64,000 nucleotides of DNA, from the NCBI GenBank assembly GCA_030040475.1, contig JASHTQ010000070.1, positions 1-64,000 of the forward strand, written 5' to 3'. Position numbers and translations under genes: made by a program. The notes beneath the pieces are model-generated. The model was not told the origin of the DNA. It was given only the letters and a program-made list of their open reading frames with translations, and ran no database searches. The stretch's first letter is position 1. Every line of letters starts with the position of its first letter. This document shows positions 1-64,000 of this stretch, one piece after another. The DNA is from Streptosporangiaceae bacterium. Its GTDB lineage: Bacteria; Actinomycetota; Actinomycetes; Streptosporangiales; Streptosporangiaceae.

Positions 1-45
1 TGGCTCGGCGGGCGCGGCTTTGCCGGGCGGCACGCCGCGTGCTGA
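1..45 (+). CDS. 3' end of an upstream gene (partial)
   Basis: Reading from base 1, fifteen codons run to a TGA at 43-45 and overlap the next start (GTG at 39) by seven bases, an overlap type common in this window. The fragment is too short to name, and it could equally be an upstream extension or shadow of the amidohydrolase, whose own frame is also open to the window edge. Confidence 0.25.
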   Translation, partial: WLGGRGFAGRHAAC

Positions 46-1436
46 TCCGCAACGCGCGCGTCTGGCCACCGGGCGCGCACCTGGCCGCCGAAGCCCGGCT
101 GGCGGGCGTCCCGCTCACCGACATTCGCCTGGCCGGCGGCCTGGTGGCCGAGTGCACGCCGGGGCTGCGGCCGGTACGCGGCGAAGACGACATCGACGCG
201 GCCGGCGGTGCCCTGCTGCCCGGACTGCACGACCACCACGTGCACCTGCGCGCGCTCGGCGCGGCGCGGGCCAGCGTCACCGCCGGGCCACCGCAGGTCC
301 GGACCGCCGCCGCCCTGGCGGCGCGGCTGGGAGCGGCGGACGCCGAGCTGCCGCCGGGCGCCTGGCTGCGCGCCGTGCGTTATCACGAGTCGGTCGCCGG
401 CCTGCTGGACCGCGGCGCTCTCGACCGGCTCGTCCCGCACCGCCCGGTACGGGTCCAGCATCGCACTGGCATGCTGTGGATGGTGAACTCGCCGGCCGTT
501 GCCCTGCTCGGCCTGGACAGGTGCGAGCTCAGCGGGGTGGAGCGGGACGAGGCCGGCCAGCCGACCGGGCGGCTGTGGCGGATGGACCGCTGGCTCGCGG
601 ACCAGGTCGCCAGCGGGAGCGCGGACCTGGGCGGCGTGAGCAGGAGGGCGGCATCGCTGGGTATCACGGGCCTCACCGACGCCACGCCCGGCGCCACCGA
701 ACGCGACCTGGCGGCTCTAGCCGAAGGCGCGATCGCGCAGCGCCTGCACTGCATGGCACCGGCCGAGGTGAGCCGGCCGCCGGGAACGATCACCCTCGGC
801 CCGGTGAAGATCCTGCTTGACGACGCCACCCTGCCGCCGCTGGGCGAACTCGCCGGCCGCATCCGCGACGCGCACGCCGCGGATCGTCTGGTCGCGGTGC
901 ACTGCGTGACGCGCGTCCAGCTTGTGCTGACGCTCGCCGCGCTGGACCTCGCGGGACGACTGCCCGGTGACCGGATCGAGCACGGCGCGATCATCCCCGA
1001 GCGGTCCCTGCCGCAGCTGCGCGGGCTCACCGTCGTGACGCAGCCGCATTTCCTGGCCGAACGCGGCGAGCAGTACGCAACCGACGTGGCGCCGGACGAC
1101 CTGCCGGACCTGTGGCGGCTGCGATCCCTCGTCGAGGCCGGAGTGCCTGTTGCGGGCGGAAGCGACGCGCCGTTCGGGGGCGAGGACGTGTGGGGGGCGA
1201 TGCGCGCGGCGGTTCACCGGCCGTTCGGGACGCAGGAAGAGCTCTCCCCCGCCCGGGCCCTGGCCCTGTTCCTGGGCGAGCCCGCGGCGCCTGGGACGCA
1301 GCGGGTGGTCGCCCCTGGGCACCCGGCCGACCTGGCGCTGCTGCGCGCGGAGCCGCTCGAGGCGCTCGACTGCCTCGGGTCCGACCTGGTTGCGGTCACG
1401 TTCGTCGGCGGCGAGGTCATCTATGCTCGCAGCTAG
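39..1436 (+). CDS. Amidohydrolase family 3 (YtcJ-like) metal-dependent hydrolase
   Basis: Predicted cytoplasmic metal-dependent hydrolase of 465 residues. It starts with the usual small beta domain (LIRNARVWPPG) and has the metal-binding HHVH near residue 68, a mid-protein HCVTR, IEHGAII, and the late GSDAPFGG with its conserved Asp. This order fits the amidohydrolase-3 group, which hydrolyses C-N bonds in amides or cyclic amides; the substrate is unknown. GTG at 39 is chosen because LIRNARV is a typical N-terminus, but the frame stays open to the window edge so the start is not certain. It lies 15 bp before an enoyl-CoA hydratase on the same strand, so the two are probably cotranscribed. Confidence 0.8.
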   Translation: MLIRNARVWPPGAHLAAEARLAGVPLTDIRLAGGLVAECTPGLRPVRGEDDIDAAGGALLPGLHDHHVHLRALGAARASVTAGPPQVRTAAALAARLGAADAELPPGAWLRAVRYHESVAGLLDRGALDRLVPHRPVRVQHRTGMLWMVNSPAVALLGLDRCELSGVERDEAGQPTGRLWRMDRWLADQVASGSADLGGVSRRAASLGITGLTDATPGATERDLAALAEGAIAQRLHCMAPAEVSRPPGTITLGPVKILLDDATLPPLGELAGRIRDAHAADRLVAVHCVTRVQLVLTLAALDLAGRLPGDRIEHGAIIPERSLPQLRGLTVVTQPHFLAERGEQYATDVAPDDLPDLWRLRSLVEAGVPVAGGSDAPFGGEDVWGAMRAAVHRPFGTQEELSPARALALFLGEPAAPGTQRVVAPGHPADLALLRAEPLEALDCLGSDLVAVTFVGGEVIYARS

Positions 1437-1451
1437 CCGGGGAGGAACCGG

Positions 1452-2723
1452 GTGACAAGCGCCGCCGAGCTTTCGTCGGAGCTCGAACTCACCCTCACCG
1501 GCGCCGGCGAGCCCGCAAGGCCGCTGGTCATCATCCCGCTCGAGCGCTGGCGGGACGCGCCGGCGGCGGAGATCGCCCGGGTTGCGCGGCTGGTGGCCGA
1601 CGCGCTGCCGGTGACGGCGGGCGTCTTGGCAGGTCCGCCGGCTCCGGCCCTGGTGCCCCTGATCGAGGCGTCGACGCTGACGCTGGCTGCCTCCTCGGCC
1701 GGCTCTGCTGACCGGGCGATCGTCCCGGTCGGCGATCTTGGCTGCGACCTCGGCGAGGCCATCACGCGGCTGCGGGCCGCCGTCGCGCACTCCCCGCGAG
1801 CGGCGGTCGCCTGCGGGCAGTTGGTGCGGCAGACCTCTGTCCTCGCGCCGCTGCCCGGCGACGGCACCACCGCGGCCCTGGCCGCCGAGGCGGCCGCGTA
1901 CTGCCTGCTGCTCGGCGGGCCGGAGTTTTCCCGCTGGCTCGGCGAACGGGGGACGCCGCGCCGCCGGCGGCCGCCCGCCGAGCCGGTGCGCGTCAGCCGT
2001 GACAACGGGCGCCTGTCGATCGTGCTCGACGACCCGGCACGGCGCAATGCGTTCGGTGCCCCGCTGCGCGAGGCACTGCTCGACGCGACGGCACTCGCCG
2101 AGGCGGACGACACGATCGAGTCCGTCGAGCTGTGGGGCGCGGGACCGGCGTTCTGCAGTGGCGGGGACCTTGACGAGTTCGGCACCGCGGACGACCTCGT
2201 CGCCGCGTACATGGTCCGGCTGGCCCGCGCCCCGTGGCGGGTGATCGACCGGATCGCGGCGAAGGTCACCGTCTACGCCCACGGGGCCTGCATAGGCGCG
2301 GGAACGGAAATCGCCGCCTACGCCGGCCGGGTCGTCGCCACCCCGGACGCGTATTTCGCGCTCCCCGAGGTGCGGATGGGTCTGGTACCCGGGGCCGGCG
2401 GCTCGGTCAGCGTGCCACGCCGGATCGGCCGCTGGCGGGCGGCGTGGCTGATGCTGACCGGGGACCGGCTTCCGGCTTCTGCCGCGCTGCGGTGGGGGCT
2501 CGCCGATGAGGTCATCGACGCTTCCCTGCCTGGACCGCGGACCTTAGCGAGCGGGCCTGCCGAGGGCCGTCTCACCAGGCAGGCGGCAGATCGCGGACCT
2601 GCAGCGCCCACGCGTCCGCCAGCCGCTGCGCCGAAGTGGCCAACCCGAGCTCTGCCGTCACGTCGACGCCGGCCGATCCCGGCCGGGCGGCCGCGCTCCC
2701 CACCCGCATCGGGGTCAGCGTGA
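1452..2723 (+). CDS. Enoyl-CoA hydratase/isomerase with long N-terminal domain
   Basis: Crotonase-fold enzyme acting on acyl-CoA. The recognisable core covers about residues 180-360: FCSGGDLDEF forms the first oxyanion-hole segment, GACIGAG the second, and PEVRMGLVPGAGG carries the conserved Glu. The first 180 residues are unusual; they contain weak crotonase-like stretches (AAVACGQLV, AAYCLLLGG) and may be a degenerate second crotonase domain. GTG at 1452 follows GGGAGGA. The last roughly 55 residues are Pro/Arg/Ala-rich and lie antisense to the end of the neighbouring CoA-transferase gene, so the natural end may be near 2547, where a TAG lies one frame over. That would need a frameshift or sequencing error. 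Confidence 0.8.
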   Translation: MTSAAELSSELELTLTGAGEPARPLVIIPLERWRDAPAAEIARVARLVADALPVTAGVLAGPPAPALVPLIEASTLTLAASSAGSADRAIVPVGDLGCDLGEAITRLRAAVAHSPRAAVACGQLVRQTSVLAPLPGDGTTAALAAEAAAYCLLLGGPEFSRWLGERGTPRRRRPPAEPVRVSRDNGRLSIVLDDPARRNAFGAPLREALLDATALAEADDTIESVELWGAGPAFCSGGDLDEFGTADDLVAAYMVRLARAPWRVIDRIAAKVTVYAHGACIGAGTEIAAYAGRVVATPDAYFALPEVRMGLVPGAGGSVSVPRRIGRWRAAWLMLTGDRLPASAALRWGLADEVIDASLPGPRTLASGPAEGRLTRQAADRGPAAPTRPPAAAPKWPTRALPSRRRRPIPAGRPRSPPASGSA

Positions 2724-4932
2724 GGCGCGGCGATACCGTGGGCATGACAGCCGCTCCCGACTCGACCGGCGCGGCGACGGTGAGCCCGCGAGAGCGCAGC
2801 CCCGGGTCGGACATCAACTCCGCCAGGCCGACGCGGCGCTGGGCCGCGATGCCCGCGGCGGTCAGGGTCTGCACCCAGGCGTCCGCGGTGCGGGTCAGCA
2901 GGAGAGCCGCTATCGCCGCCGCCAATTCCGCGTCGGTCAGCTCCTGTAGCCGTTGCTCCTGCAGTCCCTGCCGCCCCTGCAGTCCCTGCCGGCCGGTCAG
3001 GCACAGGCAGCGCTGCAGCTCGCCGATTTGATCCGCGGCCAGGCCGAGGAAGAACCATTCCCCGTCACTGCCCTGATAGAAGCGCTGCAGCGGGCCCGGG
3101 CCGCGCACGTCCCAGCCGCGCACGGCCGGCCGCGTGCGTCCCGGCTGTCCGATCAGGTACGTGCCGAGGTGCTGCGTCGCCGCCTGGGCGAGCGACGTTG
3201 CGACGCGCTGGCTCTGGCCGGTGCGCGTGCGCCGGTAGACGGCGAGCCCGGTCCCGAACGCGGCCAGCACGCCGGTGGCGATGTCGACGAGGTTGTACGG
3301 GCCGAGCACGGCCGGGGCGTCCCCCGCGAGATCCATGATGCCGGCGACGGCCTGGGCCTGCCGTTCGTAGCCGCGCCGCGCGCCCCACGGCCCGCTCTCG
3401 CCATAGCAGGTGATCGACGTGTAGACGAGACCTGGGTTGCGGGCGCGGGCTTGCTCGTATCCGAGGCGGTGCCGCTCGGCGACCCCGCCGGGAAAGTTGT
3501 GGAGCACCACATCCGTCCGGGCCAGCAGGCCGGCCAGCGCCGCCTGACCGCCGGGAGCGTCGATGTCGAGCAGGATGGACCGCTTGCCGCGGTTGAGGTA
3601 GCCGTGGCTGTTGATGGCCCGCTGCGGCGGGTTGATCTTGATGACCTCGGCCCCGAACTCCTGCAGGAGCCGTCCGGCCGTGGGCCCGGCGAGCACCTGG
3701 GTCAGGTCGAGCACCCGCAGTCCGGCGAGCGGCGGTGCCGGATCGGGCCGGCCTTCCCGCCGCGTCTGGCGCGGCGGGCTCGTCTGGCACGGCGGGCTCG
3801 TCTGGCGCGGCGGGCTCGACGCGAGCTCCGCGAGGATCGCACCGCGATCCTCGTCCGGCAGATGCCGGGGGCCGGGCGAGAAGTCCTCGTTCCCGGCAAG
3901 GCGAACCGCCGGGCCAGCCGTCCACACCTCGCCCAGCAGCGGATCGGCCAGTCTCACGACCGATCCGCCGCGGCGGGCGTGATCGTTGGCCAGCCACTCG
4001 CCGGGGGTGCGGACCATCGCGAGGGGCACGCCCGCCCCGGCTCCGAGCTCCTCCCACTGCGCGGCGGGACGCGTCTTGAACAGCGCGGCCAGGCGCTCGC
4101 GCAGCTTCGCCCTGTTGCCGGGATCGGCCAGCCGTTCCTGATCGAGCTCGGCGCCCCACGACGACACGCCGGCCGCCTCGGCGAACCAGACGATGAACCG
4201 GTGCAGCAGCGGATCGAACTGGACCCACCGCCCGTCGGCGCATTGGTAGACGCCGCTGCCGTTGGAGTCGGCCGCGGCCTCCCGCGCGTATCCGGCCGAC
4301 TTGAGGTAGCACCCGGCCGGCCCGATGGCGGTGAACATGGCGTCGAACAGCGGTACTTCGATCTCTTGCCCGAGCCCGGTGCTGAGCCTCGAGACCAGGG
4401 CCATGGCGATACTCGTCGCGGCCAGGAAGGCGGCGAAGTTCGAGGCGACCGGCACGGCGGAGTACGTCGGCTGGCTCCGGTCGAGGTCGGCCGGCCCGTC
4501 TCCCGTCCGCGCCCGGCAGTTCTCCGTGGCGGCGTCGATGATGCCCTCCCACGCCGCCAGCCCAGACCGCGGATCGTCCGCGCCGAAGCCCGGAATGGAG
4601 CAGTAGATCAGCCCGTCGTTCCGCCGCCGCGCCGCCGACGGGCCGAGGCCGACACGGTCGAGCACGCCCGGGCGGAAGTTCTCGACGACGACGTCGGCGC
4701 CGTCGATCAGGCTGGCCGCCGTGTCCCTGTCCGCGGGGTCGCCGAGGTCCAGGCCGATCCGCCGCTTACCCCGGTTCAGGAAGGCATCGGCGTCGTTGGC
4801 CCAGCGCGGGCCGCCAGGCGGGTCGATGTGGATGACGTCCGCGCCCTGGTCGGCGAGCAGCACCGCAGCCAGCGGCCCGGCGATGTACTGCCCGAAGTCG
4901 ACGACGCGGATGCCGTCGAGCGCTCCTGTCAT
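2572..4932 (-). CDS. CaiB/BaiF CoA-transferase, two fused domains
   Basis: A 786-residue protein with two class III (CaiB/BaiF) domains in tandem, roughly residues 1-370 and 400-740. Each opens with the family signature: GIRVVDFGQYIAGP then NRGKRRIGLDL, and GLRVLDLTQVLAGP then NRGKRSILLDI. Such enzymes move CoA between a thioester and a free acid. At the position where many relatives carry the nucleophilic Asp (GYD...QA), both halves show Glu (AWEGIIDAAT and GYERQAQAVAG), so activity may be altered; this is an alignment by eye. The linker is coded by three copies of an 18-bp repeat and another Gln/Gly-rich stretch is also duplicated. ATG overlaps the preceding CoA-transferase stop by ATGA; last gene of the operon led by the binding protein. 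Confidence 0.88.
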   Translation of the reverse strand: MTGALDGIRVVDFGQYIAGPLAAVLLADQGADVIHIDPPGGPRWANDADAFLNRGKRRIGLDLGDPADRDTAASLIDGADVVVENFRPGVLDRVGLGPSAARRRNDGLIYCSIPGFGADDPRSGLAAWEGIIDAATENCRARTGDGPADLDRSQPTYSAVPVASNFAAFLAATSIAMALVSRLSTGLGQEIEVPLFDAMFTAIGPAGCYLKSAGYAREAAADSNGSGVYQCADGRWVQFDPLLHRFIVWFAEAAGVSSWGAELDQERLADPGNRAKLRERLAALFKTRPAAQWEELGAGAGVPLAMVRTPGEWLANDHARRGGSVVRLADPLLGEVWTAGPAVRLAGNEDFSPGPRHLPDEDRGAILAELASSPPRQTSPPCQTSPPRQTRREGRPDPAPPLAGLRVLDLTQVLAGPTAGRLLQEFGAEVIKINPPQRAINSHGYLNRGKRSILLDIDAPGGQAALAGLLARTDVVLHNFPGGVAERHRLGYEQARARNPGLVYTSITCYGESGPWGARRGYERQAQAVAGIMDLAGDAPAVLGPYNLVDIATGVLAAFGTGLAVYRRTRTGQSQRVATSLAQAATQHLGTYLIGQPGRTRPAVRGWDVRGPGPLQRFYQGSDGEWFFLGLAADQIGELQRCLCLTGRQGLQGRQGLQEQRLQELTDAELAAAIAALLLTRTADAWVQTLTAAGIAAQRRVGLAELMSDPGLRSRGLTVAAPVESGAAVMPTVSPRLTLTPMRVGSAAARPGSAGVDVTAELGLATSAQRLADAWALQVRDLPPAW
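2958..2993. repeat. 18-bp tandem duplication inside CoA-transferase gene
   Basis: Two adjacent 18-bp units differ at one base and encode a repeated Gly-Leu-Gln-Gly-Arg-Gln block in the C-terminal domain. The copy number keeps the reading frame. Confidence 0.8.
3763..3816. repeat. Three 18-bp tandem repeats in interdomain linker
   Basis: Units at 3763, 3781 and 3799, one with a single substitution, encode a Ser-Pro-Pro-(Arg/Cys)-Gln-Thr repeat between the two CaiB-type domains. Confidence 0.85.
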
Positions 4933-6140
4933 GGTTCTTCTCGTGGTTCTTCTCTTGGTTCTGCGAGCTCGCGCAGGACCTCCTCGGTGTGCTCGCCGAG
5001 GCCCGGGGCATGCCTCCGCAACGCCCCGCTGCCCAGCCCGAACCGAACGGGATCCCGCACCAGCCGGTAGGTGCCCTCGGTCGGATGCTCGATGTCCGCG
5101 AACAGCCCGACGGCCGCGAAGTGGTCGTTCTTCTCCAGCTCATCGAACGACACGATGGGCACGGCGGGGATGGACAACGCGTCGCAGTGCCGCATCCAGT
5201 AGTCGACCGGCTCGTTCCTGACCGCCTCGCCGATCATCTCGGCCAGCACGGCGAAGTTGACCGTGCGGTCGTGCCTGGTCCCGAAGCGCGGGTCGGCGGA
5301 CAGCTCCGGACGGCCGACGAGCTCGAAGAAGTCCTGCCAGTTCCGGTCGGTGTACGGGAGCAGGCAGATCCAGCCGTCGGCGGCCCGGTACGGCTTGCGG
5401 TGGACGGTCCGCAGGCGGTCATAGCCGAACGGCCCTTCCGGCGGGACGAACGCGGCTCCGCTGAGATGCTCGACGAGCATGAACGCGGCAACGCATTCGG
5501 CCATCGGCACTTCGATGTAGTCGCCGAGCCCGGTGCGCTCGCGGCGGAACAGCGCGGCGATCACCGCGTAGACGATGTGCAGCGCCGATACCTTGTCGCC
5601 GATCACCGAGGGAAAGTAGCCCGGCGGGGACTCAAACCAGGTCGGCAGCGACGCGATCCCTGTGGCTGCCTGGATCACGTCGTCGTAGGCGGCCTTGCCC
5701 GCGTACGGCCCGCCGGAGCCGAAGCCGTTGGCGATGCAGTACACGAGCTCAGGCCGGACCGCCGACAGCGCCTGGTAGCCGAGCCCCAGGCGGTCGCAGG
5801 CGTCGGCGCGCATGTTCGTGACGAAGACGTCGGCCGACCGGATCAGGTCGAGCATGCGCTCGTGGCCGGCCGGATCCTTCAGGTCGAGCACGACGCTGCG
5901 CTTGTTGCGGTGCAGGTTGAACACGTTCCAGCCCATGCCGGGCGATCGCATCGGGCCGGCGTTCCGCAGCGGGTCACCGCCCGGCGGCTCGACCTTGATC
6001 ACGTCGGCGCCGAGGTCGCCCAGGATTCGCGCCGCCAGCGGCCCCATCAAGATCGTGGATACGTCCACCACCCGGATTCCGTCCAGCGGCCCTGGACGCG
6101 GGTCTTCGCCGGCGATGGCTGCCTTCGGCGGGTCCGTCAT
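4929..6140 (-). CDS. CaiB/BaiF CoA-transferase (single domain)
   Basis: Standard-length class III CoA-transferase of 403 residues. GIRVVDVSTILMGP at the N-terminus and HRNKRSVVLDL form the family core. The sequence GPYAGKAAYDDVIQAATG contains a candidate catalytic Asp, unlike the fused protein encoded next to it. The C-terminus is a short Glu-Pro-Arg repeat made by a 12-bp tandem duplication at 4933-4962. It overlaps the downstream CoA-transferase by ATGA and sits 4 bp after the MaoC gene. It probably loads the imported acid onto CoA for the hydratase pair encoded upstream. Confidence 0.9.
   Translation of the reverse strand: MTDPPKAAIAGEDPRPGPLDGIRVVDVSTILMGPLAARILGDLGADVIKVEPPGGDPLRNAGPMRSPGMGWNVFNLHRNKRSVVLDLKDPAGHERMLDLIRSADVFVTNMRADACDRLGLGYQALSAVRPELVYCIANGFGSGGPYAGKAAYDDVIQAATGIASLPTWFESPPGYFPSVIGDKVSALHIVYAVIAALFRRERTGLGDYIEVPMAECVAAFMLVEHLSGAAFVPPEGPFGYDRLRTVHRKPYRAADGWICLLPYTDRNWQDFFELVGRPELSADPRFGTRHDRTVNFAVLAEMIGEAVRNEPVDYWMRHCDALSIPAVPIVSFDELEKNDHFAAVGLFADIEHPTEGTYRLVRDPVRFGLGSGALRRHAPGLGEHTEEVLRELAEPREEPREEP
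4933..4962. repeat. 12-bp tandem repeat at a gene 3' end
   Basis: Two and a half 12-bp units encode the Glu-Pro-Arg-Glu repeat that ends the CoA-transferase just before its stop codon. Confidence 0.75.
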
Positions 6141-6144
6141 CGGC

Positions 6145-6621
6145 TCACCTCACCGGGTCGTGGCTCGCCCAGCCGCCGGGCGGCGGGGTTCCGGCGATCA
6201 CCTCGGCATGACCTGGGGTGGTGATGCCGAGCCGGTCGTTCTCCAGCCACACGTCGAGCTCTATGCGCCGGCGGCCGTCCTGCTGCGACTGCGACTTGCC
6301 GGTGATCCGTGCCCTGCACCGGACCACGTCGCCCGGCCGGTTCATCTGGCGCATCTGGAAGTCCAGGTGCGACACCCAGCCCGCCGATCCGACCCAGTCG
6401 GTGAGCAGGCGGCTGAGCAGGCCCTGCGTCCAGCTCGTGTTGTAGAAGATGCCCGGATGGCCGCTGGCCACCGCATAGTCCTGGTCGTGGTGCAGCGGGG
6501 CCCAGTCCTGTCCCCCGCTGACCTGCAGTACCATCGTCGTCGCCGTGAGCTCGAGCTCGAAAGACCCGATCTCGTCACCGACCTGGACGGCGTCCCAGCC
6601 GGGCCACGTCGGCGCGCTCAT
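6145..6621 (-). CDS. MaoC-like hot-dog dehydratase, catalytic half
   Basis: A 158-residue single hot-dog protein. The segment GGQDWAPLHHDQDYA near residue 38 keeps the Asp and His of the hydratase-2 motif (D-x-x-P-x-H), and GHPGIFYNTSW follows. The product of the gene that overlaps it upstream has the same fold without these residues, so the two likely form one heteromeric enoyl-CoA hydratase, as known for actinobacterial MaoC pairs in fatty-acid and steroid metabolism. It would hydrate a trans-2-enoyl-CoA to a 3-hydroxyacyl-CoA. The start overlaps the partner stop by ATGA. Confidence 0.85.
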   Translation of the reverse strand: MSAPTWPGWDAVQVGDEIGSFELELTATTMVLQVSGGQDWAPLHHDQDYAVASGHPGIFYNTSWTQGLLSRLLTDWVGSAGWVSHLDFQMRQMNRPGDVVRCRARITGKSQSQQDGRRRIELDVWLENDRLGITTPGHAEVIAGTPPPGGWASHDPVR

Positions 6622-7163
6622 CCGGCGGTCTCTGCGGCTTCGGCCAGCTGAGCGGGGGTGCGGTGCAGTAGGAGCGTGTTGCGCCAGATCGCGACGACGG
6701 CCTTCCGCTGATTGGAGATCGTCCCCATGGTCTTGACCCAGATCGACTTGGGATCAAGCTTTGTCGGCTTGATGTAGACGTCTTCGACCTGCCACTCGCA
6801 CTGCAGCTCGTCGCCCACCCGTACCGGCGCCAGGAACTCCCACGAGACGCCCATGTTGACACCGCGGTCGCCGAGTCTCGGCACCCCCCTTGGCGCCTGG
6901 CTCGGCTCGGACCGCAGCCCCGGCCAGGCACCGTCGGACACGAAGTACCTGATAAACGCGGGAGGGCAGATGACCTCGCCGTAAGGTCCTGCCGCCGCGG
7001 CTTGCCTGTCGAGGAAGAGCGGATTGGTTTCGCCGGTCATCTGGCAATAACGCCGGATCGGATCGTATTCGACCGGGTACCGCCCGCGCGAGATGCCCAG
7101 GGACTTCCCGCGCCATTCCCGCTGTACGGCTGCCAAGTCAAATTGGCTCTCCGGCACGATCAC
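6618..7163 (-). CDS. MaoC-like N-terminal (FAS1-type) dehydratase, structural half
   Basis: A 181-residue hot-dog protein of the type often described as FAS1-like dehydratase domain. The position of the catalytic motif reads TGETNPLFLD, so the Asp and His found in the partner are Glu and Phe here; this half therefore probably shapes the acyl pocket. It is followed with ATGA overlap by the catalytic half and preceded 34 bp upstream by the binding-protein gene. Length and gene order match two-subunit enoyl-CoA hydratases of actinobacteria. Confidence 0.8.
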   Translation of the reverse strand: MIVPESQFDLAAVQREWRGKSLGISRGRYPVEYDPIRRYCQMTGETNPLFLDRQAAAAGPYGEVICPPAFIRYFVSDGAWPGLRSEPSQAPRGVPRLGDRGVNMGVSWEFLAPVRVGDELQCEWQVEDVYIKPTKLDPKSIWVKTMGTISNQRKAVVAIWRNTLLLHRTPAQLAEAAETAG

Positions 7164-7197
7164 GCGGAATCCCTCGCTCCTGCGTTTACAAAGTCCA

Positions 7198-8424
7198 TCA
7201 CGAACTCGCCGGAATGATCGCGCCCTTGGAGACCTGGTAATAAACCAGCTGCTTGCCGCATGTCGTGGGGGAAACGCTCAAGCCAGGGCAGCTTATCGAT
7301 GAGCCGCCGAGCACAACCGGCCCCTTGTAACCGGCGATCAGCTGGGAGATCGCCGTCGAGTTCAGGGTGCCCGCGCCCGTCAGCACCTGCGCGGCCGTCA
7401 TGACGATGCCCCAGCCGATCTCGGCGAACGGGCCGGGAGTGCCGCCCGGCCCGTACTGGGACCACGCGCTGTGGAACAACGAGACGGCGGCGCTGGCTGG
7501 ACCGCTTGCCGAGGCTAGCTGTGAGTCCTCGGGAAGAATCCAGCCGTCGTAGTAGCTCTGGTTCTGGGCTATCTCAGCGGCCGTGGGGCAGCTCGCACCG
7601 CTGAGCACCAGCTTCGGCTTGATACCGAGGTTATGGAACGCCTCCCCGATCTCCTGGCACTGGACGGAGTCCAGCCACACCACATCCGCGCTGCCGGCGT
7701 CGGAGACCGCGATCTGGGGAGTGACGTTGGCGTCCGCGTCGGGGATTTCGGTCGCCTTGTAGGTCAGGCCGTCCGCCTTCAGCTGCTTTTCCGCCAGTTC
7801 GGCGCCTGGCACCGTGGACGCGTCCGAGTCGTAGATGATGCTGACCGTCTTAGGGTGCAGGCTGGCGATGTAGTTGGCGATGGCCAGGTAGTAGGCGTTG
7901 CCGCCGGTGTAGTAGAAATACGTGTCCTTGGCTGCCGAGTCGGCCGGGGTGGCCGCGAGAGCGCCGAGCACCGGCTTGCCCGCGGCCTGCATCGCCGAGT
8001 AGAACGAGCCGCCGCCGAGGTTGAGCCCCACTATGGCGAACGGCATCTCGGAGTCGTTGGCGAACTTCTGGCCGCACTCTTGCGCCGACTGCTCGTCATT
8101 CTTCAGGTCGCACGTGACCAGGGATACGTGCCTGCCGTCGATGCCGCCATGCGCGTTCAGGTAGGCGGCCGCGGCGCTCGCGGCCTGCGTGACGGCCGGG
8201 AACGCCGTCGTGCCTGTCTGCGAACTCGCGAAGCCGATCTGCAAGGTGGCGGCCGACGTGGCCGGGGCGGACGTGGCCGCGCTCGGGGTCGCCGTGGTCG
8301 ATGCCGCACCGCCTGAACTCGCGCTCGAGCATGCGGCCGTCATCGTAGCGACGACGATCAGCCCGGCCATCGCGCCTACGCAGGATCTCAGCTTCCCGAA
8401 GCGCCGCGGAACCATCGGTCTCAT
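7198..8424 (-). CDS. ABC transporter substrate-binding lipoprotein, Liv type (copy 1)
   Basis: A 408-residue extracytoplasmic binding protein. The signal peptide has basic RRFGK, a hydrophobic stretch and a lipobox TAAC, then a Ser/Ala-rich linker. The mature part is a periplasmic-binding type I fold: LQIGFASSQTGTTAFPAV, then CDLKNDEQSAQECGQ, a block shared by all four binding proteins of this window. ATG at 8424 is preferred over the in-frame ATG at 8454: GGGAAGG lies 5 nt before it, and the operator and likely transcript start abut 8454. It leads the operon with the MaoC pair and two CoA-transferases, which suggests that its ligand is the acid they process. No permease is encoded in this operon. 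Confidence 0.88.
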   Translation of the reverse strand: MRPMVPRRFGKLRSCVGAMAGLIVVATMTAACSSASSGGAASTTATPSAATSAPATSAATLQIGFASSQTGTTAFPAVTQAASAAAAYLNAHGGIDGRHVSLVTCDLKNDEQSAQECGQKFANDSEMPFAIVGLNLGGGSFYSAMQAAGKPVLGALAATPADSAAKDTYFYYTGGNAYYLAIANYIASLHPKTVSIIYDSDASTVPGAELAEKQLKADGLTYKATEIPDADANVTPQIAVSDAGSADVVWLDSVQCQEIGEAFHNLGIKPKLVLSGASCPTAAEIAQNQSYYDGWILPEDSQLASASGPASAAVSLFHSAWSQYGPGGTPGPFAEIGWGIVMTAAQVLTGAGTLNSTAISQLIAGYKGPVVLGGSSISCPGLSVSPTTCGKQLVYYQVSKGAIIPASS

Positions 8425-8455
8425 GCTGGCCTTCCCGTTCTCTTGGCGGTGCATT

Positions 8456-8514
8456 CGTATCTCCTAGAGATATGATTTGTGTCGAAAAATAACACGATCA
8501 TCGACGGCCCGCAA
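8456..8514 (-). promoter_or_regulatory. Promoter and operator of the 8424-2572 operon
   Basis: On the minus strand TTGCGG (8514-8509), a 17-bp spacer and TATTTT (8491-8486) form a promoter. The shared operator lies directly downstream at 8456-8483: on the plus strand CGTATCT, 6 bp, GATAT, 5 bp, GTGTC. It would cover the transcript start. Confidence 0.6.
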
Positions 8515-8580
8515 GGGGGCCGGCCGACGTGCGGGGAGCGCATGGGGCGGGAGGCCGTCATGACAGCCGGCCGCTGAAGG

Positions 8581-8596
8581 GCTCGGCGGCCCGAGC
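8581..8596 (-). terminator. Possible hairpin after the UGSC-partner gene
   Basis: GCTCGG, a 4-nt loop and CCGAGC lie about 40 bp past the stop at 8639. There is no T-tract, so this is a weak terminator candidate. Confidence 0.3.
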
Positions 8597-8638
8597 GGCG
8601 GCGCCGCCCATGCCGGAAGGTGTCGAGCCGGCCGGTTC

Positions 8639-9703
8639 CTAACCAGGAATCCGCCGCCATGCCGGGCGCGATAGCTGGCCGGTCGGGGGCCCGAAGGCCG
8701 ACTGCTTGCCCGGGCCGCCCACGACAAGGACACCGAGGTCCTCGGGACATGTGATGATCGGTATGCGGTCCAGCCGCTGCGCATCCAGGCCGAGCGAGTG
8801 ATAGTAGGGCTTCTGGCTGTGGTGATACCGCAAGAAATCGAATTGCGCCTTTCCGATCATGGCAGATGGCAGGCGAGCGTGCTGGAAAATGAACTCCTGG
8901 ATATCGCGGCGGCTGAATCCGTCGTTGGCGATCACGGCCGCATGTTCCGGGCTGAGGAACAGAAACTGCTCTGATGTGCCCAGGTAAACCGAGTTCGTGC
9001 CGCCGCCCACCATCGCGGCGCACACCGTCGTGAGCAGGTCCTCCGCGGTGTAGCTGGCCGAGTCGTGGATGTTGTGCGGATTCTCAAGCGCGGCCACGGT
9101 GACAATCGACTCATCAGGTGAGTAGCCGAGCGACACCCGGTAAGGCTCCCAGGGAGAATCGGCCTCGTTCTCCGCGAAGCAATAGCTGAACTTGGAGGGC
9201 TGGCCCTGCGTCGACATGTCGCCGACCCCTGGCGCGGCGCCGCCCAGATTGATCATCAGAAGGCGTATCGCTCTGCCGATCGTCGAATTTGCCCGGGACC
9301 CGCCGCCAAAGGCGCCCGAGCGCGAGTTCATCTTGATCCGGTCGGCGATCGGGCCGCTGACCAGTATCATCGGAGAATGCGGGGCGGTAGTAGCCTGGAC
9401 GCCGATAAGGTTGAATCGGTCGTCCATCATCGCCTCCACGGCCGCCACAACGACAGGCATGTACTCCGGGCGGCACCCGGCCATTGCCGAATTGATGGCA
9501 ATCTTCTCGATAGTGACCGGGGCCCAAGCCGGGGGAATCTTTCCGATGACCTCGTCGGCGTCTCGTCCGGAAGACGCGATGAACTCGCCCACGCGCTGCG
9601 GAGAGGCCGGGACCACGGGCAGGCCGTCGCCGAGCCCTCGTCGTTCCAGGTCCTCCATCATGGCCTCGTAGCTCTGGTAGGTCCACACCTCTGAGGTCGT
9701 CAT
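8639..9703 (-). CDS. Conserved partner protein of a UGSC-family (seleno)protein
   Basis: A 354-residue protein of uncharacterised function. From memory of similar pairs, its features are DGLPVVPASPQRV near residue 27, KIAINSAMAGCRPEYMPVVV, NLIGVQATTAPHSP, the Gly-rich AFGGGSRANSTIGRA, and TQGQPSKFSYCFAENE. Proteins with this pattern are commonly encoded beside UGSC proteins. Here the start ATG overlaps the stop of the UGSC gene by ATGA, so the pair is translationally coupled. Cysteines lie in AGCRPE, YCFAE and ITCPED and could take part in redox or metal chemistry, but I cannot assign a reaction. No signal peptide or membrane segment is visible. Confidence 0.75.
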   Translation of the reverse strand: MTTSEVWTYQSYEAMMEDLERRGLGDGLPVVPASPQRVGEFIASSGRDADEVIGKIPPAWAPVTIEKIAINSAMAGCRPEYMPVVVAAVEAMMDDRFNLIGVQATTAPHSPMILVSGPIADRIKMNSRSGAFGGGSRANSTIGRAIRLLMINLGGAAPGVGDMSTQGQPSKFSYCFAENEADSPWEPYRVSLGYSPDESIVTVAALENPHNIHDSASYTAEDLLTTVCAAMVGGGTNSVYLGTSEQFLFLSPEHAAVIANDGFSRRDIQEFIFQHARLPSAMIGKAQFDFLRYHHSQKPYYHSLGLDAQRLDRIPIITCPEDLGVLVVGGPGKQSAFGPPTGQLSRPAWRRIPG

Positions 9704-10242
9704 GATGGTGATCCAGGTCCCCAGATGAGCGCGGCCACTACGACGGCCAGATCCCGGCCGCGTGCCACGGCCAACTCCGGCGCGATACCGCCAAGCGGCG
9801 GCGGGATCTCAACGAAACGAAGGCTCGCGGCCCCCATGCCGTCGGCGATAATCCGTCCGAGCCCGACGAACGTCTCGGTGGTGACGACGATCGCCGGCAC
9901 ACCTGCCTGCTCGAGGAAAACCGAGTCGCGGACACTCCACGACGTGCAACCGCCTCAATCGGCCATCGCGGAGACGACGAGGTCGCTGGTCGCGATGATC
10001 TCCGCTCTGATCGGCTCGGGGACGGGTATGTTGGCGTGCTCCTTCTCGAACCGGCGGATCGCGCCTACCGGGTACCCGCCGAGGCCTTCGATCAGGCCCG
10101 CGAAGAGCTGGTCGACGTTCGGCTTCCTGTTGCTCAGCAGCGCCACGTTCGGCTTAGCCCGGTTCACCTGCCGGACGTCCATGGAGGCGGCGCTCGGGGC
10201 CTCTCGCACGCCTGGGTTGAGGATCGAGAAACTGGTCATCAT
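9700..10242 (-). CDS. UGSC-family selenoprotein with in-frame TGA (Sec96)
   Basis: Read through one in-frame TGA (9957-9955), this gene gives a 180-residue protein. The first 95 residues run from MMTSFSILNPG to DLVVSAMAD. After TGA the same frame continues GGCTSWSVRDSVFLEQAGVP and IVVTTETFVGLG, then PPPLGGIAPE, to a stop at 9702-9700. The match to the UGSC (seleno)protein family, in which selenocysteine or Cys precedes Gly-Ser-Cys and a TSWSVHDxxxLE-type block, is strong on both sides of the TGA. Here the motif is U-G-G-C. A hairpin follows the TGA at SECIS distance. ATG at 10242 follows GGAAGG; a second ATG is adjacent. Function is unknown, though a redox Sec/Cys pair is likely. A plain nonsense mutation is the alternative, and a conventional gene caller would split the gene. 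Confidence 0.85.
9925..9943 (-). promoter_or_regulatory. Bacterial SECIS-like hairpin
   Basis: In the mRNA the stem GUCGUGG / CCGCGAC (7 pairs, one G-U) closes a 5-nt loop AGUGU. The loop begins 18 nt after the UGA and has G as its second base, meeting the usual bacterial SECIS criteria of distance and loop G. Confidence 0.65.
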
Positions 10243-10278
10243 GACACCTTCCGCGCCGAGGGTCGCGAGCCCGCCTGA

Positions 10279-10306
10279 CCTATCGGGTCATTGTACAACA
10301 CTGGGC
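10279..10306 (-). promoter_or_regulatory. Probable promoter of the UGSC selenoprotein gene
   Basis: On the minus strand TACAAT (10295-10290) is a good -10 about 48 bp before the ATG. The -35 is not clear. CGATAGG at 10285-10279 resembles one arm of the operator found at other operons, but the paired half-sites are lost, so regulation may differ here. Confidence 0.4.
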
Positions 10307-10496
10307 GGATTGAACCACAACACCGGAAGGGCATGACTTGACCGCTCGGCGAGCGTGAGGAGGCTGCGCGGTTGGGTGTTCTCGTCTCGCGGGCGCAGTC
10401 AGCCGCCGGGCCGGCCGGGGATGTCTTGCCGAGCGTGTTGCGGGGACCATTCCGCGCACGCTGTAAGGCGATCCCGGCGGTCGCGGACTGGGGCTG

Positions 10497-11228
10497 TCAG
10501 CGGGCGCCGAGCGCGGAACGCGACCGTTGCGGCTGGCAGCGCTTTGCCGCCGCGCGCAGGGCGCCGACCACCTCGGAGCGCTTGGCACGAGTGAGCCGGA
10601 AAACGGGCACGGCTACCGTCAGCGACGCGAAGGGGTAGTCGCTCTCGTCCAGGAGCGCGCAGGCGAAGCTGACGAACTCGCTTGAGTCGACCGTGGCATA
10701 GCCCTTGGCGCGGGCTTCGGAGAGCAGCTTTGCCAATTCCTCGTCAGTGTCCTCATCCGACGGGACGCCGCCGTCGCCCTCGGGCAACGCCGCCGTGATC
10801 GAGACCGCCGCGGCCGATCGAGCGGAAATGCTGTCGCCAGGATTGAACTCCAGGCGCACCGGGGCCGCGCTGGTGGCCGCCTCGAGAATGGTCATGTGGT
10901 TCTCTTGCGGTGCGCTCAGGAAGACCGTCTCGCCAAGCTGGTCACGCAGCCTGGTCATCTCGGCGACGGCGCGCTCAAGCAGTTGGAGCCGGCCGGCCCT
11001 GCGCATCAGGTTGAGCGGGCGCATGTTGACCTGCCACTTTCGCGGGAGCCCCGGAGCCGGGGTGATCCAGCCTCCTGCGTACAAGGTGAGGAGTATCCGT
11101 TGTACCCGGCTCTTGTCCAGGTCCGTCAGGCGCGCGAGCTCGCTTACCCCAATCGGCTGCTCCTGGATGACCCGCTCGAATACGGCAAGCGTATGGAATG
11201 CGGAATCGATACTCTGTACCCCGGTCAC
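10497..11228 (-). CDS. IclR-family transcriptional regulator (copy 1)
   Basis: A 243-residue DNA-binding regulator. The N-terminal winged helix-turn-helix covers about residues 1-70 (VQSIDSAFHTLAVFE, SELARLTDLDKSRVQRIL), followed by the IclR effector domain with ETVFLSAPQENHMTILE. Closest in this window to the copy at 26109-26840: both read PRKWQVNMRPLNL. The GTG start has TATACT exactly 6 nt upstream and no Shine-Dalgarno, suggesting leaderless expression. It lies 69 bp after the mycofactocin-type SDR and 254 bp before the UGSC gene, so it may control either. Confidence 0.9.
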   Translation of the reverse strand: MTGVQSIDSAFHTLAVFERVIQEQPIGVSELARLTDLDKSRVQRILLTLYAGGWITPAPGLPRKWQVNMRPLNLMRRAGRLQLLERAVAEMTRLRDQLGETVFLSAPQENHMTILEAATSAAPVRLEFNPGDSISARSAAAVSITAALPEGDGGVPSDEDTDEELAKLLSEARAKGYATVDSSEFVSFACALLDESDYPFASLTVAVPVFRLTRAKRSEVVGALRAAAKRCQPQRSRSALGAR

Positions 11229-11234
11229 GACCGG

Positions 11235-11240
11235 AGTATA
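11235..11240 (-). promoter_or_regulatory. Leaderless -10 box of IclR copy 1
   Basis: TATACT within GATATACT on the minus strand ends 6 nt before the GTG start, so transcription would begin at the start codon. No good -35 is visible. Confidence 0.55.
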
Positions 11241-11297
11241 TCGGGCGTTCGCAGAGTGACGGTAGCGGGCCAGGACGGCCCGGGCGGCTGCGATGCC

Positions 11298-12110
11298 TCA
11301 GCGGATCAGGAAGCCGGCATCGACGGGGAGTGTGACTCCCGTGATGTAGCGGGCGTCATCGGAAGCCAGGAACACGACGGCGTTGCTGACATCGACCGGG
11401 TCGATCAGCTCCACGGGCATCGGGTTCCACAGCCCGGAGACCTGCTCTGGATGCTGGGCCGAGAACTCCCTGAACTCCGGGTTGGCGACCATCGGAGTGT
11501 CGACACCCGTCGGGTGCAGGGTATTCACGCGGATACTGTGCGGCGCGAGCCGGGCGGCGTACATCCGCATGAGTCCGACGACACCGTGCTTGGCGGCGAC
11601 GTATCCAGCCGAACCAGGCTCGATGTTCTTCGACAGGCCGGTCAGGCCAGCGGTGGAACTCGTGATGATGATCGAACCGCCCGCGCCGCGTTCGATCATG
11701 TCGTGCACGACGGTGTCGATGACGTTGAAAACACCCGACAGCATTACGTCGATCGCGTCGAACCAAGCCTGCCTCGTGCTTCGGATCGTCGGCATGATGC
11801 CGGCGTTTGGCAGCACGATGTCGACGGGGCCGAAGACGCCCACGCCCGCGTCGTAGACGGCCTCGACCTGGTCACGGTCGCGGACGTCCGCGACCCGGGC
11901 GAGGATCTTGCCTCCGGCGGCTTGGACGTCGGCGACGGTCTGATCGAGATCTTCTTTCGTCGCCATCTTGTAGAAGACCGAGGGGATCTGATCGCAGAGG
12001 TCGAGCGCGATGATTGCGGCGCCTTCTTCGGCGAGCCGCACCGCGTGTGAGCGGCCCTGGCCCCTGGCCGCGCCGGTAATAAAGGCGACCTTCCCGTCTA
12101 GTCTGCCCAT
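11298..12110 (-). CDS. Mycofactocin-coupled SDR oxidoreductase
   Basis: A 270-residue short-chain dehydrogenase: TGAARGQG at residues 12-19 is the nucleotide-binding loop, NAGI follows near 104, and YVAAK is the active-site pair. The early stretch GRSHAVRLAEEGA followed by IIALDLCDQIPSV is the signature I know from mycofactocin-coupled SDRs, which hold NAD tightly and pass electrons to the mycofactocin peptide cofactor. It would oxidise a secondary alcohol such as a terpenoid or steroid-type hydroxyl. It begins 23 bp after a promoter-operator element of the shared regulon. Confidence 0.88.
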   Translation of the reverse strand: MGRLDGKVAFITGAARGQGRSHAVRLAEEGAAIIALDLCDQIPSVFYKMATKEDLDQTVADVQAAGGKILARVADVRDRDQVEAVYDAGVGVFGPVDIVLPNAGIMPTIRSTRQAWFDAIDVMLSGVFNVIDTVVHDMIERGAGGSIIITSSTAGLTGLSKNIEPGSAGYVAAKHGVVGLMRMYAARLAPHSIRVNTLHPTGVDTPMVANPEFREFSAQHPEQVSGLWNPMPVELIDPVDVSNAVVFLASDDARYITGVTLPVDAGFLIR

Positions 12111-12132
12111 CCCGTCGCTTTCCGCTCAGATT

Positions 12133-12191
12133 TGTATCGCATATCAATACAGTACGTATTACACGGTACTTCGGGGACATTCGGACGTCAA
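12133..12191 (-). promoter_or_regulatory. Promoter and operator of the mycofactocin-type SDR
   Basis: Minus strand: TTGACG (12191-12186), 17-bp spacer, TACCGT (12168-12163), then the operator at 12133-12160. On the plus strand the operator reads TGTATCG, 6 bp, AATAC, 5 bp, GTATT. It is one of the best copies, and its AATAC-N5-GTATT core shares 15 identical bases with the copy at 17419. Confidence 0.75.
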
Positions 12192-12264
12192 GGACCCCGG
12201 AGCACGCAAAGCTCCCGGCTGCCGCCACCCGAACGCCGTCGGTAACCACCACAATGGAGGATCG

Positions 12265-12999
12265 TTAGCGATCGGTCGTGCTCGCGCCGGGCGAGTCGGC
12301 CGACGCGCAGCGGTCGACGGCGGCCAGCAGGCTGGAGACGATGTCGCCGCGCTTCGCCTTTGTCACCCGGAACGTCGGCGCCGCGACCGTGAGCGCGGCG
12401 AACGGGAATCCGATCTCGTCCGGGATCGCCACGGAGAAAGCCACGAAATCCCCTGAATCGAGGATCGCGTAATGCCTGGCTCTGGCCTCGGCCACGCGTT
12501 GCTCAAGGCTGGCATCGGACTTTCCCTCGAGAAGATAGGGATCTGAGCCGTCCGGCAGCGCGGCGAGGATTGCCACCGCCGAAGATGACTGCGGCGAGAA
12601 ACTGTCACCCGGATTGAACTCGATGCGCAGCGGCGTAGTGCTCTTGGCCGTGTCCAGTACCACCATGCGTCCGCCCTGCGGGGCGCTGAGGAATACGGTC
12701 TCGCCGAGCAGGTCACGAAGATAGGTCATCTGAGCGACGGCACGTTCCAGCAGGTACAGGCGCCCCGCACGGCGAAGGATGTTCAGCGGACGGCTGGCTA
12801 CCTGCCAACGGCGCCGGGGGCCGGGCGCCGGCATGATCCAGTTCGCATCGTTGAGGGTGAGCAGAATGCGCTGAACCCTGCTCTTATCCATGTCGGCAGC
12901 ACGCGCAAGTTCGCTCACTCCCACCGGCTGGAGCTGGGCGAGCTTCTCGAACACCAGTAGGGTATGCAGGGCGGCGTCGATGCTCTGAACACGGGTCAC
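12265..12999 (-). CDS. IclR-family transcriptional regulator (copy 2)
   Basis: A 244-residue regulator with winged HTH (VQSIDAALHTLLVFEK, SELARAADMDKSRVQRIL) and effector domain (ETVFLSAPQGGRMVVLD). The open frame extends to 13137 but that part overlaps the preceding gene and has low-complexity content. GTG at 12999 aligns with the starts of the other three copies and has TATCCT exactly 6 nt upstream. It is closest to the copy at 35415-36149 (PRRRWQVASRPLNILRRAGR). It sits 38 bp after the DUF35 gene, at the tail of the binding-protein and aldolase operon it may regulate. Confidence 0.9.
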   Translation of the reverse strand: MTRVQSIDAALHTLLVFEKLAQLQPVGVSELARAADMDKSRVQRILLTLNDANWIMPAPGPRRRWQVASRPLNILRRAGRLYLLERAVAQMTYLRDLLGETVFLSAPQGGRMVVLDTAKSTTPLRIEFNPGDSFSPQSSSAVAILAALPDGSDPYLLEGKSDASLEQRVAEARARHYAILDSGDFVAFSVAIPDEIGFPFAALTVAAPTFRVTKAKRGDIVSSLLAAVDRCASADSPGASTTDR

Positions 13000-13005
13000 G
13001 CACGA

Positions 13006-13011
13006 AGGATA
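13006..13011 (-). promoter_or_regulatory. Leaderless -10 box of IclR copy 2
   Basis: TATCCT within GATATCCT on the minus strand lies exactly 6 nt before the GTG at 12999, the same spacing as for copies 1 and 4. Confidence 0.5.
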
Positions 13012-13037
13012 TCGGCATCCGACACAGACGGATGGCT

Positions 13038-13469
13038 CTACTCGGCCGGCCGGAAGCAGGGGAGGCTGATCTCTTCCGTGACCGGCTCGAATTGAACCTG
13101 CACCCGCATGCCCGTGCGCACATCCGCCGGGTCGCAATCGACGATGTTCGTCATCATCTCGTAGCCCTCATCCAGGCTTACGATGGCCACGACATACGGC
13201 GTGCGGAATGCGGGAGTCTGCGGCCGCTCGACAATCGTGAAGCTATAGACCGAACCGAGCCCGGCCGACTCCTGCCAGTCCAACGCCACGTGCAGCTCGC
13301 GGGTGCAGAATGCTTGCGGCGGGAAAACCGCGGTGCCGCAGATGCCGCAGCGCTGATAGGTCAGGCGGCCGTCGCGGCAGGCCGCCCAGTACGGCTCGCT
13401 GATCTGGGTCGGCACCGGTACTGGCCGCTGAAACCCCTCGTTGATGATGCTGGAGTGGCCGGAGTCCAT
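13038..13469 (-). CDS. DUF35 / OB-fold acyl-CoA-associated protein (copy 1)
   Basis: A 143-residue protein with an N-terminal zinc-ribbon-like part (CGICG near residue 36; the second Cys pair is reduced to one Cys in AFCTREL) followed by an OB-fold (GSVYSFTIVERPQTPAFRTPYVVAIV). DUF35 proteins pair with thiolase-like or aldolase-like enzymes and help bind the CoA substrate. Its neighbour 15 bp upstream is such an enzyme. One of three such pairs in this window. Confidence 0.85.
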   Translation of the reverse strand: MDSGHSSIINEGFQRPVPVPTQISEPYWAACRDGRLTYQRCGICGTAVFPPQAFCTRELHVALDWQESAGLGSVYSFTIVERPQTPAFRTPYVVAIVSLDEGYEMMTNIVDCDPADVRTGMRVQVQFEPVTEEISLPCFRPAE

Positions 13470-13484
13470 GATTGTGCCCTTCCG

Positions 13485-14642
13485 CTAGTCCCGCGCCAGC
13501 AGGACAACGCTGTACGACCATGCGGCAAGGGCCAGCTGTGCGTTGGGGACCTGGTTGACCGCGGACGTGCCGCGCAGCTGCCTGACCGCCTGGATCACCC
13601 GCTGCATCGACTGCGAGCCGCCGGAATGCGAGTACGACATCAACCCGCCGTCGGTCGATATCGGCAGCTTGCCGTTCGGCTCGATGATCCCGGAGGTAAC
13701 GAAGTCGCCGCCCTCGCCCAGATCGCAGTAACGGTAGGCTTCCAGCGCCCGGATGATCTCCCAGGAGAAGTTGTCGTAGATCTCCAGCACGTCAACGTCC
13801 TCCCGCCGGATGCCTGCCTGGCCGAACGCCAGATCGGCGGAACGTCGGCCCAGCAGGCCCTTCCGCTCGTACGTCGGCGGATAGGTGTACTCGGGTCCCC
13901 ACTGCTCGGCGGCCGCGCCGATGATCCGCACCGGCGCGCTCTTGAGGTCGCGCGCCCGGTCGGCGGCCGCCAGGACCATGGCCGCGCCGCCCTCGCACGT
14001 CATCGAGCAGTCGAGGAGGTGGAACGGCCAGGCAACGACCCGCGAACCGAGGATGTCATCAGGGGTGAACGGACCACGGCCGTAGTAGACCGCCTCCGGG
14101 TTGATGTGCCCGTTATTCCTCACCACCGCGGCGACATGGGCGGCCTGCTCGGGAGTCGTGCCGTACAGGTGCATGTGACGCTGCGCGAGCAGCGCCCATT
14201 CGGCGGGAGTGTGCAGGCCCCAGGTCTCGATGAACTCGTTGGGCGGCCGGGTCCAGGGCGCCGTCGACTTGCGGTCGGTGTAGAGCCCGGCCTGAGCCGA
14301 GGACAAGAGCGCGACGTCGCAGTGCCCCGCGGCGATCGCCAGCGACGCCTCGACGACGGCGTCGGGCGAGACGTGCGTGCGGCCGAGCCAGTAGTACGGC
14401 GCACCGACCTTATAGGCGAAGTCGTTGCCGACCGACGCGGATCCGATCTGGACATTGAATCCATCGACATCGCCGAGCGTCAGGCCGGCGTCGGCGAGCG
14501 CGCCGTTGACGGCCTCGACCGTCAGCGAGTTCGACGTCTCGCCGTCAAGCTGGCGCGCCTGCCTTGTCTGATAGATGCCAGCGACCACGACATCGCGCAG
14601 CCCTCGACGCGGGACGACCAATCCAGCCTCCGATCCGGACAT
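13485..14642 (-). CDS. Thiolase-fold protein, probably aldolase-like (Ltp2 type)
   Basis: A 385-residue thiolase-superfamily protein of the lipid-transfer (SCP-x) branch. It lacks the nucleophilic Cys expected in true thiolases: that region reads VEASLAIAAGHCD. The usual HD in the later motif is replaced by Tyr (EIYDNFS). Both changes match Ltp2-type retro-aldolases, which pair with a DUF35 protein to cleave beta-hydroxy acyl-CoA side chains. The DUF35 partner follows 15 bp downstream. Function as a C-C lyase is inferred. It is cotranscribed with two binding proteins. Confidence 0.78.
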   Translation of the reverse strand: MSGSEAGLVVPRRGLRDVVVAGIYQTRQARQLDGETSNSLTVEAVNGALADAGLTLGDVDGFNVQIGSASVGNDFAYKVGAPYYWLGRTHVSPDAVVEASLAIAAGHCDVALLSSAQAGLYTDRKSTAPWTRPPNEFIETWGLHTPAEWALLAQRHMHLYGTTPEQAAHVAAVVRNNGHINPEAVYYGRGPFTPDDILGSRVVAWPFHLLDCSMTCEGGAAMVLAAADRARDLKSAPVRIIGAAAEQWGPEYTYPPTYERKGLLGRRSADLAFGQAGIRREDVDVLEIYDNFSWEIIRALEAYRYCDLGEGGDFVTSGIIEPNGKLPISTDGGLMSYSHSGGSQSMQRVIQAVRQLRGTSAVNQVPNAQLALAAWSYSVVLLARD

Positions 14643-14649
14643 TTCTTCC

Positions 14650-15861
14650 CTACAGCTTGCCGATGAAGTGCAGCTTGCCGCTCTCCACCTTGTAGTAGAT
14701 GATCCCGTTCGCGCAGGTCGACGTCGCCGGCGCGGGCCCGGGGCAGCTTATGGACGTGTCGCCCATCACTACCGGTCCCTTGTACGACTGCAGGAGGTGG
14801 GCTATGGCGCTTGACGTCAGTTCCGGTGCCCCGCGCAGCACGTCCGCCGCCGTCATGACCAGGCCCCAGCCTTCTTCGGCGAAGTTCGGGATCGGCTGAC
14901 CCGGATAGTGCTGATTCCACACCTTGTTGAACAGGGCCACGTCGGCGTCGCCTGCCGACCCCACGGCGGAGGCGATCTTCGTCGTCGACGGAACGATCCA
15001 GCCGTTGAGCAGGGCCGCGTTGCTCTCAGCCTCGCTGGTCGTCGGGCAGCTGGCCGAGCCTCGTACTATCGGCGGCGAGATTCCCAGGGTTCGGAAAGCC
15101 TCGGCCACCGCCAGGCAGTTGACCACGGAAACCTCGACGAAGCCCGCCGTGCGAGCCCCCGATTCCGCCACCTGTGCCGTGACGTCAGCGGCTCCGGGCG
15201 GAACCTCGATCGCCTTGAACGCGATGCCGTTCTCCTTCATCACCTGGGCCTCGATCTTCTCAAAGGAGACCGTCGATGCCTCACCCTCGTAAATCATGGA
15301 GACGGACTTTGGCCGGGGGTTCAAGTTCAGGATGTCGGCGGCCGCGGACTGGTAGAAATTCCCGCCGGGAAAGTAGAAGTACGTGTCCGGGGCGGCGTAG
15401 TCGGCCGGCGTAGTGGCACTGCCGCCGAGCGTTGGCTTATGCGCCGCCGCCATGGCCGCGTAGTACGGCGCGCCATTGAAGTTCAGCCCGGAAATGGCGA
15501 ACGGCATCGAGCTGTTATCCGCGAATTCCTGCCCGCATTCCTGAGATGACTGGGCATCGTTCTTTACGTCGCAGGTAATCAGCGTCACTTTGTGATGATC
15601 GATGCCGCCGGCCTCCTGGTTAAGATATTCCACGGCAAGCTGGGCAGCCACGGTAACCCCGGGAAATGACGTCGTGCCGGTGTTCATGTTCGCCAGCCCG
15701 ATGTCCAGTACCGCGCCGGAACTTGCCGTGGCCGACGCTGACTGCGAAACGCTGGCCGTGCCGCTGCTGCTGTTGCTGCTGCCAGCGCAGGCAGCGAGGA
15801 TCAACACCGCGCTCGAGACCGTGGCCGCCACGGTTAGCCGGGCCAGGTGAACTGCGCACAT
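14650..15861 (-). CDS. ABC transporter substrate-binding lipoprotein, Liv type (copy 2)
   Basis: A 403-residue secreted lipoprotein: short hydrophobic signal, lipobox LAAC near residue 25, Ser-rich linker, then LDIGLANMNTGTTSFPGV and the shared CDVKNDAQSSQECGQ block. ISCPGP and CANGIIYYKV lie at the C-terminus. ATG at 15861 has GGAG nine nt upstream. It follows binding-protein copy 3 in the same operon, an unusual tandem of two receptors without a permease between them. The ligand is probably an organic acid, amide or similar small molecule rather than necessarily an amino acid. Confidence 0.88.
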   Translation of the reverse strand: MCAVHLARLTVAATVSSAVLILAACAGSSNSSSGTASVSQSASATASSGAVLDIGLANMNTGTTSFPGVTVAAQLAVEYLNQEAGGIDHHKVTLITCDVKNDAQSSQECGQEFADNSSMPFAISGLNFNGAPYYAAMAAAHKPTLGGSATTPADYAAPDTYFYFPGGNFYQSAAADILNLNPRPKSVSMIYEGEASTVSFEKIEAQVMKENGIAFKAIEVPPGAADVTAQVAESGARTAGFVEVSVVNCLAVAEAFRTLGISPPIVRGSASCPTTSEAESNAALLNGWIVPSTTKIASAVGSAGDADVALFNKVWNQHYPGQPIPNFAEEGWGLVMTAADVLRGAPELTSSAIAHLLQSYKGPVVMGDTSISCPGPAPATSTCANGIIYYKVESGKLHFIGKL

Positions 15862-15974
15862 GCCCTATGTCTCCTTCAATCAGAAGTTATTTGCTGGTCA
15901 AGATCTCCCGACGGCGTGGCTCGCGCGGACGGGCATGGCCCGGTCAACGGCCGGACCATGCCCGCGCCTGCCGG

Positions 15975-17210
15975 CTACTGGATCGGCTCAACTTCGTAGA
16001 GGTCGCCGCCGCGCACCTGGTAAAGGTAAAGACCGCTCGTGCATGTCGCCGTATACGGCGACGGTCCCGGGCAGGAGATCGTGCTCGAGCCCATCACGAC
16101 CGGGCCCTTGTAGCTCTTGATGGTCGCCAGGACCGATGCGGACGTGAAGGCGGTCGAGGACTTGAACATGTTCGCGGCCGTGAGGATGATGCCCCAGCCA
16201 AGTTCACCGAACGCTCCGATCGTGCCGCCGGCACCGTACTTGCCGCGCTCGGAGTTGAACAGGGCCACGTCCGGGTCGGTGTTGCCGCTGACCGACGCGA
16301 CCTTGTAGTTCTCGACGAAGTACCAGTTCTGGTACAGCGACGGATCCTGGGCGATCGTGGCCAGGTCGAGGCAGCCCGGGTCGCCGATGACCTTCTTGGG
16401 CGTGATCGACAATGACTTGAACGCAATCGCGACCCTCGAGCAGTCGACCGTGAACGCCATGGTCAGGTCGGATTTGCCGGCCCCGGAGACGGCCACCTGG
16501 GCGGTGACGTTCGCGGTGTTCGCCGGGACCTGGGTCGCGGTCACCTTGATGTCCGGGTTGAGGTGGCTGGTGACGTACTTCTCCCCCGCCTCGGACGATG
16601 CCTCGCCCTCGTAGATGTAGGACAGCGACTTGATCCCGCTGGTGTTCAGGTAGTGCACGAGCAGCGGGTAGTAGTTGGAGCCCGGGTAGTAGAAGTAGGT
16701 GTCCGGCGGGGCATTGTCGGCCGGCGTGATTCCCTCGATGCCGAGCGTCGGCTTGTGCGCTGCCGCCATCGCCGCGTAGTACGGAGTCCCAGCCAGGGAC
16801 TGAGCGAGTATCGCGAACGGCATGTTCGGGTTATCGGCGAATTCCTCACCGCATTCCTGAGCCGACTGGGCGTCGTTCCTCATGTCGCAGGGCACGAGTT
16901 CGACCTTGCGGCCGCCGAAGCCGCCCATGTTGGCGTTGACGTACTTCACGGCGGCCTGAGCGTTGGCGAGGATCGCCGGGAACGACGTGGTGCCCGTCTC
17001 CATGGTGGCGAACCCGACCTGGAGCACGCTGCCTGTGGCGGTGTCTGATCCGCTCGGCGCCGGCTGGCTGGTCGAGCCCGCCGACGTCGTGGCCGTGTTC
17101 CCGGCGCTCGGGGCGGAACTGGAGGTGCCTGCGCTGCTGCAAGCGGCCGCCGCGAGCAGCCCAGCCATGATGAGGACGGCTACGGCGTGTCTGCGTCTTG
17201 AGAGGTGCAT
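15975..17210 (-). CDS. ABC transporter substrate-binding lipoprotein, Liv type (copy 3)
   Basis: A 411-residue lipoprotein with signal peptide (MHLSRRRHAVAVL, lipobox AAAC) and Ser/Thr-rich linker. The mature part begins LQVGFATMETGTTSFPAI and contains CDMRNDAQSAQECGEEF. It is much closer to the copy at 53370 (both read IYEGEASSEAGEKYVT and VIGDPGCL) than to its neighbour, so the two may bind related ligands. First gene of an operon running to the IclR at 12265; a clear promoter lies about 100 bp upstream. Confidence 0.88.
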   Translation of the reverse strand: MHLSRRRHAVAVLIMAGLLAAAACSSAGTSSSAPSAGNTATTSAGSTSQPAPSGSDTATGSVLQVGFATMETGTTSFPAILANAQAAVKYVNANMGGFGGRKVELVPCDMRNDAQSAQECGEEFADNPNMPFAILAQSLAGTPYYAAMAAAHKPTLGIEGITPADNAPPDTYFYYPGSNYYPLLVHYLNTSGIKSLSYIYEGEASSEAGEKYVTSHLNPDIKVTATQVPANTANVTAQVAVSGAGKSDLTMAFTVDCSRVAIAFKSLSITPKKVIGDPGCLDLATIAQDPSLYQNWYFVENYKVASVSGNTDPDVALFNSERGKYGAGGTIGAFGELGWGIILTAANMFKSSTAFTSASVLATIKSYKGPVVMGSSTISCPGPSPYTATCTSGLYLYQVRGGDLYEVEPIQ

Positions 17211-17290
17211 GGTCTTCCTGCTCCCTTCCGATCCTGCGTTACCAGCGCGGACCGGCCAGTCCTGCGCGGCATGGCCCGTTCAGTGACACG

Positions 17291-17337
17291 GGATGGATCG
17301 CTAGATGAACCGTAGAGCGTGCTCAAAACCGTGTCAA
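17291..17337 (-). promoter_or_regulatory. Promoter of the 17210-12265 operon
   Basis: Minus strand: TTGACA (17337-17332), 17-bp spacer, TACGGT (17314-17309). Directly downstream is ATCTAGCGATCCA, sharing 10 identical bases with the arm of the divergent operator at 17434-17443. The central paired half-sites are poor, so this is at best a partial operator. Confidence 0.65.
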
Positions 17338-17384
17338 GTATCACAACGTACTGTTGTTCTGTGAGAAACGCACGACGATGGCGC

Positions 17385-17446
17385 TTGACCGTAATTCGCG
17401 CCGACAGGTAGCGTCAGAGATACAGTACGTATTATCTAGCGATACG
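17385..17446 (+). promoter_or_regulatory. Promoter and operator of the HpaB-like gene
   Basis: TTGACC (17385-17390), 18-bp spacer, TAGCGT (17409-17414), then the operator 17419-17446 reading GATAC, 5 bp, GTATT, 6 bp, CGATACG. Orientation relative to the gene matches the copies on the other strand. It also shows that the coding start lies downstream, not at the in-frame ATG at 17354. Confidence 0.72.
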
Positions 17447-17491
17447 AGCGGGACTGTGCCGTGTCGGGCGACGCAGAGGAGTGGATGCCTG

Positions 17492-18877
17492 GTGTTGACG
17501 GGCGAGGAGTACAGAGCGTCGCTCGACGACGGAAGGGCCGTGTACCTCGGCGGCCGGCGGGTGGCGAACGTCGCCAAGGAACCCGTCTTCGCGCCGGCAG
17601 TCGACTACGTCGCGGCGGAGTACGAGAGGTACTACCAGCCGGGAGATCGGCGGCAGAACCCGCTGATGTCCGCCCCGCGCTCCCGCGAGCAGCTGCACGC
17701 CCAGGTGCCGGCCTTTCGCGGGGTGTCCCTTCCGCTGCAGTTCACCTACCAGACGATCATGACCCTGCTCGTCGCCAGGGGCAGGCTGGCGAACCTGGAC
17801 GTGGCCGTCGGCGATCGCGTCGAGCGGCAGGTGACCCGCGTGTCTGACGACGATATCCGCGTCGCGCTCTGCATCACCGACGCCAAGGGCCACCGGCGGA
17901 TGGGCCCGGCCAAGCAAGACGACCCGGACCTCTACGTGCGCGTCGTTGAGCGCCGGGCCGACGGGATCGTCATTCGCGGTGCCAAGCTGCACATCAGCAG
18001 CGCACCGCTGTGCCACGAATTCCTGGTGCTGCCGACCAAGGCGATGAAACCAGGAGAAGAGCAGTGGACGGTGGCCGCGCTTGTCCCAGTCAACGCCCCG
18101 GGAATCAAGCTCATCACGCGCACGCCGCAGCCCCTGTCCGGAGACTCGCGCGACTATCCGCTCAGCAATCGCCGCAGCGTGCCGATCAGCCTGGTCGTCT
18201 TCGACGACGTATTCGTGCCGCGGGAGCGGGTATTTCTCGACGGCGACGTTACGCAGGCAGCCGTATTCGCGCACACCCTCGGTCTGTGGGTCCGGCTGAA
18301 CGAGATGATCGCGCTCGTCCGGCGGGCCGACGAGCAGGTCGGTCTCGCGCAGCTGATCGCGGAGGCCAATGGCACGGAGCGGGTCGGGCACATACAGGAC
18401 AAGATCGACGCGATGATCGTGTACGCCACGCTGCTGCGGGCTGGCCTGCACGCCGCCATCTCCGCCGCCGACCCGACGCCGGAGGGCTACTATGCACCCG
18501 ACGAGCTGTTCACGAACGCGACCAAGTACTACGCGGCGTCCAACCTGCACGCGATGAACAATCTGCTCCAGGACATCGCGGGCGGCTCGGTCGTCTCCGC
18601 GCCGTCAATGGCCGATCTGCATAGCCCCGAGATCGGCGCGTTCGTCGAGAAGTACATGCGCACAGGACCCGAGGTCAGCGGCGAGTACCGGCTGGCGCTT
18701 TTCCAGGCGATCCGGGATGCGACGGCCGATACCTTCGGCGGCTGGCAGGTCGTTTCCCATCTGAACGGCGGCGGCGGCCTGTACGCTCAGCGGCTGGTTA
18801 CGCGCAAGCACTATGACATGGCAACGGCGAAGTCGCTTGCCCTGTCGGCGGCGGACATCCAGCCACCTGAGCAGTGA
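17492..18877 (+). CDS. HpaB-like flavin-dependent monooxygenase
   Basis: A 461-residue member of the 4-hydroxyphenylacetate 3-hydroxylase / 4-hydroxybutyryl-CoA dehydratase superfamily. LTGEEYRASLDDGR is the typical N-terminus, and the acyl-CoA dehydrogenase-like fold continues with LVVFDDVFVPRERVF and NLLQDIAGGSVV. I do not see the Cys cluster that binds the Fe-S centre in 4-hydroxybutyryl-CoA dehydratase, so a FADH2-using hydroxylase is favoured. No small reductase gene is adjacent. GTG at 17492 is chosen over 17354: the upstream extension covers the promoter and operator, and AGAGGAG lies 10 nt before this GTG. Monocistronic, convergent with the gene at 18893. Confidence 0.82.
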   Translation: MLTGEEYRASLDDGRAVYLGGRRVANVAKEPVFAPAVDYVAAEYERYYQPGDRRQNPLMSAPRSREQLHAQVPAFRGVSLPLQFTYQTIMTLLVARGRLANLDVAVGDRVERQVTRVSDDDIRVALCITDAKGHRRMGPAKQDDPDLYVRVVERRADGIVIRGAKLHISSAPLCHEFLVLPTKAMKPGEEQWTVAALVPVNAPGIKLITRTPQPLSGDSRDYPLSNRRSVPISLVVFDDVFVPRERVFLDGDVTQAAVFAHTLGLWVRLNEMIALVRRADEQVGLAQLIAEANGTERVGHIQDKIDAMIVYATLLRAGLHAAISAADPTPEGYYAPDELFTNATKYYAASNLHAMNNLLQDIAGGSVVSAPSMADLHSPEIGAFVEKYMRTGPEVSGEYRLALFQAIRDATADTFGGWQVVSHLNGGGGLYAQRLVTRKHYDMATAKSLALSAADIQPPEQ

Positions 18878-18892
18878 GCGAGCCGATCCCGG

Positions 18893-19699
18893 TCACGCGG
18901 GAACCCAGCGCCGCCTGCCTGCATTTCTCACCAGGCGACCGAGCCTCAGCCCAGGGAAGTGCGCGGCGCCGATCAGTGTGCCTGAGCCTTCCAGGCTGCC
19001 GCTGAGCGCGTTCTTCGTGCGCTTAGCGCGGTCTGGGTCCAGGTCGGCGATGCTGGGCCAGTCGTCGTCGACGAGCTCGACCGGGCAGTGCACGATATCG
19101 CCGAGCAGCACGGCTCGATCCTGGCCAGACTGCAACGAGATCACCGTGCTGCCGGGGGTGTGTCCCGGCGCCGCGATGGTCCAGACGCCGTCGAAGATCG
19201 GGCCGTCGCGTGTCCAGCGCTCAAACTGGCCGATGACCGGCTCGAGCAGCTCATATTCCTTGCCGCGGTGCTCCACCATGAAATGCTGCCAGTCGGCCTC
19301 GGCGCAGCGGTGCACCGCGTTCCCGAATACTGGCCGCCCGTCGGCCACCGCCCAGCCGATGTGGTCATGGTGCAGATGGGTAAGGATTACGTCGGTGACG
19401 TCCGCCGGGCCGACGCCCAGTTCGCCCAGGTGATCGAGGAATCCGCCGCCCTCGATGCCCATGACCGTGCGCCGGCCGGCGCCGAGGTCTACCAGCGAGA
19501 CGCGATTCACGGTGCGCACCAGGAAGCCGCCGAGCGCGAACTCGAGACGCCCGTCGTCGTTGAGCAGGTCGCGGTGCACCTCCCAGCTCTCCGGTGTGCT
19601 GTGGCGAAAGCTCTTGGTCGGCACGAAACTGCGGCTGCCGTCAAGCACGGCATCGACTTGGACATCGCCAATCCAGGTCGAAGCGCTCGCGGTCGCCAT
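18893..19699 (-). CDS. Metallo-beta-lactamase-fold hydrolase (copy 1)
   Basis: A 268-residue metallo-hydrolase. THLHHDHIG is the metal-binding HxHxDH motif, followed by GHTPGST and the metal-bridging Asp in LLGDIVH. This group includes lactonases and thioesterase-like enzymes; the substrate is unknown. ATG at 19699 lies 4 bp after the P450 stop, so the pair is cotranscribed. It may hydrolyse a lactone or thioester made from the P450 product (inference). Confidence 0.82.
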   Translation of the reverse strand: MATASASTWIGDVQVDAVLDGSRSFVPTKSFRHSTPESWEVHRDLLNDDGRLEFALGGFLVRTVNRVSLVDLGAGRRTVMGIEGGGFLDHLGELGVGPADVTDVILTHLHHDHIGWAVADGRPVFGNAVHRCAEADWQHFMVEHRGKEYELLEPVIGQFERWTRDGPIFDGVWTIAAPGHTPGSTVISLQSGQDRAVLLGDIVHCPVELVDDDWPSIADLDPDRAKRTKNALSGSLEGSGTLIGAAHFPGLRLGRLVRNAGRRRWVPA

Positions 19700-19703
19700 C
19701 GTG

Positions 19704-20921
19704 TCAGCCGCGCCGGCCGAACGTGATGTGGAGGGTCTCCACCGTGCGCACCTGGGACATGTGGTGGACGGGCGGACGCTCCGGATCCAGCGCGTAGTCC
19801 GGAATGCGCTTATGCAGCTCGTCGAAGGCGACGACCAGTTCCATGCGGGCCAGCGGAGCTCCCAGGCAGCGATGCGGCCCGCCGCCGAAGGACAAGTGCG
19901 CGTTGCGCTTGCGCGCCGGATCGAAGCTGTGCGGACATTCGAAGGCGGCCGCATCGCGGTTGCCCGACTGGTGCGGCAGCAGGAGCTTGTCACCAGGAAG
20001 AAGGCGGACCCCCGCGATCTTTGTCTCGCGGGCCACGACCCTGGCGGTCCCCCACGCGGGCGGTTCCCACCTGAGCAGCTCTTCGACGGCCGTCGGCAGC
20101 AGGTCGGGATCGTCGATCAGCCGCTGCCGCTCGGCGGGCCGGCCGGCCAGCGTGATGATGCCGAACGCCAGCGCGGTCTCCACGGTGTGCAGTCCGGCCA
20201 CGAGGAGCTGGAATATGTAATCAAGCACCTCGTCTTCTGTCAGCGCCCGCCCGTCCGGCATCCGGGCCTGGAGCAGCGCGGTCGTGATGTCGTCGCGCGG
20301 ATCGCGGCGCCGCTCCTCGACATAGCCGCGGAAGAAGTCGTAGGAGTGCCCGACCGCGGCGCGCCGGGTCTCCTGGACGCGCGGATCGTGGCTTGCCCCT
20401 CCCCCGCCGTGCTGAAAATCGTCGACCCAGCCAGCGAACTCCGTCATCCTGTCGAGCGGCCAGCCCATGATGCTGAGGAACATCAGCGCCGGCAGCGGCC
20501 GGCCGAAGCTGGCCATGAAGTCGCACTTGCCGAGATCGACGAACTCGTCGATGAGACGGTTGGCGAGTTCGCGGGTCCGCGGTTCCAGCTGCCGCATCCG
20601 CAGCGGAGAGAACGTCGGCGTCAGCAGCTTCCGGTAGCCGGTGTGGACGGGCGGGTCGTATTCCAGCGGGATGAACTTACCGCGGCCGTGCGCGAGCTCC
20701 GGCGGTATCGACGCCGGCCAGTTGGAGAACGTGGTGGTGTCCCGCAGGACCGCCGTGATCTCGCTGTAGCCCTTGACAATCCAGTGCCCGCCGTTGGCCG
20801 TCGTGTACGAGACGGGCGGGAGCGCGTCCACCGCCGAGTTGAAGTTGTCCGCCAGACGATCGTCGTAAAGATCGAAGTCGACGACCATGTCTGCCGGCAC
20901 GTGATTCGGGACGTCGGCCAA
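19704..20921 (-). CDS. Cytochrome P450 (copy 1)
   Basis: A 405-residue soluble bacterial P450. The heme-binding loop FGGGPHRCLGAPLARME carries the Cys ligand, the ExxR helix reads EELLRWE, and the I-helix reads AGLHTVE. In that helix the usual acid before the Thr is His, as also in the second P450 of this window. TTG at 20921 gives MADVPNHVPADMV, aligned with the other copy, and AAGGCGGA lies upstream. The open frame continues upstream but over the promoter and the neighbouring gene. Electrons probably come from the ferredoxin reductase and Rieske-type ferredoxin encoded nearby. Confidence 0.9.
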   Translation of the reverse strand: MADVPNHVPADMVVDFDLYDDRLADNFNSAVDALPPVSYTTANGGHWIVKGYSEITAVLRDTTTFSNWPASIPPELAHGRGKFIPLEYDPPVHTGYRKLLTPTFSPLRMRQLEPRTRELANRLIDEFVDLGKCDFMASFGRPLPALMFLSIMGWPLDRMTEFAGWVDDFQHGGGGASHDPRVQETRRAAVGHSYDFFRGYVEERRRDPRDDITTALLQARMPDGRALTEDEVLDYIFQLLVAGLHTVETALAFGIITLAGRPAERQRLIDDPDLLPTAVEELLRWEPPAWGTARVVARETKIAGVRLLPGDKLLLPHQSGNRDAAAFECPHSFDPARKRNAHLSFGGGPHRCLGAPLARMELVVAFDELHKRIPDYALDPERPPVHHMSQVRTVETLHITFGRRG

Positions 20922-20933
20922 CGCGATCCGCCT

Positions 20934-20992
20934 TGTATCGTACAGAGATACACTACGTATCGAACAATACGCCGCAGATGTTGGCGCGTCAA
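20934..20992 (-). promoter_or_regulatory. Promoter and operator of the P450 copy 1 operon
   Basis: Minus strand: TTGACG (20992-20987), 17-bp spacer, TATTGT (20969-20964), then operator 20934-20961, plus strand TGTATCG, 6 bp, GATAC, 5 bp, GTATC with perfect half-sites. The -35 overlaps the stop codon of the crotonase gene. Confidence 0.78.
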
Positions 20993-21798
20993 GCGTCCTG
21001 GCCGGGCTCGCGGCCAGCCGCCCCGGACTGTCTGGGCTCGCGACCGGCCGCCCCGGCCTGTCCGCGGCGCTCGGCCAGCACCTGTGCGCCCGTCCCCGAC
21101 AGGTGCGACGCGGTCGTCCCGCGAAAGCCCAGCCGCTGCGCGTTCTCGATGTGGCGGGCATGCGCCGCATCGACGCCAAGCGGCTCGAGCTCGTCCCACT
21201 CGCGGCGCATGGCGGCCACCATGACCGGGTCGTGCCCGGCGATGCGCGCCGCCGTCGCGAGGGCTGCCGGGACGAGCTCGGAGTGCGCGACCACCTGGTC
21301 TACCAGGCCGATCCGCAGGGCGGTCGCGGCGTCGACGAAGTCGCCGGTCAGGGACATGAACCGGGCCCACGACCGGCCGACCCGCCGCGGCAGGTCGACG
21401 AGCACCGGACCTGGATAGACCTGCACGTCCAGGTGCGTGTCGGCGAACGAGGCGCGCTCAGAGGCGATGAGGATGTCGCATGCCAGCGCGATCTCAAGCC
21501 CGGCGGTCACGGCGGGACCGTTGATCGCGCCGATCACCGGCACCGTGGCAGCGCGGACCTCGGCTGCGCACTTGGGCACCTCGCCCAGCCGGGCGGCGCC
21601 GAGGTTGCGCAGGTCGAGTCCCGCGCAGAAGGCGGGATCGCGGCCGGTCACGACGACCGCCGCGACCTCGCCCTGCAGCCTGCGCAGGGCGGTGACGAAC
21701 TCGTCGGCGAGCCCCGCGTCTATGGCGTTGCGCGCGTGCGGCCGATTCAGCTCGACGAGCCCGACGCCATCGTCGAGGCGGACTACGACGGCTCCCAT
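20989..21798 (-). CDS. Enoyl-CoA hydratase/isomerase family protein
   Basis: A 269-residue crotonase. GRDPAFCAGLDL gives the first oxyanion segment and GPAVTAGLEIALACD the second. Where the hydratase Glu is expected the protein reads THLDVQVYPGPV, so it may be an isomerase, hydrolase or another crotonase type. The C-terminal 25 residues are an Ala-Gly-Arg-Glu-Pro repeat produced by a 30-bp tandem duplication. Last gene of the ferredoxin-reductase operon, 62 bp after the LLM gene. Confidence 0.85.
   Translation of the reverse strand: MGAVVVRLDDGVGLVELNRPHARNAIDAGLADEFVTALRRLQGEVAAVVVTGRDPAFCAGLDLRNLGAARLGEVPKCAAEVRAATVPVIGAINGPAVTAGLEIALACDILIASERASFADTHLDVQVYPGPVLVDLPRRVGRSWARFMSLTGDFVDAATALRIGLVDQVVAHSELVPAALATAARIAGHDPVMVAAMRREWDELEPLGVDAAHARHIENAQRLGFRGTTASHLSGTGAQVLAERRGQAGAAGREPRQSGAAGREPGQDA
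21004..21063. repeat. 30-bp tandem duplication at crotonase 3' end
   Basis: Two adjacent 30-bp units differing at a few bases encode the duplicated Gly-Ala-Ala-Gly-Arg-Glu-Pro tail of the crotonase. Confidence 0.8.
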
Positions 21799-21860
21799 AA
21801 GCGTGCCCTTCCGTGACCGGGGCGGCCGCGGGTGCGCGGCCCGACGTTGAGTGGTGCCAG

Positions 21861-22868
21861 CTACGACCGCAACAGCGTGATGACCTCATCCCAGAGCTCG
21901 GCATCCGCACCGCACCGGACAGGCAGCCGCAGGCGGTCGAGCACGCCGCCGAACCGCCGCCGGATTTCCGCGGCAACGACGTCCGGTGGCCCCGCGACCG
22001 CGAACGCGTGCAGCACGTCATCGTGGATGAGCGCGGCCATCTGATCCCATCTCCGCTGCCTGGCCATCGCGTTGAGCTCGTCGGCCAGGTCGGCCCAACC
22101 GCTGTGCGCGAGCACGGCACGGTATTCGCGGGTCGAACCGTAGAACGCGATCTGCCGACGTAGCCGCTGCGAGCCGCGCGCCACCTGCGCCTCGTCGCGG
22201 CCGACGGCGAACAGCCCCGCCATGGCGACGGTGAACTCCTCCTGGGAGCGGCCGGCCCGGGCCAGTTCCGACCGCAGCCGCGGCACAGTTACCTCGCGCA
22301 GATAGTCAGCCGACGTGAACGAGTGCACGATCAGGCCGTCGGCAACCTCGGCCGCCGTCCGCGTCATCTGCGGGCCGACGGCCGCGAGCAGGATCGGCGG
22401 ATACCCCACGGGCGACGGCCCAGGGTCGAACACCGCCGTCATCAGGTCGTGGGTGTAGAACCGGCCGACATAGGGTCGTGGCTCGCGGTCCTGCCATCCC
22501 GACCAGATCGACCGGACGGCGGCGATGAACTCGCGCATCCTGGCGGCGGGCTCGGACCAGGGCATCGAGAAGCGCCGGGTGATATGCGAACGGACCTGGC
22601 TGCCGAGTCCGAGCACGAAGCGGCCCCCGGACAACCGGTGCAGGTCCGCGGCGAGGCCGGCGACGAGCATGGGGTTGCGGGCGAAGGCCACCGCGATGCT
22701 CGTGCCGAGATCGATGTCCTTGGTCGCGTTGGCCGCGAGCGCGAGCGGGAGGAACGGATCGTGCGCGATTTCAGCGGCGAACGCGCCATCGAATCCGCAT
22801 CGTTCCAGGACGGCGGCCGTCGGGCCGGCGGCGCTTAGGTCGGCAGGCAGGCTGGCGTCGATCTTCAC
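21861..22868 (-). CDS. LLM-class F420-dependent oxidoreductase (copy 1)
   Basis: A 335-residue luciferase-like TIM-barrel protein. IDLGTSIAVAFARNPM, the Gly-rich GGRFVLGLGSQV and a late TAAEVADGLIVHSF segment are typical of actinobacterial F420-dependent LLM enzymes. These use F420H2 or flavin for hydride transfer to aldehydes, ketones or alcohols, but the substrate is unknown. ATG overlaps the stop of the second LLM gene by ATGA. Confidence 0.85.
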   Translation of the reverse strand: MKIDASLPADLSAAGPTAAVLERCGFDGAFAAEIAHDPFLPLALAANATKDIDLGTSIAVAFARNPMLVAGLAADLHRLSGGRFVLGLGSQVRSHITRRFSMPWSEPAARMREFIAAVRSIWSGWQDREPRPYVGRFYTHDLMTAVFDPGPSPVGYPPILLAAVGPQMTRTAAEVADGLIVHSFTSADYLREVTVPRLRSELARAGRSQEEFTVAMAGLFAVGRDEAQVARGSQRLRRQIAFYGSTREYRAVLAHSGWADLADELNAMARQRRWDQMAALIHDDVLHAFAVAGPPDVVAAEIRRRFGGVLDRLRLPVRCGADAELWDEVITLLRS

Positions 22869-23788
22869 GGCTGCGGGCTGTGGCTGGCGAGCCCGCAGGC
22901 GGCTAGCTCGCCGGCCACCGACTCAAGAAACTCGATCTCGAAGGGAGCGCGCAACGCGAAGTTGACCTGGTCGACGCCAAGGTCGGCGTAGGTCCCGATG
23001 CGGTCGACGAGCTGCTGCCCGCCGCCGATCAGCGCGGCCGGCCTGACGAGTTGCGCGGCCGGCCCGAACCCGTGCTGAAATGCCTTCTCGTCCGCGGTCA
23101 GCACCAAGTTCACCGCGCGACGAACCGAGGCAGGGTCCCGGCCCGCCTGCTCGCAATGCCGGCGGAGAACCTCGTCTTTCTGCCGCCAGGCCGCCGGCGT
23201 CAGGTAGGGCGCATTCCATCCGTCGGCGTAGCGGGCGACCATGCGCAGGGTCCGCTTTTCCCCGCTGCCGCCGATCCAGACGGGCAGCGCCGGGCGCAGT
23301 GGACGCGGCTCGCAGCGGGCGGCGTGCAGCGTGTAGTAGCGGCCTGCGAAGTCGACCACGGGCTCGGTCAGCAGCGCCCGGACGCACTGCGCGGACTCCT
23401 CGAGCCGGTCCAGGCGCTCGGCGGCGGTCCCGAACTCCAAGCCGTGCGAGGCGTACTCTTCCCTGGCCCAGCCCGCTCCGAGCCCGATCTGAGCCCGGCC
23501 GCCGGAGAAGTGATCGATGGTGGCGACAGCGCTGGCCAGGACGGCGGGATGCCGGTATCCGGCGCAGTAGACCAGGCAGTTGACCTGCACTCGCGTGGTG
23601 GCCATCGCCAGTGCCGTGTGCGCGCTGACCGCCTCGAAGCACCGGGGGTCGGACGGGTCGGTGGCGTAGAAGTGATCCCACACCGAGATGGCATCGAAGC
23701 CCAGCACCTCGGCCTTGCGCCACATCGCGAGCAAGTCCGCCGCGCTGGTCTGCTGGACGCCCGCGTGCACCCCGAAGCTGAGCGGCAT
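22865..23788 (-). CDS. LLM-class oxidoreductase (copy 2)
   Basis: A 307-residue luciferase-like protein. FDAISVWDHFYATD and INCLVYC-like strands lead to FSGGRAQIGLGAGWAREEY, the hallmark of this class; LPVWIGGSGEKRTLRMVARYADGWN follows. ATG at 23788 overlaps the SDR stop (ATGA); the longer open frame upstream is antisense filler. Adjacent, non-identical LLM genes may act on successive intermediates. Confidence 0.86.
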   Translation of the reverse strand: MPLSFGVHAGVQQTSAADLLAMWRKAEVLGFDAISVWDHFYATDPSDPRCFEAVSAHTALAMATTRVQVNCLVYCAGYRHPAVLASAVATIDHFSGGRAQIGLGAGWAREEYASHGLEFGTAAERLDRLEESAQCVRALLTEPVVDFAGRYYTLHAARCEPRPLRPALPVWIGGSGEKRTLRMVARYADGWNAPYLTPAAWRQKDEVLRRHCEQAGRDPASVRRAVNLVLTADEKAFQHGFGPAAQLVRPAALIGGGQQLVDRIGTYADLGVDQVNFALRAPFEIEFLESVAGELAACGLASHSPQP

Positions 23789-24588
23789 CAAGCCTCCGGG
23801 AGCCGGGCGATCGCCTCTGCCAGGTAGTGGTCGGGCGCCGCGGCCCTGGCCACCATCGAGGCACCGACCTCTGGGTGGGTCAGCACGAAGAACTGGTTGT
23901 TCTCTATCGCGGCGGCCACCATCTCGCCGACGTCGCCCGAGTTGAGCTTCGCGAGCCCCGAAGCGACCTGGATCGAAACGCGCGGGCCGAACCAGTGCGC
24001 GTCGCTCGACATGTTGGTGGCCACCGGGCCAGGGCAAAGGCACGTAATCCAGACACCCCGCGGCCGGGTGTAGAGGGAAAGCGCTTCGCTCAGCGCGACG
24101 ACCGCCGCCTTCGAGGCGGTGTACGGGAGCCGGTCGAAACAGTAGGGAAACAGGCCGTTGATGGACGCGGTGTTGACTATGTGGCCATCGCCCCTGCCGA
24201 GCAGGTACGGCAGGAACACCTCGTTGCTCCGCACTACGGACATGACGTTCACGTCAAGCACCCTGGCCCACTCCGCGGCAGGGATCGCCAGTGGCTCACC
24301 GTGCGCCACGGTGCCGACGTTGTTCATCACGATGTCGATGCGGCCGAATTCCCTGAGCGCAAGCTCGCGCGCGGCCACGAGGTCGTCGCTGCTGCGGACG
24401 TCACAGCGCAGCGGCAGGGCGGTGACCCCGAGCGCGCCTGCCAGCGTCGCGACCTGCGCGCAGCGCTCGGCGTTGATGTCGGCGACGATGGTGTGCACGC
24501 CGCGGCGCGCCAGGGCGAGCACGGTTCCCGCGCCGATGCCGCTGCCGCCGCCGGTCACCAGCGCTACCCGTCCAGGAAGGTTCTCCAT
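23788..24588 (-). CDS. SDR family oxidoreductase (copy 2)
   Basis: A 266-residue classical SDR: TGGGSGIGAG nucleotide loop at the N-terminus, NNVGT near residue 90, Ser in NTASING and YTASK active site. It likely oxidises or reduces a hydroxy/keto intermediate with NAD(P). Located 10 bp after the ferredoxin reductase and coupled by ATGA to an LLM gene. Nothing indicates mycofactocin coupling here, unlike the SDR at 11298. Confidence 0.88.
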   Translation of the reverse strand: MENLPGRVALVTGGGSGIGAGTVLALARRGVHTIVADINAERCAQVATLAGALGVTALPLRCDVRSSDDLVAARELALREFGRIDIVMNNVGTVAHGEPLAIPAAEWARVLDVNVMSVVRSNEVFLPYLLGRGDGHIVNTASINGLFPYCFDRLPYTASKAAVVALSEALSLYTRPRGVWITCLCPGPVATNMSSDAHWFGPRVSIQVASGLAKLNSGDVGEMVAAAIENNQFFVLTHPEVGASMVARAAAPDHYLAEAIARLPEA

Positions 24589-24598
24589 CCCAACTCCG

Positions 24599-25804
24599 TC
24601 AGTTCACAAGTTGCTGGACCAGTGAGTTATCGACCTTGAGGGCCGACGTGGCACGCATGATCTTCATCAACCTCGACGCGCTTGGATCGGCGTCCAGGGT
24701 GGCGCCGCCGGTGACGAGTCCGTGCCGGACATACAGGCTCATCAGGCCCGCGCCGACGGACACGTGCACGATGTCGTCGGATTCGCCGGCGGCGGTAACT
24801 CCGACTGACCGCAGGCTGTGCTGGTACTGATCCGACCATGCATACGGGACCTGCTCAAAGGCACGCCGTCTGCCCAGCATGTTGAGCGCGACATGGGCGC
24901 CTTGATTCTGCGCGACGGTCTCGTGCTCAACTTGCAAGTCGCCGAAAATCCAGTGCGGCCACCGGCATACGTCGCCTGCCGCGTATATGCCCGCGATGGC
25001 CGTTTCGCCGCACGAATTTACGATGACAGCACCGGTACCGTTGTGCCGGACGGCAGCCGGCAGCCACGATGACTCGGGAATAACCCCGATTCCGACGACG
25101 ACCAGCGTCGCCTGCACCAGGCTGCCGTCACTCAGCACGATCCGCTCGACCGCTCCCGGACCCTCGAAGCGCTCCACGCCGACGCCGAAGTGGAACCGGA
25201 CTCCGGCTGCTTCGTGGAACTGCCGAACGGCGGCTGCCAGCTCGTGCCCAAGAGACGTCAAGGGCTCCTGGCAGATCTCGATGACATCGACGTCCAGGTC
25301 ACGCTGCCGCGCCGCGGCCGCCACCTCCAGGCCGATGAGACCGGAGCCGACGACGGCTATCCGCGGCCGCGCGCGCAAGCCGGCCCGGATGTCATCGGCA
25401 TCCTCAGCAGAGCGCAGGTAGTGAATCCCGGCGAGCCGGTGCCCGGGAACGGTCAGCCTGCGCGGGGTGGCGCCGGTTGCCACCAGGAGCTGCGAGTACC
25501 GCAGTGGCGGCAGCCCATCGCCCAGGCAAAGGTGGCGGCGCTCGGGATCGATGCCGAGGACCGCGATGCCCTGCCGGTGCGCGCCTGTTGTCCCGTCCCC
25601 GTAGTGATCTTCGGGGTGCAGCAGGAGGTCGGCTCTGTTCTTGGTGCCGAGCAGGTAGCCCTTCGACAGGTCAGGGCGGTTGTACGGCGGCAATCGCTCG
25701 GCACCGAGCATGAGGACCGGCCGGTCCGCGTTTCTCATCATCGCGTCCGTCGCCCGGCCGCCCGCCATGCCCGCCCCGACGACGACTATCGGGTCAGCGT
25801 TCAT
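24599..25804 (-). CDS. FAD-dependent ferredoxin reductase (BphA4-like)
   Basis: A 401-residue flavoprotein with two Rossmann motifs: VVVGAGMAGGRAT for FAD at the N-terminus and VVGSGLIGLEVAAAA for NADH near residue 145, then GIYAAGDVCRW near the FAD-closing Asp. It resembles reductases that feed Rieske ferredoxins, P450s and ring-hydroxylating oxygenases. ATG at 25804 is preferred over the GTG four codons upstream. It leads a five-gene operon. The nearest ferredoxin gene is at 28678, so electrons may be shared by the two P450s and two Rieske oxygenases encoded in the window. Confidence 0.87.
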   Translation of the reverse strand: MNADPIVVVGAGMAGGRATDAMMRNADRPVLMLGAERLPPYNRPDLSKGYLLGTKNRADLLLHPEDHYGDGTTGAHRQGIAVLGIDPERRHLCLGDGLPPLRYSQLLVATGATPRRLTVPGHRLAGIHYLRSAEDADDIRAGLRARPRIAVVGSGLIGLEVAAAARQRDLDVDVIEICQEPLTSLGHELAAAVRQFHEAAGVRFHFGVGVERFEGPGAVERIVLSDGSLVQATLVVVGIGVIPESSWLPAAVRHNGTGAVIVNSCGETAIAGIYAAGDVCRWPHWIFGDLQVEHETVAQNQGAHVALNMLGRRRAFEQVPYAWSDQYQHSLRSVGVTAAGESDDIVHVSVGAGLMSLYVRHGLVTGGATLDADPSASRLMKIMRATSALKVDNSLVQQLVN

Positions 25805-25860
25805 GCGGCGCACCACGCGGTCGATGCTGCTCGCGAACCATCGGCGGCCACCAATTTAGG

Positions 25861-25918
25861 TCGTCTAGCAATACAATCTGTATTACTAGACGATAACCTG
25901 AGGTAAATGGTAAGTCAA
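25861..25918 (-). promoter_or_regulatory. Promoter and 33-bp palindromic operator of the ferredoxin-reductase operon
   Basis: Minus strand: TTGACT (25918-25913), 17-bp spacer, TATCGT (25895-25890). The operator core AATAC-N5-GTATT lies at 25870-25884 and is extended by matching TCGTCTAG arms, giving a 33-bp palindrome (25861-25893) with one arm mismatch. The -10 lies partly inside its right arm, so binding would block the polymerase. Confidence 0.75.
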
Positions 25919-25929
25919 GTGAGCATTCC

Positions 25930-25959
25930 GCCCGGCGCCACGGCGGGTCCTCGCCGGGC
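25930..25959 (-). terminator. Possible terminator after IclR copy 3
   Basis: GCCCGGCG and CGCCGGGC pair perfectly around a 14-nt loop, about 150 bp past the IclR stop and before the next promoter. No T-run follows. Confidence 0.3.
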
Positions 25960-26108
25960 CCGATGACTGAGCGACCGCCGGGGCAGACGGGGCAGGCGCG
26001 GCTGGAGCAAGGCGGCCGGAGGCCGTGGCTGGGCATCGGACCGCGGCCGGACCCGCGACGCGCCGCAGGCGCAGCTAAATTTTGGAACACGTACAGGAGG
26101 GCCCGCTG

Positions 26109-26840
26109 TCAGTCGGTCCCGGCCGCGGAGACTGGCGTGCCTGGCTGCGTGCGCACCGCGGCCGCCAGGAGACTGCCCGCCACCTCCGCCCGCCTGGCCC
26201 TGGTAAGCCGGAAAACGGGCACCGCGACCGTCAGCGACGCGAATGGATAGCCATTCTCGTCGAGGAGAGCCGCGGCGAAGCTGACGAACTCGTCCGAGTC
26301 AACCGTTGCATAGCCCTTGGCGCGAACGTCGATGAGGCGGCGTGTCAATTCCTCGTCGATATCCTCATCGAAAGGGTTCCCGTCCAAGGCCTCGGGCAGC
26401 GCCGCCATGATCGAGATTCCCGCGGCCGAGCGGGCGGGAACGCTGTCGCCTGGATTGAACTCCAGGCGAACCGGATTGTCGCTGACCGCCTCCTCGAGTA
26501 CGGTCATGTGATCCTCTTGAGGTGCGCTCAGGAACACCGTCTCGCCGAGTTCGTCACGCAGCCTGGCCATTTCCGTAACTGCCCGTTCCAGGAGCTGCAG
26601 CCGACCGGCGCGGCGGAGCAGATTGAGCGGCCGCATGTTGACCTGCCACTTACGCGGATAACCGGGGGCCGGCGTGATCCAGTTTGCCGCGTGCAGGGTC
26701 AGGAGTATCCGCTGGACACGGCTCTTATCAAGACTGGTCAGGCGGGCGAGCTCGCTGACGCCGACCGGCTGTTCCTGCACGACACGCTCGAACACGGCCA
26801 GCGCATTGAAGGCGGAGTCGATGCTCTGGACCCGTTTCAC
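26109..26840 (-). CDS. IclR-family transcriptional regulator (copy 3)
   Basis: A 243-residue regulator, nearly collinear with copy 1: VQSIDSAFNALAVFE and SELARLTSLDKSRVQRIL in the winged HTH, ETVFLSAPQEDHMTVLE in the effector domain. Unlike the other three it has no -10 box at 6 nt; its GTG overlaps the acyl-CoA ligase stop (GTGA), so it is translated as the last gene of that operon. A feedback role on the same operon is plausible but unproven. Confidence 0.9.
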   Translation of the reverse strand: MKRVQSIDSAFNALAVFERVVQEQPVGVSELARLTSLDKSRVQRILLTLHAANWITPAPGYPRKWQVNMRPLNLLRRAGRLQLLERAVTEMARLRDELGETVFLSAPQEDHMTVLEEAVSDNPVRLEFNPGDSVPARSAAGISIMAALPEALDGNPFDEDIDEELTRRLIDVRAKGYATVDSDEFVSFAAALLDENGYPFASLTVAVPVFRLTRARRAEVAGSLLAAAVRTQPGTPVSAAGTD

Positions 26841-28360
26841 GACTGGAGCCCGCCGGTCGATCTCAGCAGCTCGTCTGTCACCAGGCGGCGTATCAGCTTC
26901 CCCGTGTCCGTGCGGGGCAATTCGGTCCAGACCGCGACGCGCTCCGGCGTCTTGGCGGCACGCAGCCGGGTCAGGACGAACTCACGGACGTCGTCCGGAC
27001 TGACGACGTGCCCGGTCCTCGCGACCACCACCGCCTCAAGCCGCTGGCCCCACACCGCATCGGGAACGCCGACCACCGCCGCGTCGGCGATGTCAGCGTG
27101 CTGCAGCAGGACGTCCTCGATCTCGGCGGGCGCGATGTTCTCGCCGCCGCGGATGATGGTGTCGTCGCTGCGCCCGCGGATGAACAGGTAGCCGCCGGCG
27201 TCAAGGTAGCCCTCGTCGCGGGTGTCGAAGAAACCCCGGGCGTCAAGCTGGGCACGGCGGCCCGCGTACTCTCCGGATACCTGATCGCCACGTACCCAGA
27301 TCCGCCCGGTCGCGCCGCCGGGCAGCACGCCCCCGGCGTCATCGCGGATCTCGATCTCGACTCCGGGGACCGGCTGGCCCGCCGAGGCCAGCCGGGCTCT
27401 TACCGCGGGATCGCCGGACGCCAGCGCCGCACGGTGCTCGGCCGGGCCGAGGACCGAGATCGTCGAGCTCGTCTCCGTCAGCCCGTAGGCGCCGACGAAG
27501 GCCACGTCCGGCCACGCCGCCAGCGCGCGCTCGATTACGCCAAGCGGCATGGCGGCGCCCCCGTAGGCGAGCGAGCGCAGCGACGGGACGGCGATGTCCT
27601 CGCCTGCGCTGAGGATTCTCGCCAGCATGGTGGGCACGACCAGCGCGTGCGTGATCGACTCCGCTCGCGCCAGCTCAAGCCATTCGCGATCGCCGAACTG
27701 CTCGAGCGCCATGATCCTGCGGCCGGCGTAGACGTTGGTGAGCACGTTCGCGACGCCCGCGACGTGGTACGGCGGAACGCTGACCAGCGCCGCGTCCGCG
27801 GCGGTTGCCGAGCCGAACTCCACGGTACCCAGCACGTAGCTGCACAGGTGGTGGTGGCGCAGCAGGACGCCCTTCGGCTCCGATGTCGTGCCGCTGGTGT
27901 AGATGATGACCGCGGCACCGGGATCCTCGGGCGTTGCGGCCGGCGCCGCGGTAACCGACGAAGATGCCGCGGTAACCGACGAAGATTGCGCCAGCCACTG
28001 CCGGCTCGTGAGTGCCGGTACGCCGGCCTCGCGAAGCAGCGGGTGGAACCGCGGATCGGCAATCGCGATCGCGTCGGGCGTCCTGGCGATGAGGCCGCGC
28101 AGCTGCTCGGTACCGAGCCGGTAGTTAAGCGGGACGAGGGGAACGCCCGCGCGGGCGGCGGCGAACAGGGCGGCCGGGAAGGCGGACCCGTTGGCATCCA
28201 GGTAGAGCACCGCGGCGGCCCCCGCCGCGGTGACGGCCGACGCGCCGCCGTACGACAGGGTCTGCAGCTGCCCGGCGGTCAGACCGTCGGCCCGCCGACC
28301 GACGAGGCGCCGGTCGCCGTAGCCATCGGCCGCCATGTCGAGCACGAGCGCTATGTTCAC
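26837..28360 (-). CDS. Acyl-CoA synthetase / AMP-dependent ligase (copy 1)
   Basis: A 507-residue adenylate-forming enzyme. IIYTSGTTSEPKG is the phosphate-binding motif, GAYGLTETSS the adenine region, and DEGYLDAGGYLFIRGRSDD the hinge, with a C-terminal Lys in AKTPERVAVW-type context. It activates a carboxylic acid with ATP and CoA. Near residue 140 a 21-bp exact duplication gives a repeated Ser-Ser-Val-Thr-Ala block. It follows the small protein gene by 6 bp and is GTGA-coupled to IclR copy 3. Confidence 0.92.
   Translation of the reverse strand: MNIALVLDMAADGYGDRRLVGRRADGLTAGQLQTLSYGGASAVTAAGAAAVLYLDANGSAFPAALFAAARAGVPLVPLNYRLGTEQLRGLIARTPDAIAIADPRFHPLLREAGVPALTSRQWLAQSSSVTAASSSVTAAPAATPEDPGAAVIIYTSGTTSEPKGVLLRHHHLCSYVLGTVEFGSATAADAALVSVPPYHVAGVANVLTNVYAGRRIMALEQFGDREWLELARAESITHALVVPTMLARILSAGEDIAVPSLRSLAYGGAAMPLGVIERALAAWPDVAFVGAYGLTETSSTISVLGPAEHRAALASGDPAVRARLASAGQPVPGVEIEIRDDAGGVLPGGATGRIWVRGDQVSGEYAGRRAQLDARGFFDTRDEGYLDAGGYLFIRGRSDDTIIRGGENIAPAEIEDVLLQHADIADAAVVGVPDAVWGQRLEAVVVARTGHVVSPDDVREFVLTRLRAAKTPERVAVWTELPRTDTGKLIRRLVTDELLRSTGGLQS
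27945..27986. repeat. Exact 21-bp tandem duplication in ligase gene
   Basis: Two identical 21-bp units lie just before the ATP-binding motif of the acyl-CoA synthetase and keep the frame. Confidence 0.85.
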
Positions 28361-28366
28361 TGCCGC

Positions 28367-28681
28367 TCAGTCCGAAGACGGAAGCGCCCGCGGCGCCTGC
28401 AGCGTCAGCGGTGCGCCGTTCACGGCGAGCGTGCCGCTGCCTGGCTTGATGCACAGCAGCTCGATCGCGCCGCTGGCGTCCACGTAGCGCTTGCCGAGCT
28501 GGGTGCCCTCGGCCGCGCGATCGGCCGACGGCCGCCCGCCGGCCCCCGGCGCGTCGGGCGCCTCAGCCATCGGCCAGCCGCCGCAGGTCACCTCGACCTC
28601 CTCCGCGGCGGCCCGGACGACGATCACGGCGGTCTGATCGGTGCGGCTCCGCAGCGTCTGTCCGACCTTCAGCCGCATCAC
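28367..28681 (-). CDS. Small conserved protein beside acyl-CoA ligase
   Basis: A 104-residue protein of unknown function. It begins LKVGQTLRSRTDQTAVIVVR, has a central CGG, a loop rich in Pro/Ala/Gly, and ends GTQLGKRYVD, ELLCIKPGSGTLAVNG, LPSSD. I recall similar small proteins next to actinobacterial fatty-acyl ligases but know of no assigned activity. Two Cys residues are separated by about 45 residues. The start overlaps the ferredoxin stop by ATGA and the stop is 6 bp before the ligase, so it is made with both. Confidence 0.75.
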   Translation of the reverse strand: MMRLKVGQTLRSRTDQTAVIVVRAAAEEVEVTCGGWPMAEAPDAPGAGGRPSADRAAEGTQLGKRYVDASGAIELLCIKPGSGTLAVNGAPLTLQAPRALPSSD

Positions 28682-29052
28682 GAGCCGCCGAGGTCGACGC
28701 GCACGTCGCCGTCATCGACCGTGACCGGGAAGGTGGCCAGCGGATCCTCGGCCGGTTCCTCCGTCGGCTCTCCGGTGGTGAAGTTGAAACGGCCGCCGTG
28801 CAGCGGACACTCGATCTCGCACCGTTTGACGGACAGCTCCCCCATCTCCAGCTGCGCCTCGGCGTGGGTGCACTCGCTCTCGACAGCGTAGAACTGCTCC
28901 TGCGACGCCCGGATCAGGAGGATGTCCCTGTCGGCGACGGTGAACGCCCGCATCTGACCGACGCCGAGGTCGTCGCGGCGGCAGACGAAGCGACCTGTGG
29001 CTAGGCCGTGAGGGCGGCCGTCCTGAACCGATGCCGACTCTGGATAGCTCAC
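28678..29052 (-). CDS. Rieske-type [2Fe-2S] ferredoxin
   Basis: A 124-residue protein with the two Rieske half-motifs, CTHAEAQL and CPLHGGRF, spaced normally, inside a small beta fold. Proteins of this size carry electrons from a flavoprotein reductase to Rieske oxygenases or P450s. First gene of the ligase operon; ATG at 29052. The BphA4-like reductase at 24599 is the obvious electron donor. Confidence 0.9.
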   Translation of the reverse strand: MSYPESASVQDGRPHGLATGRFVCRRDDLGVGQMRAFTVADRDILLIRASQEQFYAVESECTHAEAQLEMGELSVKRCEIECPLHGGRFNFTTGEPTEEPAEDPLATFPVTVDDGDVRVDLGGS

Positions 29053-29098
29053 AGGACTACCTCGCGAACCTAGGGAAGCTGAACTGGATCGATCAGGA

Positions 29099-29158
29099 TG
29101 TATCGCTCATCAATACGATTTGTATTACACAGTACCCCTGCGCGGTCGGAAGCGTCAA
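29099..29158 (-). promoter_or_regulatory. Promoter and operator of the Rieske-ferredoxin operon
   Basis: Minus strand: TTGACG (29158-29153, overlapping the stop of the upstream dehydrogenase gene), 18-bp spacer, TACTGT (29134-29129), then operator 29099-29126, plus strand TGTATCG, 6 bp, AATAC, 5 bp, GTATT. Confidence 0.75.
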
Positions 29159-30252
29159 GGACGGCGCAGGCCAAGCGTCACGATGTCCCAGTGGCTCGCC
29201 GGATCCCGTTCGGCGATCTGGGCGCCCAGCTGCGCCGACCACCACGCGCCGGAGCCGAACTCGTCCATCCACGACCACACCCGCCGGGTAAACAGGTGCA
29301 GCTGGTACTCGCGCGTCGTCCCGATGGCGCCGTGCACCTGGTGCGCGAGACGGGCGACGGTCCCAGCCGAGCGGCTCGCGATGATCTTGGCCATGGCGAT
29401 CGTCTCGGCCGTGCCGGCACTGCCTGCGGCGTACATCTCGGCTGCCACTCCGGTGGCGGTGTGCGCCAGGGCCACTTCCTCGGTCAGCTGTGCCAGCTGG
29501 TGCGCGATCGCCTGGAACCGGATGATGGGACGGCCGAACTGCTCGCGCACCTGCGCGTACTGCACGGTCAGCTCGGAAATCCGCTCCAGCGCTCCGGCGA
29601 TCTGCAGGCCGCGGCACAGCGCGCCGCGCAGCGCAAGCTCGCGGCCCGCGTCCGGCACGTGCGACTCTGCGTACTGGCCGGATGCCAGGACCAGTCCGTC
29701 GAGCGCCACGTCGTCGCGCGGCTCGCCCGCCAGGCTTCGCCGCCCGGTAACCTTGACGCCCTCGCGGGGCAGCAGCAGCACCAGGCTGCGGCCACCGGTT
29801 TCCTTGACGGCCACGATCGAGGTCGCCGATGCTCCCCAGGGCACGCCGGGCAGGATCCCGCTGATTCTTATCCGGTCGCCGTCTACGCGCTCCACCGCCA
29901 GGCTCTGCCCGGCATCGCTGATCGTCTGGTGGCCGTCGACCTCGATCGGCAGGCCCGCGCCGGCCAGCAGCCAGCCCGCCATCAGTCCGGTCTCGGTGAA
30001 CGGGAGCGGCACCGCGTACCGCCCGAGCAACGGCACCAGGGCCAGCGCCTCGGCCAGGGTCCCGCCGGAGCCACCCCGGTCCTCGTCGATCGAGATCCAG
30101 GGGAATCCGCCCGCCGCCAGCGCCCGCCAGGCGCCGATCGGCAGGCCGGCGGCCTCTGCCGCGACCACCGACTCGGCAGGAAGCTGGTCGCGGAGCAGGT
30201 CAGCGAACGCTTCGCGCAGCATCTGGAGTTCCTGCACCGGCGTCTGCGTCAC
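29155..30252 (-). CDS. Acyl-CoA dehydrogenase family protein (copy 1)
   Basis: A 365-residue flavoprotein of the acyl-CoA dehydrogenase fold. DEDRGGSGGTLAEALAL, YAQVREQFGRPIIRFQAIAHQLA and HGAIGTTREYQLHL are family landmarks. It is shorter than typical (about 380) and its middle domain is divergent, as in one subunit of heteromeric actinobacterial dehydrogenases. GTG at 30252 overlaps the preceding dehydrogenase stop (GTGA); the longer frame upstream is out-of-phase shadow. The two probably form an alpha2beta2 enzyme that desaturates an acyl-CoA. Confidence 0.87.
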   Translation of the reverse strand: MTQTPVQELQMLREAFADLLRDQLPAESVVAAEAAGLPIGAWRALAAGGFPWISIDEDRGGSGGTLAEALALVPLLGRYAVPLPFTETGLMAGWLLAGAGLPIEVDGHQTISDAGQSLAVERVDGDRIRISGILPGVPWGASATSIVAVKETGGRSLVLLLPREGVKVTGRRSLAGEPRDDVALDGLVLASGQYAESHVPDAGRELALRGALCRGLQIAGALERISELTVQYAQVREQFGRPIIRFQAIAHQLAQLTEEVALAHTATGVAAEMYAAGSAGTAETIAMAKIIASRSAGTVARLAHQVHGAIGTTREYQLHLFTRRVWSWMDEFGSGAWWSAQLGAQIAERDPASHWDIVTLGLRRP

Positions 30253-31409
30253 AGCTGGCGGGCAATCATCGTGCGGAGGACCTCGCTTGTGCCGCCTCGC
30301 AGCGTGAAAGCCGGGGAGGCAAGGATCGCCTGCGCCATCAGCCGTTCGAACAAGGTCGTCCCGCCCGAGCGGGCCGGCCCGGGCAGATAGTCGCGCAGCA
30401 AGGTGATCGTGTCCTGTTCGAAGGTCGTGCCGAGGTCCTTGACCAGGGCAGCCTGGATGGCCGGCGGCTGCCCGGAATCGATCATCCGGGCCACCGCGAG
30501 CGACATCTGGCGGATGGCCCACAACCGCGCGGTCAGCGTGCCCACGGCGTCCCGGGCGGACGGTGAAAGCTCCGGGGAGTCGGCCAGGTACTGCAGGAAG
30601 CCGCGCAGCACCGAGTACGTGCTCATGAACCTGTCCGGAGTAGCCCGCTCGTGGGCCAGCTCGGTCGTGATCTGGCGCCATCCGTCGCCCACCTGGCCGA
30701 GCACCAGGTCGTCAGTGACGAGCACGTCCGTCAAGGTGACGACGTTGAAGTGGTACGTCCCGTCCAGCGACTGGATGGGACGCACGTCGACGCCGGGGGC
30801 GTGCAGGTCCACGATGAGCTGGCTCAGCCCGGCGTGGCGATCGGAGTCCTGGCTGGTCCGGCAGAGCACGACGAGGTAGTGATTCAGGTGCGCGTTGGTG
30901 GTCCAGACCTTCGTGCCGCTCAGCGACCAGCCGCCCGCTACCTTGCGGGCGGCGCTGCGCACGGCGGCGAGATCGGAGCCGGCGTCGGGTTCGCTCATTC
31001 CCAGCGACCAGAACGTCTGCGCCGCGGCGATCGCAGGCAGGAAGCGCTCACGCTGCTCCTCGGTACCGAACGCGAGGATCGACGGCGCCGTCTGGCGATC
31101 GGCTATCCAGTGCGCGCCGACCGGGGCGCCGGCGGCCAGCAGTTCCTCGATCACCACGAACCGTTCTACCGCCGAACGCCCGTGCCCTCCGTACCGCCGC
31201 GGGATCGACATGCCCACCCAGCCGCGCGCGGCGAGCTTGCGGCTGAAGTCCGGCCGGTAGCCGCCACCTATCCCGAGGCCGGGATCGATGCCCATGTCGG
31301 CCATCTCCGCCGCCAGGAAGCTGCGGACCTCGGCCCGCATCGACTCCTCGGCCGCGGTGGTCGAGGTGACGCTGAACGACATGTCTGCCATTGCGGTTCG
31401 AGGGATCAC
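30249..31409 (-). CDS. Acyl-CoA dehydrogenase family protein (copy 2)
   Basis: A 386-residue acyl-CoA dehydrogenase. WSLGMSEPDAGSDLAAV is the flavin/substrate loop, WTTNAHLNHY follows, and LRGGTSEVLRTMIARQL closes the fold. GTG at 31409 overlaps the permease stop by GTGA; an ATG six codons later is an alternative. Expressed from the transporter operon and coupled to copy 1, so import and first beta-oxidation step share one transcript. Confidence 0.9.
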   Translation of the reverse strand: MIPRTAMADMSFSVTSTTAAEESMRAEVRSFLAAEMADMGIDPGLGIGGGYRPDFSRKLAARGWVGMSIPRRYGGHGRSAVERFVVIEELLAAGAPVGAHWIADRQTAPSILAFGTEEQRERFLPAIAAAQTFWSLGMSEPDAGSDLAAVRSAARKVAGGWSLSGTKVWTTNAHLNHYLVVLCRTSQDSDRHAGLSQLIVDLHAPGVDVRPIQSLDGTYHFNVVTLTDVLVTDDLVLGQVGDGWRQITTELAHERATPDRFMSTYSVLRGFLQYLADSPELSPSARDAVGTLTARLWAIRQMSLAVARMIDSGQPPAIQAALVKDLGTTFEQDTITLLRDYLPGPARSGGTTLFERLMAQAILASPAFTLRGGTSEVLRTMIARQL

Positions 31410-33562
31410 TTCGCCGTGTCGGTCCGGCCGACCGCAGACGGGACGGCCGGCGAACCGCCGGGCGGCGGCACGGGTTCGCCGCCGGCGGCGGCCTCAGACG
31501 ACGTGGCGCCGGCCAGCGCCGCCTGCCTGCGGCTGGCGAGGATGGCGTTTACCCGGGCCGCGACCTGCTTACAGGTCACCCGGAACACCCCGGCTATGCC
31601 CTCGGGGTTGAGGATCGCGGCCAGGACCAGTCCGACACCCGAGATCAGCTGCTCGTACTGGCCCAGGTGCGCGACTCGCTCCAGGATCCTGAAGGAGAAG
31701 CCGCCGGTGGCCAGCGTGCCGGCCCAGATCGCGCCCGAGACGGTGCTTATCCCGCCGAGGTAGGCGATCGCAAGGGCGGAAACCGACGCTATCGAGACAT
31801 AAGGGCCGGCCGTTATGCTCTGGTAGGCGTAGGCGTTCAGCACGCCGGAGACGCCGGCGATGATCGCGCCGATGCCGAACGCGAACAGCTTGGTCGAGGC
31901 GACGCTGATGCCCAGGCCGGCCGCTGCGCGCTCGTCGGAACGCACGGCGAGGAAGTGCCTGCCGAGCGCGCTGCGGCGCAACCAGATCACCCCGGCGATG
32001 CAGATGACCACGACGATGATCAGGAACATCCCGAACCCGGCGTTGGGGCTGCCTGGGTTGCCGAACGGGAACTTGTCGTTGATGCCGAAGTTCAAGCCGA
32101 GCAGGGACGGCTGCGGAATGCTGTTCGACTGGTCGGCACCGGTCAGTATCGACGGGTTGTCGAGCACCATGCTCTCGAAGACGTAGGCCGCCCCGAGCGT
32201 CAGCACGGCAAGCTCGACGCCACGCACCCGCAGCGCGGGCAGGCCCGCGATGACGCCCACCAGCCCGGCGGCGAGGATGGACGCCAGCGACGCGGCGAGG
32301 AAGGGCCAGCCGTGCGAGCCGGCAAAGGTCGTCATGGCCAGCGCCGCGACACCGGCCAGGCTCAGCTGCATCAGCGAGATCTGGCCGGCGAAGCCCGCGA
32401 CCACCACGAACGAGAGCGCGACGACCACACCGATGAGCGAGTTGTCGATGGCGCCCCGCAGGTCGTACGGCAGCCAGATGAGCCCGGCGACGGCGAGCAG
32501 GAGCAGCGGCAGTCCCGTCCGGAACACGTACTTGGGCGCCGGACTGTCGGGCAGCCTGATGCGTATGATCGCGCCGCGTTCCGGTATGGTCCGGCCGATG
32601 ACGATCATGGCGATGGCGATGATGATCAGGGGAATTCCGTTGGCCGAGCCGAACTGGGGCCACCAGCTGAAGGATGACTGCAGGGCAACCGTCACCGACT
32701 GCGCGCACCCTATCAGCACCGCGGCAACGGTGGCGATCACGAACGAGTTCATCCGGGCCAGCAGCGCGGCCGCCAGCGCCGGGATGACGAACAGGGTGTA
32801 GTCGGTGGGGTTCAGGCCGCTGATCGAGGCGAACAGCGCTCCGGCCATGCCGGCCACCAGGGCGCTGATCATCCAGCACGAGGCGGCCAGGCGGGACGGC
32901 GAAAGGCCGAGCATGATGGCGCCGCGCTCGTTGCCCGCGGCCGCCTTCGTCGCTATGCCGAAACGGGTTCGCCCGAATACCAGGGCCAGCGCGGCGCAGA
33001 CCACCACCGCGATGGCAAGCAGGACGAACCCGTTGACGGGAACCGCGCTGCTGCCCACCGTGATCGAACCGCTCGGCAGCGTGTTGGGCACCACGATGCT
33101 GTCGGTACCGAACCGCAGGATGACGACCGCCTGCAGGGCGAGCAGAAGGCCCACGGACGCGATCGTCTTCGCCAGCGGCGACGCGTTCCGCAGCGGGCGG
33201 AACACCAGCAGATACGACAGGCCGCCGAGTACGACCGACACCGCCGCGCATATCGCGAGCGCCGGGACGACCCCCATCGGGCCGCCCACCCCGATGAAGG
33301 TCGGCCATCGTGGCAGGCGCAGGCTATCGCCGAACCAGCTGGCGATGCCCTCGATGAGGGCCAGCGGGTTGGGCAGCGGCAGGATCATCAGCTGCCCGGC
33401 GCGCAGGCCGGCATAGGTATAAGCGACGTACATGGCGATGGCGCCGGTTGCCAGGTTGACCACGCCCGAGCCGCGGTAGGCGACGATGGCGCTCTGGCTG
33501 AGCATGGCGAAGACCGATCCCGCGGTGAGGCCCAGGAGCGCGAGCAGCAGGTACTGGTTCAT
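31406..33562 (-). CDS. Branched-chain-type ABC permease, LivH-LivM fusion
   Basis: A 718-residue membrane protein joining two permeases usually encoded separately. Residues 1-310 are LivH-like, with many membrane segments and [27 protein letters not shown] coupling sequence (here [14 protein letters not shown]). Residues 345-640 are LivM-like, with the coupling segment [17 protein letters not shown] polar Pro/Ala/Gly-rich tail of about 65 residues follows. This forms the complete channel for the two ATPases encoded next to it. No binding protein is in this operon, so it may serve the four scattered ones. Confidence 0.9.
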
Positions 33563-34395
33563 TCTGGGCGCCTGCTTCCGGAACGATCGGATGTGCCGTC
33601 GGCGGCGGACGGCGCTGCCGCCTGGCCCGCGCCGTCCGCAGCAGGCGCCGACCCGGCCGGCTCGGCGCCCTCCAGGGTGCTCTCACCCAGATAGCTGGAT
33701 TCCAGGACGCTGCTGTCCATCAGCAGATCGCTGGCTCTCCCGCTGTTCACCACCTCGCCATGTGCCAGCACGTAGCCGCGGTCGGCGATGGCCAGCGCCT
33801 GATGGACGTGCTGCTCCACCACCAGGACGCCGCAGCCCGTCTCCGTGGCAATGCGCCGCACCCTGGGCAGCAGGCGCTCCACCACGACCGGCGCGAGCCC
33901 CAGGCTGAGCTCGTCTATCAGCAGGAGCTTCGGCCGGGCTGCTGCCGCCCGGCCGAGGGCGAGCATCTGCTGTTCGCCGCCGGAGAGCAGGCCGGCCTTG
34001 CGGTTCGTGATCGGCTCCAGCTCTGGAAAGAACTCGAACGCCGTGCGGGCGACGTCCGCGAACCTGCGCCCCTGACTCGCGATGAGCCGCAGATTCTGGG
34101 CGACCGTGAACTCCGGGAAGATGGCGCGTCCCTCCGGCACATGCATGAGGCCGCTGCGGGCGAGCTTTTCCGGGTGCTTGACGGCCTTCGCCACGTCCTG
34201 GCGCAGCACCTCGATGCGCCCGCTCATGGCCGGCAGCAAACCCGATATCGTCAGCAGCGTGGTCGTCTTGCCCGCCCCGTTCGGCCCGAGCAAGGCAATC
34301 ACCTCGCCGGCATCGACGGTCAGGTCAAGGTTTCGTACCACCGGCAGGTTCTGGTAGCCGGTAACCACTTTCTCGGCGGTGAGCAGGCGGGTCAT
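33559..34395 (-). CDS. ABC transporter ATPase, LivF type
   Basis: A 278-residue ATP-binding subunit: [14 protein letters not shown] is Walker [16 protein letters not shown] the signature, [13 protein letters not shown]alker B. The body ends with the LivF-like YLG segment and carries an extra C-terminal Ala/Pro/Ser-rich tail of about 45 residues. It overlaps the permease gene and the LivG gene by four bases each. It energises import together with LivG. Confidence 0.92.
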
Positions 34396-35192
34396 GAGGC
34401 GGCGCCGTTCAGCGCCGGCCCGCCGGCGGTCGGAACCGCGCCGAGGTAAGAGGCGATCACCGACGCGTCCGCGCGCACCTCACGCGGCGTCCCCTCCGCG
34501 ATGAGCTTCCCGTGATCGAGCACGTAGAGGTAATCGCACACGCCTAGCACCAATCCCATGTCGTGGTCAACGAGGACCATGGACAGGCCGTCGTGAACCA
34601 GCCTGCGCAACTGCTGGCCCAGCCGGACGCTCTCCGCGGTGCTCAGGCCGGCGGCCGGCTCGTCGGCTAGCAGCAGCGTCGGGCTTGCCACGATGCCGCG
34701 GGCCAGCCCCACCATCTTGCGCTGGCCCAGCGACAGCTCCGACGGCTTGCGGTCGAGCGCGTCGGACAGGTCGAACTCGCTCGCGACCTGCTCGACCCTG
34801 GCGTGCGACGCCCTGCCGACGGTTCGCTTGATCGCGGCGGTCAGCAGTTCGATCGCTCCCGGCGCCTCCGCCGCGACGAGCAAGTTCTCCCGAACCGTCA
34901 TGTCCTCGAACAACTGCACGGCTTGCCAGGTACGCACCATGCCCAGCCGTGAGCGGTGGTGCGCTCGCATGCCGAGTACCTCGTGACCCTCGAAGCGCGC
35001 GCTGCCGGTGGCCGGCACGAAACCCGTTACCGCGTCGAGCGCGGTCGTCTTGCCGGCACCGTTCGAGCCGATCAGCCCGACCAGGACTCCCTGCTCGACG
35101 TCGAGGCTGAGGTGATCGACGGCGGTGACCGCCCCGAACGAAACGCAGAGGTCGCGGATCTCGAGGACCTTAGAGCCGCGCGATTCAATCAT
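34392..35192 (-). CDS. ABC transporter ATPase, LivG type
   Basis: A 266-residue ATPase: [16 protein letters not shown]alker [17 protein letters not shown] signature, [12 protein letters not shown]alker B, and the LivG-like R-T-W-Q-A-V-Q segment after Walker A. ATG at 35192 is preferred because GGGAGGG lies upstream; the GTG at 35258 has no ribosome-binding site. First gene of the transport and dehydrogenase operon. Confidence 0.9.
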
Positions 35193-35288
35193 TCGCCACG
35201 GATCCCTCCCGAACGGCCGGCGCAAAGCGCGCAACGGCGGGTCGTCACCTGTGGTCACGTTGGCGGCGGGGTCGGCCCGCCGCTCTTA

Positions 35289-35355
35289 CAGATCGGCTGA
35301 CGATACAACATGTTTCACTCATCGAAATGTATGAGGAAGGCTCCGCCGATGTCAA
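35289..35355 (-). promoter_or_regulatory. Promoter and operator of the transporter operon
   Basis: Minus strand: TTGACA (35355-35350), 18-bp spacer, TACATT (35331-35326), then a weaker operator copy at 35289-35316: plus strand CAGATCG, 6 bp, GATAC, 5 bp, GTTTC. Confidence 0.65.
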
Positions 35356-35414
35356 GGGTTGCGCCCCGAGCAGAGGGGGGAGCGGGGAGCGGACAGAACG
35401 GGGGCGGACGGGAC

Positions 35415-36149
35415 TCAGCGGTCGCCAACGCCCGCGTCGGAGGAGTCGCCCGCGGCACAGCGAGCGACCGCGCCCAGGAGGCTGGAGACGATCTCGGCCC
35501 GCTTCGCCCGTGTCACGCGGAAAGTCGGCGCCGCGACGGTAAGCGAGGCGAACGGAAACCCGGTTTCGTCCGGAATCGCCGCCGCGAAGGCCACGAAATC
35601 CCCGGTCTGCAGGCTTGCGTATTTTCTCGTTCTGGCTTCGTCTATCCGCTGCTTGAGCCCGGCGTCGGACTGCCCCTCAAGCAGATAAGGATCCGCCCCC
35701 GGTGGCAGCGCGGCGAGAATGGACACGGCCGAGGCCGACTGCGGCGAGAAGCTGTCGCCCGCATCGAACTCGATGCGCAGCGGCGTCATCCCCTTGGCCG
35801 CATCGAGCACGACCATGCGACCGCCCTGCGGGGCGCTGAGGAAAACGGTCTCCGCGAGCTGATCGCGCAGCGATGTCATCTGGGCGACGGCCCGTTCAAG
35901 CAAATACAGGCGTCCCGCGCGGCGCAGGATGTTCAGCGGGCGGCTGGCGACCTGCCAGCGACGACGTGGACCAGGCGCCGGCATGATCCAGTTGGCCTCG
36001 TGGAGAGTAAGCAGAATTCGCTGAACGCGGCTCTTATCCATGTCGGTAGCTCGCGCCAGCTCGCTCACTCCGATCGGCTGCAGCTGAGCAATCCGCTCGA
36101 AGACCACAAGCGCATGCAGCGCAGCATCAATGCTCTGGACTTGGGCCAT
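35415..36149 (-). CDS. IclR-family transcriptional regulator (copy 4)
   Basis: A 244-residue regulator, the close twin of copy 2: VQSIDAALHALVVFE, SELARATDMDKSRVQRIL, PRRRWQVASRPLNILRRAGR and ETVFLSAPQGGRMVVLD. ATG at 36149 is chosen over the frame's upstream start because it aligns with the other copies and TATGCT lies exactly 6 nt before it. It ends the nine-gene cluster that starts with the second P450. Confidence 0.9.
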   Translation of the reverse strand: MAQVQSIDAALHALVVFERIAQLQPIGVSELARATDMDKSRVQRILLTLHEANWIMPAPGPRRRWQVASRPLNILRRAGRLYLLERAVAQMTSLRDQLAETVFLSAPQGGRMVVLDAAKGMTPLRIEFDAGDSFSPQSASAVSILAALPPGADPYLLEGQSDAGLKQRIDEARTRKYASLQTGDFVAFAAAIPDETGFPFASLTVAAPTFRVTRAKRAEIVSSLLGAVARCAAGDSSDAGVGDR

Positions 36150-36155
36150 CAGCGA

Positions 36156-36161
36156 AGCATA
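36156..36161 (-). promoter_or_regulatory. Leaderless -10 box of IclR copy 4
   Basis: TATGCT within GATATGCT on the minus strand, 6 nt before the ATG at 36149, identical in spacing to copies 1 and 2. Confidence 0.5.
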
Positions 36162-36203
36162 TCCGTAACTGATACACGCCACGATGGCATGCTCACGGCG
36201 CGT

Positions 36204-37625
36204 TTATCGCTGCAGGGACTTGACTTCAAGATACTCCTCGAATCCGAAGCGTCCCCCCTCGCGGCCGAGGCCGCTTTGCTTGTAGCCGCCGAAGGGCGCC
36301 CACACGTTGAACGTTCCGCCGTTTATTTCCACCTGGCCGGTGCGGATTCGGCGGGCCACCGCCTCGGCGTGCTCCTGGCTGCCGCTGTAGACGGCGCCGG
36401 ACAATCCGTACGGCGAGTCGTTGGCGATGGCGACCGCCTCGTCCTCGCCGTCGTAGGCGATGATCGACAGCACCGGCCCGAAGATCTCCTCCCGGGCTAT
36501 CGTCATGTCGTTGGTCACGTCGGAGAAGATGGTCGGCTGGACGAAGTACCCGCGCGGAAGCGATTCCGGCTGCGCCGCGCCGCCGGTGATCAACCGGGCA
36601 CCTTCCGCCTGCCCGCTCCGGATGTAGTCGCGGACGCGGTCGCGCTGCTGCGCCGAGACCAGCGGGCCCAGCATGGTCCCCTCGGCCAGCGGATCCCCGA
36701 CCGTGTAGTCCTTGACGATACGCAGCGCAAGTTCCTCGACTTCGGCAAGCCGGTCCCGCGGCACGAGCATGCGGCTCAGCGCCGTGCAGGTCTGGCCGCT
36801 GTTGCGCAGCAGTCGGGTCAGGCCGCCGCGCACGGCCTCCTCGAGGTCAGCGTCGCGCAGGATGATGCCGGCGCTCTTTCCGCCCAGTTCCAGCGCCACT
36901 CGTTTGATGGTGCCGCTGGCCAGTTCGGCCACTCGCCGACCTGCCGCGGTGGATCCGGTGAGCGAGACCATGTCGATGTCGGGGTGCGCGGCGATCGCCT
37001 CGCCGACCGGCACCCCGTAGCCGGTGACCAGGTTGAAGGCCCCCGCCGGCAGGCCGGATCCGGCGATGATCTCGGTCAGGACGTAGGTGTTGAGCGGCGC
37101 GACTTCGCTCGGCTTGACGACGACGGTGTTTCCCGCTGCCAGCGCCGGCGCGACCTTCAGCGCGATCTGGTGCAGCGGGTAGTTCCACGGCGTGATCGCG
37201 CCGACCACGCCGACCGGCTCGCGGATGACAAGCGACGACTCAACCTCGTGCTCGAACTCGTAGCTCGATACGAGCTTGGCGGCGTTCGAGAACGACGCCC
37301 TGGGCAGGCCCACCTGCAGCATCCGGGCGGGCTCCTTCGGCATGCCGATCTCCTCGGCGATGAGCTCGACGATCTCATCGGAGCGGGCCTTCAGCCCGGC
37401 GCTGATCGCGCGCAGGACCTCGGCCCGGCGCTCGCGCGGGCTCGCCGACCACTCGGGGAACGCCCGCCGCGCCGCCGCCACCGCACGGTCGACGTCGGCC
37501 GCGCCGCCCTGCGGTATGTGCCCCATGACCTCTTCGGTCGTGCTGTTGTACACCGCGATGGGCTCGGCGCTCTGCTCGGGGCGGACCCATCGGCCGTCTA
37601 TGTACATGTTCTCGTGGTCGTGCAT
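36204..37625 (-). CDS. NAD(P)-dependent aldehyde dehydrogenase
   Basis: A 473-residue [23 protein letters not shown] is the cofactor-binding stretch, SLTGSTAAG the Rossmann turn, [11 protein letters not shown] carries the general-base Glu and [12 protein letters not shown] the nucleophilic Cys; [10 protein letters not shown] lies near the end. It oxidises an aldehyde to an acid. In this operon it follows an aldolase-like pair, so the aldehyde could be a cleavage product (inference). Confidence 0.95.
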
Positions 37626-37642
37626 GTCAGCACCCTCTCTGC

Positions 37643-38815
37643 CTATAGCGTCGCAGCCGTTCCCAGCAGGGCGGAGCTGACCAGCCGCGACGCCGGTCCC
37701 CCCGTGATCAGAGCCAGGTTGGACGGGGAGACCTGGTTGGACGACGTCCCCCGGATCTGGCGTACCGCCTCGAGCACGAGACCGATGCCGTGCACGAATC
37801 CCTCGGCGAGATCACCGCCGGACGTGTTCACGGGCAACTCGCCGTCGGGCGCGGTGAGGTTCTTCACCGTCAGGAACTCACCGGCTTGCGCCGCGGAGCA
37901 GAAGCCGTGCTCGATGATCGCGGCAACCGCCGGGCCGGTGAAATTCGTGTATATCTGAGCGGAATCGACATCTGCGGGCCGGTAGCCGGACTCGGACCAG
38001 AGCCGTCGCGCGACCGGCCCGAATCCCGCGCTTGTATAGGGCGAGATGCTTTCCTCGATTTCCCCCCAGCCAAGCCCGGAGCCCATCGGCGCGGACAGCA
38101 GGTAAGCGGGCGGCTGGCGGAGCGCCGCCGCCTCGTCGGCGGCGGTGAGCAGGACGGCGAACGCGGCGTCGTTCTCGCGCGAGCAGTCATACAGCCGCAC
38201 GGGCGCGCTGATCCAGCGTGACGCGTCGTAGTCCGCCTCGGTAACGGTGTTGCCGTACGCGTACGCCTCCGGGTTGCGCGCCGCGTGGTAGTAGGAGGCC
38301 AGGGCCAGCGCGCGCATCGCGCTGGCGGGCACGCCGTCCACCGCGAGCAGCCGCTGCGTCCGCAACGCCATGATCTGGGCGGCGGACCGGATCCCGTTGC
38401 GCGTGTAGTGCGGGCTCAGGTGCTCGACCGTGACGGCCTCGTTCACCCTTCCTCCGGCACCCTGCGCCATCGCCCGGTAGACCACGACCCGGCTGGCCTG
38501 CCCGGCGACGATCGCCGCGGCGGCCATCCCGAGCGCACCGGGAATTCCGCCGCCGCCACCGCCCCATACCATCGCCGACCAGCGCAGCTCCCGGGTGCCG
38601 AGCGCGGCCATGAGCTGCGTGGCCGAGCTGTGCTCGCCGCCGTAGGAGACGAAGCCGTCGATGTCACCCGGGTGGATTCCCGCGTCCGCCGCGGCCGCGC
38701 AGATGGCCTTCAGGCAGAGTGCCTCCTCCGGGTCGGGGGACTGCCCGCGCTTGTAATACGGGGTGCCGCCGATGCCCGCGACGGCGGTCTGCCCGCGCAG
38801 CCCCCGGGCGCTCAC
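37643..38815 (-). CDS. Thiolase-fold protein, probably aldolase-like (Ltp2 type, copy 2)
   Basis: A 390-residue SCP-x/thiolase-superfamily protein. Like the copy at 13485 it lacks the catalytic Cys (the region reads [17 protein letters not shown]) and has Tyr where thiolases have His (QIYTNFTG). [14 protein letters not shown] and GTSSNQV lie near the C-terminus. Coupled by GTGA to a DUF35 gene. The pattern matches side-chain retro-aldolases; cleavage to an aldehyde or ketone plus a short acyl-CoA is the favoured role. GTG at 38815 is set by the overlap. Confidence 0.78.
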
Positions 38816-39198
38816 GGCCGCTTCCAGAGCACTCGCGCGCCGCCGTCGGCGGCGGCGCCGACCGCGGCGCGAACCGGCGTCCCTATCTCGACGTCGCCGG
38901 CCTGCGGGTCGAGCAGCCCGATCAGGCGGACGTTCCCGCTGCCCGGCAGCATCCCGACGACGACCGTGTAGGGCAGGCTGGCGGCCAGCGACCGGTCGAA
39001 GGCGTGATGGGTCCGGGTCCAGGCGAAGACTTCGCCGACCGGGTCCACGTCGGCCCAGGTGAAGTCGAAGCTGCCGCAGTCGCCGCAGCGGTATTGGGCC
39101 GGCCACGTCCAGCGGCGGCAGACGTCACACCGCGGCACGCGGATCGAGCCCGCGGCGAGGAAGTCCCAGAACCGGTCCCCGGCTCCCGCCGCGCTCAT
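38812..39198 (-). CDS. DUF35 / OB-fold protein (copy 2)
   Basis: A 128-residue protein with a complete four-Cys zinc ribbon, CDVC and CGDC, near residues 24-42, then an OB-fold (VFAWTRTHHAF, YTVVVGML). It is coupled by overlaps to both the SDR upstream and the aldolase-like gene downstream. It likely forms the CoA-binding partner of the latter. Confidence 0.87.
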   Translation of the reverse strand: MSAAGAGDRFWDFLAAGSIRVPRCDVCRRWTWPAQYRCGDCGSFDFTWADVDPVGEVFAWTRTHHAFDRSLAASLPYTVVVGMLPGSGNVRLIGLLDPQAGDVEIGTPVRAAVGAAADGGARVLWKRP

Positions 39199-40121
39199 GA
39201 CCCGATGCGGCCGTTCGAGCCCGCGTTGGGCTGGGCGGCGCGGTGCAGGCGCAGCAGCGCTTCACCGACCTTCTCGGTCGACCACCTGCCCTCGCTGGTC
39301 TCCTCAGGACCCATGTGCCAGCCCTCTGCCACGGTGATCCGGTATCCCCTGACACCGAAGATCCGCCCGCTGACCTCGCCGGATTCTGTGCTGCCCAGCC
39401 ATGCCACGATCGGCGAGACGTTGGCCGGGTCCAGGGTCGCGGCCTCGCCGTGGAGCCCGCCGTCTTCGTCGATGAGCCCGCGCGACCGGAACAGCTGCTC
39501 GGTGAGCCTGCTGACCGCGGTGGGGTAGACGGCGTTGGCTGTCACGCCGTAGCGGGCCAGCTCACGCGAGGCGACGATGGTGAGAGCGGCGATGCCGGCC
39601 TTCGCGGCGGCGTAGTTCGACTGGCCCGCCGTCGCGTACAGTCCCGAGGATGAGGTGGTGTTGATCAGCCGGCCGTCGACCTGCTCGCCGGCCTTCGACC
39701 GCTCGCGCCAGTGGACGCTTGCCGCGTGGCTGGTCGCCGCCGTGCCCTTCAGGTGCACCTGGACAACCGAGTCCCACTCCCCCTCTGTCATGTTGGCCAG
39801 CGTCCGGTCACGCAGGATGCCGGCGTTGTTGACGAGCACGTCGAGCTTCCCGAACTCCTCGATCGCGGTCTGGACCAGCGCGGCCGCGCCATCCCAGTCG
39901 CTGACGTCGTGGTAGTCGGCGACCGCCTCGCCGCCGAGCGAGCCGATTTCGCCGACGACGCCGGCCGCGGGAGTGACCGAACTGCCCGAGCCGTCGGGCG
40001 CCGAGCCGAGGTCGTTGACCACGACCCTGGCCCCTTGCCTGGCGAACTCGAGCGCGTGGGCGCGCCCGATACCGCGTCCGGCGCCCGTGACGACGACAAC
40101 CCGTCCCTCGCATAGGCCCAT
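39195..40121 (-). CDS. SDR family oxidoreductase (MFE-2-like 3-hydroxyacyl-CoA dehydrogenase)
   Basis: A 308-residue SDR: TGAGRGIGRAHALEFA, VNDLG and NNAGILRDRTLANM are typical of the dehydrogenase domain of multifunctional enzyme 2, and YAAAK is the active-site pair. It would oxidise 3-hydroxyacyl-CoA to 3-ketoacyl-CoA. It ends four bases inside the DUF35 gene and lies 24 bp after a fused CoA-transferase. Confidence 0.9.
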   Translation of the reverse strand: MGLCEGRVVVVTGAGRGIGRAHALEFARQGARVVVNDLGSAPDGSGSSVTPAAGVVGEIGSLGGEAVADYHDVSDWDGAAALVQTAIEEFGKLDVLVNNAGILRDRTLANMTEGEWDSVVQVHLKGTAATSHAASVHWRERSKAGEQVDGRLINTTSSSGLYATAGQSNYAAAKAGIAALTIVASRELARYGVTANAVYPTAVSRLTEQLFRSRGLIDEDGGLHGEAATLDPANVSPIVAWLGSTESGEVSGRIFGVRGYRITVAEGWHMGPEETSEGRWSTEKVGEALLRLHRAAQPNAGSNGRIGS

Positions 40122-40145
40122 CTGGGTCTCCTCAATTCAACAGGC

Positions 40146-42713
40146 TCAAAAGACGCCCTTGTCGGTCAGCTCGTCGATCCGTTCCTGCGACAGCCCGAGG
40201 ATCTCGCGCTGGACGTAGTCGTTATCCTGCGCGTAGCTCGGCCCGGAACGGTCGAACGGCCCGCCGATGTAGGCCGGGGTCTTCTCGAACTTCACCGGTA
40301 TCTCCTTGACGGGCCACCAGCCGTTGTCGCGCTGCCTCAGCTCGACCTGCCATCCGTCGTGCTTGAGCTGCGGATCGATCTCGCACCGGTCCTCCGCGCT
40401 CTGGCAGACGCCGGCCGGGACGCCGCTGGCCTGCAGGGCGGCCATGAGCTCGTAGCCGTCCCAGGAGACCGTGAGCTCGCCCAGTCGGCGCTCAAGCGCG
40501 GCGGAGTGCTCCAGGCGGGCAGCCAGGGTCGCGTACGCCGGATCCGCGAGCAGGCCCGGGTCGCCGAGGACGCCGACCAGGCCGCGCCACTCCTGCTCGG
40601 TGAAGCAGGCGATCGCGATCCAGCGGTCCTCGCCCGAGGCGCGGAATGCCGCGTGCGGCGCGGCCGGCTTGTACGGCGAGGCGTTCCCGTAGCGCTGCCA
40701 GCGCCGGCCGTTCGCCGCGAAGTCGAGCGGAGCGGTCCCGGTCAGGTACATACCGGTCTCGACCTGCGAAGAGTCGACCCAGCACCCTTCGCCGGTCACC
40801 CGCCGGCGGTAGAGCCCGGACACGATGGCCAGCGCCATGTTGTAGGCGCCGAACCAGTCGAGGTAGGAATACCCGATGCCGGCCGGCGGGTACGGCTCGG
40901 GCAGCCCGGACATCTCCGTCAGGCCGGCGAAGGCGGCCGCGACCGGGCCGTAGCACCGCAGCCGCCCGTAGACGCCGGCCTGGCCGAGGCCGGACTGCTG
41001 GACGTAGACGATGTCCGGCTTGAGTTCCTTCAGGCGCTCGTAGCCGAAGCCCATCCGCTGCATGGTCCCCGGCGAGAAACCCTCGGTGACGACGTCGGCC
41101 GTCTTGATCAGCTCGCTCAGGATCGCCCTGCCCTCGTCCGTCTTGAGGTCGAGCGAGAACGAACGCTTTCCTGAGTTGATCTCCATGAAGCCGCCGCCGC
41201 GGTTCCAGTCCTTGGGCCCGAGAGTGTGCATCAGCGGGCCGGTAGCCGCGTCGCGTTCGGCCCGGCCGCCGGGCGGGACCGGCCCGTTGCTGAACCGCAT
41301 GCCGTCGGGGCGGGACAGGTGCTCGACCTTGATCACCTCGACGCCGAGCGCCGTCAGGAACCGTCCGGCACCCCCGCTGGCCAGCAGCCACGACAGGTCG
41401 ATGATGCGGATGCCGTCGAGCGCGAACGGCTTGCCCCTCTTGCTCAGCGGCCGCTCGCCGAGCGGACGTGCCTTCGGCGGCGGAGCCGTCACCGGTGCCG
41501 GCCGCGCCGCCGGCAGTTCGGCGAAGACCTCATCGTCGTGCTCGCCGAGCAGCGGTGCCCGCGGCCCGGTACGCCAGGGCACGCCGGGCGCCAGCCACTT
41601 GGCGACCACGTACCTGAACGTCCTGCCGAGCTCCGGGTGCTCGACGTCGGCGAGGCTCCCCCTGGACAGGAAGTGCTCGTCGTCCAGGATCTCCTCCGGC
41701 CGGCGCAGCGGAGCCCACGGCAATCCCTCCGCCTGGGCCTCGCGCCAGATCTCCCGGTCGAATGAGAAAGCGCGGATGAACCGGTCGACAAGCGCACCGT
41801 AGTAGACGTTGAATTTCTCCGAGGCCCGCACCTCGGGCTCGAGGTACCCCGCGTCCTCCAGGTCCAGTTGCATGCCGTGCTTGGCCATCAGGCGCACGGT
41901 GCCCGGGAAGGCATCCACGTAGCCGCGCAGGTAGGTGCGGTAGGGCAGCAGCCACCGCCCGTCCGCGGTCTGGCCGATCGTCGGCCCGCTGATCAGCGGC
42001 GAGGAATGCCGGCAGGTCTGGCGCAGGTGCACCCGCCGGGCGAAGACCCAGTTCGGGATGTCGGTCTCGGTGTTCTTGCTGACGGCCTCGTGGACCGAGA
42101 CCGCGAGGTACTGGCCCTCGCCTGTCTCGAGCCGGTGGTTGAGCGCGCCTACCACGCCGTAGGCGGCCATCTCGCCGGTGATGTGGTAGGCCTGCCACAT
42201 GGCGGGCGCTACCGGCGGCGTGTCGTAGTTTCCCTCGGGGTCCGGGGAGTAGCCGCAGTTCATCATCACGCCGCCGAGGGCAAGATGAACCAGGTCGCTG
42301 CCCTTGTACTGGCTCCACGGGCCCGAGTCACCGAACGCGGATACCCGGATGTGGACCAGGCGGGGATGGCGTCCGGCCAGCTCCTCGCGGCCCAGGCCGC
42401 ACCGCTGCAGCCAGGCCTCGCCGCGGGTCTCAAGCAGGACGTCGGCGCTGGCGATCAACGCCGCGAGCTTCCTTTTGCCCTCGTCGGCCTCGTGGTCGAC
42501 GATCACGCCGCGTTTCCCGAAGTTGTAGTTCCAGAAGTACAGGCTCTGGTCGGGATCGCCGCTGTCTTGGTAGAAGGGACCGATGCGGCGCGTGCCCTCC
42601 CCGCCAGGCGGCTCGACCTTGATCACGTCGGCGCCGAGGCCGGCCAGGACCTTACCGGCGTATTCGCCGATCTCATCGCAGAGCTCGATGACCCTTATCC
42701 CACGCAAGAACAT
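40146..42713 (-). CDS. CaiB/BaiF CoA-transferase, two fused domains (855 aa)
   Basis: Two class III CoA-transferase domains: residues 1-400 begin FLRGIRVIELCDE and GADVIKVEPPGGEGTRR, and about 430-850 begin GIRIIDLSWLLASGGAGRF and NSGKRSFSLDL. Near the catalytic-Asp position the first half reads YKGSDLVHLALGG and the second CYGPVAAAFAGLT, so the second half may lack the nucleophile. Long fusions of this kind may act on bulky CoA esters (inference). ATG at 42713 starts the recognisable fold. Confidence 0.88.
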   Translation of the reverse strand: MFLRGIRVIELCDEIGEYAGKVLAGLGADVIKVEPPGGEGTRRIGPFYQDSGDPDQSLYFWNYNFGKRGVIVDHEADEGKRKLAALIASADVLLETRGEAWLQRCGLGREELAGRHPRLVHIRVSAFGDSGPWSQYKGSDLVHLALGGVMMNCGYSPDPEGNYDTPPVAPAMWQAYHITGEMAAYGVVGALNHRLETGEGQYLAVSVHEAVSKNTETDIPNWVFARRVHLRQTCRHSSPLISGPTIGQTADGRWLLPYRTYLRGYVDAFPGTVRLMAKHGMQLDLEDAGYLEPEVRASEKFNVYYGALVDRFIRAFSFDREIWREAQAEGLPWAPLRRPEEILDDEHFLSRGSLADVEHPELGRTFRYVVAKWLAPGVPWRTGPRAPLLGEHDDEVFAELPAARPAPVTAPPPKARPLGERPLSKRGKPFALDGIRIIDLSWLLASGGAGRFLTALGVEVIKVEHLSRPDGMRFSNGPVPPGGRAERDAATGPLMHTLGPKDWNRGGGFMEINSGKRSFSLDLKTDEGRAILSELIKTADVVTEGFSPGTMQRMGFGYERLKELKPDIVYVQQSGLGQAGVYGRLRCYGPVAAAFAGLTEMSGLPEPYPPAGIGYSYLDWFGAYNMALAIVSGLYRRRVTGEGCWVDSSQVETGMYLTGTAPLDFAANGRRWQRYGNASPYKPAAPHAAFRASGEDRWIAIACFTEQEWRGLVGVLGDPGLLADPAYATLAARLEHSAALERRLGELTVSWDGYELMAALQASGVPAGVCQSAEDRCEIDPQLKHDGWQVELRQRDNGWWPVKEIPVKFEKTPAYIGGPFDRSGPSYAQDNDYVQREILGLSQERIDELTDKGVF

Positions 42714-42777
42714 GACCGCTACACTCCGGACGTCGAGAGCTGACGGACAAGACCAGGCGGCATCCCGGCCAGGCCGC

Positions 42778-43989
42778 TCATGCGGCGGCCCGTTCCAGGA
42801 TGTGGATCGCGCAAGCGGAACCAAGCCCGATGACATGTGCCATGCCGACCTTCGCGTCCGCTATCTGGCGGTCGCCGGCCTCACCGCGCAGGTGTGTTGT
42901 CACCTCGAAGATGTTGGCCACGCCGGTCGCGCCGAGCGGGTGGCCCTTGGACAGCAGGCCGCCGGAGACGTTGACGGGGGTCCTGCCGGTCCGCCACGGC
43001 GCCCCGCTGTCGATGAAGTCCCCGGCGCCGCCCGGCTCGCAGAGCCTGAGGTTGTCGTAGTGCAGCAGTTCGGCGGTGGCAAAGCAGTCGTGCAGCTCGA
43101 CGAGATCGAGGTCCTCAGGCCCGACCCCCGCGCGGGCGTAGGCCTGGTCGGCGGCGTTGCGGGTGAGGGTGTTCACGTCGGGCTGCACCAGCCCGTCGGC
43201 GACGTAGGGATCGGAGGTCATCACCGAGGCGGAGATCTTGACCGCTCGCCGTCTCACCTCGCCCGGCATGGTGGCCAGCCGCTCCCCCGACACCAGGACG
43301 GCTGCGGCCCCGCCGTCTCCGGTCGGGCAGCACATCAGCACCGTATTCGGGTAGCTGATCATCTCCGCCGCCATGATCTCTTCCAGGGAGAATTCCTTCC
43401 GGTACTGGGCCAGCGGGTTAAGCGCCGAATGCGCATGGTTCTTCACGGCGATCTTGGCGAACTGCTCGAAACCCACCCCGTCGTGCCTGGCGGCGTACGT
43501 CATTCCGGCCTGGGCGAAGACGCCCGGCATCAGGCCGGTACCCAGGACGCCCTCGATGTTCATGACCGCGCCGTACTTGCCGGCTGGCACGTACCTGTCG
43601 GCCGCCACCGGGGCGGCCTGGCCGAGCAGCCCCTTCTTGCCCATCTGCTCGCAGCCCACGGCCAGCCCGATCGAGGCCTCGCCCGCGGCGATGGCCAGGT
43701 ACGCCACGCGGACCGCGGTCGCGCCGGTGGCGCACGCGTTGAGCACGTTGTACGCCGGGATGCCCGTTTGCCCGATGCGCCGCTGGATCTGCTGGGCGGG
43801 GTAGGGCCGCGCCTGGTTGACGCTGCCCGCGGCCAGCACGTCCACGTCGGCCACCGTGAGCCCGGCATCGGCAAGCGCGGCCAGCGCCGCCCGTCCGCCG
43901 AGATCGTAGGCGTCCGCGTCGGCGTAGCGCCGGAAGGGCGTCATCGCGACGCCGATCACCCATATGCTGCCGGATTCGGGTCTTGGCAT
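42778..43989 (-). CDS. Acetyl-CoA acetyltransferase-like thiolase (SCP-x type)
   Basis: A 403-residue thiolase with catalytic residues present: the nucleophilic Cys in NACATGATAV, His in ELHDCFATAE and GHPLGATG near the C-terminus. It should cleave 3-ketoacyl-CoA with CoA. This contrasts with the two Cys-less homologues in the window. A DUF35 gene lies 41 bp upstream and a fused CoA-transferase 64 bp downstream. ATG at 43989 begins PRPESGSIWVIGVAMTPF. Confidence 0.92.
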   Translation of the reverse strand: MPRPESGSIWVIGVAMTPFRRYADADAYDLGGRAALAALADAGLTVADVDVLAAGSVNQARPYPAQQIQRRIGQTGIPAYNVLNACATGATAVRVAYLAIAAGEASIGLAVGCEQMGKKGLLGQAAPVAADRYVPAGKYGAVMNIEGVLGTGLMPGVFAQAGMTYAARHDGVGFEQFAKIAVKNHAHSALNPLAQYRKEFSLEEIMAAEMISYPNTVLMCCPTGDGGAAAVLVSGERLATMPGEVRRRAVKISASVMTSDPYVADGLVQPDVNTLTRNAADQAYARAGVGPEDLDLVELHDCFATAELLHYDNLRLCEPGGAGDFIDSGAPWRTGRTPVNVSGGLLSKGHPLGATGVANIFEVTTHLRGEAGDRQIADAKVGMAHVIGLGSACAIHILERAAA

Positions 43990-44030
43990 CTCGTCTCCTG
44001 GTAAGTGGACGGAACAGCGAACGGCCGGGC

Positions 44031-44444
44031 TCAGGCCGGCTCGAAGCCGAAGCCGATGGCGCGGGTGCCTTCCGAGTCCGTGCCGAGCTCGAAGGTGACA
44101 AGCCGAACCGGCATGTGCAGGTGAACCTGCTCGGGAGAAGGCGCGCAGTTGACCACGTTCGCCCGGACCGCGGTGCCGTCATCGAGGTAGACGACGGCCG
44201 ACACGAACGGCGTGCGGACGCCGTTCGCGGCGCGGTGGACGATCGTGAACGCGCCCACCCGCCCGGTGCGCGGCAGGTCGGCACGGGTGAACGGGCCGCT
44301 GGAGCTGCACGAGGCGCAGGCCTCTCTGTGGTCGAAATAGTGCGCACCGCACGCGTCGCAGACCAGCGCCGTCAGCTTCGGCTCGCCGTCGTCCAGGCAC
44401 AGGTAATCCACCACCGGAACGGTCTTGACCTGCGCCTGAGTCAT
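44031..44444 (-). CDS. DUF35 / OB-fold protein (copy 3)
   Basis: A 137-residue protein: CDACG and CASC give a four-Cys zinc ribbon, followed by GRVGAFTIVHRAANGVRTPF and an OB-fold end. ATG at 44444 overlaps the P450 stop by ATGA, and the long upstream frame lies antisense to the P450 tail. It pairs with the thiolase at 42778. Confidence 0.88.
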   Translation of the reverse strand: MTQAQVKTVPVVDYLCLDDGEPKLTALVCDACGAHYFDHREACASCSSSGPFTRADLPRTGRVGAFTIVHRAANGVRTPFVSAVVYLDDGTAVRANVVNCAPSPEQVHLHMPVRLVTFELGTDSEGTRAIGFGFEPA

Positions 44445-45697
44445 CCGGCCGCCCTCGCAGCCCGGTCCGCCGCCGACGGCGGCGATGCGCTGAAACGGAT
44501 GTGCAGCGAGGCGACGCCGCGAGTCTGGGACATGTGCTGGACCGGCGGCCGGGCCGGATCCAGCGTGTAGTCCTGGATCCTCGAGTGCAGCTCCTCGAAG
44601 GCCACCCGCAACTCGATCCGGGCCAGGTGCGCCCCCATGCAGCGGTGCGGGCCGCCGCCGAACGAGACGTGCGCGTTCGGCATCCGCTGCGGGTCGAAGC
44701 GGTCGGGATCGGGGAACACCGCCGGGTCGAGGTTGGCCGTCTGGTGCGGGAGCAGCACCTTCTCGCCTGGCCGGATGGTGACGCCGCCGATGGTCACCTC
44801 GCGCGCCGCGACGCGTCCGGTACCCCACGCGGGGGGCTCGAGCCGCAGCAGCTCCTCGACGGTCGTCACCAGCACCTTCGGTTCGTCGATCACCCGTTGC
44901 CTGTCTTCGGGATGGGTGGCGAAGTGCATGACGCCGAACGCCAGCGCGCCCTCGACGGTGTGCAGCCCGGCGATCAGGAGCAGGAAGATGTAGTCGAGGA
45001 TCTCGTCTTCGGTGAGATGCCGCCCGTCCGGGAGCACCGCCTGCACGAGCGCCGAGGTGATGTCGTCGCCCGGCTCCTGTCGGCGCGCGCGCACGAAACC
45101 GCGGAAGTAGTCATAGGCGCTGGCGATCGAGGAGGCGCGTACGTTCTTTACCCGCGTGTCGTCGCTCAGGCCGCCGCCGCCGTGCTGGAAGCCGTCGACC
45201 CAGGCGCAGAAGTCGGTCATCTTCTCCAGCGGCCAGCCCATCAGGCCGAGGAACATCATCGCGGGGAACGGCCTGGCGAAACTCTCCATGAAGTCGCACT
45301 CGCCCAGCCCGGCGAACTGGTCGATCAGCGACCTGGCGAGCGACCTGAAGGTGCTGTCGAGCTCGCGCACCCGGCCGACGGAGAAGAAGGAGGACAGGAC
45401 GGACCGGTACGCGCTGTGCTCCGGCGGGTCGTACTCCAGCGGGACGAAGCGGCCCCGGCCCTTGGCGAGATCGGCCGGCAGTGACGCCGGCCAGCTGGAG
45501 AAGGTCTCCGGGTCCCGCATGGCCGCGGTGATTTCCTTGTAGCCCTGGATGATCCAGTGACCGCCGTTGGCGGTGGTGTAGGACACCGGCGGCAGGCCAT
45601 CGAGGCAGTGCCTGAAGTTGCCCACCAGCCCGTCATCGTAGATATCGAAGTCGTTGATCAGCTCGGGCGGAATGTGGCTCGGCGCATTCACCGTCAC
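44441..45697 (-). CDS. Cytochrome P450 (copy 2)
   Basis: A 418-residue P450 clearly related to copy 1 (PPVSYTTANGGHWI, FVPLEYDPPEHSAYR). Heme loop FGGGPHRCMGAHLARIE, ExxR EELLRLE, and I-helix AGLHTVE with His replacing the usual acid. It has a long Ala/Arg tail. First gene of the nine-gene operon ending with IclR copy 4, so it likely starts the attack on a substrate that downstream CoA enzymes then shorten. Confidence 0.92.
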   Translation of the reverse strand: MTVNAPSHIPPELINDFDIYDDGLVGNFRHCLDGLPPVSYTTANGGHWIIQGYKEITAAMRDPETFSSWPASLPADLAKGRGRFVPLEYDPPEHSAYRSVLSSFFSVGRVRELDSTFRSLARSLIDQFAGLGECDFMESFARPFPAMMFLGLMGWPLEKMTDFCAWVDGFQHGGGGLSDDTRVKNVRASSIASAYDYFRGFVRARRQEPGDDITSALVQAVLPDGRHLTEDEILDYIFLLLIAGLHTVEGALAFGVMHFATHPEDRQRVIDEPKVLVTTVEELLRLEPPAWGTGRVAAREVTIGGVTIRPGEKVLLPHQTANLDPAVFPDPDRFDPQRMPNAHVSFGGGPHRCMGAHLARIELRVAFEELHSRIQDYTLDPARPPVQHMSQTRGVASLHIRFSASPPSAADRAARAAG

Positions 45698-45741
45698 ACC
45701 CCCTTCTAGCGGGCCTTTCCGGGACCGCAGACAGGCTAGTT

Positions 45742-45805
45742 TGTATCATTCAGTGATATACAATGTGTCGTACGCTACGATATCTGGCGCCAATCTCCTT
45801 TTCAA
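45742..45805 (-). promoter_or_regulatory. Promoter and operator of the P450 copy 2 operon
   Basis: Minus strand: TTGAAA (45805-45800), 17-bp spacer, TATCGT (45782-45777), then operator 45742-45769, plus strand TGTATCA, 6 bp, GATAT, 5 bp, GTGTC. The -35 overlaps the stop of the CoA-transferase subunit B gene. Confidence 0.68.
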
Positions 45806-46443
45806 GCGGCCAGCGCGACCTTCACCGCCGCCCCGGTTGCCGCCAGCACGTCGGCCACGCTCACGCCCGGCGCCGTCTCGGTCAGCACAAAGCCGTCCGG
45901 GCCGATGTCCAGCACGGCCATGTCGGTGATGACCCTGGTGACGCAGCCGGCGCCGGTGAGCGGGAGGGTGCAGTCCGCGACCAGCTTCGGCGAGCCGTCG
46001 TTGGCGACATGCATGGTCATCGCGATGACGGTGGCCGCCCCGTGGACAAGGTCCATCGCGCCGCCGATTCCCTTGATCATGGCGCCGGGAATCGCCCAGT
46101 TCGCCAGGTCGCCGCGCGAACTGACCTGCATGGCGCCGAGCACCGCGACGTCGAGGTGGCGCCCGCGGATCATGCCGAAGGAGGTCGCGGAGTCGAAGAA
46201 GCTTGCCCCAGCCCTGACCGTGACGGTCTGCTTGCCCGCGTTGATGAGATCCGGGTCGGCCCGGCCGGGCTCCGGGTACGGGCCGACGCCGAGGATGCCG
46301 TTCTCGCTGTGCAGGATGACGTCCATGTCGGCCGGGATGTGATCGGCCACCAGCGTGGGCAGCCCGATGCCGAGGTTGACGTACTGACCGTCGCGCAGCT
46401 CGGCTGCGACCCGCGCGGCGAGTTCGTCGCGGGACAGCGTCAC
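45802..46443 (-). CDS. 3-oxoacid CoA-transferase, subunit B
   Basis: A 213-residue class I CoA-transferase subunit: [11 protein letters not shown] near the N-terminus and [12 protein letters not shown] with the catalytic Glu. Its partner subunit A is coupled by overlap. Known relatives move CoA from succinyl-CoA to 3-ketoacids such as acetoacetate or 3-oxoadipate. The precise acceptor cannot be read from sequence. Cofactor-free, cytoplasmic heteromer. Confidence 0.92.
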
Positions 46444-47201
46444 CGGCCACCCCGCCGGGAGACCGTCAGCTTCTCGATGGCCTTAACGGCGTCGGGCACG
46501 GCGACGATCCTGGTGACGAAGATGCCCGGCGTGTGCACCATCATAGGATCGATCTCGCCGGGCTCGACGAGTTCCTCGACTTCGGCGATGGTCAGCCGGG
46601 CGCTTGACGCGCAGACCGGGTTGAAGTTCGAAGCGCTGTGGCGGTAGACGAGGTTGCCGTGGCGGTCGCCGCGCCAGGCGTGCACGAGCGCGACGTCGGC
46701 CGCGATCGCGCGTTCCAGGACGAATGCCTCGCCGCCGAACTCGCGGACCTCCTTGGGGGCGCTGGCGATCGCGACCGAGCCGTCCGGGCCGTACCGCCAG
46801 GGAAGGCCGCCGTCGGCCACCAGCGTGCCGACCCCGGCCTTGGTGTAGAACGCGGGGATGCCCGCGCCGCCGGCCCGCAACCGCTCGGCCAGGCTGCCCT
46901 GCGGGGTCAGCTCGAGTTCCAGTTCGCCCGCCAGGTACTGCCTGGCCATCTCGCGGTTCTCGCCGACGAAGCTGCCGATCACCCGGCGCACCCGGCCGGA
47001 GGAGAGCATCTTGCCCAGGCCCCAGCCATCGCTGCCGCAGTTGTTGCTGACGATCTCGAAGTCTCCGACGTCCCTGGCGCACAGCGCGTCGATCAGCGCG
47101 ATCGGCACGCCGCACATGCCGAAGCCACCCACGGCGATGGTCGACCCGGAGCGGATGTCGGCTACCGCCGCCGCGGCGGTCGGCATGGTCTTATCGAGCA
47201 C
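46440..47201 (-). CDS. 3-oxoacid CoA-transferase, subunit A
   Basis: A 253-residue class I CoA-transferase subunit: [12 protein letters not shown] is the Gly-rich CoA-binding motif, with [20 protein letters not shown] and [11 protein letters not shown] following. It overlaps subunit B by four bases and lies 9 bp after the metallo-hydrolase. Together they could return CoA or activate a ketoacid released by the thiolase pathway. Confidence 0.92.
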
Positions 47202-47210
47202 GGGCGCTCC

Positions 47211-48329
47211 TCACCCCGGCGCGCCCGGGCCGGCCCCCGGACCTGCGGGCACCGCGAAGTAACGCGGGGCCGGCTCGTCCGTGGCGATAATCAGCCCGAT
47301 CGCGAGCAGCCTGGATATATGGGCCATCGTTTCGTCGACCGCGGAGACGCGCATGAACCCGTCGTACTGGTCCCAGCTGCGGGACCAGGTCAGCTCGCCG
47401 GCCAGCTGCCACGCGACCAGGCCCGGAGATCTCCCGATGACCTCGAGCAATTCGGCAAGCCGGTGCTCGTGGTGCGCGATGAGCTCGGCCACCCGGCCCG
47501 CCAGCCCGGCGAAGCGCCACTCGTGGGCGGGCAGCACCTCCTGCGCCGGCAGCCCGGCGATCTTGTCCAGCGAGCAGAGGTAGTCGCCGAGCGCGTCGGT
47601 CTCCGGCTCGATCTCGCTCGGCACGTGCGGGCTGATCCGGGGCAGCACGTGGTCTCCGGAGAAGAGCAGGCCCCGCGACTCCGCGAAGAAGGCCAGATGG
47701 CCGGGCGTGTGCCCGGGCGTGTGGATGGCCCGCAACGCCCAGCCTGGCACGCGGACGATCTCGCCGTCCTGCACCAGCCGGTCGGGTTCTGGGTAGTCAA
47801 GGATGTCGAAGGCGGCGAGGGCGTCCATCAGCCGACCCGCCTCGTCGGCCGGCGCTCCCATCGCCATCAGCCATCTCCACTGCGCCCGCGCCGCTCGCTC
47901 GGGACGGCGCAGATCGTGCCGCGCCGACCTGGGCACGTCGGCCGGGTGCAGCGCGACCCAGGCACCCGAGGCCGCGCGCACGCGGCCGGCCAGCCCGAGA
48001 TGGTCGTAGTGCTGGTGGGTGACCAGGCAGCCGTGCACGTCGGCGACGGCGGCACCGATCGACGCCAGGCCGTCGCGGAGGCAGGTCCATGACTCGTCGC
48101 TGTCCCAGCCGGCGTCTACCAGGGTGAGCCCGCCGTCGCCCGCCAGCACGTAGACCGAGACATACCGCAGCGGGCTGTCCGGTATGGGCACGGGGATCGA
48201 CCACAGGTCGGCCGCCAGCCGCTCAACCGGCGGGGTGACCCTCGCCAGCCATGCGCGGTGCTGACGGACGCCGGTGATCCTTACGCCTGCAGCTATGTCC
48301 ATGCGCCCCATCGTTGACGTGTACGCCAT
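47211..48329 (-). CDS. Metallo-beta-lactamase-fold hydrolase (copy 2)
   Basis: A 372-residue enzyme: THQHYDHLG metal motif near residue 108, HTPGHTPGHLAFF, FSGDHVLP and a late PAHEWRF, with an extra C-terminal helical region. The group contains lactonases and thioesterases. Several starts are possible: ATG at 48329, 48311 or 48302. I give the longest that does not overlap the divergent operator. The reading frame continues upstream only over the opposite gene. Confidence 0.82.
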   Translation of the reverse strand: MAYTSTMGRMDIAAGVRITGVRQHRAWLARVTPPVERLAADLWSIPVPIPDSPLRYVSVYVLAGDGGLTLVDAGWDSDESWTCLRDGLASIGAAVADVHGCLVTHQHYDHLGLAGRVRAASGAWVALHPADVPRSARHDLRRPERAARAQWRWLMAMGAPADEAGRLMDALAAFDILDYPEPDRLVQDGEIVRVPGWALRAIHTPGHTPGHLAFFAESRGLLFSGDHVLPRISPHVPSEIEPETDALGDYLCSLDKIAGLPAQEVLPAHEWRFAGLAGRVAELIAHHEHRLAELLEVIGRSPGLVAWQLAGELTWSRSWDQYDGFMRVSAVDETMAHISRLLAIGLIIATDEPAPRYFAVPAGPGAGPGAPG

Positions 48330-48379
48330 CCGCGTTCTAGTATCTCTAGCTGATACGCAGCGTATCGTAGATATATACG
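48314..48379 (+). promoter_or_regulatory. Divergent promoter region with four-half-site operator
   Basis: For the + gene: TTGACG (48314-48319), 18-bp spacer, TAGTAT (48338-48343). The operator core GATAC-GCAGC-GTATC (48352-48366) is a perfect 15-bp palindrome. It has a third half-site on each side at the usual 6-bp distance, AGTATCT at 48339 and ATATACG at 48373. This symmetry fits control of both divergent operons; the minus-strand promoter elements are less clear. Confidence 0.7.
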
Positions 48380-48407
48380 AACGTAAAGCGCCCGAGACAT
48401 CGGAGCA

Positions 48408-50747
48408 GTGACGGCAGCTATGGGATCCAATGGCAGGACCGCCGACCCGACGCAGCCGATGCTCAGCGGCATCACGGTCATCGACCTGTGCGGCGCACAC
48501 GCCGGGTCGGTCACGACGCTGCTGCTTGCCGAGCTGGGCGCCGACGTAATCAAGGTCGAGCCGCCCGGCGGGCACCGGCTGCGGCGCGCGCACCCGGCGG
48601 CGTTCGCCACCTGGAACCGCAGCAAGCGGTCGATCGTGCTCGACCTAGGCGATGACCGCGACCTGGCGACGCTGCACGCCCTGCTCACCGGGGCCGACGT
48701 GCTCGTGCACGAGCTGCCGCCGAGCAAGGCGGCCGCGGCCGGCCTGGCCGCGGGCGAGCTCGCGGCCGCCTTCCCCCGGCTGATCGTGTCGGCGATTACC
48801 GGCTACGCGGCCTACCATCCCGATGCCGAGCGCGGCGGGGACGACCTGCTCGTGCAGGCCAGGATGGGCCTGACCGACCTGCAGCCGGGCTGGCGCGAGG
48901 GCCCGCTGATGCTGCGCCTGCCGGCCGCCACCTGGGCGGCGACCTGCCTGGCGGCGACGGCGGTCGCCGCGCGGCTGTACGAGCGCGAGATCACCGGCCG
49001 CGGCGGCCGTGCCGACACCTCGCTGCAGCAGGGCGCCGCCTACACCGCCAACCTCTACTGGAACCGCGCCGAGCGGCCCTCGCCCAGCCTGCTCACCGGG
49101 CCGACAAGGAACGTCCAGTTCGGCACGTACCGGTGCAGCGACGACAACTGGATCGCGATCCTCAACCCGGGCGAGCGGGTGAACCTCGCGGCGCTGCGCG
49201 AGATCAGCGAGCTCCTGGCGGAGCTCGGCCTGACCGGCGCGCGGTTCGGCCCGCGCGTGCTGGCCGCGGCGGTGCGCCGCCGGCCTGCGGCCGCCTGGCT
49301 GCAGACGCTGCGCGCCGCCGATGTGGCGGTGGAGCAGCTGGGCACGTTCGGCGGGCTGCTGCTGCATCCGGAGGTGGTCGCGAACGGCTACCGCGTCGAG
49401 GTCGACGACCCGGTGTGGGGCCACGCGCTGCAAGCGGCCGTGCCCGTGCGGACGGCACCGCCAGCCGCGCCGCGAAGCGCCGCGCCGCGACTAGGCGCTG
49501 ACCAGGACCTGATCACCACCGTTCGTTCGGTATCAAAGAAAACAGCGGTGGCTGCGCCGACGGCCACTGCGGCGCAGGCCGGCACCGGCGCGGACGGGGG
49601 GGCAAAGCCGCTGGCCGGGATCCGGGTGCTCGACTTCGGCTCGTTCCTTGCCGGGCCGATGGCGGGCATGCTGCTCGCCGACCTCGGCGCCGATGTGATC
49701 AAGGTGGAGCCGCTGCGCGGCGAGCGAATGCGCAACTGGCGCGACGACTTCGTGGTGGCCGCCAACCGCGGCAAGCGCGGCCTGGCCGTGGACATGAAGA
49801 AGCCGGCCGGCCGCCTGGTCATCGACAGGCTCATCGCCACCGCCGACGTCGTGCACCACAACATGCGGCCGTCGTCCGCGCGTGAGCTCGGCCTGGACGA
49901 GGCGTCCGTGCGGGCGATCCGGCCCGATCTGGTGTTCAGCCACGCCAGCGCCTACGGCCCGGACGGCGAGCGAGCGGACTGGCCGGGATACGACTCGGTG
50001 TTCCAGGGCATGTCCGGCTGGACGCGAGAGCTGGCCGGTACGGGCAACGAGCCGGTGGCCTCCGCCGTCGGCACGCTTGACGAGCAGACCGCCGCGCTGT
50101 CCGCGTTCGCCACCGTCCTCGCGCTCTATCATCGCCGCCGGACGGGGATCGCGACCGCCACCGAGGTGTCGCTGCTCGCGACCGCGACCTTCAGCACGAG
50201 CGAGACGCTCCTGCTCCCGCCGGGGAACACCCCGGCGCCTTACCCGAGGCTCACCGCGGACCAGACCGGGCTCGGCCCGTTCCACCGTCTTTACCGGTGC
50301 CAGGACGGGTGGATCGCGCTGGTGGCCGACGACGAGGCGGAGCAGCGAGCGGCGCTGGCCGCGCTGGCGGCCGACGGGCCGGCCGACCTGGAGGACCGGG
50401 CGGCCGCGCGGCCGACCGCCGAGATCCTCGCCTGCCTGGACGAGCACGCAGTCCCCTGCGAACGGGTCCGCGAGTTCTACTGGTTCGACTTCTTCGACGA
50501 TGCCGAGCACCGCGCCGCCGGGATCACCGTCGCCTACCCGCAGGCAGAGTTCGGCCGGCTGGAGCAGGCGGGCGGTTACTTCTCCCTGGACGGGACCTCG
50601 GCCATCCGCCCGCACCGCGCACCGCCTTCTGTGGGTGAGCACACGGCGGAGATCCTCGCGGAGCTTGGCTACTCCCCCGGCGACATCAGGTCGCTTGCCG
50701 ACGACGGCGCGGTCGCCACGTTCGCGCCGGCCCAGGCCGCCTCGTGA
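48408..50747 (+). CDS. CaiB/BaiF CoA-transferase, two fused domains (779 aa)
   Basis: Two class III domains: residues 1-360 (GITVIDLCGAHAG, NRSKRSIVLDL) and about 395-765 (GIRVLDFGSFLAGP, NRGKRGLAVDM). Near the catalytic-Asp position the first half reads GGDDLLVQARMG and the second PGYDSVFQGMSG, so an Asp is present in each. GTG at 48408 follows GGAG. It is GTGA-coupled to the next CoA-transferase-like gene and followed by a Rieske oxygenase. Confidence 0.88.
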   Translation: MTAAMGSNGRTADPTQPMLSGITVIDLCGAHAGSVTTLLLAELGADVIKVEPPGGHRLRRAHPAAFATWNRSKRSIVLDLGDDRDLATLHALLTGADVLVHELPPSKAAAAGLAAGELAAAFPRLIVSAITGYAAYHPDAERGGDDLLVQARMGLTDLQPGWREGPLMLRLPAATWAATCLAATAVAARLYEREITGRGGRADTSLQQGAAYTANLYWNRAERPSPSLLTGPTRNVQFGTYRCSDDNWIAILNPGERVNLAALREISELLAELGLTGARFGPRVLAAAVRRRPAAAWLQTLRAADVAVEQLGTFGGLLLHPEVVANGYRVEVDDPVWGHALQAAVPVRTAPPAAPRSAAPRLGADQDLITTVRSVSKKTAVAAPTATAAQAGTGADGGAKPLAGIRVLDFGSFLAGPMAGMLLADLGADVIKVEPLRGERMRNWRDDFVVAANRGKRGLAVDMKKPAGRLVIDRLIATADVVHHNMRPSSARELGLDEASVRAIRPDLVFSHASAYGPDGERADWPGYDSVFQGMSGWTRELAGTGNEPVASAVGTLDEQTAALSAFATVLALYHRRRTGIATATEVSLLATATFSTSETLLLPPGNTPAPYPRLTADQTGLGPFHRLYRCQDGWIALVADDEAEQRAALAALAADGPADLEDRAAARPTAEILACLDEHAVPCERVREFYWFDFFDDAEHRAAGITVAYPQAEFGRLEQAGGYFSLDGTSAIRPHRAPPSVGEHTAEILAELGYSPGDIRSLADDGAVATFAPAQAAS

Positions 50748-51949
50748 CCGGGTACCGGTTCCTCGACGGCGTCCGGGTGCTCGAGTTCGCTCAGTTCGCG
50801 TCCAGCAGCCTGGGCGGCCTGCTGGCGGACTTCGGTGCCGACGTGGTCAAGGTGGAGGCGCCCGGCCGCGGTGATCCGGTACGCCGGCTTGGCGAGTGGG
50901 CGGTCGGCGGCCCGGACGGGCCGAGCTTCAACCACCTGCGGTGGAACCGCGGCAAGCGCGGCATCGCGCTCGACCTGCGCTCGCCGCCGGACAGGGAGGT
51001 CTGGCTCGACCTGGCGGCCAGGGCCGACGTCGTGATCGAGGGCATGCGGGCCGGCGTGCTCGACCGGCTCGGCCTGGGCTACGACGTGCTGCGGCAGCGC
51101 GCGCCGCGGCTGGTGTTCTGCAGCCTGACCGGGCTCGGCGCGAGCGGGCCCTATCACGCCCTCGGCTCGCACGGCCACCTGTACGACGCGTACTGCGCCC
51201 TGCTCGAGCCCGAGTTCGACGGCGACGGCGCCGTGCACCGCCCGCGGCGGCGCGCGGTCGAGGTGGGCATCCACGCCGCGGGGCTCTACGCGGCGGTCGG
51301 AGTGCTCAGCGCGCTGCGCAACGCCGAGGTGACCGGCCAGGGCGCCAGGCTGGAGGTCGCCAGCTGCGACGCGGCGTCGGCGTGGCTGCCGGGAAGCGTC
51401 GAGGTGGAGCTGAACCGGTCGCGGATCAGCGTCCGCGCGGACCAGACGATGGGCGGGAACGTCGGCGGCTGGCCGCGGGTGGAGTTCTACCGCTGCGCCG
51501 ACGGCAAGCTCATCTCGCTGCAGGCCATGGAGGCCAAGTTCTGGGCCAACTTCTGCGCCGAGTGCGGCCGCGGCGACCTGGTCGGCGAACCCTCGTCAGA
51601 GGATCCCGCGGTCAAGTCGGCGCTGTGGGCCGAGCTGTCGGCGATCTTCGCCTCGCGCACCAGGCCGGAGTGGATCGAGGCGTTCGTGTCCGCCGACATC
51701 GCCGGGGGGCCGGTGAACACGCTCACCGAACTGGCCGCCGATCCGCATTTCCTCGCCCGGTCCAACACCTACGACAGCACCGTCGACGGCACGCCGGGGG
51801 TCAGGCTCATCGCCAGCCCGGTCCGCGTCGACGGCGCCGCGTTCGCTCCCGAGCCGCCCCCGGCGCTCGGCGCGGACCAGGCGGCGGTGCTGCGCGACTG
51901 GCTCGGAGCGGACGCCGTTCCGCAGGGCCTGCCTGACCCGACACCCTAA
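50744..51949 (+). CDS. CaiB/BaiF CoA-transferase-like protein
   Basis: A 401-residue class III protein: GVRVLEFAQFASSSLGG, GADVVKVEAPGRGDPVR and NRGKRGIALDL at the N-terminus. The catalytic-Asp region reads GSHGHLYDAYCALL, offset from the usual Y-D-x-x-x-Q, so catalysis is uncertain. GTG overlaps the upstream fused gene (GTGA). The Rieske oxygenase follows after 7 bp with an excellent ribosome-binding site. Confidence 0.88.
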   Translation: MTGYRFLDGVRVLEFAQFASSSLGGLLADFGADVVKVEAPGRGDPVRRLGEWAVGGPDGPSFNHLRWNRGKRGIALDLRSPPDREVWLDLAARADVVIEGMRAGVLDRLGLGYDVLRQRAPRLVFCSLTGLGASGPYHALGSHGHLYDAYCALLEPEFDGDGAVHRPRRRAVEVGIHAAGLYAAVGVLSALRNAEVTGQGARLEVASCDAASAWLPGSVEVELNRSRISVRADQTMGGNVGGWPRVEFYRCADGKLISLQAMEAKFWANFCAECGRGDLVGEPSSEDPAVKSALWAELSAIFASRTRPEWIEAFVSADIAGGPVNTLTELAADPHFLARSNTYDSTVDGTPGVRLIASPVRVDGAAFAPEPPPALGADQAAVLRDWLGADAVPQGLPDPTP

Positions 51950-51956
51950 GGAGGCC

Positions 51957-53108
51957 ATGATGACCAGCACCGTGCAGTCCGATGTCGTCACGAGGCTCAT
52001 CGGCCATCTCACCAACTCCACCACGGACATGGCGCCCGACGACCTCATGGTCCCGGTCGCCAACTTCACCAGCGCCGAGCGGGCGGCGCTGGAGCGCCGT
52101 GTCCTGCACCGCCGTCCGGTCGTGGTCGGGCACCACAGCGAACTGCCCGGGCCGGGCACCTTCGTCACCCGCGAGGTGCTCGGCACGCCGGTGATCCTGG
52201 TCCGGCGCGGCGACGGCAGCGTGGGCGGGTACGTGAACATGTGCCTGCACCGCGGCGGGATCGTCGAGGACGCGGCGGCGGGCAGCCGGCGCGTCTTCGC
52301 CTGCAAGTACCACGGGTGGAGCTACGAGAGCGAGACGGGCGCCCTGCAGTACGTCCCGCACGAGCCGTTCTTCGGCCCGATCGAGCGTTCCTGCAACGGG
52401 CTGGAGAAGCTCGCCGTGTTCGAGCGGCACGGCCTGCTCTGGGTGGACCTGAGCGGGGCCACGAGCGACCTGGGCGGCTACCTCGGCCCGGACGTGGACC
52501 GGCAGCTCACCGAGGCCGGCCTGGACGAGTCGGTCATGCTCATGGACGAGTCGTTCCCGCTGCCGATCAACTGGAAGCTCATCATGGACGGCGGCACCGA
52601 CCTGCTGCACCCGAAGTTCCTGCACCCCAGCACGGTCGGCAAGATGCGAGCCAAGAGCTGCAGCGCCTGGAACGACTACGGGCTGCACGGCCAGATGTTC
52701 GTGCCCAGGCGGCGGATGGCCGATCTGGTCGCGGAAGGCGGCGATGTCCCGGCCGACCGGCGGATGATCTCCTCGATGCTCCGCCTGTACCCGAACTCGA
52801 TGGTCATGTCCCCGCCCGACCACGTCGAGTTCTGGACGGTCTGGCCCGGCCCGGACCGCGCGGATTACTCGGTCACCACCATCAGGGTATTCGCGCCCGC
52901 CGACCGCCTCGATGACCGGCTGCGCGAGCGCGTCGCGCGCAGCTGGGAGGTTCTCATGCAGGCCGCCAAGGACGAGGACTGGCCGATGGAGGAAACGATC
53001 CAGCGCAACTCGTTCGCGCGCCCCGATCGGCTCTTCCGCTACGGACGCGCCGAAGTCGCGATGCAGCATTTCCACCGGGCGCTGGAAACAGACGTCCAGA
53101 CGCTGTGA
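51957..53108 (+). CDS. Rieske non-heme iron oxygenase, alpha subunit (copy 1)
   Basis: A 383-residue oxygenase. The Rieske centre is bound by C96-x-H98 and C116-x2-H119 (CLHRGGIVED, CKYHGWSYE). The catalytic domain has the mononuclear iron motif DGGTDLLHPKFLH with two His and an Asp nearby. It would hydroxylate or demethylate a substrate using electrons from a ferredoxin. No beta subunit is encoded. AGGAGG lies directly upstream of ATG at 51957. Last gene of its operon. Confidence 0.92.
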   Translation: MMTSTVQSDVVTRLIGHLTNSTTDMAPDDLMVPVANFTSAERAALERRVLHRRPVVVGHHSELPGPGTFVTREVLGTPVILVRRGDGSVGGYVNMCLHRGGIVEDAAAGSRRVFACKYHGWSYESETGALQYVPHEPFFGPIERSCNGLEKLAVFERHGLLWVDLSGATSDLGGYLGPDVDRQLTEAGLDESVMLMDESFPLPINWKLIMDGGTDLLHPKFLHPSTVGKMRAKSCSAWNDYGLHGQMFVPRRRMADLVAEGGDVPADRRMISSMLRLYPNSMVMSPPDHVEFWTVWPGPDRADYSVTTIRVFAPADRLDDRLRERVARSWEVLMQAAKDEDWPMEETIQRNSFARPDRLFRYGRAEVAMQHFHRALETDVQTL

Positions 53109-53126
53109 ACCGCACGGATGTGTTCC

Positions 53127-53192
53127 TTGACACATCTGCGTGGAAGGCCTAGATTTTACCTACTGATCCAGCGTGTATTGCTGATCAACACA
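53127..53192 (+). promoter_or_regulatory. Promoter and operator of the 53370-56456 operon
   Basis: TTGACA (53127-53132), 17-bp spacer, TAGATT (53150-53155). About 10 bp downstream the operator copy (53165-53192) reads GATCC, 5 bp, GTATT, 6 bp, CAACACA, with degenerate outer half-sites. It lies at the transcript start and immediately after it, a classic repressor position. Confidence 0.65.
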
Positions 53193-53369
53193 TAACAGCC
53201 TAGCGGCACTCTTAGCTCGGCCGCTGTACCTGCACGGAGCAGGTATCTCCGCCCAGCGAGCTCTGTCACGCCTTGGCACGGATGTGGTGCGCAAGCTCGG
53301 GCACGGCACACCGCCGACAGCGCGAGTCCGGCACCGGGCTGTAGCCAGAACTAGAAGGGGCAAACGAGC

Positions 53370-54587
53370 GTGCACCTGTCAAAGTCGAGATATGTCACCG
53401 CCGCAGGCGCGACGGCAGCAATCCTTGCCTTGGGGGCCTGCAGCAGCAACAGCAGCAGCACCACGGCGAGTAACTCCCCGTCCACCCCCGCAAGCTCGTC
53501 CGCCGCGCAGGCGGCCGGTAACACGGCCGGCGGCAGCGTGATCGAGATCGGCTTCGCGAACATGGACACGGGCACCACCTCATTCCCCGGCATCCTCACC
53601 GACGCGCAGGCAGCCGTGCAGTACGTCAACGCCAACGGCGGGGTGGCCGGACACAAGATCGAGCTCGTCAGCTGCGACATGAAGAACGACGCCCAGTCGG
53701 CGCAGGAATGCGGCGAGGAATTCGCCAACAACCCGAAGATCCCGTTCGCCATCGTCGGCCTGACGCTCAACGGCGGGCCCTTCTACCAGGCGATGGAGGC
53801 GGCGCACAAGCCCACGCTCGGCATGATCGGCATTACCCCGGCAGACAACGACCCGGCGGACACCTTCTTCTACTACTCGGGCTCCAACTACTACCCGAGC
53901 CTGGTCAGCTACCTCAACGGCCTCGGCATCTCCTCGCTCGCCTACCTCTACGAGGGCGAGGCCTCCTCAGAGGCCGGCGAGAAGTACGTGACGGGCCACC
54001 TCAACCACAGCATCAAGGTGACGACCACGCAGGTTCCGGCCAACTCCGCCGACGTCATCTCGCAGGTCGCGGCGTCCGGCGCCGGGTCCGCCGACCTCAT
54101 GATGGCCTTCACCGTCGACTGCTCGCGGGTCGCGACCGCGCTGCAATCCCTGTCGCTCAAGCCGAAGAAGGTCATCGGCGACCCGGGTTGCCTGAACCTG
54201 GCCACGATCGCGCAGGACCCGTCGATCTACCAGGACTGGTACTTCGTCGAGAACTACAAGGTCTCCTTCGTCACCGGCAGCACCGATCCCGATATCACGC
54301 TGTTCAACTCCGAGCGCGGCAAGTACGGCGCGGGCGGGACCGTGGGCGCCTTCGGCGAGATGGGCTGGGGCACGATCTTGACGCTCGTCAACGTGTTCAA
54401 GGGAGCGACCAGCATCACCAGTGCCTCCGCGCTGGCCGCGATCGAGGGCTACAAGGGCCCGGTCAACATGGGCGCGAGCCAGATCTCCTGCCCGGGCGTG
54501 GCGCCGTACCAGGCGACCTGCGCATCTGGCCTGGACCTGTACCAGATAAGGAACGGCAAGGTGTACGCCGCAGGGGCCATCGGCTAA
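53370..54587 (+). CDS. ABC transporter substrate-binding lipoprotein, Liv type (copy 4)
   Basis: A 405-residue lipoprotein: signal MHLSKSRYVTAAG, lipobox LGAC, Ser/Ala-rich linker, mature part IEIGFANMDTGTTSFPGI and CDMKNDAQSAQECGEEF. Near-twin of the copy at 15975 (VIGDPGCL, YGAGGT, GAFGE). GTG at 53370 follows AGAAGGGG. A strong hairpin lies just after the stop, before the amidohydrolase. The ligand may be the amide-type substrate of that enzyme. Confidence 0.9.
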   Translation: MHLSKSRYVTAAGATAAILALGACSSNSSSTTASNSPSTPASSSAAQAAGNTAGGSVIEIGFANMDTGTTSFPGILTDAQAAVQYVNANGGVAGHKIELVSCDMKNDAQSAQECGEEFANNPKIPFAIVGLTLNGGPFYQAMEAAHKPTLGMIGITPADNDPADTFFYYSGSNYYPSLVSYLNGLGISSLAYLYEGEASSEAGEKYVTGHLNHSIKVTTTQVPANSADVISQVAASGAGSADLMMAFTVDCSRVATALQSLSLKPKKVIGDPGCLNLATIAQDPSIYQDWYFVENYKVSFVTGSTDPDITLFNSERGKYGAGGTVGAFGEMGWGTILTLVNVFKGATSITSASALAAIEGYKGPVNMGASQISCPGVAPYQATCASGLDLYQIRNGKVYAAGAIG

Positions 54588-54605
54588 CCGGCGGCGAGAG
54601 GTGAC

Positions 54606-54644
54606 GACTGTGGGGCCCAGCCGGATGGTCTGGACCCCACAGTC
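54606..54644 (+). terminator. Strong hairpin between binding protein and amidohydrolase
   Basis: Fifteen-base arms (54606-54620 and 54630-54644) pair with one mismatch around a 9-nt loop. No T-tract follows. It may terminate part of the transcript or protect the abundant binding-protein mRNA. Confidence 0.55.
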
Positions 54645-54686
54645 CTCTCTGGAGACCCAAGCAGCCAGCCACGAGGAGCGAGAGCA

Positions 54687-56456
54687 ATGCACGACCTGAT
54701 CGTCAAGGGTGGCCTCGTCGTCGACGGTACCGGGAGCGCGCCGTTCGCGGCCGACATGGCCGTCGACGGCGACGTGATAACGGCCGTCGGCAAGGTCGAC
54801 GAACGCGCGCGTCACGTGGTCGACGCGGACGGGGCGGTGGTCGCCCCTGGCTGGATCGACGTGCACACCCACTACGACGGCCAGCTGACCTGGGATGACC
54901 ACCTGGAGGGCTCGGCAAGCAACGGCGTCACCACCGTGGTCACGGGCAACTGCGGCGTCGGCTTCGCGCCGGTCCGTCCGGGGCAGGAGAGCGACCTCAT
55001 CGACATGATGGAGGGGGTGGAGGACATCCCTGGGACGGCCCTGTACGAGGGCATCCCGTGGGGCAGCTGGGAGTCGTTCCCCGAGTACATCGGCTACCTG
55101 CGCAGCCAGTCGTGGGCGGTCGACGTAGGGCTGCAGATTCCGCACGGCCCGCTTCGCTACTACGTCATGGGACCGCGCAGCTGGGACGACGACCCAGGCA
55201 AGTCCGCCGCGACGGCCGGCGAACTGGCGCAGATGGTCGGCCTGGTCCGGGACGCCCGGGCGGCCGGCGCGCTCGGGTTCAGCACCTCGCGGATCTTGTT
55301 CCACCGGGCGATGTCCGGCTACAGCGTGCCGGGCACGTTCGCGCCCGAGGAGGAGCTTCGCGCCCTGGCCGGCGCGCTTCGCGAGGCCGGGCCCGCGGTC
55401 ATCCAGGCCATCCCCGGCGGCGTGAACCGCAAGCCGTCCCGGGCGGAGGACCCGTACGACCTCGGCGACGAGGTCCGGATGTTCGGCCGCATCTCGCGCG
55501 ACTGCGACGTACGCATCACGTTCACCACGGCGCAGAGCAACGAAGACCCCGACGCCTGGCGGATGGCCCTGGACACCGCGCGGGCGCAGAACTCGGCAGG
55601 CGCGCACCTGTCGCCGATGATCGCGCCGCGCGGCGCGACGATCCTGACCACACTGCAGGGCTACCACTACTTCATGCAGCGCCCGACTTTCCTGCGCTAC
55701 GCCGGCCTGCCGCACGCCGAGATGGTCGCGGCGCTGCGCCGGCCCGAGGTGAAACAGGCCATCCTCGCCGAGTCCGACGTGCCCGACCCCAAGCCCGGAT
55801 CGATGCGCAATTCGCTGCCCGCCATGTTCAGCCACTCGCTGAGCCGGACGTTCCCGCTGCGGATGCCGCTGAACTACGAGCCGGACCAGACCGAGTCGCT
55901 CGACGCCCTCGCCGCGCAGGCCGGGCGGGACCCGTTCGAGTTCCTTTACGACTTCCTCCTCGACGAGGACGGGACGGCGGTCGGCATGCTGATCGCGGCC
56001 AACTACGCGCACGGCAACCTGGACATCTGCCGGGAGATGCTGCTGCACCCCGACACCGTCTCAGGCCTGTCCGACGCCGGCGCCCACGTCAACTTCATCT
56101 GCGACATGGGCGTGGCCACCTTCCATCTCACGCACTGGGTCCGCGACCGGTCACGAGGCGAGACGGTGCCGATCGAACTGGCCGTCGCCAAGCTGACGGG
56201 CGTCGCCGCGCGCACGTTCGGGCTGACCGACCGCGGCGAGCTGACGGCAGGGAAGCGTGCCGACATCAACGTCATCGACCTGGACAACCTCACCACCGAA
56301 CGGCCGATGCTGCTGCGGGACCTGCCGGCCGGCGGATCGCGGTTCCTGCAGCCGGCCACCGGCTACGTCACGACGATCAAGAACGGCGTCCAGACCCGCA
56401 TCGCCGACCAGGACACCGGCCTGCGGCTCGGGCGGATCGTCGGGTCCAGCGGCTGA
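54687..56456 (+). CDS. N-acyl-D-amino-acid deacylase-like amidohydrolase
   Basis: A 589-residue metal hydrolase: DVHTHYDGQ gives the first metal His pair, GNCGVGFAPVRP contains the Cys ligand typical of D-aminoacylases, and SDAGAHVNFICD supplies the late Asp. The C-terminus has the usual GKRADINVIDLDNLT beta-domain return. It would hydrolyse an N-acyl or related amide. It lies 99 bp after the binding-protein gene, past the hairpin. Confidence 0.88.
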   Translation: MHDLIVKGGLVVDGTGSAPFAADMAVDGDVITAVGKVDERARHVVDADGAVVAPGWIDVHTHYDGQLTWDDHLEGSASNGVTTVVTGNCGVGFAPVRPGQESDLIDMMEGVEDIPGTALYEGIPWGSWESFPEYIGYLRSQSWAVDVGLQIPHGPLRYYVMGPRSWDDDPGKSAATAGELAQMVGLVRDARAAGALGFSTSRILFHRAMSGYSVPGTFAPEEELRALAGALREAGPAVIQAIPGGVNRKPSRAEDPYDLGDEVRMFGRISRDCDVRITFTTAQSNEDPDAWRMALDTARAQNSAGAHLSPMIAPRGATILTTLQGYHYFMQRPTFLRYAGLPHAEMVAALRRPEVKQAILAESDVPDPKPGSMRNSLPAMFSHSLSRTFPLRMPLNYEPDQTESLDALAAQAGRDPFEFLYDFLLDEDGTAVGMLIAANYAHGNLDICREMLLHPDTVSGLSDAGAHVNFICDMGVATFHLTHWVRDRSRGETVPIELAVAKLTGVAARTFGLTDRGELTAGKRADINVIDLDNLTTERPMLLRDLPAGGSRFLQPATGYVTTIKNGVQTRIADQDTGLRLGRIVGSSG

Positions 56457-56481
56457 GCCAACATGAATACGGACCCGGCCG

Positions 56482-56907
56482 CTACGGTTGCCGGGCGGCT
56501 GCCTGCTGCGCTGCGGCCCTCTCCGCGGCCTTCTCCGCGGCGGCTTTCTCCGCGGCGATCAGCGCGTATTTCCCCGAATCGTGGTAACTGATCATGCCGC
56601 CCAGGATGATCGCCAGGCAGACCGCCTCGGATACCTGCGCGACCGTGGCGCCTTCCTCGATGGCCTTGCGCGCGTGGAACTCCGGCGGCGGATTCGTCTT
56701 GCGGATCATGCATTCCATCGCAACGATCATGAGTTCCTTGTACATGACGGGGATCGCCCCGTCCGGCGGCTCGCGGAATAGCGACTCGCGCAGGTCGGCG
56801 TATCCCTCGACCACATTCGGATGGTGGCGGGCCAGCAACTCGTAGGCGTCGACCGCCGGCCTGTCGTCGTAGTACTCGTTGATGTAGTTCCAGCTTGACT
56901 CGCTCAA
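56482..56907 (-). CDS. Carboxymuconolactone decarboxylase-like (AhpD-fold) protein
   Basis: A 141-residue all-helical protein: KELMIVAMECMIRK and EAVCLAIILGGMISYHDSGKY resemble the CMD/AhpD motif with Cys and His, although the typical CxxC is not seen. The C-terminus is an Ala/Glu/Lys repeat. Start is TTG, immediately after the TAA of the MaoC gene. It may be a peroxidase-like or decarboxylase-like accessory; the reaction is unclear. Confidence 0.75.
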   Translation of the reverse strand: MSESSWNYINEYYDDRPAVDAYELLARHHPNVVEGYADLRESLFREPPDGAIPVMYKELMIVAMECMIRKTNPPPEFHARKAIEEGATVAQVSEAVCLAIILGGMISYHDSGKYALIAAEKAAAEKAAERAAAQQAAARQP

Positions 56908-57822
56908 TTAACTGCTGCCTTTCGCGTCGGCGAACTGCTCCGCGGGCCCGGCGGAGCGGCCGGCGTCGCGGGTGAGGAACTCGCCCCGGTCGAGCACCAC
57001 GTCGCCGGACGGGCCGAATACCCGGAAGGCCGTCCTGTCCCCGCCGAGCCACAACGCAATGCGCAGCTCGTCGCCGGGGAAGACCGGCTTGCTGAAGCGG
57101 CCGCTCATCGACGCGAAGCGCGCGGGATCAGATCCGGCCAGCTCGCCGAGCAGGCACCGGCCGACCACCCCGTAGGTGCACATTCCGTGCAGGATCGGCC
57201 TGGCGAAGCCGGCCCTGGCCGCGTAGCCCGGATCCGAATGCAGCGGATTGTGATCACCGGACAGGCGGTACAGCAACGCCTGGTCGGGCCGGGTACGGCA
57301 GGCCAGGACGCCGTCCGGTTCCCCGGCCGGGGGCGACCACGCGCCCTGCTGCGGCTCGAGCACGCCGAATCCGCCCTCGCCCCTGATGAACAGCGACCAG
57401 CGGGTCGAAATGGTCGGCTGATCCTGCGGGTCTCCGGGCAGCCACCCGAGCGTCTCGGTGCGGACCAGGGCGCCGGATCCCTTGTCGTAAATGCCCAGAA
57501 GCCTATTGCGGGTGGTGACCGAGCCGCTGACCGGCAGCGGCCGGCGCAGCGACACGGACTGCTCGCTGTGCACCACCATGGCCCGGTCGTAATCGCCGAA
57601 CCGTACCCTCGGGGCGCCGCGGAACTGGGCAAGCACCACGGCGAAGGTCGGCAGGACCTGCTGGCAGAGGCCCTGAGTGTTCTCGGTGGTGAACTGGAGC
57701 TCCCGCGCCGGATCCAGCTGGCCGGCGCCCACCCCGAGCGCGTAGAGCATCGGCTCGTCACCGGTCCAGGACACGGTAAACGGATCGCCGACCGAGCCAG
57801 CAGCTTCCGGGTCGACCGGCAT
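56908..57822 (-). CDS. MaoC-family two-hot-dog enoyl-CoA hydratase
   Basis: A 304-residue double hot-dog protein similar to hydratase 2 of multifunctional enzymes. The C-terminal half has LLYRLSGDHNPLHSDP with the catalytic Asp and His, and PILHGMCTYG. The N-terminal half (FTTENTQGLCQQVLPTFAVV) shapes the pocket. It would hydrate trans-2-enoyl-CoA to the (R)-3-hydroxy form. It follows an SDR gene by 60 bp and abuts the CMD-like gene. Confidence 0.9.
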   Translation of the reverse strand: MPVDPEAAGSVGDPFTVSWTGDEPMLYALGVGAGQLDPARELQFTTENTQGLCQQVLPTFAVVLAQFRGAPRVRFGDYDRAMVVHSEQSVSLRRPLPVSGSVTTRNRLLGIYDKGSGALVRTETLGWLPGDPQDQPTISTRWSLFIRGEGGFGVLEPQQGAWSPPAGEPDGVLACRTRPDQALLYRLSGDHNPLHSDPGYAARAGFARPILHGMCTYGVVGRCLLGELAGSDPARFASMSGRFSKPVFPGDELRIALWLGGDRTAFRVFGPSGDVVLDRGEFLTRDAGRSAGPAEQFADAKGSS

Positions 57823-57882
57823 TCGGGTCCCTCCTCGTTCCGGGGGCCGGCTCCCCGTCGAGGGGATGCCGGCCGGGTGCGT

Positions 57883-58662
57883 TCAGTTCGCCGCGGTGCC
57901 CTGCTCGCACGCCGCGCGTACCTCTCGGTAGCGCCGGTCGATGCGGGCAAGGCTCCCCGCGTGCGTGAAGATGTAGAACTGCCCGACCGCCATGCCCTCG
58001 AGCATCAACCGGGCCACGTCCGCGGCCTGCATCCTCGGGCGGTTCAGGTCCTGCCAGGCTTCGAACTCCTCGTCGTGACTCTCGCCGATGTTGGTGTCGA
58101 CAAGCGACGGCAGCGCCACGGAGACGGTCAGCGGCAGCTGGTCGCGCCGGGCCTGCGCGCGCAGCGTCTCCGCGACCGACAGCACCGCATGCTTGGAGGC
58201 AAAGTAAGCCGGGTCGATGTGCCACGTGGTCAGGGCGGCCATCGACGCGGTGATGAGCACCTGCCCGCCCCCGGCACGCAGGACCTGCGGCAGGAACGCG
58301 CTCATCGTGTTGATCACGCCCATGAGGTTCGGTCCCAGTGCCCGGTCCCACTGGGCCGGCGTCAGCTCCCACAGCCGGGGACCGGTCGGGCCGGAGACCC
58401 CGGCATTCGCGCACACGATCGTGACGGGACCCAGCTCCCGCTCGGCGCGGGCCGCCGCCCGGTCCAGCGCCTCGCGGTCGGTGACATCCACGTGCATGGT
58501 GAGGCAGCCGGGCTCTTCGCCTGCCACCAGGGCAAGCCGCTCGTCGTTGATGTCGAGGACGAGAACCCGGGCGCCGCCGGCCGCCAGGTTCCGTACCAGC
58601 GCCCGCCCGATGCCGCTTGCGCCGCCCGTCACGACGGCGACCGCGCTGTCGAATCGCCTCAT
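57883..58662 (-). CDS. SDR family oxidoreductase (copy 4)
   Basis: A 259-residue classical SDR: TGGASGIGRAL at the N-terminus, ANAGVSG, Ser in ITASM and YFASK active site. ATG at 58662 overlaps the amidase stop by ATGA. The long frame continuing upstream is out of phase with the amidase gene. It probably oxidises a hydroxyacyl intermediate. Confidence 0.9.
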   Translation of the reverse strand: MRRFDSAVAVVTGGASGIGRALVRNLAAGGARVLVLDINDERLALVAGEEPGCLTMHVDVTDREALDRAAARAERELGPVTIVCANAGVSGPTGPRLWELTPAQWDRALGPNLMGVINTMSAFLPQVLRAGGGQVLITASMAALTTWHIDPAYFASKHAVLSVAETLRAQARRDQLPLTVSVALPSLVDTNIGESHDEEFEAWQDLNRPRMQAADVARLMLEGMAVGQFYIFTHAGSLARIDRRYREVRAACEQGTAAN

Positions 58663-60320
58663 GGCCGGGTCCACAGCGGCGGGACCGTGGTCTCCTCGCG
58701 TGCGCCCGCGACGTCGTAGAGGGCGGCGATCGCCGCCGCGAACTCCGGTTGAGTACGCGCCAGCACGTCGACGTCCTCGTCCGGCAGGGCCACTCCCGCC
58801 GCGTTCAGCCGGCCGACCACCAGTGCCCGGACCGCCGCGGCAGGCCGCGGCCTGGCCGCGGGCCGGGTCAGCCCCGGCAGCTCCGCGGCCGGCGAAGGCG
58901 GCACCGGGGGCGGGGGCGGCACCGGGGGCGGGGAGCACAGATGCCACCGGGTGATGGACTGGTAGGCGTCGCCCGCCGCGAGGACGGCGGCGTCGTCGAA
59001 CGGACGCCCGGCGATCTGCATGGACAGCGGCAGGCCGTCTCGGTTGAAGCCGATCGGCACGGCGAGCGCCGGGTTTCCGACGGCGCTCCAGTAGGTCGTG
59101 AACGACGTGGCCAGGGCCGCGGACATCGAGCGCTCGACGTCGAGCTCGGACAGCCTGGTGGCCGGGAACGCGGTCGTGGGGCCGATGACGAGATCGACCG
59201 TCGTGAACAGGCCGGCCAGTTCGCGCTGTGCCCGCCGCCGGACGCGCTGGGCCTGGACGTAATCGGCGGCCGAGGCGACGGCGCCGCGACTCACGCTGAT
59301 CCGCGCGCCCGGGCCGAAGTCCAGCGGCCTGCGGCACAGGTCGCCCGCGTGGTAGGAGAAGGCCTCGGCGCGGGACACGACGATCGTCGCGATGCCCGCC
59401 GCGCGGAAGACCGGCAGCGAGACGTCGACCAGCCTCGCCCCGAGGCCGGCGATCACGTTGAGCGCCGCGTCGAACGCCGCGGGCAGGTCCGGGTCGGCGG
59501 GGGCGCCGAAGTGGTTCTCCCAGTCGATCCCCACCCGCACGCCGCGCAGCGAGCCCGTCAGCGGCGCCTGGTAGTCGACGGGCCGACGATGGACCGACGA
59601 CGGGTCGGCCGGATCGTGGCCGGCCATCAAGCCGAGCATGATCGCGCAGTCGCGAGCGGACCGCGCTATCGGGCCGACGTGGTCCAGGGTGTCGCTCAGC
59701 GGGAGGCAGGCTGTCTTCGGTACCAGCCCGAACGTCGGCTTGAGCCCGGTCACGCCGCAGAAGCTCGCGGGCGTGCGGATGCTGCCGCCGGTATCGGTGC
59801 CGATCGCGCCGAGGAAGGCGCCCGCGCTGACGCCGCTGGCCGACCCCGAGCTCGAGCCCCCGGCCCACCGCGACGGGTCCCACGGATTGCGCGGCAGCGG
59901 GAACGGCATGTCCGGGTGCGGCAGGCCGGTAGCGATCTCCATCGTGGTCGTCTTGCCGGTGACAACGGCTCCGGCCTCGCGCAGTCGCGCGACGGCCGGG
60001 CCGTCGATGCCGGACCGCGAGTACGGGCCGGTCACGTTCGCGCACGCGGTGGTGGGCCCTTCGCGCGTCGGCAGGATGTCCTTCACGGCCACCGGGATTC
60101 CGTGCAGGAGCCCGCGATCCAGGCCGGCCGCCAGTTCGGCGTCGGCGGTCCTCGCGGCGGCGAGGGCCTGGTCGTCGAAGCGCGATACGTACACGCCCAA
60201 GACCGGGTCTACCGCGTCGGCCCGCAGGAACGCCTGCTCGACCAGGTCGGTGCTGCGAAGCCGGCCGGATCGCAGTTCGTGCGCGGCGCCGGCGATGGTC
60301 AGCACGTCGTGGTCGGTCAT
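58659..60320 (-). CDS. Amidase (amidase-signature family)
   Basis: A 553-residue amidase. The catalytic Lys lies in VAVKDIL, the cis-Ser in GGSSSGSASG and the nucleophilic Ser in GTDTGGSIRTPASFCG. Residues from about 455 form a Pro-rich linker (PPPVPPPPPVPP) and an extra C-terminal helical region. It cleaves an amide to acid and amine. ATG at 60320 overlaps the ligase stop by ATGA, and the acid could be activated by that ligase. Confidence 0.93.
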   Translation of the reverse strand: MTDHDVLTIAGAAHELRSGRLRSTDLVEQAFLRADAVDPVLGVYVSRFDDQALAAARTADAELAAGLDRGLLHGIPVAVKDILPTREGPTTACANVTGPYSRSGIDGPAVARLREAGAVVTGKTTTMEIATGLPHPDMPFPLPRNPWDPSRWAGGSSSGSASGVSAGAFLGAIGTDTGGSIRTPASFCGVTGLKPTFGLVPKTACLPLSDTLDHVGPIARSARDCAIMLGLMAGHDPADPSSVHRRPVDYQAPLTGSLRGVRVGIDWENHFGAPADPDLPAAFDAALNVIAGLGARLVDVSLPVFRAAGIATIVVSRAEAFSYHAGDLCRRPLDFGPGARISVSRGAVASAADYVQAQRVRRRAQRELAGLFTTVDLVIGPTTAFPATRLSELDVERSMSAALATSFTTYWSAVGNPALAVPIGFNRDGLPLSMQIAGRPFDDAAVLAAGDAYQSITRWHLCSPPPVPPPPPVPPSPAAELPGLTRPAARPRPAAAVRALVVGRLNAAGVALPDEDVDVLARTQPEFAAAIAALYDVAGAREETTVPPLWTRP

Positions 60321-61987
60321 CGTCGTATCACGCGGCGTTCGGTATACACGGTCGGCTCGAGCCGCATGAGGGCTGCGCGGTATTCGGCGTGCACCGCCGG
60401 CCTGGCCAGCTTTCCGGTCGGCAGGCGCGGCAGCGGCCGCGCGGCGACGATGATCCGCCGCGGCACCTTGTAGTCCGCGAGCCGTTCGAAGCAGGTGCGC
60501 TGGACCTCCTCGAGCGTGGTCCCGTCCGCCACGTGAACGACCGCCGCCACCGCCTCGCCGAACCGTTCGTCCGGGACTCCCATGACGACGGCTTCGAGCA
60601 CTCCGGGAACCTCGCACAGCACGACCTCGATCTCGGCTGGCGCGATGTTGATGCCGCCGGAGATGATGATCTCCTTCTTCCGCCCCACGAACGTGAGGTT
60701 GCCGGCCGAGTCCAGGCGGCCTATGTCGCCGCTGCGGAACCAGCCGTCGACGAACGCCGCGGCCGTGGCTTCGGGATCGTTCCAGTAGCCGGGGGTGACG
60801 GACGGTCCCTGCACGGCGATCTCGCCGACTTCGTCCGGGTCGCACGTGGTACCGTCCGGGCGCACGATCCGCAGCCTGGTGAACGGCGCCGCCTGCCCGC
60901 AGAACTCGGGATGGGTGACGGCAAGCTCCGGCGCGTTGATCACGCAACTGCCCGCCACCTCGGTCTGGCCCCATGCCTGGCGGAGCAGCACGCCGCGCGC
61001 GATGTACTTGGCCAGCAGGCTCGGCGGCACGGTGGCGCCGGCGATCGTGGTGAGCCGCAGCGAGCTGAAGTCGGCCGAGTCGAACAGCGGTGACTCGGCG
61101 ATGCGCTCGAAGATGTAGGGCTGGGTGTTGAGGATCGTTATCCGCTCGCGCGCTATGAGGCCGATGACGTAGTCCGGATCGACGCCGTCCTCGAGGTAGA
61201 GGGTGCCGCCCGGAATGAGGTTGATCAGCAGCCCCCTGATGATGCCGGCGCATCCGGCCAGCGGCAGGCAGAGCAGGTACTTCGGGCTGGCGCCGAACGC
61301 GGGGTCGGCCAGCGAGGACTCGTATGCCGCCGCCAGCACGCCGTCGTGGGTGAACATCACGCCCTTCGGCGCGGACGTGCTCCCGCTGGTATAGACGAGC
61401 ACTGCCAGGTCGGGCCCGCCGCGGATGTCCGCGGGAGTAGCCGCCGCCGCGCGTTCCTCAAGCGCGGCACGGTCTTCCAGCACGGCACAGTCTTCCGGCG
61501 CGGCACGGTCTTCCAGCACGGCACGGTCTTCCAGCGCGGCGATGACCGACAGCGGGACCACCTCGGTGTCATGGCTCCCGTCGGCCACCATCTTCGCGAC
61601 GCTCTTTACCGCGTCGTCGTCGGCGATGATCAGGCGCGGTTGCGCGTCGCAGATCGCGTGCATGATCTCCCGCTCCACCCACCGCACGTTGAACGGCACC
61701 ACCACGCCGCCGGCCGCCAGGATGCCGAGCGCCGCAACGCACCATTCGGCGGTGTTCGCCCCGATGACCGAGACCCGGTCGCCGGGCTGCAGGCCGCCGC
61801 GGAGCAGATGCCGGCTGACGCCCTGCGCCCACGGCCACAGCTGGCCGTAGGTCACCGAGCGGGACCGGTCGACGATGGCCGCGACGTCCGGCTTCTTCCG
61901 GTACCACCAGCGGATCGGGTCTATCAGGCTGCGTCCGCGGTAGCGGTCCCCGGGTGGCGGCGTCGCCGGTGTCCCTGCCTGGCTCAA
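60317..61987 (-). CDS. Acyl-CoA synthetase / AMP-dependent ligase (copy 2)
   Basis: A 556-residue adenylate-forming ligase: LVYTSGSTSAPKG phosphate motif, RQAWGQTEVAG, and DIGRLDSAGNLTFVGRKKEIIISGG hinge region. TTG at 61987 is preceded by AGGGGG, and any longer frame runs into the Rieske gene end. Between residues 150 and 180 an 18-bp repeat (four copies) adds a Leu-Glu-Asp-Arg-Ala block. It activates a carboxylic acid, perhaps released by the coupled amidase. Confidence 0.92.
   Translation of the reverse strand: MSQAGTPATPPPGDRYRGRSLIDPIRWWYRKKPDVAAIVDRSRSVTYGQLWPWAQGVSRHLLRGGLQPGDRVSVIGANTAEWCVAALGILAAGGVVVPFNVRWVEREIMHAICDAQPRLIIADDDAVKSVAKMVADGSHDTEVVPLSVIAALEDRAVLEDRAAPEDCAVLEDRAALEERAAAATPADIRGGPDLAVLVYTSGSTSAPKGVMFTHDGVLAAAYESSLADPAFGASPKYLLCLPLAGCAGIIRGLLINLIPGGTLYLEDGVDPDYVIGLIARERITILNTQPYIFERIAESPLFDSADFSSLRLTTIAGATVPPSLLAKYIARGVLLRQAWGQTEVAGSCVINAPELAVTHPEFCGQAAPFTRLRIVRPDGTTCDPDEVGEIAVQGPSVTPGYWNDPEATAAAFVDGWFRSGDIGRLDSAGNLTFVGRKKEIIISGGINIAPAEIEVVLCEVPGVLEAVVMGVPDERFGEAVAAVVHVADGTTLEEVQRTCFERLADYKVPRRIIVAARPLPRLPTGKLARPAVHAEYRAALMRLEPTVYTERRVIRR
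61464..61535. repeat. Four 18-bp tandem repeats in ligase gene
   Basis: Units at 61464, 61482, 61500 and 61518 differ by a few bases and encode repeated Leu-Glu-Asp-Arg-Ala-type blocks in the N-terminal domain. Confidence 0.85.
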
Positions 61988-62015
61988 CTGGTGTACCCCC
62001 TGCGGCTGGTGCAGC

Positions 62016-63287
62016 CTACCAGTTGCGGCTGTAGAGGTGGGCGATGCCGCCTTCGCTGTCGCCGCCGAGGGCCTCGATGAGCTCGCGGTGGAAGATCTGG
62101 TTGAGCAGCTCGTTCTTGCCAAGCAGCAGCGGCTTGAGGTGGGAGTTCGTCATCGCCTTCTGCAGGTACTCGCAATTGGCCAGGTCCTCGTCGACGATCG
62201 TCTGCATGAGGATCTGCCAGTTCTTCTCCCACCGGTTGACCTGGTCGGGTGTCTGCGCGGGCTCGGGCGCCAGCAGCCGGATCTCCATCCGCGCCTTGGC
62301 CGGGTCGTGGCCGTCGGGTACGAAGGTGAACAGCTCGAAGTGGGTCGGCTGGCGGAGCAGCTGCGCGTTCGGCCAGACCAGGTGGCCGAGCGTCACGTAT
62401 TTGTCCAGCCGCGCCTGGGCGGGATCGGAGTGCCGTATCTCGTCGATGCGCTTGCGCGTCGAGACGATGCGGCTGTTGCGCCCGAGGTCCTGCACGAACA
62501 TGGTGTTGTTGTAGAAGAACGGAGCGACGCTCTTGGCGTGCAGGTACTGGATGTGGTAGTTGTCCAGGAATGCGTCGAAGAGCATCTTCCAGTTGACGAC
62601 GCGCTCGTAGGCGTCCATGCGGTAGCAGTAATACATGCCGAGCTGGTAGCCGGTCATCATCGCATCGAGGTCAGGTCCCAGCGAGCCTGCCACGTCGATG
62701 GTGGCGTCGGGGTTCGGGATCACCCAGACGAAGCCGTGGCGCTCCTCGCATGGCACCTGGATCAGCCCGAAGCTCTTCTTGTCGATCGGGCCGACCGTGG
62801 CGGCGTCCGTCACGAAATCCAGCGACCCGTCCGGGCCGTAGCACCACGCGTGATAGGGGCACATGAACAGCTTCTTGTTGCCGCTCATCTCCAGCGTCAG
62901 CGCGGTCCCGCGGTGCCTGCACGAGTTCAGCATGGCCTTCACTCCGCCGTCTCGCTGGCGCACCACGAGGACATCGGCGCCGGGCAGCGTTACCCGGAGG
63001 AAGTCGTTCGGCCTGGCGATTTCCGAGGAATGCGCCACGATCACCGGAGTGGTGTCGAAGATCATCTCGCGTTCGCGCGCGAGGATCTTCGGGTCGGTGT
63101 AGACGCTGGCGTCAAAGCGCATGATCTCGTCGGCGGAGTCGGTCGTCTTGTTGTCGATGTGCGCGAACAGCCGCCGCGCCACCGTCACCTGAGTTTCCGG
63201 GTCGAGGACCGGTCCCGCGCGATGCCGCGCCTCGGTGATGTAAGGACCGCCGGACTTCGTCGTGGCGTCCACGTCGCTGGTCGTCAT
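62016..63287 (-). CDS. Rieske non-heme iron oxygenase, alpha subunit (copy 2)
   Basis: A 423-residue oxygenase. C123-x-H125 and C143-x2-H146 (CRHRGTAL, CPYHAWCY) bind the Rieske cluster; LFDAFLDNYHIQYLH holds the mononuclear iron. ATG at 63287 is chosen: GGGAGG lies 9 nt upstream and the frame beyond enters the promoter. First gene of a six-gene operon with ligase, amidase, SDR, MaoC and CMD-like genes. Confidence 0.92.
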   Translation of the reverse strand: MTTSDVDATTKSGGPYITEARHRAGPVLDPETQVTVARRLFAHIDNKTTDSADEIMRFDASVYTDPKILAREREMIFDTTPVIVAHSSEIARPNDFLRVTLPGADVLVVRQRDGGVKAMLNSCRHRGTALTLEMSGNKKLFMCPYHAWCYGPDGSLDFVTDAATVGPIDKKSFGLIQVPCEERHGFVWVIPNPDATIDVAGSLGPDLDAMMTGYQLGMYYCYRMDAYERVVNWKMLFDAFLDNYHIQYLHAKSVAPFFYNNTMFVQDLGRNSRIVSTRKRIDEIRHSDPAQARLDKYVTLGHLVWPNAQLLRQPTHFELFTFVPDGHDPAKARMEIRLLAPEPAQTPDQVNRWEKNWQILMQTIVDEDLANCEYLQKAMTNSHLKPLLLGKNELLNQIFHRELIEALGGDSEGGIAHLYSRNW

Positions 63288-63346
63288 GGCCTCATACCTC
63301 CCGGATGCCGTGGCACCCCGCCAAGCCGCGTGCCCGGAACGCACAT

Positions 63347-63409
63347 CATGTCGGCAGACAATACATATTGTGTTATACAACGTTACTCGGGTATGAGGTG
63401 GATGGTCAA
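63347..63409 (-). promoter_or_regulatory. Promoter and operator of the Rieske-amidase operon
   Basis: Minus strand: TTGACC (63409-63404), 18-bp spacer, TAACGT (63385-63380), then operator 63347-63374, plus strand CATGTCG, 6 bp, AATAC, 5 bp, GTGTT. It lies 8 bp past the stop of the next gene upstream. Confidence 0.65.
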
Positions 63410-63416
63410 GATCCGG

Positions 63417-64000
63417 TCACGGAGACGCTGGCGCATCCGGGGAGCCTGGCGCGCCCGAGGACTGGGCGATGAGCTGCTCGCGCCAGGTCGTGTCGAAGTG
63501 CATGGCGACCCGGCTCAGCGTCCCGCCGTCGGTCGTGGGCAGGCAGACACCGGACATGAAGCGCGACTCGTCGGACACCATGAACAGCGCGGCAAGGGCG
63601 TTGTCACGAAGGCTCGGCGGCTTGTCCAGCCGCAGCGGAATCGGAGACGTGGCCGGATCCCAGTTTCCCGCGGCCTCCTCGTAGGACATGCCGACGACCG
63701 GCGCCGTCCTTGGCCTGAGGAAGTTGGGTGACATGCCGTGGGTGGGGCAGATGGCATTCACCCGGATGCCGTGCTGGCCGAGGTCGAAGGCCAGCCCGTG
63801 CACCAGCCCGTTCACGCCCGCCTTGGTCGCGCTGTAAGCCGACATGCCCGGATAGCCCACGAACGAAGCCGCCGAGGAGGTGCAGAGGATGACGCCGCCG
63901 CCCGCGGGCCGCATCACCCTGGCCGCGTGCTTGCACGACAGCCAGACCCCGGTGAGGTTGGTGTCCAGCACCTCGCGGAAATCCTCGTAGGTCTGCTCCC
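63417..64000 (-). CDS. SDR family oxidoreductase (partial, runs off the window)
   Basis: The C-terminal 194 codons of a short-chain dehydrogenase. DTNLTGVWLSCKHAARVM, Ser in CTSSAAS, YSATK active site and the late SGVCLPTTDGG are visible. The frame is open to base 64000 (EQTYEDFREV precedes DTNLTG), so the nucleotide-binding loop and start lie outside. It lies just upstream of the Rieske operon promoter. Confidence 0.88.
   Translation of the reverse strand, partial: EQTYEDFREVLDTNLTGVWLSCKHAARVMRPAGGGVILCTSSAASFVGYPGMSAYSATKAGVNGLVHGLAFDLGQHGIRVNAICPTHGMSPNFLRPRTAPVVGMSYEEAAGNWDPATSPIPLRLDKPPSLRDNALAALFMVSDESRFMSGVCLPTTDGGTLSRVAMHFDTTWREQLIAQSSGAPGSPDAPASP

Follow-up and report, generated by a model that had tools for sequence, protein, structure and literature searches.

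The window, by which we mean the whole 64,000-nt stretch of Streptosporangiaceae DNA analyzed, carries on its minus strand a 95-codon ORF (10242-9955) which closes at a TGA (9957-9955). If this triplet is taken as a residue, the frame continues to a second TGA (9702-9700) and gives a product of 180 amino acids, with no other stop. The earlier note had proposed that two short frames are joined here, in one reading frame, through a single TGA. This triplet is indeed the only stop within 10242-9703, and the residues quoted around and beyond it (AMAD-U-GGCTSWSVRDS, VTTETFVGLG and PPPLGG) are found in the minus-strand translation. Third-position GC is 0.91 in the 95 codons upstream of the TGA, 0.75 in the 84 codons downstream and 0.80 in the next gene, which encodes the partner protein considered below. 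As the far end of the UGSC frame overlaps the ATG of the partner gene (9703), the product that fits is the one of 180 and not that of 95 amino acids. The features of the locus are collected in Table 1.

Table 1. Features at and around the UGSC locus of the window.
Feature	Position	Strand	Remarks
Probable selenoprotein gene, UGSC family	9703..10242	minus	180 codons including Sec-96; stop TGA 9702-9700; PF24696 match; alignment A2 with 35 relatives
In-frame TGA, putative Sec codon (residue 96, U-G-G-C motif)	9955..9957	minus	TGA at the same column in relatives
Possible ribosome-binding sequence GGAAGG before ATG 10242 or ATG 10239	10247..10252	minus	Inferred from reading the sequence
SECIS-like hairpin, 8-bp stem (one U-G pair), loop GUG	9925..9943	minus	Begins 11 nt after the UGA
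Partner protein, 354 aa	8639..9703	minus	No Pfam or NCBIfam match at E 0.01; ATG overlaps UGSC stop (ATGA)
Substrate-binding protein, branched-chain amino acid type ABC transporter, next downstream	7198..8454	minus	PF13458, 2.8e-22
Two MaoC/hydratase-like genes (6618-7163, 6145-6621) and CoA-transferase III (4929-6140)	4929..7163	minus	PF13452, PF02515

The gene is a member of the UGSC family, which had already been described by 2008. Its joined product matches the Pfam UGSC family (PF24696) over residues 7-172 at 6.3e-36, with 124.5 bits against a gathering score of 25. The match spans both sides of the TGA, which bears out both the family identity and the homology past the stop that the earlier note had claimed. 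All 36 UGSC proteins of alignment A2 match PF24696 as well. The window protein is nevertheless a divergent member: it is 46-47% identical to its best relative, and has Pro at position 148, where His is at least 90% conserved in A2. With NCBIfam NF041046 it aligns over residues 32-161 (1.4e-27), and as its 96.5 bits lie under the NCBI cut-off of 125, the NCBI equivalog label would be withheld from it. Sequence searches of solved structures returned unrelated enzymes as best matches, both with the window protein alone (E 0.8) and with the UGSC profile (E 0.017).

A protein search with the read-through sequence gave 579 candidates, none of them at E 0.001, and a genome scan with it matched 130 stretches, none of which was confirmed. 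As both searches reach close relatives only, the partner protein was chosen as bait. Alignment A1, built from 28 of the 120 partner proteins listed and including that of the window, was searched against a collection holding one genome per species, and from the 576 confirmed places we took the best 80 forward. These loci and the window were then scanned with TGA read through, and gave 88 HMM rows corresponding to 86 distinct UGSC proteins, each of two TAG proteins appearing as two half rows. Among these 86 proteins from the best 80 of 576 loci and the window, the codon at the residue-96 column is TGA in 78 and TAG in two, from Geodermatophilus and Blastococcus (L067, L070), while one protein has Gly. 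The remaining five carry the Cys that the earlier note had suggested looking for at position 96. Homologues all ending at residue 95 would, according to the same note, have pointed to a simple nonsense mutation; they continue beyond it. In a second search, covering 151 genomes of the phylum to which the nearest relative belongs, 36 UGSC matches were found in 10 genomes, each with exactly one TGA, and in 30 of the 30 matches fetched this TGA is located at the residue-96 column. One of these, L112, is the gene already counted in the first search as the nearest relative, L001. UGSC genes are expanded in two of the genomes, with 12 matches in G157 and 8 in G142, again with one TGA per match.

Where the active column holds TGA or Cys (83 proteins), the next residues are GSC in 71, GAC in six, GGC in five and GSS in one. 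The window has the arrangement of Sec or Cys followed by G-x-C, in the form U-G-G-C. The earlier note had presented this form as a variant not met before. It is a real departure from U-G-S-C, but it is not new, as GGC occurs in 5 of the 83 proteins: the window shares U-G-G-C with four other TGA proteins (L020, L034, L065 and L074). U-G-A-C occurs in six proteins, including that of the nearest relative. The window protein stands out more by its Pro at position 148 than by this motif.

Just past the UGA, the RNA of the window can form a hairpin, GUCGUGGA-GUG-UCCGCGAC, with all eight pairs of the stem and an energy of -11.0 kcal/mol for a 22-nt piece. A conserved hairpin with a G in the loop at this place is what is looked for in a bacterial selenoprotein gene. 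We analyzed it in alignment A4, which comprises 74 (73 distinct) of the 80 Sec-type rows, that is, of the 78 TGA and 2 TAG rows with the window included; five remote or partial copies (L005:190, L006:2205, L020:13835, L035:17747 and L068:100) and L059, a near-duplicate of L021, were left out. Over the 74 rows, 95.0% of 584 cells are paired, and both sides have changed somewhere at six of the eight pairs. Eight pairs are formed in 52 rows, seven in 15 and six in 7. None of 500 shuffles of A4, which ignore kinship, attains any of five measures. When kinship is kept and the partner strand is slid by 1-3 columns, pairing falls to 18-48% and at most three pairs show double changes. The covariation score is 0.119 for the true helix and does not exceed 0.088 in the slid controls; the control slid by +3 comes close in double-change cells (12 versus 14 in the true helix) and equals it in further pair types (10). 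In the five Cys-type rows, which are few, 80% of the cells are paired, with no double changes.

The loop begins with GU in 74 of 74 Sec-type rows and in none of the five Cys-type rows. In the window, this GU requires the Ser codon AGT, which accounts for 28 of the 938 Ser codons (3%) in the 36 window genes used. When synonymous codons were drawn at window usage (200,000 trials), eight pairs arose in 2.3% of the draws, and eight pairs together with the GU loop in 0.19%. Folding energies are less distinctive. Within a 48-nt stretch, the hairpin is not the minimum-energy fold of the window RNA (codon-resampled z of -0.8; mean over the 74 Sec-type rows, -1.4), and a 38-nt stretch of the window RNA gives a shuffle z of -0.27. 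Neither the whole window nor the region 9500-10400 has any match in Rfam.

The Sec machinery was searched for in genomes behind the best 80 loci, SelB and tRNA-Sec in 20 of them and SelA and SelD in 9. SelB scores above cut-off in 14 of 15 Sec-type (TGA or TAG) genomes, in none of five Cys-type genomes and in 2 of 14 controls; the sole Sec-type genome missing it is one of 1.3 Mb. Both SelA and SelD are above cut-off in 4/4 Sec-type and 0/5 Cys-type genomes. The tRNA-Sec model is less specific, exceeding its cut-off in 5 of 14 control genomes. Among the 15 Sec-type genomes, 12 have matches above 60 bits and three have matches of 40-44 bits; matches of 47-51 bits are present in three Cys-type genomes. 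ARAGORN, applied to 9 of the 30 tRNA loci L081-L110, names the best match tRNA-Ser in each of the five Cys-type genomes. In the genome of the nearest relative, selA, selB and selD are accompanied by a tRNA-Sec with anticodon TCA; both TAG genomes have a tRNA with anticodon CTA, which ARAGORN calls tRNA-Pyl. According to an excerpt of PMC5330540, the use of UAG in Geodermatophilaceae, UGSC-motif proteins included, has been published. The selD genes in the genomes of L001 and L023 contain one in-frame TGA each, as expected of a Sec-containing SelD. Within the window, a tRNA search found none, and 47 of its 48 ORFs (all but ORF 63417-63971), scanned against Pfam, include no sel gene.

The occurrence of TGA, TAG or Cys at one column in the relatives, the covarying hairpin and the sel genes that track the codon in 20 genomes indicate that TGA 9957-9955 is very probably the Sec codon of a full-length UGSC-family selenoprotein, and support the selenoprotein reading of the earlier note. 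SelB and tRNA-Sec would recode this UGA in the host, helped by the hairpin at 9943-9925; residue 96 would be selenocysteine, with C99 as its resolving cysteine. A nonsense mutation would explain the same stop in another way: a Cys-type UGSC gene would have gained it and be left as a pseudogene or as the source of a 95-aa N-terminal piece only. The divergence of the window protein and the loss of the nearly invariant His-148 agree with such decay. We consider it very improbable, however, as the family normally carries TGA here (78/86 and 30/30), the frame past the TGA is intact and coding-like in composition, and the window has kept 8/8 hairpin pairs together with a GU loop which demands the rare AGT and is seen in 0/5 Cys-type genes. 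Even less credit can be given to a code in which TGA is reassigned to another amino acid, or to plain leaky read-through. A changed code would give an identical-looking open frame, but 35 of the 48 ORFs called in the window, including the 95-codon piece of the UGSC gene, end in TGA, and the triplet therefore functions as a stop there. Moreover, residue 96 falls on the catalytic Sec/Cys column and is followed by the covarying hairpin.

The family of the 354-aa partner protein is very large, 7499 of 7999 scored candidates passing E 0.001. Among the best 80 of 576 loci, which were chosen by the partner, the UGSC gene adjoins the partner gene or is fused to it in 72. In these linked loci UGSC is fused with the partner in one frame in 16 cases (12 of which form alignment A3), separate and upstream in 47, and downstream in 9. 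The other eight loci have no nearby UGSC gene inside the limits used, the partner lying at a contig end in two of them. A part of the 2008 paper (PMC2398784) describes UGSC fused to a domain named Unknown_1, which is likely to be the same protein as the partner. One natural fusion (L045) is predicted to fold with a pLDDT of 89.6 and a pTM of 0.90. A search of solved structures with the partner profile gave an unrelated enzyme as best match (E 0.13). Profile comparisons gave probabilities of 0.1% against a GrdE-like profile of three sequences and 1.7% against the GrdB/PrdB profile, and the partner is thus unrelated to both. An apparent homology between UGSC and the partner (probability 98.2%) was spurious: it came from two fusion proteins with UGSC tails, and dropped to 0.1% once these were removed.

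The UGSC profile was also compared with that of GrdB/PrdB, built from 19 of 20 loci fetched from genomes of the relatives; the twentieth, L145, was omitted because its frame stops at a TAG. All 19 sequences have TGA at their own Sec position. With hhalign, the two profiles match with a probability of 94.2% over 72 columns, in which the Sec residues of both are aligned and so are the Cys residues (E 1.1e-7, an E-value for a single comparison). When the four UxxC columns are masked in both profiles, the same columns still match with a probability of 87.4% (E 3.7e-6, likewise for a single comparison). Two subsets of the GrdB/PrdB sequences gave 81.3% and 84.8%, the reversed UGSC profile 0.2%, and six unrelated families 0.2-6.5%. 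UGSC therefore appears to be related in sequence to the Sec region of the GrdB/PrdB superfamily, a relationship that our literature search did not retrieve. None of the 14 families matched at E 1 by any of the 36 UGSC rows is PF07355, and the partner is not GrdE-like; we therefore keep the window protein out of the GrdB/PrdB family proper.

Genes of the GrdB/PrdB type (PF07355) score above cut-off in 13 of the 19 UGSC-carrying genomes searched (L141-L160). These genes look truncated, as the best matches reach the last position of the model, which lies just before the TGA. The omitted frame, L145:1201-2175 (minus), comes from the Blastococcus genome of L070 and is GrdB/PrdB-like with TAG at the Sec position; as this genome has a Sec-type tRNA with anticodon CTA, the frame is probably another UAG-encoded selenoprotein.

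GrdB/PrdB chemistry is the basis of the reductive cleavage by Sec that we propose. UGSC would be made together with the partner from the overlapping gene, and both may act as one enzyme, in a complex. Relying on the relationship with GrdB/PrdB and on the uptake and CoA genes nearby, we tentatively suggest that a small substrate, carboxylic or resembling an amino acid, would be cleaved reductively at its alpha carbon, driven by thiols, with Sec attacking and C99 resolving; both the reductase chemistry shared with the partner and its substrate are put forward as conjecture. In a wider sense, and with equal caution, UGSC and its partner might constitute a very widespread and uncharacterised selenoenzyme, two-subunit or at times fused, that is a distant offshoot of GrdB/PrdB and operates in oxygen-using bacteria, the partner replacing the pyruvoyl subunit, and that cleaves alpha-substituted small acids before their activation with CoA.

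A UGSC selenoprotein that folds like thioredoxin and serves in thiol redox generally, rather than a reductase resembling GrdB/PrdB, would be compatible with the UxxC motif, and an extract of the 2008 paper (PMC2398784) suggests a Trx-like fold for UGSC. In extracts of two papers, this one included, UGSC and PrdB are treated as separate families. The window protein model (pLDDT 89.7, pTM 0.83) consists of five alternating strand-helix units with Sec right after the third strand. This seems unlike the strand and helix order of thioredoxin. The GrdB/PrdB match persists after masking, and the gene is located among genes for uptake and CoA metabolism. A thioredoxin-like role seems unlikely to us on these grounds, although less so than either of the explanations that deny a Sec codon.

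The surroundings agree with the "aerobic-looking catabolic island" in which the earlier note had placed the gene. Upstream of the UGSC gene there are genes for an IclR regulator and a mycofactocin-type SDR, and farther off in the window lie P450, HpaB-like, luciferase-like and ring-hydroxylating Rieske genes, thiolases and more CoA-transferases. The MaoC/hydratase-like gene 6145-6621 scores 26.9 bits with PF01575, for which the cut-off is 27. The window encodes four periplasmic binding proteins of the kind that handles branched-chain amino acids (7198-8454, 14650-15861, 15975-17210 and 53370-54587), three of them within 10 kb. Among the relatives listed for a transporter gene, the closest one that bears an organism name comes from a Frankiales bin (53%), with other actinobacteria behind it, and the host is likely to be an uncultured actinobacterium. 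Three long proteins (2572-4932, 40146-42836 and 48408-50747; 786, 896 and 779 aa) contain two CoA-transferase III stretches each. The neighbours of the relatives' loci were tallied for 123 of 208 ORFs (alignment A6). As no Pfam family occurs in more than 8 of these 123 proteins (TctC 8, CoA-transferase III 6, Amidohydro_2 5), no substrate can be read from the neighbours.

The UGSC gene is, in all probability, a selenoprotein gene which standard gene calling splits in two, within a catabolic island that looks oxygen-using. According to the part of PMC2398784 consulted, UGSC ranks with the most abundant selenoprotein families in the Global Ocean Sampling data, where it has 255 proteins, and an excerpt of a 2026 review (PMC13188914) describes the functions of such families as largely uncharacterised. 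Of greater interest is the enzyme proposed for UGSC and the partner together: the link with the Sec region of GrdB/PrdB, taken together with the tight pairing with the partner, leads to a testable hypothesis of a two-subunit reductase.

Among known systems, the locus is closest to the UGSC family itself (PF24696, NF041046; the "UGSC-containing protein" of PMC2398784), with which it has in common a Pfam match over nearly its full length, the placement of UxxC, the TGA codon, the downstream hairpin and the partner gene. It differs from the usual members in having U-G-G-C and not U-G-S-C, SVRD and not SVHD, and Pro in place of His-148, and in its NF041046 score below the cut-off. The UAG-decoded UGSC proteins of Geodermatophilaceae, as far as an excerpt of PMC5330540 describes them, are the same protein with the same hairpin in L067 and L070, but there the codon is TAG and the tRNA has a CTA anticodon, whereas the window has TGA. 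With selenoprotein B of the glycine, sarcosine, betaine and D-proline reductases (GrdB/PrdB, PF07355), the likeness is a profile match over 72 columns around Sec; the window protein has far fewer residues than the GrdB-type protein seen at full length in L142, and its partner does not resemble GrdE.
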